Virus record (IMG/VR): IMGVR_UViG_3300022700_000234
Span: 1-23,315 of that record
Origin: a virus
Length of the DNA stretch: 23,315 bases
Direction: 5' to 3' (one strand)
The notes beneath the pieces are model-generated. The model did not search any database and had not been told where the DNA came from. It saw only the letters and a program-made list of their open reading frames with translations. Made by a program: the position numbers and the translations under genes. Numbering within the stretch: the stretch's first letter is position 1; every line of letters starts with the position of its first letter. Shown in pieces: positions 1 through 23,315 of the stretch.

Positions 1-948
1 TCAATCGTGCTGACCGCGAACGCGAAGTGGTTTCGTCAAGCCGGGTTCGAAGAATTCGAAGGTGCTGACTTTCGGGATCCGAAAAAGGTCGAGGCGTTCA
101 AGGCAGCCGCAGTCGCGTATCTCGACCGCGAGATCGGCCGCGAGAACTGCCTGTTCATGGTCTATGAGACCGACGAGAAGGCGCCGCACATTCACGCATA
201 CTACGCGCGTTGGAACGAGAAGGAGACGAAGACGAAGGGCGTCCAGAGGATGCTCCAACCGACCGACATGAAGCACTTCCGCAACGCGGAGAAGGCCCAG
301 GACAGCGTGGCCGAATGGTTCTCGCACATGGGTTTGGTGCGCGGTCAAAAGACCGCCGACGAGCGTCGCCGAGCGAAGCGTGAGGGCCTGGTGCCGCCGG
401 AGAAGCGCAAGCACCAGGCGCCGTGGCAGTGGCGACAGGCTGAGCGCCTCACGCTCATCGACGCGGCGGACCAAGCGCGAGCAGAGAGGGCAAAGGCGGA
501 CGCCCGGATCGAGGCGGCCGAGGCCGCCGAAAGGCGCGCCGAAAAGGTGAAGGCGACGGCTCTCGCGGAGGTCAAGCGCAAGCAGGAAGAGGCGCGGCTG
601 GCGCGTATCGAGACGGGCAAGCGCATCCGGGAAGAGGCAGAAAAAGAGCGCAAAGCTCGGCTCGCAGCTGTCGAGGTCAAGGAGAAAAGACAGACGGAAA
701 AACGAGAGAGGGTCGAGCGTCGTGAGCGTGAGGTTGTGCTTGCCGAAGAGCAGATCGCTATCGCTCGTCGCAAGCAATCCGATCTCGCGAAGATCCTCTT
801 GTCAGCCGAAGAGCCGATCCGAAAGGCCGCGCAATTCATGGGGCTGACAAACCACCCAATCGTCCAGGGCGGCCTGAAAGCCCTCGAAGGCGTGCGTGAG
901 TATTTCGACACGCGGGGCGGGAAAGTCGAGAGACAGCGAACGAGATGA
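1..948 (+). CDS. MobV/Pre-like relaxase, 5'-truncated by window edge
   Basis: The reading frame is open from base 1; the first possible start inside the window is a GTG at 7, but the sequence there already reads like the middle of a domain, so the gene almost certainly begins upstream. Residues around 50-70 contain YETDEKAPHIHAYY, which resembles the metal-binding motif III of MobV/Pre plasmid mobilisation relaxases (HxDExxPHxH), although the first His is not at the expected place. The motif I region, where the DNA-contacting residues would lie, is outside the window. From about residue 150 the protein is a long Arg/Lys/Glu/Ala-rich coiled coil, as in MobV tails. Such enzymes nick an oriT and lead single-stranded transfer or plasmid recombination. 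A helicase gene follows 24 bases later on the same strand. The family call is fairly good; whether it is active cannot be judged without the N-terminus. Confidence 0.7.
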   Translation, partial: SIVLTANAKWFRQAGFEEFEGADFRDPKKVEAFKAAAVAYLDREIGRENCLFMVYETDEKAPHIHAYYARWNEKETKTKGVQRMLQPTDMKHFRNAEKAQDSVAEWFSHMGLVRGQKTADERRRAKREGLVPPEKRKHQAPWQWRQAERLTLIDAADQARAERAKADARIEAAEAAERRAEKVKATALAEVKRKQEEARLARIETGKRIREEAEKERKARLAAVEVKEKRQTEKRERVERREREVVLAEEQIAIARRKQSDLAKILLSAEEPIRKAAQFMGLTNHPIVQGGLKALEGVREYFDTRGGKVERQRTR

Positions 949-972
949 GAAAGAGGGAGGCATATTCTTTGT

Positions 973-2538
973 ATGTCTGTCTCTCTTCGCTACTACCAGA
1001 ACGACCAGATCCGCAGCATCAGCGCGGCGTTCAGGCGTGGCGTGAAGTCCGTCCTGGTGGAAAGCTGTACGGGGTCAGGAAAGACGACCACGGCCAGCGA
1101 ACTCGTCCGCCTGGTCGCCGTTTCCGCGGAGAAGAAGTGGCGGGTCTGCGTCATCGCGCACACCGACCGGATCTGTCAGCAGCTGCGCGATCGCCTCGAG
1201 ATTTTCGGTATCGAGGCCGGCATGATCAAGGCGGGATATCCCGAGGAGCTGAGCAAGATCGTCCAGGTCGCGAGCATCCAGACTCTGGCCAACCGGCTCG
1301 ATCGCGTGGGCGATTTCGACCTCATCATAACCGACGAATGCCACCACGCCTGCGCCGCGAACTACCGCCGGGTATATGCTCATTTCGAGCGCGCCCGTCA
1401 TGTCGGTTTCACCGCGACTCCCGACCGACTGGACGGCCAGGCGCTCTCCGACATCTACGAGGAAATGATCGTCGGTCCGGCGTTCTCGAAGCTCATCGAG
1501 GAGGGCTACTTGGTCGACGCCGAGGTCCATAGTGTCAGCGGGAAACTCGATCTGGCGACGCCGGATGGCGATGCCGATTTCGACGCAGAAGAGGTCGCCC
1601 GCGTCGTCGAGGAAAAGGGCGTGTCGAGCCAGGCCCTGGAAAAGTTTCTCGATCTATGCCCTGGCAATGAAACCGCGATCGGCTTCACCGGCACGATCAA
1701 GCACGCCGAGCAGATGGCGCAGAGATCCAGGTCGATGGGCATCCCCGCTGAGACGCTCACCGGTGAAGACAGCTTGGACGAGGAAAGGCGCAAGTTCGAC
1801 GACCTGGCGGCCGGACGCATCCGCATTCTGTGGACCGTCTCGAAGGTCTCCGAGGGCGTCGATCTTCCGGATGTCCGAGTCGTCATCGACATGCGGAAAA
1901 CGAAGTCCCTGGTAACCTTCACCCAGGGTCACAACCGAGCAACTCGCGCCGCGCCTGGCAAAACGCATTCCATCTCGATCGACGCCGTGGGCAACTGGGC
2001 GATGCACGGCCACCCGACGCAAGACCGGGACTGGTCCGATAACTTCAAGGGCCTCTCCTGGGCGCAGAAGAAGCAGAAACTCACCGAGGACGGCGAGCAG
2101 GATCCGAGCGTCCGCGAGTGCGAGAACGTTCTCTGCCAGATGGTCTTCAAGTCGGCAAAGGTCTGCCCGTATTGCGGTCATGAACACGAAGCCAACGACC
2201 GGATCCCAAAAGAAAAAGCGATCGAGCTTCGGCGCCTTGACAAGAAGAAACTCGAAGCCCTCCACCGGCAACAGATGGCGGCCGAGAGGGCTGCCCAGGG
2301 CTCCGCTGAGACCTTCAAGGATCTCGCAAGGAAGGCCGCCCATTTCAAGGGCACGAAGTCTCGCCACTCGGCGCCAGGGCGCGCCATGAACATCCTCATC
2401 GGACGCGCGATCAAGGCCCGGAAACAGGAACAGACAGACAGATACGAGAGCATCTGCGCCGACCTGATCGCTAACGGATTCCAGCGCGACCTGGACAAGA
2501 AGATCGCCGCGGCATTCCCGGATGAGGAGGCGGCATGA
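973..2538 (+). CDS. DEAD/DEAH-type superfamily 2 helicase with C-terminal zinc-binding segment
   Basis: A 521-residue SF2 helicase. LRYYQNDQI at residues 5-13 is the usual entry to the fold. Walker A is CTGSGKTTT (about 32-40), motif II is DECH (121-124) and motif III is TAT (147-149). The second RecA-like domain carries the TGE and SEGVDLPDVRVVI segments and a motif VI-like QGHNRATR, where the usual Gly of QxxGRxxR is replaced by Asn. Near residue 380-405 there is a CxxxxC...CPYCGH cluster, probably a zinc finger. Such ATPases unwind or remodel DNA in phage replication and recombination. The next gene, a VRR-NUC nuclease, overlaps its stop codon, suggesting translational coupling and joint action. 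A GGAGG at 956-960 is 12 bases from the ATG, rather far; an ATT at 964 is the only closer in-frame alternative, so ATG 973 is kept. Confidence 0.88.
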   Translation: MSVSLRYYQNDQIRSISAAFRRGVKSVLVESCTGSGKTTTASELVRLVAVSAEKKWRVCVIAHTDRICQQLRDRLEIFGIEAGMIKAGYPEELSKIVQVASIQTLANRLDRVGDFDLIITDECHHACAANYRRVYAHFERARHVGFTATPDRLDGQALSDIYEEMIVGPAFSKLIEEGYLVDAEVHSVSGKLDLATPDGDADFDAEEVARVVEEKGVSSQALEKFLDLCPGNETAIGFTGTIKHAEQMAQRSRSMGIPAETLTGEDSLDEERRKFDDLAAGRIRILWTVSKVSEGVDLPDVRVVIDMRKTKSLVTFTQGHNRATRAAPGKTHSISIDAVGNWAMHGHPTQDRDWSDNFKGLSWAQKKQKLTEDGEQDPSVRECENVLCQMVFKSAKVCPYCGHEHEANDRIPKEKAIELRRLDKKKLEALHRQQMAAERAAQGSAETFKDLARKAAHFKGTKSRHSAPGRAMNILIGRAIKARKQEQTDRYESICADLIANGFQRDLDKKIAAAFPDEEAA

Positions 2539-2945
2539 GGGAGCGCGGGATCCAGAACCTGATCCTGGAAAGGCTCTCTCGGGAATACGGAACCGACGGC
2601 CTTTTCAAGACCAGGGACAACGGTGATTTCGTGCCGATCGCGTCCGTCCGGGCGGCGATCACCGCGGCAACCAGGTCTCCGGGGCAAGCCCTGACAATCC
2701 TGAAAGACCTCCTCAACCGACGCAAGAAGATCGGCTCGAAAGGCGAGCCCGACGTCCAGGGCGTCCTGCGAGGGCGGTTCGTCGCGGTCGAGGTCAAGAA
2801 GCCCGGGCAGAAGCGCAAGCCTCACCAGGAAGCCTATGCCAGGCGCATCGAAATGTCGGGAGGGATCGCGATTGTCGCGACGAGTCCGGACGAAGCGATC
2901 GAGCGCATCGAGGCCGCTATCAGCTCGAGTGAAGCTCGCGCCTGA
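2535..2945 (+). CDS. VRR-NUC domain nuclease
   Basis: A 136-residue protein with the VRR-NUC (PD-(D/E)xK) signature: GEPDVQG near residue 75-81, then AVEVKKPGQKRKPHQEAYARRIEMSGG, giving the catalytic D, the ExK pair and the conserved downstream Q/H and Gly. VRR-NUC proteins are structure-specific nucleases related to Holliday-junction resolvases and the FAN1 nuclease domain, and single-domain versions are common in phage replication modules. The ATG overlaps the helicase stop (ATGA type), so the two are probably co-translated as an unwinding and nuclease pair. Its last 26 bases overlap the end of the convergent minus-strand gene that ends at 2920. Confidence 0.85.
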   Translation: MRERGIQNLILERLSREYGTDGLFKTRDNGDFVPIASVRAAITAATRSPGQALTILKDLLNRRKKIGSKGEPDVQGVLRGRFVAVEVKKPGQKRKPHQEAYARRIEMSGGIAIVATSPDEAIERIEAAISSSEARA

Positions 2946-3222
2946 ACGCCTCGGCCGCGAGCTGGTATTCCGGCCCAGGCGTCTTCACCCACACGCCTTC
3001 ACGATTCTCCACCGCCCGCCTGGCGCGCTCTGGCACGCCCTCGTCTGTGAGCACTTCGGCCAGCTCGGGCGGATGAACCACCGTCCAATCGCGCCGCGTC
3101 ACAACAACACGCACCCCGGCATATGTCAGCACGACGCTCGAGGCATGAACGGTCAGCTCCTCGACGTCATCGTCCCGCACTGCAAGCAAGATCCGAAGCC
3201 GATCGTGTCCAGAAAAGCTCAT
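2920..3222 (-). CDS. Hypothetical protein, last gene of the sigma-factor operon
   Basis: A 100-residue protein that I do not recognise. It has no signal peptide or membrane segment and looks like a compact alpha/beta protein, with strands such as RILLAVRDDD and VVLTYAGVRVVVTRRDW followed by an acidic/basic helical C-terminus. Its ATG (3222) overlaps the stop of the sigma-factor gene in an ATGA arrangement, and a GAGGA ribosome binding site lies inside the end of that gene, so it is almost certainly co-translated with the sigma factor. That coupling makes a role as a partner or regulator of the sigma factor conceivable, but nothing in the sequence proves it. The 3' end runs 26 bases into the convergent VRR-NUC gene. 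Confidence 0.7.
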   Translation of the reverse strand: MSFSGHDRLRILLAVRDDDVEELTVHASSVVLTYAGVRVVVTRRDWTVVHPPELAEVLTDEGVPERARRAVENREGVWVKTPGPEYQLAAEAFRRELHSS

Positions 3223-4007
3223 ATCAGATCCTCGATTTTCAGGCCCATGTTCCGCAGTTCGATAGCAAGATATCGAAGCGCCTGTTTCTCAAGCTCCGTC
3301 ACCCAAGTCCGGCTGACACCGAGCTCGACAGCAATATTCTCGAGAGACATTTTCGTCTCCAAAAAATACCGTCGCTTCAAAACATAACGCTCGCGGTCGT
3401 CGAGCTTGTTCAAAAGCCCTTCGATGAGCTCATTCACCGTTGCGCGATCGACCGCATCCTCGGCGCTCTCGCATTCCGAAACAAGCTGAACCCCCGTTTC
3501 TTCTTCGCTGTCCGAAGACTCCGAAGCCAGCGTCTTGCGGCCGTTCCTCAGGTTCATGGCGCGGGCGGCGTGCTCGGGAGAAACACCGAGGTCGCGTGCG
3601 GCGAGTTCAACCGCGCGCGGACCACTCCACCCTTCGTTCTCATAGCTGACGACGAGCCCGGAGATTTCTTGCTGAAGACGTCTCTCTTTCTCGCCCTTCG
3701 CAATAGTCATTTGTGACCAATTCTGCTGAGCGTGTCTCTGGACATACGAGCGTATCCACTCGTAAGCGCATCCAGAAAATTGCCCTTTCTCGGGGTCATA
3801 AACATTGGCGGCATGAACGATTCCCGCGAGGCCCTCGGACACAAGGTCTTCGCGACTTATTCCGGACCATGCCGCCGTCGGTGTTGCTTGCTTATGAACC
3901 AGCCCCTTGCAGGAATCGACGAGGCTTTTCATGGCCCTCTCATCGCGGGACTCCTGCCATGCCAGGGCCCACATTGTCTGTTTGTCTTTGAGAGTGAGCT
4001 GTTCCAT
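3219..4007 (-). CDS. RpoH-like sigma-70 family RNA polymerase sigma factor
   Basis: A 262-residue sigma factor. Region 2 is recognisable as SREDLVSEGLAGIVHAANVYDPEKGQFS followed by AYEWIRSYVQRHAQQNWSQM (about residues 50-100), which parallels the DLIQEG...FDP...WIR...WS block of RpoH. The next part, TIAKGEKERRLQQEI, resembles the RpoH-box region. A region 3-like helix (VELAARDLGVSPEHAARAM) follows, and region 4 is LDDRERYVLKRRYFL...SLENIAVELGVSRTWVTELEKQALRYL, with a helix-turn-helix for -35 binding. Length is slightly below the RpoH norm of about 285-300. I prefer the ATG at 4007, with AAAGGAA at good spacing, over the TTG at 4037. It lies in an operon behind an HNH gene and before a 100-residue protein. 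It is the natural candidate to recognise the five repeated promoter-like sites ahead of the late genes. Confidence 0.88.
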   Translation of the reverse strand: MEQLTLKDKQTMWALAWQESRDERAMKSLVDSCKGLVHKQATPTAAWSGISREDLVSEGLAGIVHAANVYDPEKGQFSGCAYEWIRSYVQRHAQQNWSQMTIAKGEKERRLQQEISGLVVSYENEGWSGPRAVELAARDLGVSPEHAARAMNLRNGRKTLASESSDSEEETGVQLVSECESAEDAVDRATVNELIEGLLNKLDDRERYVLKRRYFLETKMSLENIAVELGVSRTWVTELEKQALRYLAIELRNMGLKIEDLI

Positions 4008-4033
4008 GAAGCGTTCCTTTCCGCCGCTCCATT

Positions 4034-4480
4034 TCAAGTAGTTCCGGTTTTTCGCGGGCCGAAACGCTTTCCGAGGGTTTTCGAAAATTTTCCTTGGTAG
4101 CCGGTGCTCTTACGTATGCGGGCGGTGTCGCAGGCGATGCAGTTGCCGCGCGTCTTCCTCACGCCAGCGACGTATCGCTTGGTCGGAAAGTCCTCCTCCG
4201 GCAGCGCGACGCCGCATGACGTGCAGCGCTTCCACCAGGCTCCGGAGTCGTCTCGCCAGTGCTTGACGTGGCGTCTTTTGTGCTCTGGCCACGGCAAGGC
4301 TTCGAGGTTGTCGGGGTGGTTGTTGAGCTTGTCTTCGTCGCGGTGATGGACATGCCAGCCGTCGGGTATTGTGCCGTGGTGCCGCTCGTATATGAGGCGG
4401 TGCTCCTTAATCAAGCGGCCATCGTCGGTCTTAACGGTCGCGTAACCGGTCGAGTTTATGAATCGGGCTTGTTCGGACAT
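4034..4480 (-). CDS. HNH endonuclease (HNH_3-like) with C-terminal CxxC zinc ribbon
   Basis: A 148-residue protein. The segment EHRLIYERHHGTIPDGWHVHHRDEDKLNNHPDNLEAL (about residues 26-62) is a textbook HNH motif of the phage/homing-endonuclease type, with the HH, the D...NN and the NL positions intact. A second cysteine set (CTSCG near residue 96 and CIACD near 127) probably binds a zinc ion. The start at 4480 has a strong GGAGGAGG-like ribosome binding site. The stop lies 26 bases before the sigma-factor ATG, so the genes form one leftward operon. It may be a free-standing homing endonuclease or a phage DNA-processing nuclease; the sequence does not separate these. Confidence 0.82.
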   Translation of the reverse strand: MSEQARFINSTGYATVKTDDGRLIKEHRLIYERHHGTIPDGWHVHHRDEDKLNNHPDNLEALPWPEHKRRHVKHWRDDSGAWWKRCTSCGVALPEEDFPTKRYVAGVRKTRGNCIACDTARIRKSTGYQGKFSKTLGKRFGPRKTGTT

Positions 4481-4598
4481 GGTGGCCTCCTCCGCTCAGG
4501 AAGGAGATCGGGCCCGGCTTGAGGTCTCGCACGATTTAGTGTTGATTTAATGTCAAAATGTCTGAGCGTTGACACTAACCTCGATCTATGGAGAAACG
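4481..4598 (+). promoter_or_regulatory. Divergent promoter region between HNH/sigma operon and exported-protein gene
   Basis: This 118-base gap separates two genes transcribed away from each other and is AT-rich in its middle. It contains a TTGACA at 4569-4574 on the plus strand and a second TTGACA on the minus strand (complement of 4551-4556), and both could act as sigma-70 -35 boxes. I could not find a clean -10 at standard spacing for either, so precise promoters are not assigned. The minus-strand ribosome binding site for the HNH gene and the GGAG for the gene at 4599 lie at its ends. Confidence 0.4.
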
Positions 4599-4976
4599 AT
4601 GAAACTACTTATGGCCGCGGCAATGATTACTGGTTGTGCCACAATCTCAAGTGCTGCCGATCTCGGTTTGACGACGGATGACCCTGTGTTGGTCCGCATA
4701 GCCGGATCAGATTTGCAGGACATAGGCAGTATCCAGAAAGTGGGTTATTCGATTTTTATTGAAAATTACTCTGAAGATAGCCTTCAGCGACTCAATCAAA
4801 ATGAATGGTACCTTAATTATGCTTTTCATTATGCTCGGCAGATTTGCTATGGTAGGCGCACAGACGATTCCTTCACACTTGAAGACAGCCAAAAGGAGCC
4901 GAAGCCCGAAATGATTGAGTTGGCCTCTGCCGGATTGAATGGACTTGTTTTCGAGTTCGCTTGCTCGGACGAGTAG
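4599..4976 (+). CDS. Exported hypothetical protein
   Basis: A 125-residue protein starting at the ATG preceded by GGAGAAACG; an upstream in-frame start at 4569 lacks a ribosome binding site. The N-terminus MKLLMAAAMITGCATISSAADLG is a signal sequence, cleavable after ISSA/SSAA; alternatively ITGC at residues 10-13 could be a lipobox, making a lipoprotein. The mature part has two cysteines (CYG near the middle and a C-terminal FACSDE) that might form a disulfide, consistent with a periplasmic location. I do not recognise the family. The gene is less GC-rich than its neighbours and, with the next gene, looks like cargo (a moron) expressed apart from phage development. Confidence 0.65.
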   Translation: MKLLMAAAMITGCATISSAADLGLTTDDPVLVRIAGSDLQDIGSIQKVGYSIFIENYSEDSLQRLNQNEWYLNYAFHYARQICYGRRTDDSFTLEDSQKEPKPEMIELASAGLNGLVFEFACSDE

Positions 4977-5329
4977 TGAACGAAAAGTAAGCGTCCGGGG
5001 TCTACTCCAGCTAAAATCGTTCGCAGTTATCGGCTTCGTTGGTGGAATCTCGTATTGCACTGATAACCAGCTTGTAGTTCGCTGCCTAAGAGGCGCACCA
5101 TCATCGAGGCGATATCATGAGACCGAGCGCGACGTCGTGCGATTTTTCCGGACCGAAATAGGTTGCGCGGCCCACTTAACTTTTCGCGCGGCTTGACCAG
5201 TCGCGCGATTTTCAGGGCCAACGACAGACCGCATGCAGAATGTGGGCTCAAGAGAGGTTGTCTGCCTCGAGACATGGGCAAACTCTCGTGCTGACAAATC
5301 GAAGAAAGCACTGATTAAGAGAGGTTACA
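4977..5329. other. Gene-free stretch within the lower-GC cargo segment
   Basis: No open frame here looks like a protein. Two imperfect direct copies of GTCGYGCGATTTT occur near 5131 and 5199, and AAGAGAGGTT occurs twice (near 5249 and 5317), the second serving as the ribosome binding site of the following gene. Nothing resembles a tRNA or a strong terminator. It may be remnant or regulatory DNA. Confidence 0.4.
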
Positions 5330-6085
5330 ATGTTACCGTTAGGCATAATTCAGCTAATTTTCATTTTTGCCTTCCTGACAATTGTATCAATGTTCGTTGG
5401 CTTTGGAACGATGGGTAATCCAGGCCGAGGCGAAGAAATAATGAACTCGATCATGACCTGGGTATTTCTGATCGGGTTTGGTCCATGGCTACTTTATTAT
5501 GGCATAAAGATTTTGAAAGCTATTTTTGTTGGCATTGGTGCTGGCGGGGGTGATCCTGATGTGAATTCCGGGTATGTAACACCCACAGGACTCAAATTCG
5601 ATATCGAGGACGCTATTGAAGTGTTTCAAAAAGCAAATCATCTTAATGGTCTGGGAGCGCTATCGAATGACGCTTTGGAGCGGATAGTAGATGGTATTGG
5701 AAGGTCAGAAATCGCTCGCGATCGAGTGACAACCGCAAGCGAGTGCATGCCTCCAATCCGCCAGCTTGATCCCTACTACTCAATCTCTGCGATTGAAACT
5801 GTTGCGAGCTCAAAGCTTCTGAAGGCGGGAGAGGCAGAGCTTGCGCGACACGTAATAATGTCGCGTCTTGACGGAAAAGAACCCATTGAGGTGCCGCACG
5901 AGCCAGAGTCGTCTCTCGCATTATCCGAGATGTCGTCCGGCGGTATAAAGGACGTTGATGAGGTCGAGGAGTATCGTGGGGTTGTGATAGAAAAAAGGAA
6001 TATGCGTTGGTTCATAGGTGACAAGAAGTTTTTGACCCTCGGAAAGGCCAAAGCATATATCAAAAACCATGAGCTGCTCGGATAG
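5330..6085 (+). CDS. Hypothetical membrane protein, two predicted TM helices
   Basis: A 251-residue protein with a GAGAGG ribosome binding site before its ATG. Residues 4-27 (IIQLIFIFAFLTIVSMFVGF region) and about 40-68 (IMTWVFLIGFGPWLLYYGIKI and following) are hydrophobic enough to span the membrane. The rest, about 180 residues, is soluble and mostly helical, with LERIVDGIGRS and AGEAELARHVIMSR, and ends in a small YRGVVIEKRNMRWFIGDKKFLTLGKAKAYIKNHELL module of beta-strands plus helix. I do not recognise the family. Lower GC than the replication and structural genes, and its pairing with an exported protein, suggest host-acquired cargo. It is convergent with the minus-strand gene ending at 6094, only 8 bases away. 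Confidence 0.7.
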   Translation: MLPLGIIQLIFIFAFLTIVSMFVGFGTMGNPGRGEEIMNSIMTWVFLIGFGPWLLYYGIKILKAIFVGIGAGGGDPDVNSGYVTPTGLKFDIEDAIEVFQKANHLNGLGALSNDALERIVDGIGRSEIARDRVTTASECMPPIRQLDPYYSISAIETVASSKLLKAGEAELARHVIMSRLDGKEPIEVPHEPESSLALSEMSSGGIKDVDEVEEYRGVVIEKRNMRWFIGDKKFLTLGKAKAYIKNHELLG

Positions 6086-6093
6086 CGGGCCAA

Positions 6094-6288
6094 TTATTGA
6101 TTGAAAGAGCATCCTGTGAAGGTTCGTAGAACCCGCTCCTCGACCTCGGGGCGTGTCATCGGCTCGGCCGAGGCGAACTGTCCGACCTCGAGGCCATCGG
6201 GATGGTCGAAGACCAGCACTACCAGGTCCGGCCATTCCAGCCGTGTCTCGCAGTCGTCGCGGCGGTCGATGATCGGTGCGGTGGTCAT
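6094..6288 (-). CDS. Small hypothetical protein
   Basis: A 64-residue frame starting at an ATG at 6288 (a TTG at 6294 is also possible). The product MTTAPIIDRRDDCETRLEWPDLVVLVFDHPDGLEV and onward reads like a genuine folded protein, and third-position codon use is GC-rich like the confident phage genes. There is no clear ribosome binding site, but the frame begins 34 bases after the stop of the minus-strand HNH-type gene and could be translated from the same message. Family unknown. Confidence 0.5.
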   Translation of the reverse strand: MTTAPIIDRRDDCETRLEWPDLVVLVFDHPDGLEVGQFASAEPMTRPEVEERVLRTFTGCSFNQ

Positions 6289-6322
6289 GGGCAAGGGATA
6301 CGGTTGCGACGTTGATAAAGGG

Positions 6323-7105
6323 TTAATCCCTTTCCCAGATCACCTCTGCAGCGAGATATTCGCGCATGATGATTCTGACGACAAACCGATCATCGTCGAT
6401 TGCTGTATATCTGTAGACTCCTGGCTGGACGATCACCCATCCGTCCTTGAAGTCCGGGTCGTCGACCCCAAATGCCGTTCGCGCAAGGCGTTGCATCATT
6501 CGGCTGCCTACTTCGGGCCAGACACCTCCGTGATCAACATTTAAGAATGCCGAGGCCTGATGTTTGGTCATCACTTCCAAGGGCACAGCGTTGGCGTAGT
6601 CAGGCTCCCCGAAGACCGGTTGCCCATGCTCGAAATAGACATGGCCTCGGGCATTCTTTACGATCACACGCAAGATGCGTTCCATGTCGGGGACAAAGAC
6701 GACACGCTCTTTTCCCGAGGAATCTGTCTGAACAGTAAGACTGCTTTCGACGGCCTCCTGAATCTTCCGGTTAGAGGCGAGGACCCTCTCGGACCGCTTG
6801 ATAGCCTGTCCTTTTGGATCGGCGGTTCCCGATATGACAGATCCCAGAAACGCGACGAAATACTCCTCGTCACCCGAGAAACCTGCATTGCATTCGCGGC
6901 AGATCCTTACTTCGGGCAAATTATCGGGAGCTTTCTTGTCGAGCATACATTGTGAGGGAACGTGATCCTTGTTCGACTCTCCTTTGGTCAAGGAAAGCGT
7001 CTTACCGCACTGAATACACCATGCCTTGTGTCGTTCGTCCGAGAAATCATCAATATGATCCATTGGTACTTCTTTAATGATGCCGGTTTCGATCAAGTCT
7101 TGCAC
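6323..7105 (-). CDS. HNH-endonuclease-type protein
   Basis: A 260-residue protein beginning at a GTG at 7105; an ATG 42 bases further in (7063) is the alternative start. The N-terminal third carries CIQCGKTLS, then KDHVPSQCML, then ICRECNAGFSGDEEYFVAFLGS. This CxxC, D-H, CxxC-N arrangement is typical of a widespread HNH-like group in which the DH and the following N-x-x-F-S-x-D-E-E-Y make up the beta-beta-alpha metal site. The C-terminal two thirds are uncharacterised. It lies just beyond the terminator of the replicative helicase, so it probably has its own promoter or depends on read-through. It may be a defence, homing or DNA-processing nuclease; the sequence does not decide which. Confidence 0.7.
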   Translation of the reverse strand: MQDLIETGIIKEVPMDHIDDFSDERHKAWCIQCGKTLSLTKGESNKDHVPSQCMLDKKAPDNLPEVRICRECNAGFSGDEEYFVAFLGSVISGTADPKGQAIKRSERVLASNRKIQEAVESSLTVQTDSSGKERVVFVPDMERILRVIVKNARGHVYFEHGQPVFGEPDYANAVPLEVMTKHQASAFLNVDHGGVWPEVGSRMMQRLARTAFGVDDPDFKDGWVIVQPGVYRYTAIDDDRFVVRIIMREYLAAEVIWERD

Positions 7106-7118
7106 TCTCTTGGGCCTG

Positions 7119-7147
7119 AAAAAAGCCCCCCGGCCGGAGCCGGGGGC
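7119..7147 (-). terminator. Rho-independent terminator after the replicative helicase
   Basis: Read on the minus strand, GCCGGGGGC (7139-7147) pairs with the C-run and GGC at 7126-7134 around a 4-base loop, with one bulged base, and is followed directly by six U residues (the A-run at 7119-7124). It lies 46 bases past the helicase stop. Confidence 0.85.
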
Positions 7148-7192
7148 AAGTCACAACAGGGTTGCCGGATTGCCCGCCGGCGCGGGGTTCGA

Positions 7193-9508
7193 TTAAGGCT
7201 TGCCGCCCCGGATGACATTCATCGGGTGGTCGAGGTCATGGGCGTTCGGACGCCTGCCCTCGAGATACGCTTTGCCATGGACGTTGAGCGCAATCCCGCG
7301 GCGGATGACGGTGCCGCCGGGCTTCTCGCGCCGGAGCTTCTTCTCATCGAGGATCGCGCCGAAGGCTTTTGTGCTAACCGGATTTCCCGCCGCATTGCGC
7401 TCGAGATACGCGCAATAGGCTTTATAGAGATTGCCGTGGGCGCAGAATGTCTTAGGGTCGATGTCGCAGCACTGCTCGAAAAAATCGCCGGTCGGGTCGG
7501 TCTCGACCTGGTAGCGGTTGATGCGGTCGCGCACGGCCGTAGGCTCATTGCCGAGGCTCTTCTCGGCATACCACTCGACAGCACCGCGAACGACCCAGGC
7601 AAGGATACCGGCACGCTCGGCACGCAGGCGATCTTTTACACTCATATCCTTCGGCTTCGACACGCCCTCAACATAATTCCGATCACCAGGATTGGCGTAG
7701 CTATTGGGGAAGTTGATGACTTTCACGCGGCGCCAAATCGCATCGCCTTGGCTGTGGATGTTGGGCAGGTCATTGGTGTCCATGACGATCTTGCCGACCG
7801 GGAGGAACGACACGGTGCTTTGATACTTCTTCGCCGCCGTGACCGTGCCCTGTCCGCTGAAATGCTTGAGGCGGCCTTCGTCCAGGACATCGCTCGGATC
7901 ACCTTCGGAGGCGTGAATCAGGCGGGCGCCCCGCAAGTTCGCGAGGATCTCGTCAGTGCCGCCATTATTGAATGCGCCGCGCTGCTTCATCAGGTAATCT
8001 TTGGAGATCGTGGTGACATAATCGCCCATGATCTCTTCAATGATAAGTGTCAGGACGCCCTTTCCGTTCGAGCCGGTGCCATCAAGAAACAGGAACTTCT
8101 GTTCGTCTGTCTCTCCGGTCAGGATGTAGCCGAGCCACCGCTGGATATAGCGGATCGTGTCAGTGTCGCCGTTGAAGATGTCGTTGAGGAACGCCAGCCA
8201 TTCAGGGCACTCAGCTTGTGGGTCATAATGCGCGCGGCAGGTCTTCGAGATCATCAGGTCTTGCGACGGCGCGACCAACTCGCCGGTGCGTAGATTCACC
8301 GCGCCATTCTTCACGCCGAGAAGCGAGTTTTCAGCATCGAGGTCGGTGGCGGATGCCTGCATATGCGACCGAGCCAGTTTCGAGATGGCGCCGATGCTCT
8401 TCTGGCTCTGACTGGTCTTCGCCCAGCCTGCCAGCTCTTCGACGCTGAAACGGACCGCCTCAGGATCTTCGACACGCCCGTCGCCGCGCTTGTCGCCCTC
8501 GCGCATCACCTGCGCGTCCTTCTTGGTCATGGGAAGATATTTCACCAGTTCCGGCGCAAACTGATGCAGAACGCGTGCGGTGGTGATGTCGCGGCCAATC
8601 GAGCGAGCTGTCTCCTGCGCGACGCGGTCAAGGGAGCCGCCCTGCGGATCGGCGAGCCAGCGAATGCCGGTCCATGCCATGACGCCGACTCCATCGACGT
8701 CGAGCACCTTGTCGCCATATTTGACGAGCATCCTCTCGGCATTGCCGAGGTCGGTGCGGTCAGCGTCGAGCAAGCACCAGATGTCGGCGGCGGTTATAGC
8801 CTCCGCAGCAGAGGCGAGCCCCGCGGCCACGCGTTCGTCGTGCTCGGCGCGGTCTTCCTCAGCATCGCTCACGACTTCGCGGCGCTCATCCGCCTTCTTC
8901 GCAGCCAGCACCTCGGCCTGATCGCACCAGCGGTGTTTTTCTGCCTTCTCCGACAGCCCATCGGTCAGGGCTTCAAACTCCTGCGGCGACATGGCCGCGA
9001 CCTGCTCGAAGGAAGTGATACCGGCGTTGCGCAGGGTCTTCTCGACCGCGCTCGTCACTCCGCCAATATCGGTCAGTTTGTCATTGTCCCGCTCTGTTTC
9101 CTGCTCGACGGGATCAAAGTCTTCCGGCTTAAGCATCGCCGCTGCATCGACTGCGGCCTTACGCCACCCCTTCGTCTTCGCCGACATAGCCATGCCCTTT
9201 TTCACGCCGTCGAGCACTTCGTCGGTTGCCTCGGAAAGGTCGTGAAAGGTCCGGACGCCGGCGGCTTTGAGCTTCTTGTCGATGGCCGGGCCGATGCCCT
9301 TGAGAGCGGTCAAGTCGTCTTCATCATCGGGGTCGCCGCCCCGCTCTTCGCCACCGCTTTCTGCGGGAGTTTCGGACTCACTTCCGGCGGCTTTCTCGCG
9401 AATGGCTTTCGCGGTCGCTTCATACTTCGCGACTCGAGTGCGGAGAATTTTGGTGTGCTTGCGCATGGTTGAACCTGTTGTTGGAGTGTTTTTTTGATTG
9501 CTGCTCAT
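7193..9508 (-). CDS. P4/D5-family phage replicative helicase with two N-terminal HhH domains
   Basis: About 771 residues from the ATG at 9508; starts at 9598 and 9466 are also possible and none has a strong ribosome binding site. Residues 66-100 (LTALKGIGPAIDKKLKAAGVRTFHDL) and 145-180 (LTDIGGVTSAVEKTLRNAGITSFEQV) are two helix-hairpin-helix repeats. From about residue 250 the D5_N region begins (TDLGNAERMLVKYGD). The SF3 helicase core follows: Walker A GTGSNGKGV at 477-485, a B-type segment GARLIHASEGD at 527-537, sensor Asn in IVMDTNDLP (about 575-582) and WRR near 592-594. The C-terminus matches the P4-type cap domain. I see no TOPRIM, EGYATA or AEP primase motif, so priming may come from elsewhere. 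This is the probable initiator helicase of the element, and the iteron-like repeats are just upstream of its operon. Confidence 0.87.
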   Translation of the reverse strand: MSSNQKNTPTTGSTMRKHTKILRTRVAKYEATAKAIREKAAGSESETPAESGGEERGGDPDDEDDLTALKGIGPAIDKKLKAAGVRTFHDLSEATDEVLDGVKKGMAMSAKTKGWRKAAVDAAAMLKPEDFDPVEQETERDNDKLTDIGGVTSAVEKTLRNAGITSFEQVAAMSPQEFEALTDGLSEKAEKHRWCDQAEVLAAKKADERREVVSDAEEDRAEHDERVAAGLASAAEAITAADIWCLLDADRTDLGNAERMLVKYGDKVLDVDGVGVMAWTGIRWLADPQGGSLDRVAQETARSIGRDITTARVLHQFAPELVKYLPMTKKDAQVMREGDKRGDGRVEDPEAVRFSVEELAGWAKTSQSQKSIGAISKLARSHMQASATDLDAENSLLGVKNGAVNLRTGELVAPSQDLMISKTCRAHYDPQAECPEWLAFLNDIFNGDTDTIRYIQRWLGYILTGETDEQKFLFLDGTGSNGKGVLTLIIEEIMGDYVTTISKDYLMKQRGAFNNGGTDEILANLRGARLIHASEGDPSDVLDEGRLKHFSGQGTVTAAKKYQSTVSFLPVGKIVMDTNDLPNIHSQGDAIWRRVKVINFPNSYANPGDRNYVEGVSKPKDMSVKDRLRAERAGILAWVVRGAVEWYAEKSLGNEPTAVRDRINRYQVETDPTGDFFEQCCDIDPKTFCAHGNLYKAYCAYLERNAAGNPVSTKAFGAILDEKKLRREKPGGTVIRRGIALNVHGKAYLEGRRPNAHDLDHPMNVIRGGKP

Positions 9509-9536
9509 GGCAGGTAGTGAAGTAGATGGGGCCTTT

Positions 9537-9827
9537 TCAAACGCCCCGAAAGAAAATCGCACCGTTACCGTCGCAATGCTCGACAATGCCGAAGGCATGG
9601 GGCGTCACGTTCGAAGGAAGACCGGCGATATCCGCCGGCTGAACCACATGCTCAGCACCTGCGATCCGAACGAGCGCCACGCGCTTGCCGACAATGCCGG
9701 CGCCGACAGAGCGGCGGGCAACGGCGTGGCACTGCGCATATGTGCCCTCGGCATCCGCGAGAGCTGTCTTGTAAGACACCTGACTTGCGGTGCCGAGATA
9801 GCTGGGCTTCTTGATTGTCTTGATCAT
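9537..9827 (-). CDS. Small hypothetical protein, first gene of the replication operon
   Basis: A 96-residue protein starting at the ATG at 9827, which is preceded by an excellent GGAGGAAG ribosome binding site; a longer frame to 9905 lacks one. The product begins MIKTIKKPSYLGTASQVSYKTALADAEGTY and contains GAGIVGKRVALVRIAGAEHVVQPADIAGLP, a Gly/Val-rich stretch that looks beta-stranded. I do not recognise a family. It is the promoter-proximal gene, 28 bases ahead of the replicative helicase and next to the iteron cluster, so an accessory role in replication initiation or copy control is a reasonable guess, no more. Confidence 0.65.
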   Translation of the reverse strand: MIKTIKKPSYLGTASQVSYKTALADAEGTYAQCHAVARRSVGAGIVGKRVALVRIAGAEHVVQPADIAGLPSNVTPHAFGIVEHCDGNGAIFFRGV

Positions 9828-9866
9828 GTTCTTCCTCCGTTCGCGTGTGAAAGAGATATCGTTCCC

Positions 9867-10208
9867 ATGACGATCCGTCCAAAACGGGAAAATCAACTTT
9901 CTCATAGGGCATTGAAAAACAAAGATAAAAGCCGCTTGGCTATGACGATATGCCGATTGACGATTTTCCCAGAGACCCTCCTATAGGAATGGTCTAAAAC
10001 TAACTTTTAGGCATATATGATAATATTATTACTTTTTCCGCGCACGCGGGGGAATAAAAGAACCATATAGGCAAAATACTTAATTTTGATAGCGCTCTAT
10101 AGAGACCTTTCCGGGAAAGCACCGGATCGTCATATCGTCATAGTGAAATGGAAAAAGGCCCAGGTTTTTCGGTGGGTTTTTGCGTATGACGATTTTCCCG
10201 ATCGTCAT
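9867..10208. other. Candidate replication origin: iteron-like repeats flanking an AT-rich core
   Basis: The octamer ATGACGAT, or its complement ATCGTCAT, occurs exactly six times: 9867-9874, 9942-9949, 10126-10133, 10134-10141 (directly adjoining the previous copy), 10186-10193 and 10201-10208. A near copy, TTGACGAT, is at 9957-9964. A longer 13-mer, TGACGATTTTCCC, is shared by 9958-9970 and 10187-10199. The last two octamers form an inverted repeat with a 7-base spacer. Between the clusters, about 9985-10100 is strongly AT-rich and contains a CCGCG-CA-CGCGG hairpin (10038-10049) and the palindrome CTCTATAGAG (10095-10104). Iterons, an AT-rich unwinding region and an adjacent replicative helicase together are typical of an origin. 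The repeats could alternatively be repressor operators controlling the divergent transcripts. No convincing gene lies in the gap 9828-10275. Confidence 0.65.
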
Positions 10209-10275
10209 GCGTCGTCCCGACTTCGCCTTTTCAGTTGCCAGCCTATGTCCCGGGCGCACACTGAAAAGGAAGGCT

Positions 10276-10617
10276 ATGAAAGACATACAGACAGAACTCG
10301 ACATGACCGCGACGCTCCTCGCATCATGTGGTCAGCCATATCAACCGGTCGCGGTCATCGTTTTCGGGGACGCCGAGCAAATCGAGAAAGCCAAAGAGAT
10401 CAGGGGGCTTCTCATCCATCTCGATGGTCGGCTTCATGCACGCGGAAACCATCACAAACTTGCTTGGGACTGCTTGTGCGAGTGCGGGTATTCGTTCAAG
10501 CCTGATCCGGCGGCGGGGCGTGGAAAGCTCTACATCGGATCGTCGCATCACCTTTCTCAACACGAGCGCCTCGCCGCGATCGCGCGATACTCGCATCTCT
10601 TCGAAGACGCGCTTTGA
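10276..10617 (+). CDS. Hypothetical protein
   Basis: A 113-residue protein; the ATG at 10276 is preceded by AAAAGGAAGG, which is better than any upstream start. The sequence has an N-terminal helix, VAVIVFGDAEQIEKAKEIRGLLIHLDGRL, two cysteines in CLCECGYSF, and HHLSQHERLAAIARYSHLFEDAL at the end. There is no transmembrane segment. I do not recognise the family. It is a single-gene unit bounded on the left by the origin-like repeats and on the right by a strong terminator, which suits an early regulatory or host-takeover gene, though that is only context. Confidence 0.65.
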   Translation: MKDIQTELDMTATLLASCGQPYQPVAVIVFGDAEQIEKAKEIRGLLIHLDGRLHARGNHHKLAWDCLCECGYSFKPDPAAGRGKLYIGSSHHLSQHERLAAIARYSHLFEDAL

Positions 10618-10630
10618 CCTCGACCAATGA

Positions 10631-10654
10631 CCCCGGCCCGGCGCCGGGGTTTTT
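10631..10654 (+). terminator. Rho-independent terminator
   Basis: CCCCGGC (10631-10637) pairs with GCCGGGG (10643-10649) around a 5-base loop, followed by five T residues. It lies 13 bases after the stop of the gene ending at 10617. Confidence 0.9.
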
Positions 10655-10711
10655 CTTTTGAGGTAGTTTGGGATCGGTGCCGATTGTCTCTATCTGGAAA
10701 GGGAGTTCAGG

Positions 10712-10963
10712 ATGAAAGGTAAGCAAATGAACGCAGTAATATGTAAAGACCGGACGCAGATGGAAAGCATACGAAATCTCGGCCTTGTCAGCAGTTGCAT
10801 GTTGCTGTGCCCGGAGCTGAAACTCTTTCGGATTCTGACGTTTCGGAAGGCGATCATCATGCCAGGCGTCGACGTCAATCAGGATGTTGAGGGAATGAAG
10901 CTCCGAACCCTTATCGAACAGCGCCAGAAAACTTTTCTCGATGCGGAAATTATCTTCTTGTGA
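10712..10963 (+). CDS. Small hypothetical protein
   Basis: An 83-residue frame with GGGAG 7 bases before its ATG. The product has IRNLGLVSSCMLLCPELKLFRILTFRKAIIMPGVDV followed by a charged helix, LRTLIEQRQKTFLDAEIIFL. A longer minus-strand frame crosses the same bases but reads as composition noise. The TGA stop sits inside the first operator-like repeat. Family unknown; being the last gene before the terminase block, it could be a small early regulator. Confidence 0.55.
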   Translation: MKGKQMNAVICKDRTQMESIRNLGLVSSCMLLCPELKLFRILTFRKAIIMPGVDVNQDVEGMKLRTLIEQRQKTFLDAEIIFL

Positions 10964-11058
10964 TACACAACATATTGACAACAAAATCACCAAACATCAA
11001 TATATTGCGGTGTGTAGTTAATCGCGGGCTAAGTTGTGTGACACAACATATTGTGTCA
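10958..11058. promoter_or_regulatory. Operator-like repeats upstream of the terminase genes
   Basis: The 13-mer ACACAACATATTG occurs twice, at 10965-10977 and 11041-11053. Each copy is the right part of a palindrome: TTGTG-ATA-CACAA at 10958-10970 and TTGTGT-G-ACACAA at 11034-11046. The second copy also forms the perfect 20-base inverted repeat TGACACAACATATTGTGTCA (11039-11058). The palindrome CAATATATTG lies between them at 10998-11007. The layout suggests two binding sites for a dimeric DNA-binding protein. No repressor gene is identifiable in the window. Confidence 0.55.
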
Positions 11059-11234
11059 AAACGCCGAGGGACCCTGTGCCCCATACCACATATAGTGGGT
11101 ATGCGGGCGGCACCATAGTTCTCTCGATATAGAAATTTTCGAATACCCCCTTAACAACAACAGGCCCCGCGCCCGGTCGGCAAGACGCGGAAAAGAAAGG
11201 ATAAAGCCGCGTCCCACGGGCGGGTCGGGCTGTT
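11059..11234. other. Gene-free leader before the terminase; likely cos region
   Basis: No gene is seen here. An imperfect inverted repeat, CATACCAC to GTGGGTATG, lies near 11083-11104. In lambda-type phages the packaging site cos lies directly before the small terminase gene, and this is the matching position, but I cannot point to the cut site. Confidence 0.35.
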
Positions 11235-11247
11235 AAGCGTCATATCC
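11218..11247 (+). promoter_or_regulatory. Putative phage-sigma late promoter 1 (terminase)
   Basis: AAGCGTCATATCC at 11235-11247, 23 bases before the small-terminase ATG. At the position where other copies have GCGCGA (11218-11223) this one has GGGCGG, so its upstream element is the weakest of the five. Confidence 0.65.
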
Positions 11248-11270
11248 TGAAAAAGCCATGAGGCGCAGGT

Positions 11271-11825
11271 ATGACTCAGGATCCTAACAAATGCACATTG
11301 TCCGTCGCGGAGCGATGGCTCGGCACGTCTCGTCAGACCCTGACGAAGTATATCCGGGATCAAGGCGCGCCGTATGTCTCCGCGCCGGAGGGCAAGGGCG
11401 AGGGCTGGGTCGTGTCGGTTCCGAAGCTCCACGCATGGCTCATCGAAAAGCGCGAAAAGGAGGCGGAGCAGAAAGTCCTCGACAAGCTGGCCCCGGATCC
11501 CGAATCGCCGACCGGCGAGATGAGCAAGGAAGAAGCCCAGAGGCGCCGCGCCGTGGCCGACGCATTCATGGCCGAAATCAAACTTGACCGCGAGGCGGGC
11601 CGCGTGGTGCCGATCGAACTGGTAAAGCCAGCGCTGGTGTCGGTCTTGGCGCCAGTTCGCAAGCGGCTCATGGAATATCCGCAAAAAATCGGTCGTGAGA
11701 TCAACAACCGCTTCGGCGTGGATCCGAATGCCGCGGCGGATGTGGCGCGCGGGCTCGTCGACAACGAACTCGAGGCTCTTCAAGCTGAAAAGGTGAGGCT
11801 GCCCGACGATCCGGAGTCCGGATGA
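11271..11825 (+). CDS. Terminase small subunit, Nu1-like
   Basis: A 184-residue DNA-packaging protein. The N-terminus (LSVAERWLGTSRQTLTKYIRDQGAPYV...WVVSVPKLHAWLIEKRE, about residues 8-60) is a winged helix-turn-helix like that of lambda Nu1, which binds the packaging site. The middle is a charged helix with EAQRRRAVADAFMAEIKLDREAGRVVPIELV, the usual oligomerisation and linker part of this family. The C-terminus contacts the large subunit in lambda. Length matches Nu1 (181). The stop overlaps the large-subunit start, so the two are translationally coupled. It is the first gene after late promoter candidate 1. Confidence 0.88.
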   Translation: MTQDPNKCTLSVAERWLGTSRQTLTKYIRDQGAPYVSAPEGKGEGWVVSVPKLHAWLIEKREKEAEQKVLDKLAPDPESPTGEMSKEEAQRRRAVADAFMAEIKLDREAGRVVPIELVKPALVSVLAPVRKRLMEYPQKIGREINNRFGVDPNAAADVARGLVDNELEALQAEKVRLPDDPESG

Positions 11826-13822
11826 TGAGCGAGGCGCACTTCCACGAAAGATATCCGGAATCTGAACAGGCCCTGGCGGAGGCATTGCTTTCGGCGCGTC
11901 ATCAGGCCTTGGAGCCGTCTCCGAAGCTGACGTTGCCGGAGTGGGTTGAAGAGCATGGGTATCTGTCAGGCGAAAGCTCGGCGGAGATCGGGAAGTTCAA
12001 ACCGTTCGGGTATCAGGTCGGCCTCATGGAAGGGATGACGGATCCTTCGGCACATACGGTCGTTTTCCAGAAAGGAACGCGGGTCGGATACACCATGGTC
12101 GCAAATTTTTTGGTGGGCTATCACCTCGAGCACGACCCGACGACGGTTCTTTTTGTGCTCCCAACAGCGGATAATGTCAGCGAATGGATGAAGGACAGCT
12201 ACCTTCCGATGATCCGCGACACGCCGGCCTTGGCGGCGATCTCTGGCGGCGGCACTGCCGATGACGACAAATACAACAAATTCACGAGCCGCGGTTCCGT
12301 TCTCCGGGCCCGGGGTGCGTATAGCGCTGACACCTTCAGGCGCGTCACGAGCCGAATAAACATCGGCGACGAGATCGACGCCGACGGGTGGGGCACGGGC
12401 GGCTCGAAGACCCAGGGCGACAAGCTCAAGCTCCTCAATGAGAGGGGCAAAACATACTGGAACCGAAAGCTCATCTTGGGATCCACGCCCCTCGTGAAAG
12501 GCAGGAGCAGGATCGAGACCCAGTTCCTTCGGGGAGACCAGCGGCGGTATTTCGTACCATGTCCGCACTGCACGGAAGCGAACGGCGGCGAGCTGGACGG
12601 GTGGCAGATCCTGCAATGGGGCGACGGCGTGTCGTTCGGCATCCGCTACAAAGACGACCCCGAAAACCCGGAGTATATCTGCCGGCATTGCGGAGTCGGT
12701 ATAGAGGAAACCTGGAAGCCGTGGATGGATGCCCGCGGCGAGTGGCGCCCGACGGCCCAGGGCGAGCCCGGCGTCATCTCATACCACATCTCTGCGCTTT
12801 ACAGCCTGTTCCCGAACGCCGGCTGGAAACACCTCGTCCAAGAGTGGCTTGAAGCGAAGGACAACCCGGAGCTTCTCCAGCCTTTCGTAAACAACGTTCT
12901 TGGCGAAACCTTCGAGCTCAAGACGAACGCGAAGCGACATGAGCCGCACGAACTGCAGGAGCGCCTGGTTCGAGAGTTCGAAGCCGAGGTGCCGCAGGGG
13001 GTCAGGCTCATAACCGCCGGCGTCGATGTCCAGTCGAAAGACGGCGGCCGGTTCGAGGTCTCGTTCTACGGGTGGGGCGCCGGCGAACGGTCTGTCTGTC
13101 TTTCGCACATGATACTCGACCAGTATCTTCTGAAAGACCCTGAAGCCTGGGAAGAGCTGAAGCGCGTCCTGGGACGCGGATTTCGGATGCGAGACGGGCG
13201 GCTGTTGCGAGCCGAGTCTGTGGGCGTCGATCACGGCGGGCATTATCCAGATGACGTGATCGACTTCTGCTCGAAGAACGCGCACCGGAACTGGTATGCC
13301 GTGAAGGGGCACGGCTCGAAGGGCAAGGGAACCCGGAGGGATGCCGATCGGATCGTGCCGCGCATGACGCCAGCGCCGGACAAGCCCTGGTCAATTGACG
13401 TAAATCTCATCAAAGACAGGATTTTCCAGCGACTTCACGATGAACCGGAGAAGCCTGGCGGTATCCTTTTTCCGGACAGCGTGCCCGAAGGCTCCGTTCA
13501 GTTTGACAAGGCATTTTTCACGCGGCTGACGCGTGAGAAGCAGATCCCGGTCCAGGGTGAGCCCGGGGCGTTCTACTGGTCATCCCCGCAGGATCAAGAA
13601 CCGTGGGATTGTTTGGTTTATGCCTATGCCGCCATGGTCATACTGAAAAGCCGCTCGAAGATCGCCGCGGCAAAGGTCGCGCCGCAGAAGAAGAGAGCGG
13701 CGCCGGAGAAATCCGAACCTGAAAAGGCACCTTCTGAGACCAAAAACCAGAAACCAGCGGCTTCCACGGCCAAGCCAAAGCCCAAAAGAAAATCACCTCG
13801 CGTTCGGGTCGCGCGATACTGA
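11822..13822 (+). CDS. Terminase large subunit, GpA family
   Basis: A 666-residue packaging ATPase-nuclease, close to the lambda gpA length of 641. The deviant Walker A is QKGTRVGYT (83-91), matching the KxARVGYS form of lambda. Walker B is INIGDEID (179-186). The segments FVPCPHC (about 245) and YICRHCG (about 290) give a CxxC pair of the zinc type found in this family. The nuclease half carries ITAGVDVQSK, VGVDHGGHYPDDVIDFC and a final WDCLVYAYAAM, consistent with the RNase H-like metal site. The last 50 residues are a Lys/Pro/Ala-rich tail. An ATGATG start overlaps the small-subunit stop. The enzyme translocates DNA into the prohead through the portal and cuts at the packaging site. Confidence 0.95.
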   Translation: MMSEAHFHERYPESEQALAEALLSARHQALEPSPKLTLPEWVEEHGYLSGESSAEIGKFKPFGYQVGLMEGMTDPSAHTVVFQKGTRVGYTMVANFLVGYHLEHDPTTVLFVLPTADNVSEWMKDSYLPMIRDTPALAAISGGGTADDDKYNKFTSRGSVLRARGAYSADTFRRVTSRINIGDEIDADGWGTGGSKTQGDKLKLLNERGKTYWNRKLILGSTPLVKGRSRIETQFLRGDQRRYFVPCPHCTEANGGELDGWQILQWGDGVSFGIRYKDDPENPEYICRHCGVGIEETWKPWMDARGEWRPTAQGEPGVISYHISALYSLFPNAGWKHLVQEWLEAKDNPELLQPFVNNVLGETFELKTNAKRHEPHELQERLVREFEAEVPQGVRLITAGVDVQSKDGGRFEVSFYGWGAGERSVCLSHMILDQYLLKDPEAWEELKRVLGRGFRMRDGRLLRAESVGVDHGGHYPDDVIDFCSKNAHRNWYAVKGHGSKGKGTRRDADRIVPRMTPAPDKPWSIDVNLIKDRIFQRLHDEPEKPGGILFPDSVPEGSVQFDKAFFTRLTREKQIPVQGEPGAFYWSSPQDQEPWDCLVYAYAAMVILKSRSKIAAAKVAPQKKRAAPEKSEPEKAPSETKNQKPAASTAKPKPKRKSPRVRVARY

Positions 13823-13840
13823 ACAGAAAGCGTCATATCC
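13811..13840 (+). promoter_or_regulatory. Putative phage-sigma late promoter 2 (gpW-portal)
   Basis: GCGCGA at 13811-13816, 11 bases, then AAGCGTCATATCC at 13828-13840; the gpW-like ATG follows 23 bases later. The upstream element lies in the last codons of the large terminase. A CCCGGGAAATAGAACCCGGG inverted repeat fills the short leader and may act on the transcript. Confidence 0.72.
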
Positions 13841-13863
13841 CGGGAAATAGAACCCGGGATTCC

Positions 13864-14124
13864 ATGGCGCAAATTCGTTTCAGAACAGTCGATCGGCCGA
13901 AGCTCGAAGAAATGCTCGACACTCTCTACGAGTGCCTGGGCAGTGGTAACGCGCAAATTTCCCACAATGGGAACACGGTTTCCATCAGCAAGCCGAGCGA
14001 AATCCGCATCACAATCTCGGACATCGAGAATGAGCTCGACCGCCGGGACCGCATCGCTGCGGCAGCCACGCCGCGATCGCCCCTGTCTCCGCAATACCCC
14101 ATCGTCAGCAAGGGGTGGAACTGA
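13864..14124 (+). CDS. Head-tail joining protein, gpW-like
   Basis: An 86-residue protein between the large terminase and portal genes, the position of lambda gene W (68 residues). It has an N-terminal helix (DRPKLEEMLDTLYECLGS), a beta hairpin (AQISHNGNTVSI) and a second helix (SEIRITISDIENELDRRDRIAAA), the alpha-beta-beta-alpha arrangement expected for gpW, which plugs below the portal after packaging. The C-terminal tail is Pro/Ser rich. Its stop and the portal start form TGATG. Confidence 0.78.
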   Translation: MAQIRFRTVDRPKLEEMLDTLYECLGSGNAQISHNGNTVSISKPSEIRITISDIENELDRRDRIAAAATPRSPLSPQYPIVSKGWN

Positions 14125-15677
14125 TGTCTCGCAAACCCCGCGTTCGATTCAAGAAGAAAGTCCTGGCTCCGGCGCCGGCGGTTCCCGGGTTTTCGGCCAA
14201 GTATGATGCGGCTGGCACCGGAAGGCGCGCGAAGAACTGGGAGAACGCCACCGGCGAGGGCCCGGTGACCGCGCTTTCAAGAGACCATGACACGATCCGG
14301 AAGCGGTGCCGCCACGAGTTCCAGAACAATCCCTACGGCGGGCGGATTGCTGATGTTGTCTCGGGAGCGACCGTCGGCGAGGGCATCAAGCCCAACTTCC
14401 GCAAGCTTGGCGACGAGGCCGAGCAAATCCAGGCATGGTGGGATCAGTGGGCCGAGCAAGTCGATGCTGACGGCGTAGCCGATTTTTACAGCATGCAGGA
14501 TCTCGCAAGTCGCGAGTTCTTCGCCGCTGGCGAGGTGTTCTTCCGAAAGCGCCGGAGGGCTATCGCCCGAGATCCGAACAACATGACGCCACGCGAGCGC
14601 CAAGACGCGCACCTCGTGGCTCCTCTTCAGCTTCAGATGCTGCCGGGCGAAATGGTCCCGACAAACGACCACCTGAACGGGGCGAAGTCGGGCATCGTTT
14701 TCAAAGGGCCTGGTCGTCGGTCGGCCTACCGCTTTCTCCGCGAGCATCCTGGCGAGTATGTCAGCATGAACGCCGCAGACAAAGTGACGGCGGACGAGAT
14801 CCCGGCCGAGGATGTCATGCATGTTTTCAAGCCCAGTCGGGTCGGCGCCATCCGCGGCGAGCCCTGGCTTGTCCGCGGCCTGATCCCGCTCAACGAGCTC
14901 GACGCATACTATGACGCGGCTCTCGTGCGCCACAAACTGAACGCGATGGTGACCTGGTGGGTAGAGACGCCGAACGCCGGCGGCTCCGAAGACGCGCCGG
15001 CTTCGTATGATGACGAAGGAAACCCCCTCGATGCCGAGGGAAATCTGTGGGAGCCGCAAGACCCGGTAGATCTTCTTCCTGAAGTCCAGCCTGGCGCGGT
15101 TCTGCCACTGCCGCCAGGCTACAAAGCGAACGCGTCCGCGCCCCAGGAAGTCGGCGGTCAGTTCGACGTCTTCACCAAGCGTCAAATGCAGCGCATTTGC
15201 TCTGCCGTCTCGGTCCCGTATGAGCTCGTTTCCGAAGACACCTCGGACACAAACGAGCGCATGCTTCGCGTGAAGCTTCTCCAATTCTACCGGAACGTCA
15301 AACAGTGGCGCGGCATGCTCATCTCGCGTTTCTGCAGGCCGGCTTTCAAGGCGTTTCTCGAAGCACTTGAAGCGTCCGGAAAGTGGTCGCCCGCCCCTGG
15401 CAAGACCATCGACGACTATGTGCGCGCGGTTTCGTGGGTCGGTGAGCCGACAATCCACATTTACCCGAAACAGGAAATCGAAACGGACATCCTGGCGATC
15501 GCGAACGTCCTGAAGTCTCCATCCCAGGTCATTATCGAGCGCGGTGGGGATCCGGATACCGTCTTCGAACAGTGGGCCGCTGACATGGAAAAAATGCGGG
15601 ATCTCGGCATTGCGCCGGAAGACCTCGTGTCGCGCTTGTCAAAGCAGAATCCGGGGCCTGAAAGCGACGACGAATAA
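14124..15677 (+). CDS. Portal protein, lambda gpB family
   Basis: A 517-residue portal protein, near the 533 of lambda gpB. Recognisable family segments are the early AGTGRRAKNWENATGEGPVTALSRDHDTIRKRCRHEFQNNPYGGRIADVVSGATVGEGI, the core FAAGEVFFRKRRR, QLQMLPGEMVP, the HVFKPSRVGAIRGEPWLVRGLIPLNELDAYYDAALVRHKLNAM segment and a late SVPYELVSEDTSDTNERMLRVKLLQFYRN. I prefer the ATG at 14124, with GGGGTGG upstream, over the GTG at 14115. Twelve copies would form the ring at the capsid vertex through which DNA passes. It is coupled to the gpW-like gene by the overlapping stop and start. Confidence 0.94.
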   Translation: MSRKPRVRFKKKVLAPAPAVPGFSAKYDAAGTGRRAKNWENATGEGPVTALSRDHDTIRKRCRHEFQNNPYGGRIADVVSGATVGEGIKPNFRKLGDEAEQIQAWWDQWAEQVDADGVADFYSMQDLASREFFAAGEVFFRKRRRAIARDPNNMTPRERQDAHLVAPLQLQMLPGEMVPTNDHLNGAKSGIVFKGPGRRSAYRFLREHPGEYVSMNAADKVTADEIPAEDVMHVFKPSRVGAIRGEPWLVRGLIPLNELDAYYDAALVRHKLNAMVTWWVETPNAGGSEDAPASYDDEGNPLDAEGNLWEPQDPVDLLPEVQPGAVLPLPPGYKANASAPQEVGGQFDVFTKRQMQRICSAVSVPYELVSEDTSDTNERMLRVKLLQFYRNVKQWRGMLISRFCRPAFKAFLEALEASGKWSPAPGKTIDDYVRAVSWVGEPTIHIYPKQEIETDILAIANVLKSPSQVIIERGGDPDTVFEQWAADMEKMRDLGIAPEDLVSRLSKQNPGPESDDE

Positions 15678-15689
15678 TTTTCGCGGACG

Positions 15690-15719
15690 GCGCGAAGTTC
15701 AAGAAAAAGCGTCATATCC
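15690..15719 (+). promoter_or_regulatory. Putative phage-sigma late promoter 3 (protease-capsid)
   Basis: GCGCGA at 15690-15695, 11 bases, then AAGCGTCATATCC at 15707-15719; the protease ATG follows 18 bases later. It occupies the 60-base gap after the portal gene. Confidence 0.75.
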
Positions 15720-15737
15720 AGAAAAACGAGGAATGCG

Positions 15738-16766
<1,029 letters not shown>

Positions 16767-16779
16767 AAAGGAAGAGATC

Positions 16780-17823
16780 ATGAATCTTTTTGACCACGAA
16801 AACTTCACCGGCACGGCGCTCACGACCCGCGCGAACGATGCGGAGCTCTTCCCGTTCGTCGAGTCCCAGCTTGCGGCTTTCTTCGAAACGGACAGCGTGC
16901 GCACGGACACCGTCCAGGCCGACCGTGAGAAGTTCGGTTCCGCGCTCCTGCCTGGCGTCGCTCGCGGCACGACTGCCGGCAGTGTTGCCTCCTCGCGCTC
17001 GCGTCAGACGAAGCCGGTGAATGGCTTCAAGATCGGCGACAAGATCGAGCTGACGCCCGCCGAGATCGCCGGCATCCGCCAAACCGGTCTCGTCAATGGC
17101 GAGCAGGTCGCGCTGGAAACCTACCAGTCGAAGCTCGACAAGCGCCTGGCCGAGAAGGCGGCCAACATGGACAAGACCCAGGAATTCCTGCGCTTCACCA
17201 CTCTGCGCGGCGTTACCAAGTTTCCCCTGCAGGGCGGTGGGTTCGACGAGCTCGACTGGCGCGCAGTATGGGGCCTTCCTGCCGCTCCGGCCCCCGTCGA
17301 ACTGAAGCTCGACGAGGCTTCGCCGAAGTCCGGCGCCCTGCGCACGCGCTTCACCGGCATGAAGCGCACCACCCGTGACAACATGGGCGGACGCAACCCC
17401 ACGGGCTATCGCGCCCTCTACGGCAAGAACGCCTGGGATCTGTTCGTCGAGCACAAGGAAGTGCGTGAAGGCTTCGCTCGTCAGGACAGCGGTGCGTATC
17501 TCACCGCCGACGGCTTCGAAGCGGTCCGCTTCAACGGCATCGAGCACATGGAATACCGCGGCGAGGGCATCGGCGACGACGAGGTTCTGCTGTTCCCGAC
17601 CAGCGTCACTGGCATGCTCTCGACCATCTTCACGACCGGCGACAAGTTCCCCTTCGTCGGCGAAGAAGGTCTTCCGCGGTTCGTCGTTCCGCGCAACGCC
17701 GACAACCCGTTCAGCGACTTCGGCGAAGGTGCCCAGTGGGAGATCAGCTCGATCCCGGCATACATCAACCTTTGGCCCGAGGCCGTGGTTTCGGCGGTCG
17801 GCACCACGAACCCCGCACCGTAA
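16780..17823 (+). CDS. Major capsid protein, lambda gpE family
   Basis: A 347-residue protein against 341 for lambda gpE, in the expected place after the protease-scaffold gene. Family features include NRANDAELFPFVES-like opening residues (LTTRANDAELFPFVESQLAAFFETDSVRTDTV), the middle LRTRFTGMKRTTRD and YRALYGKNAWDLFVEHKEVREGF, and the C-terminal LPRFVVPRNADNPFSDFGEGAQWEISSIPAYINLWPEAVV, typical of the HK97-fold gpE group. An AAGGAAGAG ribosome binding site precedes the ATG. Codon use is the most biased in the window, as expected of a highly expressed gene. No separate decoration gene of gpD type lies between protease and capsid. Confidence 0.93.
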   Translation: MNLFDHENFTGTALTTRANDAELFPFVESQLAAFFETDSVRTDTVQADREKFGSALLPGVARGTTAGSVASSRSRQTKPVNGFKIGDKIELTPAEIAGIRQTGLVNGEQVALETYQSKLDKRLAEKAANMDKTQEFLRFTTLRGVTKFPLQGGGFDELDWRAVWGLPAAPAPVELKLDEASPKSGALRTRFTGMKRTTRDNMGGRNPTGYRALYGKNAWDLFVEHKEVREGFARQDSGAYLTADGFEAVRFNGIEHMEYRGEGIGDDEVLLFPTSVTGMLSTIFTTGDKFPFVGEEGLPRFVVPRNADNPFSDFGEGAQWEISSIPAYINLWPEAVVSAVGTTNPAP

Positions 17824-17828
17824 AAAGG

Positions 17829-17851
17829 AGGGCCCTGCGGGGCCCTTTTTT
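17829..17851 (+). terminator. Rho-independent terminator after the major capsid gene
   Basis: AGGGCCC (17829-17835) pairs perfectly with GGGCCCT (17840-17846) around TGCG and runs into six T residues. It begins 5 bases after the capsid stop and ends just before the next gene, which has no late-promoter motif of its own, so it probably works as a partial terminator that lets some polymerase pass. Confidence 0.9.
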
Positions 17852-17856
17852 CTCTC

Positions 17857-18441
17857 ATGAACAACGCTTTCGCAAACGCACTCATGCGCTCACCTCGAGC
17901 CTGTCCGGCTCAGTATATCGGGCCGGGCGGTTCTGCTGTGTCTATGCGGTGCGTCTTCGAAGACAGCTCGGCGGAGGTGCGGGTGAATGCCGGGGTCGAT
18001 GTCATCGCAGACAGCGCCGAAGGGTCTGTTCTCGAAAGCGTGGATCCGGAGATCGGTGGCATCATCCAGCATGGAGACACCGAATACGAGATCCGCAACA
18101 TCGAGCCATCTTCGGCCCCTGGTCTTCTCGAGCTCGACCTGCTCCGCGTCTCCGGCGAGCCTGTCGAGGCCCATAACCTCGCAGACGCAATCATGCGGTC
18201 GGGTGCCGAGCAGATACTTCTCGACGGCCAGCCCGTCTCCGCTCAAGTCGCGCGCCGAGCCAAGGTCCTGGAGGGCGATGCGTGGGAGGGCCAGGTCGTC
18301 GCGCTCCGAACCCTGTTCTCCGTGAGAAACGAGGATCTCGGACCCGCCGGCGCCGGGTCCTTCATCGACTACGCTGGCCGCGAGTATGTTGTCGATCGCG
18401 TCATGCGCGACGGCACCGGCCTCACCGTTCTCGTGTGCTGA
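17857..18441 (+). CDS. Head-tail joining protein, gpFII-like, apparently with a duplicated domain
   Basis: A 194-residue protein in the position of the lambda FI/FII genes. The first half contains IIQHGDTEYEIRNIEPSSAPGLLELDLLR and the second half SFIDYAGREYVVDRVMRDGTGLTVLVC, which look like two versions of the same beta module (a gpFII-like fold that binds the capsid-tail interface). The lambda protein has one such domain in 117 residues, so this may be a tandem fusion. The start is an ATG close behind the capsid terminator. The ribosome binding site is weak and partly made of terminator sequence, so its translation may depend on read-through. Family assignment rests on position and these motifs. 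Confidence 0.62.
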   Translation: MNNAFANALMRSPRACPAQYIGPGGSAVSMRCVFEDSSAEVRVNAGVDVIADSAEGSVLESVDPEIGGIIQHGDTEYEIRNIEPSSAPGLLELDLLRVSGEPVEAHNLADAIMRSGAEQILLDGQPVSAQVARRAKVLEGDAWEGQVVALRTLFSVRNEDLGPAGAGSFIDYAGREYVVDRVMRDGTGLTVLVC

Positions 18442-18442
18442 C

Positions 18443-18934
18443 ATGCGCCTCGAGGGTTTCAAGAAAGGCCAGTTTCGCGACAGCTTCGAAAAAGAGCTGA
18501 CGCGCGCACGGAAGAAGGCCGGCAAGAAGGTCGGCGGACTGATTGTCCGGGAGCGCCGTCGAAGGCTTGGCAAGGCAACAAGCCGAAGGAAGAAGGCCGT
18601 TCGGTATGTGACCGGCAAAAAGAATGGCCTGCTGGTTGTCATGGACCTGGCGCCTCTCGCTCGCGCCCGGGAATACGGAGAGACCATACGGCCGAGAACC
18701 GGGAAAAACCTTCTCGTCAGGACAGGCTACACTCCATCCCCCAGTGAGCCGGTATTCACTGTGCCCGGCGGGTATGTGCTTGCTGGCTCTGGCAAGAAAA
18801 AGCGACTCGTCGGCACACTGAAAAGTTCGGTTGTCATTCCGCGAGCTTCGGAGTCCAGGCGACTGATACCGATCGCTGAAAAATACCTCGAACAATACGC
18901 AGACGAAATCGACAAGAACCTGTTTGGAGGGTGA
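18443..18934 (+). CDS. Minor tail / tail-completion protein (gpZ-like position)
   Basis: A 163-residue, very basic protein. The ATG at 18443 follows the previous stop by one base; a longer frame from 18386 overlaps the upstream gene and has no ribosome binding site. It has an Arg/Lys-rich amphipathic N-terminus (RARKKAGKKVGGLIVRERRRRLG) and a central LARAREYGETIRPRTGKNLLV, which resembles the HA..E.G..I.PK.GK.L.I segment of phage tail-completion proteins of the HK97 gp10/lambda Z kind. The C-terminal segment is LIPIAEKYLEQYADEIDKNL. It probably caps the head-proximal end of the tail. Confidence 0.62.
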   Translation: MRLEGFKKGQFRDSFEKELTRARKKAGKKVGGLIVRERRRRLGKATSRRKKAVRYVTGKKNGLLVVMDLAPLARAREYGETIRPRTGKNLLVRTGYTPSPSEPVFTVPGGYVLAGSGKKKRLVGTLKSSVVIPRASESRRLIPIAEKYLEQYADEIDKNLFGG

Positions 18935-18935
18935 A

Positions 18936-19370
18936 ATGGATAAAGCGCAGAAGATACTCGACGAGGTGGAGCGGATCGCGAACACCCTTGGCCCGGCTGT
19001 TGAAGTCGATCGCGGCGTCAATGTTCATTCGGACGGTCGGACGGATTTCCCCCTCATCGTTCTTCGAACCGGAGAGGAAGAAACAGCGCCGTCGGATTCA
19101 ACCCCCTTCCTGAAATGGGATCAGCGCTGGGTCGTTCGTCCTGCTCTCGAAGTTTATCTCAAGGACCGCGACAAAGCCGCACTGCGCGCCGAAGCAAGTC
19201 GGATCTGGTCCGAGTTTCGTGAAGCGGTTCGAGACGGGATCCTGACGACCGATCGCCGGCTTCTTGTTCAATCGGAGCTGCCCGGCGTGAAGCGCACAGT
19301 AGATCCTGCCGAGGGCCGGTCCGATATCGTCGTCATGACAATCGAAATGGAGTTTGTCTTTGATCGGTGA
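18936..19370 (+). CDS. Tail terminator-like protein (gpU-like position)
   Basis: A 144-residue protein; the ATG at 18936 has GGAGG five bases before it. It opens with a helix (MDKAQKILDEVERIANTL), then beta-strands (WDQRWVVRPALEVYL), another helix (KAALRAEASRIWSEFREAV) and closing strands (RSDIVVMTIEMEFVFDR). This alpha-beta order and the final strand are usual for the tail-terminator family (lambda gpU), and the gene lies directly before the tail tube, as gpU does. Assignment is by fold pattern and order. Confidence 0.6.
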   Translation: MDKAQKILDEVERIANTLGPAVEVDRGVNVHSDGRTDFPLIVLRTGEEETAPSDSTPFLKWDQRWVVRPALEVYLKDRDKAALRAEASRIWSEFREAVRDGILTTDRRLLVQSELPGVKRTVDPAEGRSDIVVMTIEMEFVFDR

Positions 19371-19372
19371 TC

Positions 19373-19402
19373 GCGCGAACTCCCCTGAAAAGCGTCATAT
19401 AC
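19373..19402 (+). promoter_or_regulatory. Putative phage-sigma late promoter 4 (tail tube)
   Basis: GCGCGA at 19373-19378, 11 bases, then AAGCGTCATATAC at 19390-19402 (one mismatch in the 13-mer); the tail-tube ATG follows 22 bases later. Confidence 0.72.
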
Positions 19403-19424
19403 AGAAAAACAGAGAGGCTTCAAT

Positions 19425-20183
19425 ATGGCAAAATCATTCCTCGGCGGCCGCCAGAAAATCAAGATCCGGACTGGCCAGATTTACGTGCTTCGCGATGGCG
19501 AAGACCGGTATGCTTCCGTCGGCGACATCGAGACCGCCGCGATCAGCATGGACACACAAACCGAGGACGTCTTCAAGCCGTTCCGCGGCGCGCGCGTGAA
19601 AGCCAAGACTTTCACTACGGAAATCGGCGGCTCGCTTTCGCTGACCCTACTGAACACCACGGCGCGGAACCTCGCCATGGCGCTTCAGGGGGAAGAAGAG
19701 GAGTTCCTGCAGACCGCGCAAGCATCGCTCTCTATGAGTTTCACCGATGTCGTTGCCGGCCAGCTTTTCGACCTGGGAGGCATCCGGGCTGAGAATGTGG
19801 TGGTGACCGAGGACGGAACGGCGCCGCTGGTCGAGGACGTCGACTACGAGCTCAACGCCGCAACTGGAACCGGTGTATGGCTGAAAAGCCACCCCGCCGC
19901 CCAGGTCGATTACGACCTGGCCGAAGTCGTCTCGAGCGACGGCGTCGAGGCCGTCTCGATGCTGACGAATGCCGAGGGCGTTCGGGGCACGGTCATGATC
20001 ATCGGCGAGGATGACGAGGGGAACAGCTGGAAGATGATGGATGTCCCCGTCGAGCTTCGCGCAAGCGGCGACGTCAATCTCATCTCCTCCGAGGTCAGCA
20101 AGATCGAGCTCGAAGGAAGCCTGGTCCAGGGCCCGAACCCGACATACCCCTTCGGCCGCAGCATCGAAATCCCGAAGGTGTAA
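19425..20183 (+). CDS. Major tail tube protein
   Basis: A 252-residue protein in the lambda gene V position, near that protein's 246 residues. Strand-rich sequence with FKPFRGARVKAKTFTTEIGGSLSLTLLNTTARNLAMALQGEEE, then YELNAATGTGVWLKS, and a C-terminus with SWKMMDVPVELRASGDVNLISSEVSKIELEGSLVQ is typical of siphophage tube proteins whose rings stack to form the tail lumen. It carries its own late-promoter candidate, fitting the high copy number a tube protein needs. The ribosome binding site AGAGAGG lies 8 bases upstream. Confidence 0.85.
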   Translation: MAKSFLGGRQKIKIRTGQIYVLRDGEDRYASVGDIETAAISMDTQTEDVFKPFRGARVKAKTFTTEIGGSLSLTLLNTTARNLAMALQGEEEEFLQTAQASLSMSFTDVVAGQLFDLGGIRAENVVVTEDGTAPLVEDVDYELNAATGTGVWLKSHPAAQVDYDLAEVVSSDGVEAVSMLTNAEGVRGTVMIIGEDDEGNSWKMMDVPVELRASGDVNLISSEVSKIELEGSLVQGPNPTYPFGRSIEIPKV

Positions 20184-20186
20184 AGC

Positions 20187-20516
20187 ATGGCACTTCACCT
20201 CAAGACGCTTTTCGCATCTGACGGGGCCGCGCTGCCGGCCCTGTCCTTCGACACTGCGGCAGTCCAGTCTGTCGCGGTTGCCGCGGATATCGCAGAGTCC
20301 GTGTCTCTCACCGCAGGTGTGTATTACATCATCTCGCGGGACTCGGACTTCTCCTTCACACACGGCGTCGGCGACCTTTCCGGCAATGTCCAGATCCCCT
20401 GGTTCAAGGACGTGTATCTTGAGCTCGTTCTCGTCGAGGATTCGGACTTCGCGATCAATATGCCCGCCGGCGTAGCAGGTGAGGTGATCGTAATTCCTGC
20501 GAAGGAGCACGCGTGA
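20187..20516 (+). CDS. Hypothetical virion-associated protein
   Basis: A 109-residue protein starting 3 bases after the tube gene. It is mainly beta-type, with VSLTAGVYYIISRDSDFSFTHGVGDLSG and VYLELVLVEDSDFAINMPAGVAGEVIVIPA. Such short beta-sandwich proteins next to tube or capsid genes are often decoration or tail-surface proteins; that role is inferred from context only. Its TGA overlaps the next gene's GTG/ATG start. Confidence 0.65.
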   Translation: MALHLKTLFASDGAALPALSFDTAAVQSVAVAADIAESVSLTAGVYYIISRDSDFSFTHGVGDLSGNVQIPWFKDVYLELVLVEDSDFAINMPAGVAGEVIVIPAKEHA

Positions 20517-21007
20517 TGTTCGGAATCGGCGGAGCAAGGCCTGTAAGCGGCGGTGGAGGTGTTGGTGGTGAATCCGCCACGCCGATTTTGCTCGGCGTTG
20601 CATACATTCAGCGGGATTCCGACCTGGCGCACAGCCTCCCCTATTCCCTTTACCTGGAGGGCTGCTCGTACAAAGTCACGAGCGGAGAAGTCGGATCTCT
20701 CGACAGTGCCACCGGTCGCGTAACTCTGCCGGTCGGATGTAAGATCGTAAAGCAGACCTTTCACGAGGCTGCTTCTGGTCTGTCTGGAAACAGGGCCGTC
20801 AATGTTCGGACGCAGACGTTCGAGCCATCCGGTGCGGGTATCGGAAACCTCGGGCAGAATGACACAAACGGCCTTCATGGGGTATCGACTATCGACGTCG
20901 AGAACGACGATTGGTTCGAGCCGATTTTCGTTTACCTTGCGTCAGCTGTTCTCGAGGGCAATGCCTACGGCGCCAAGCACATCGGTGTCCTGGAGTTTTA
21001 CGCATGA
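20516..21007 (+). CDS. Hypothetical virion-associated protein
   Basis: A 163-residue protein; the ATG at 20516 has GAAGGAG eight bases upstream, preferred over the GTG at 20513. The N-terminus is a flexible Gly/Ser-rich segment (GGARPVSGGGGVGGES), followed by beta-rich sequence with LYLEGCSYKVTSGEVGS and VETF-like strands, ending in IFVYLASAVLEGNAYGAKHIGVLEFYA. No family is recognised. Position and composition favour a structural or surface-displayed role. The stop overlaps the next start (ATGA). Confidence 0.65.
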   Translation: MFGIGGARPVSGGGGVGGESATPILLGVAYIQRDSDLAHSLPYSLYLEGCSYKVTSGEVGSLDSATGRVTLPVGCKIVKQTFHEAASGLSGNRAVNVRTQTFEPSGAGIGNLGQNDTNGLHGVSTIDVENDDWFEPIFVYLASAVLEGNAYGAKHIGVLEFYA

Positions 21008-21345
21008 ACACAGTCGAAATCGAGCGCATAAAGGCGCAACAAAACCTCCGCGCTGACGCAATGGGGGCCCAAGTATTCGAGGACCCCTACCACAAATATA
21101 TGGCCACACGAGTCGATGGCGGCTTTCTCGACCGGGAGCCGGGCCTGTCGCTTCCTCAGGGGGTGAAAGACTCCCTCGTGGAGATCCGGGACCGTGTCGA
21201 TCAACGAGACATTCAGAACGCGGTCATTTTCCACGAACTCTCAGTCGCGCATTTCGCAATCGACCGGGCTGCGGCCATGTATGAAAATGGCGACCTGACG
21301 AAAGATGAGGCTCTGTCGCAGATCTGGGCGCATAATCAAGCATAG
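21004..21345 (+). CDS. Hypothetical protein, end of the tail-tube operon
   Basis: A 113-residue, mostly helical and charged protein (MNTVEIERIKAQQNLRADAMGAQVFEDP...IQNAVIFHELSVAHFAIDRAAAMYENGDLTKDEALSQIWAHNQA). The ATG overlaps the previous stop. Family unknown. It could be a tail assembly factor, since lambda places its chaperone genes just after the tube, but the clear chaperone pair here lies further on at 22250. Confidence 0.62.
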   Translation: MNTVEIERIKAQQNLRADAMGAQVFEDPYHKYMATRVDGGFLDREPGLSLPQGVKDSLVEIRDRVDQRDIQNAVIFHELSVAHFAIDRAAAMYENGDLTKDEALSQIWAHNQA

Positions 21346-21417
21346 ATCGTAGCATGTTGACGATTGCTCATCTGGAAAGCTCAGGGTTGACTTCTACCGA
21401 AGCGAATAAATAAAAGA

Positions 21418-21444
21418 GAGGGGCGGATCCGTGATCCGCCCCTC
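21418..21444 (-). terminator. Strong bidirectional hairpin terminator
   Basis: A perfect 12-base stem, GAGGGGCGGATC (21418-21429) with GATCCGCCCCTC (21433-21444), loop CGT. On the minus strand it is followed by a U-rich run (complement of the A-rich 21405-21415), ending the inverted gene's transcript; on the plus strand the tail GGTTTCATC is weaker. Confidence 0.8.
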
Positions 21445-21470
21445 GGTTTCATCTTGAGAGCTGCGGGAAC

Positions 21471-21661
21471 GGGGAGTAGGGTCCCCATCCCCGGAGAAGA
21501 TACCAGGGCATCTTCGCAACCTCCTTCCGGCATCTTCCAGTGCCGGTCTGGCCTGCGAGGTCAGGATGATACCTCGGACGGGTCCCCATCATCTTCCCGT
21601 CCAAGTATTTCGAGGGAAGGGCTACCTTCCCTCGCTTCTGAGCCGCCTACGGGCGGCTCAG
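21471..21661. repeat. Chain of tandem inverted repeats (stem-loops)
   Basis: Between the terminator and the 3' part of the inverted gene there are consecutive inverted repeats: GGGGA/TCCCC (21471-21486), GAAGAT/ATCTTC (21496-21515), CCGGCA/TGCCGG (21527-21546), CGAGGT/ACCTCG (21556-21576), GGACGGG/CCCGTCC (21576-21602), CGAGGGAAGG/CCTTCCCTCG (21611-21634) and CTGAGCCGCC/GGCGGCTCAG (21638-21661). The last two have perfect 10-base arms and 4-base loops and sit inside coding sequence. Together with the 21418 terminator this makes eight stems in about 245 bases. The stretch 21346-21560 has no gene. Confidence 0.75.
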
Positions 21662-22103
21662 CTCGTTGGGGCAGAAGACCAATCATCCTCATGCCCTCAT
21701 CGGTAATGACAAACTTACCGGCCCCGGCTCGTTCGAAGACTCCAGCGTTCACAGCGTTCATCATCTGAGTGCGCATCCCACCCATGCTTACCTCATATCC
21801 TGCGCGCTCTGCCGCTTCCTGGAGCATCTCATATGTGAAGGGGGAATCTTTTTCCGTCACTGCCTTGCGATATATGCTTGTCCATTTTTCGTTTGCAGAT
21901 GCCCTGCCAACGTGCGTTTGTCTCGGCGCCGCGGCGTCCTCCTTGGCGCCAGTCATTATATTTAGGACTGATCGCAGTGTTTCCGCTTCAACGCCAAAAC
22001 GATCCTTGTCCCGCTGGGCTTTCTCAATGCGATCGTCAGCAGCGCGCATCTTGCGCTCCGCATCCTCAAGCATTTCCCGTATCTTGTGCTCAGATTCGCC
22101 CAT
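21561..22103 (-). CDS. Hypothetical protein: coiled coil plus winged-helix-like domain; inverted cargo gene among tail genes
   Basis: A 180-residue protein; the ATG at 22103 has AGGTGG upstream and is preferred over the longer start at 22139. Residues 1-60 form a charged coiled coil (SEHKIREMLEDAERKMRAADDRIEKAQRDKDRF). About residues 85-145 (WTSIYRKAVTEKDSPFTYEMLQEAAERAGYEVSMGGMRTQMMNAVNAGVFERAGAGKFVITDEGMRMIG) look like a winged helix, with a recognition-type helix and a beta wing. The C-terminal 35 residues are low-complexity and encoded by the stem-loop chain. No family is recognised. It runs against the surrounding late genes and has its own terminator, so it is probably an independently expressed moron. 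A DNA-binding or regulatory role is suggested only by the winged-helix pattern. Confidence 0.7.
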   Translation of the reverse strand: MGESEHKIREMLEDAERKMRAADDRIEKAQRDKDRFGVEAETLRSVLNIMTGAKEDAAAPRQTHVGRASANEKWTSIYRKAVTEKDSPFTYEMLQEAAERAGYEVSMGGMRTQMMNAVNAGVFERAGAGKFVITDEGMRMIGLLPQRAEPPVGGSEAREGSPSLEILGREDDGDPSEVSS

Positions 22104-22194
22104 GACACCACCTGTTCTGTTGGGTCCCTGATACAGCATTCCTGATGTGCGTCAATAGCAACAAACGAGATTTTCGTGCGTTTTGTTTCGCGCG

Positions 22195-22224
22195 CCGCGA
22201 GCAACGCTACGAAGCGTCATATCC
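22195..22224 (+). promoter_or_regulatory. Putative phage-sigma late promoter 5 (tail chaperone)
   Basis: CCGCGA at 22195-22200, 11 bases, then AAGCGTCATATCC at 22212-22224; the chaperone ATG follows 25 bases later. It restarts rightward transcription after the inverted gene. Confidence 0.75.
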
Positions 22225-22249
22225 TTCATGAAATCATAAAGGAGCCATC

Positions 22250-22684
22250 ATGTCCAATCTGTCAAAGCTGAAACGCGCGCCCGCCACACTCACGATCGAC
22301 GGCGAGGAAATCCAGGTTCATGCTCTGCGCCTTGGCGACATCTCGGCCATTCTGTCGAAATACCCGCGCGTTGCTCTCGCTTTCCAAGTGAAGGGGGAAG
22401 ACCGCGGACTTGCGATCGTCCGCGCGCTTGTCGAAGCCGGCGCGACGGCGGTGAATGATGTCATCGACGTGGGCACCCGAAGCGAATCCGGAACCGCCGC
22501 TGCCGCTGACCTCGACCCGCTCGACGAAGCGGAGATCCTTCTCGCCGTGTTCGAACGCACGCTGCCGGACGACGAGGAACGCCTGGAAAAGTTCAAGGCC
22601 CGGCTGACCGAACTCATGAACCGCCTGGCCGGGCCGGAGGCGGGTCAGGACAGCTCTGGGCAGAACTCGCCGACTTCCTCGTAA
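22250..22684 (+). CDS. Tail assembly chaperone, lambda gpG-like
   Basis: A 144-residue protein (lambda gpG is 140) immediately before the tape-measure gene. It opens MSNLSKLKRAPATLTIDGEEIQVHALRLGDISAILSKYPRVALAF, the usual start of alphaproteobacterial phage tail chaperones, with a helical middle and a charged helix DEERLEKFKARLTELMNRLAG. It would coat the tape-measure protein during tail assembly. GGAGCC is the ribosome binding site. The -1 frame beyond its end is open and conserved in style, giving a longer G-T product. Confidence 0.83.
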   Translation: MSNLSKLKRAPATLTIDGEEIQVHALRLGDISAILSKYPRVALAFQVKGEDRGLAIVRALVEAGATAVNDVIDVGTRSESGTAAAADLDPLDEAEILLAVFERTLPDDEERLEKFKARLTELMNRLAGPEAGQDSSGQNSPTSS

Positions 22685-22866
22685 GCGCGGGGCATGCCGA
22701 CCCGCTGTCATACACGCCCTCCGAAGCTTTGGCCTGGGCAGAGCTCGCGGCGAAGCGGCGTAAGCGCGAAAGGCTCGAACGGTTCTCGGACATGAGGGCG
22801 GCTTTCCACGAAGACGAGGACGGCGACAAAGAATTCAGGAAGATGCTGACCGATGGCGAAGCGTGA
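22250..22866 (+). CDS. Tail assembly chaperone G-T fusion by probable -1 frameshift
   Basis: In the -1 frame relative to the gpG-like gene, an open stretch from 22510 runs to a TGA at 22864-22866. From about 22648 it encodes SGQLWAELADFLVSAGHADPLSYTPSEALAWAELAAKRRKRERLERFSDMRAAFH and onward, which has the YTPSEAxAWAELAAKRRxRE pattern of phage T-type chaperone domains. No start codon with a ribosome binding site precedes it, so it must be reached by frameshifting, as in lambda gpGT. Candidate slip sites are GGAAAAG at 22585-22591 (reads GAA AAG in frame) and the G-rich 22631-22645. The second would keep more of the gpG helix, but neither is a perfect X XXY YYZ heptamer. The TGA overlaps the tape-measure start by 14 bases. 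Confidence 0.72.
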
Positions 22867-23315
22867 AAATCTTGTCATAAAAATGCTGACCGAGGGCTTC
22901 GGTGATGCCGTGAAAGTCTTCGGCCGGGTCGATGACTCGCTCGGAGACCTCGACCAAGCAGCTCAGCGCGCTGACCAGGCGATTGACGAAGTGGGCAAAG
23001 GCTCCGCAGAAGCCGGCAAGATCCAGGAGAAGGCCATGCGTCAGCTTGGTCTTCGCACTGAAGAGACCGCGGAGAAGCAGAAGAACGACCTTCTGGCGGC
23101 ATACAAGCGCATCGAGCAGTCGGGAACCGCAACCCCCGACGAGATCGGCCGGGCATGGGATCGCGTCCAGGGCCGGATAAAGAACATCAACCGGAGCCTC
23201 GAGCGCAGCACGGAGTCGAGCTTTTCCAGGCTTTCCCGGAAAGCGATCCATCTTCCGCGTCCGTTGCCTCGCCGGCAAACGCGATCTCGGTGCCAGCCGG
23301 CGACGTCGACCGACG
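22853..23315 (+). CDS. Tape measure protein, N-terminal part, cut by window edge
   Basis: Begins at the ATG at 22853 inside the end of the T frame and runs off the window. The sequence MAKRENLVIKMLTEGFGDAVKVFGRVDDSLGDLDQAAQRADQAIDEVGKGSAEAGKIQEKAMRQLGL is long-helical and Ala/Glu/Lys-rich, typical of the start of a tape-measure protein, which sets tail length. Position after the G/GT genes confirms it. The final 75 bases read poorly in this frame (IHLPRPLPRRQTRSRCQPATSTD), whereas the -1 frame reads SDPSSASVASPANAISVPAGDVDR with normal codon use, so a frame break near 23215-23245 is likely. Confidence 0.8.
   Translation, partial: MAKRENLVIKMLTEGFGDAVKVFGRVDDSLGDLDQAAQRADQAIDEVGKGSAEAGKIQEKAMRQLGLRTEETAEKQKNDLLAAYKRIEQSGTATPDEIGRAWDRVQGRIKNINRSLERSTESSFSRLSRKAIHLPRPLPRRQTRSRCQPATSTD

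What the first reader, a model, noticed from the sequence alone, without database searches (positions are those of the whole stretch)
11218..22224. A phage-specific late promoter, GCGCGA-N11-AAGCGTCATATCC, repeated five times and probably read by the phage's own RpoH-like sigma factor
The 13-mer AAGCGTCATATCC occurs at 11235, 13828, 15707 and 22212, with a one-mismatch copy at 19390, each 18-25 bases before the first gene of a head or tail block (terminase, gpW-portal, protease-capsid, tail tube, tail chaperone). I found it nowhere else in the window. Four copies have GCGCGA or CCGCGA exactly 11 bases upstream (13811, 15690, 19373, 22195). This spacing stays fixed while the distance to the start codon varies, as expected of a transcription rather than translation signal. 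Counting CGTCATAT as the -10 gives a 14-base gap from the -35-like hexamer, close to the 13-17 known for RpoH promoters, whose -10 ends in CATnT. The sigma factor at 3219-4007 resembles RpoH in regions 2 and 4. Self-encoded sigma control of late genes is known in T4 and SPO1-type phages; in a lambda-like phage it would be unusual. That the sigma reads these sites is inference.
Basis: partly seen in the sequence, partly recalled or inferred. Interest (0 to 1): 0.88.

Follow-up and report, generated by a model that had tools for sequence, protein, structure and literature searches.

The report
Phage sigma factor's likely late promoters
A small bacterial virus carries five near-identical DNA switches, one before each block of its particle-building genes, laid out like heat-shock promoters but with altered recognition bases that fit the equally altered heat-shock-type sigma factor it encodes; this is very probably its own late-gene switch, a known kind of system with an unusual origin.

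Summary
AAGCGTCATATCC occurs four times exactly and once with one mismatch. Each copy lies 18-25 nt before a head or tail gene, and four have (G/C)CGCGA exactly 11 nt upstream. Five bipartite matches occur where shuffles give 0.02. Leave-one-out matrices rank every left-out site in the top five. The motif fills every late + strand gap of 40 nt or more, and two copies follow terminator-like hairpins.

New here: the sites have the exact register of the E. coli sigma-32 dnaKp1 promoter (hexamer -35 to -30, 14 nt, octamer -15 to -8, purine at +1). They keep CATnT at -12 to -8 but not the CTTGAA -35. The window's sigma (3219-4007) groups with RpoH in a tree. It has replaced all three sigma-32 residues shown elsewhere to be needed for the -35 element (E265T, R266W, R268T) and lost the RpoH box. 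The motif was not found beyond chance in 2.9 million viral contigs or about 85,000 genomes, so it is not a common host promoter.

That this sigma reads these sites remains inference: the phage is an orphan, so covariation could not be tested. Proven parallels exist (phages 7-11, phiEco32). Verdict: new variant of a known kind.

The parts
11218..11247 (+). late promoter copy 1 before terS-terL: GGGCGG-N11-AAGCGTCATATCC (weak -35); predicted start of transcript near 11253
13811..13840 (+). late promoter copy 2 before gpW-like gene and portal; -35 box overlaps the end of terL; predicted start near 13846
15690..15719 (+). late promoter copy 3 before head protease, major capsid and head-tail genes; predicted start near 15725
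19373..19402 (+). late promoter copy 4 before tail tube gene; 13-mer has one mismatch (ATATAC); predicted start near 19408
22195..22224 (+). late promoter copy 5 before tail (chaperone-like) gene, beyond a terminator and an opposite-strand gene; predicted start near 22230
3219..4007 (-). phage sigma factor, RpoH-derived (262 aa), with Sigma70_r2 and Sigma70_r4; proposed reader of the five promoters
11271..13822 (+). terminase small and large subunits (gpA type), served by copy 1
13864..15677 (+). gpW-position gene and portal protein, served by copy 2
15738..19370 (+). head maturation protease, major capsid, head-tail attachment and two further head-tail genes, served by copy 3
19425..21345 (+). 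tail tube gene and following tail genes, served by copy 4
22250..22684 (+). tail protein / tail assembly chaperone-like gene, served by copy 5
10629..10651 (+). intrinsic terminator-like hairpin upstream of the late region
21418..21444 (.). strong hairpin (12 pairs) with T-rich tails on both strands, between converging genes; ends the copy-4 operon

Best explanation
The five repeats are late promoters of an alphaproteobacterial-type tailed phage. Each has a -35 element (G/C)CGCGA at -35 to -30, a 14-nt spacer and a -10 element CGTCATAT at -15 to -8, and should start an mRNA 13-20 nt before a head or tail gene. They are most probably read by host core RNA polymerase carrying the phage's own sigma factor (3219-4007, - strand), a strongly diverged RpoH derivative. 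It would be made early, compete with the host sigma factors and switch on five late operons together. SHOWN: the repeats, their spacing and placement, the sigma gene, its place with RpoH, and the loss of the RpoH -35 contacts. INFERRED: that they are promoters (very likely), that this sigma reads them (likely), and the timing.
For: Five bipartite copies against 0.02 expected; leave-one-out always in the top five; hexamer significant on its own. One copy at the head of each late operon; all late gaps of 40 nt or more hold a copy, shorter gaps none; copies 1 and 5 follow terminator-like hairpins. No sigma-70-like promoter beyond chance in the late half: 2 found, 3.7 expected. Register identical to sigma-32 dnaKp1 of PMC10216364: -35/-30 hexamer, 14 nt, octamer with C-12, A-11, T-10 and T-8, purine at +1 in all five. 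Sinorhizobium RpoH1 has CTTGAA-N15-16-CCTATAT (PMC4843759), and GCGCGA-N15-GTCATAT fits that spacing. The sigma has region 2 and region 4 domains above Pfam cut-offs, folds as a sigma factor (mean pLDDT 85) and groups with RpoH at 100/99 support. Its residues at the sigma-32 -35 contacts E265, R266 and R268 are T, W and T, and at the extended -10 contact K130 it has E, matching promoters that keep CATnT but lack CTTGAA and CCCC. The motif is not found beyond chance in viral or cellular collections, so no common host sigma uses it.
Against: No transcription data. The phage is an orphan: no relative of the sigma or terminase close enough to test co-occurrence or covariation. The sigma lies on the opposite strand about 7 kb from the first site, and whether it is expressed early is unknown. 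-10 pocket residues (F104C, H107E) are also unusual, so its melting activity is unproven. Copy 1 has a poor -35. CGTCAT also occurs in a repeat array at 9867-10211 without the -35 box, which could point to another DNA-binding protein.
Confidence: 0.7

Rival explanations
1. The repeats are promoters, but read by a host holoenzyme (sigma-70 or host RpoH) helped by a phage activator that binds GCGCGA or CGTCAT; the phage sigma serves other genes.
For: CGTCAT recurs in a repeat array in the early control region 9867-10211, as an activator or initiator site might; CATATC is a poor but possible -10.
Against: No common host-type -35 (CTTG or TTGACA) at any site; no activator-like protein recognised among the window proteins scanned; early repeats have T, not G, before CGTCAT and no GCGCGA in register; no conserved second -10 downstream of the motif.
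Confidence: 0.17
2. They are asymmetric repressor sites (stoperator- or operator-like) that silence late genes in a lysogen, as the 13-mers of cluster A mycobacteriophages do.
For: 13-mer, asymmetric, one orientation relative to transcription, in short intergenic gaps: the defining look of stoperators (PMC9283540).
Against: Second element GCGCGA at fixed 11-nt spacing; only in front of operon starts; all confined to the late region, no exact copy at early promoters; no repressor gene recognised in the window proteins scanned; stoperator phages have more than twenty sites.
Confidence: 0.07
3. They are translation-linked repeats (start-associated sequences) or other leader signals.
For: All lie shortly upstream of start codons, in one orientation.
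Against: They end 18-25 nt, not 3-7 nt, before the start codon; they contain no Shine-Dalgarno core, and a separate one lies between motif and start at several genes; start distance varies while the -35/-10 distance is fixed (SAS definition PMC3203893); no Rfam match.
Confidence: 0.03
4. Chance or copied-block repeat without function.
For: Only five copies; one genome.
Against: Shuffles and leave-one-out tests exclude chance; spacers and flanks differ between copies, so they are not one duplicated block.
Confidence: 0.01

Closest known systems
Salmonella phage 7-11 late promoters and sigma gp47 (PMC8948821)
   Same: Phage-encoded sigma factor; eight bipartite promoters (GTAAtg-16-aCTA) upstream of late genes; [quoted passage not shown]
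   Different: Different promoter sequence and, by description, a different sigma (a distant homologue of phiEco32 gp36); here nothing is experimentally shown; the sigma here is RpoH-derived and the head genes are lambda-like.
phiEco32 gp36 promoters (tAATGTAtA; PMC8948821, PMC4331800)
   Same: Phage sigma with repeated promoters before middle and late operons; starts 6-8 nt after the element.
   Different: Single-element promoters and a sigma without region 4 homology; here two elements and a region 4.
RpoH (sigma-32) and its promoters in Proteobacteria (PMC10216364, PMC4843759)
   Same: Same promoter register, CATnT core of the -10, phylogenetic placement of the sigma.
   Different: -35 is GCGCGA instead of CTTGAA, -15 to -13 is CGT instead of CCC; RpoH box and -35 contact residues lost; targets are phage late genes.
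Stoperators of cluster A mycobacteriophages (PMC9283540) and start-associated sequences of cluster K (PMC3203893)
   Same: 13-bp asymmetric repeats in intergenic gaps, one orientation.
   Different: Those have more than twenty copies or lie 3-7 bp from the start codon; no -35-like second element at fixed spacing.

Membership tests
phage-encoded sigma with cognate late promoters (7-11/phiEco32 kind) | phage genome encodes a sigma-70 family protein | tested here: met
   Sigma70_r2 29.5 bits (cut-off 24), Sigma70_r4 42.8 bits (cut-off 24.1); PHROG 351
phage-encoded sigma with cognate late promoters (7-11/phiEco32 kind) | repeated promoter-like motif before late operons | tested here: met
phage-encoded sigma with cognate late promoters (7-11/phiEco32 kind) | transcripts start at the motif during infection | not testable with these tools
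   needs RNA mapping
phage-encoded sigma with cognate late promoters (7-11/phiEco32 kind) | sigma directs core polymerase to the motif | not testable with these tools
   needs in vitro transcription; covariation in relatives not possible because none were found
RpoH (sigma-32) family | passes the curated RpoH equivalog cut-off | tested here: not met
   TIGR02392 95.9 bits against 323.1; best match but far below
RpoH (sigma-32) family | groups with RpoH rather than RpoD/RpoS/FliA | tested here: met
   100/99 support, but long branch (2.0) and a possible long-branch join
RpoH (sigma-32) family | RpoH box QRKLFFNLR | tested here: not met
   ERRLQQEISGL at that place
RpoH (sigma-32) family | -35 contact residues E265, R266, R268 | tested here: not met
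   T, W, T (roles from PMC10216364)
RpoH-type promoters | -35 CTTG(AA) | tested here: not met
   GCGCGA/CCGCGA/GGGCGG
RpoH-type promoters | 14-nt spacer to an octamer ending CATnT at -8 | tested here: met
   all five sites
start-associated sequences | repeat ends 3-7 nt before start codon and contains the Shine-Dalgarno core | tested here: not met
   18-25 nt; no AGGAG in motif
stoperators | asymmetric 13-mers including copies at early promoters, bound by an encoded repressor | tested here: inconclusive
   asymmetric 13-mers met; no exact copy outside late region; repressor not recognised, and the genome is a fragment

The most novel reading that the evidence does not exclude
A phage captured a host heat-shock sigma factor (RpoH), stripped its heat-shock control box, rewired its -35 recognition helix (E265T, R266W, R268T) to read GCGCGA in place of CTTGAA while keeping the RpoH promoter geometry and CATnT core, and made it the master switch of five late operons in a phage with a lambda-type head module.
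Probability: 0.55. Interest if true: 0.62.

Novelty: new variant of a known kind. Interest (0 to 1): 0.52.

Why it matters
If true, both halves of a private transcription switch, promoter and sigma, are readable from one small uncultured phage genome. It shows a route by which a heat-shock sigma becomes a viral late sigma through changes in its -35 helix. It gives a clean test of sigma-promoter coevolution: three residue changes against a six-base element in a known structural register. It could also give an orthogonal sigma/promoter pair for alphaproteobacteria.

Tried and rejected
Exact bipartite motif in IMG/VR: 4 single hits, none repeated. L008 and L009 were looked at and lie inside open reading frames. 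Same in GTDB genomes: 4 single hits; the Neorhizobium and Bacteroidia ones lie inside called genes, and the two alphaproteobacterial genomes hold one 13-mer each. Close relatives of the sigma and terminase by peptide search: none. Terminase alignment search: best 40% identity, none with the sigma in the fetched flank. Sigma, terminase and tail tube against 385 alphaproteobacterial genomes: only 30-33% RpoH-like matches, terminases at 42% or less, nothing for the tube. Sigma alignment search found many small phage contigs with a sigma, eleven of them also with the same helicase family, but those fall outside the RpoH group in the tree, and the eight contigs examined showed no upstream repeat as strong as the window's. 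My first gene-calling repeat scan missed the window's own motif and was dropped for one that recovers it. Rfam and tRNA scans empty. Plasmid-borne sigma hits (Tardiphaga, Methylocystis, Azospirillum) are ordinary RpoH-like genes, not phage.

Full report
WHAT WAS CHECKED. The 13-mer AAGCGTCATATCC is at 11235, 13828, 15707 and 22212 and, with one mismatch, at 19390. With the upstream box, SCGCGA-N11-AAGCGTCATATCC gives five sites within three mismatches against 0.02 expected. Leave-one-out matrices place each left-out site in the top five of about 46,000 positions, at 15.8-30.9 bits against at most 12.1 for any other place. The upstream hexamer was found blind as the best conserved block in the 45 nt upstream of the 13-mer (GGGCGG, GCGCGA x3, CCGCGA; reached in 1 of 4000 shuffles and 0 of 20,000 random genomic sets), and a weaker GAAAAA-like block follows (36 of 4000).

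PLACEMENT. The copies precede terS-terL, the gpW-position gene and portal, protease-capsid-head joining genes, the tail tube block, and a tail chaperone-like gene. Among consecutive + strand late genes, the gaps of 41, 60 and 54 nt hold a copy, while those of 13, 33 and 3 nt and the overlaps hold none. A 12-pair hairpin with T-rich tails on both strands at 21418-21444 ends the fourth block, an opposite-strand gene follows, and the fifth copy restarts + strand transcription. A + strand terminator-like hairpin at 10629-10651 lies before the first copy. Sigma-70-like promoters in this half are no more frequent than in shuffles (2 against 3.7). These facts fit promoters and fit translation signals poorly: the start-codon distance varies (18-25 nt) and several genes have a separate ribosome-binding site between motif and start (sequence).

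REGISTER. Laid against the sigma-32 promoter dnaKp1 printed in PMC10216364, the five sites have the same geometry: hexamer at -35 to -30, exactly 14 nt, octamer at -15 to -8 with C-12, A-11, T-10 and T-8, and a purine at the predicted +1 in all five. Sinorhizobium RpoH1 promoters are CTTGAA-N15-16-CCTATAT (PMC4843759), and counted that way the gap here is 15. What differs is the -35 itself and the CCC of the extended -10.

THE SIGMA. The protein at 3219-4007 has sigma-70 regions 2 and 4. Its best NCBIfam model is RpoH, but at 95.9 bits against a cut-off of 323.1. Its best solved relative by sequence is E. coli sigma-32, 8hkc. An AlphaFold2 model has mean pLDDT 85 with a low pTM (0.45), as expected of domains joined by a flexible linker, and its Foldseek matches are mostly sigma factors. 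In a 90-sequence tree it falls with E. coli, Azospirillum, Tardiphaga and Methylocystis RpoH-type proteins and with sigmas of two large phages (100/99), away from the many other phage sigmas. Its branch is long and its join with the Vibrio phage sigma may be an artefact. The RpoH box is gone. At the three sigma-32 residues whose alanine mutants lose -35 binding and transcription (E265, R266, R268; PMC10216364) it has T, W and T, where the RpoH proteins of Azospirillum and Tardiphaga keep E, R and R; at K130, which contacts the extended -10, it has E, although that position varies widely among sigmas. Promoter and protein therefore depart from RpoH at the same contact surfaces and keep the same spacing. 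This is the strongest available argument that they belong together, but it is correlative and rests on one genome. Many other phage sigmas in the set also vary at these -35 positions, so loss of the contacts is not by itself special to this protein.

IS THE MOTIF A HOST SIGNAL? It is not found beyond chance elsewhere: four single matches in IMG/VR and four in about 85,000 genomes, and single copies in two whole alphaproteobacterial genomes. A promoter class used by a common host sigma should appear many times.

WHAT COULD NOT BE DONE. No relative close enough for a covariation test was found. The genome is a fragment. Small phage contigs with sigma genes are common in IMG/VR, and eleven share the window's helicase family, six of those also its VRR nuclease, but these sigmas fall outside the RpoH group and I found no repeat as strong as this one in the eight sigma-bearing contigs examined.

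KNOWN PARALLELS. Phage 7-11 has eight late promoters, GTAAtg-16-aCTA, read by its own sigma and proven in vitro; phiEco32 has tAATGTAtA (PMC8948821; PMC4331800). T4 and SPO1 are textbook cases (own knowledge). The kind of system is therefore known; the RpoH origin and changed -35 make this a variant. Rivals are stoperators, start-associated sequences and an activator-dependent host promoter; the last keeps some weight because CGTCAT also occurs in the early repeat array.

JUDGEMENT. Promoters: about 0.9. Read by the phage's own sigma: about 0.7.

Noticed in passing
window 9867-10211: Array of seven ATCGTCA(T) repeats in both orientations, some joined to GGGAAA, around AT-rich DNA between the divergent primase gene and the + strand genes; looks like replication iterons or an operator array and shares CGTCAT with the late motif.
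   Followed up: partly
window 10958-11053: Two copies of TTGTGnnACACAACATATTG 76 nt apart, with the palindrome TTGTGTGACACAA, just upstream of the late region; possible regulator or partition sites.
   Followed up: no
window 7-948: Truncated MobV/Mob_Pre-like relaxase gene at the edge of the contig (below curated cut-offs), which with the P4-type primase suggests a plasmid-like phase.
   Followed up: no
window 7193-9598: P4-family primase/helicase with an N-terminal helix-hairpin-helix stretch that resembles the tails of alphaproteobacterial ribosomal L21 and phasin proteins.
   Followed up: no
window 13839-13858: Perfect 6-bp stem CCCGGG-N8-CCCGGG in the leader of the gpW-position gene, directly after promoter copy 2; absent from the other leaders.
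   Followed up: no
L103, L164, L173, L101, L148, L116, L147, L149, L152, L104, L126: Metagenomic phage contigs that carry a sigma factor near a helicase of the window's family, six of them also with a VRR nuclease; their sigmas fall outside the RpoH group.
   Followed up: partly
window 21561-22139 (-): Opposite-strand gene inserted in the tail operon between a bidirectional terminator and promoter copy 5; coiled-coil-like protein with no family match, possibly a recently gained gene.
   Followed up: no
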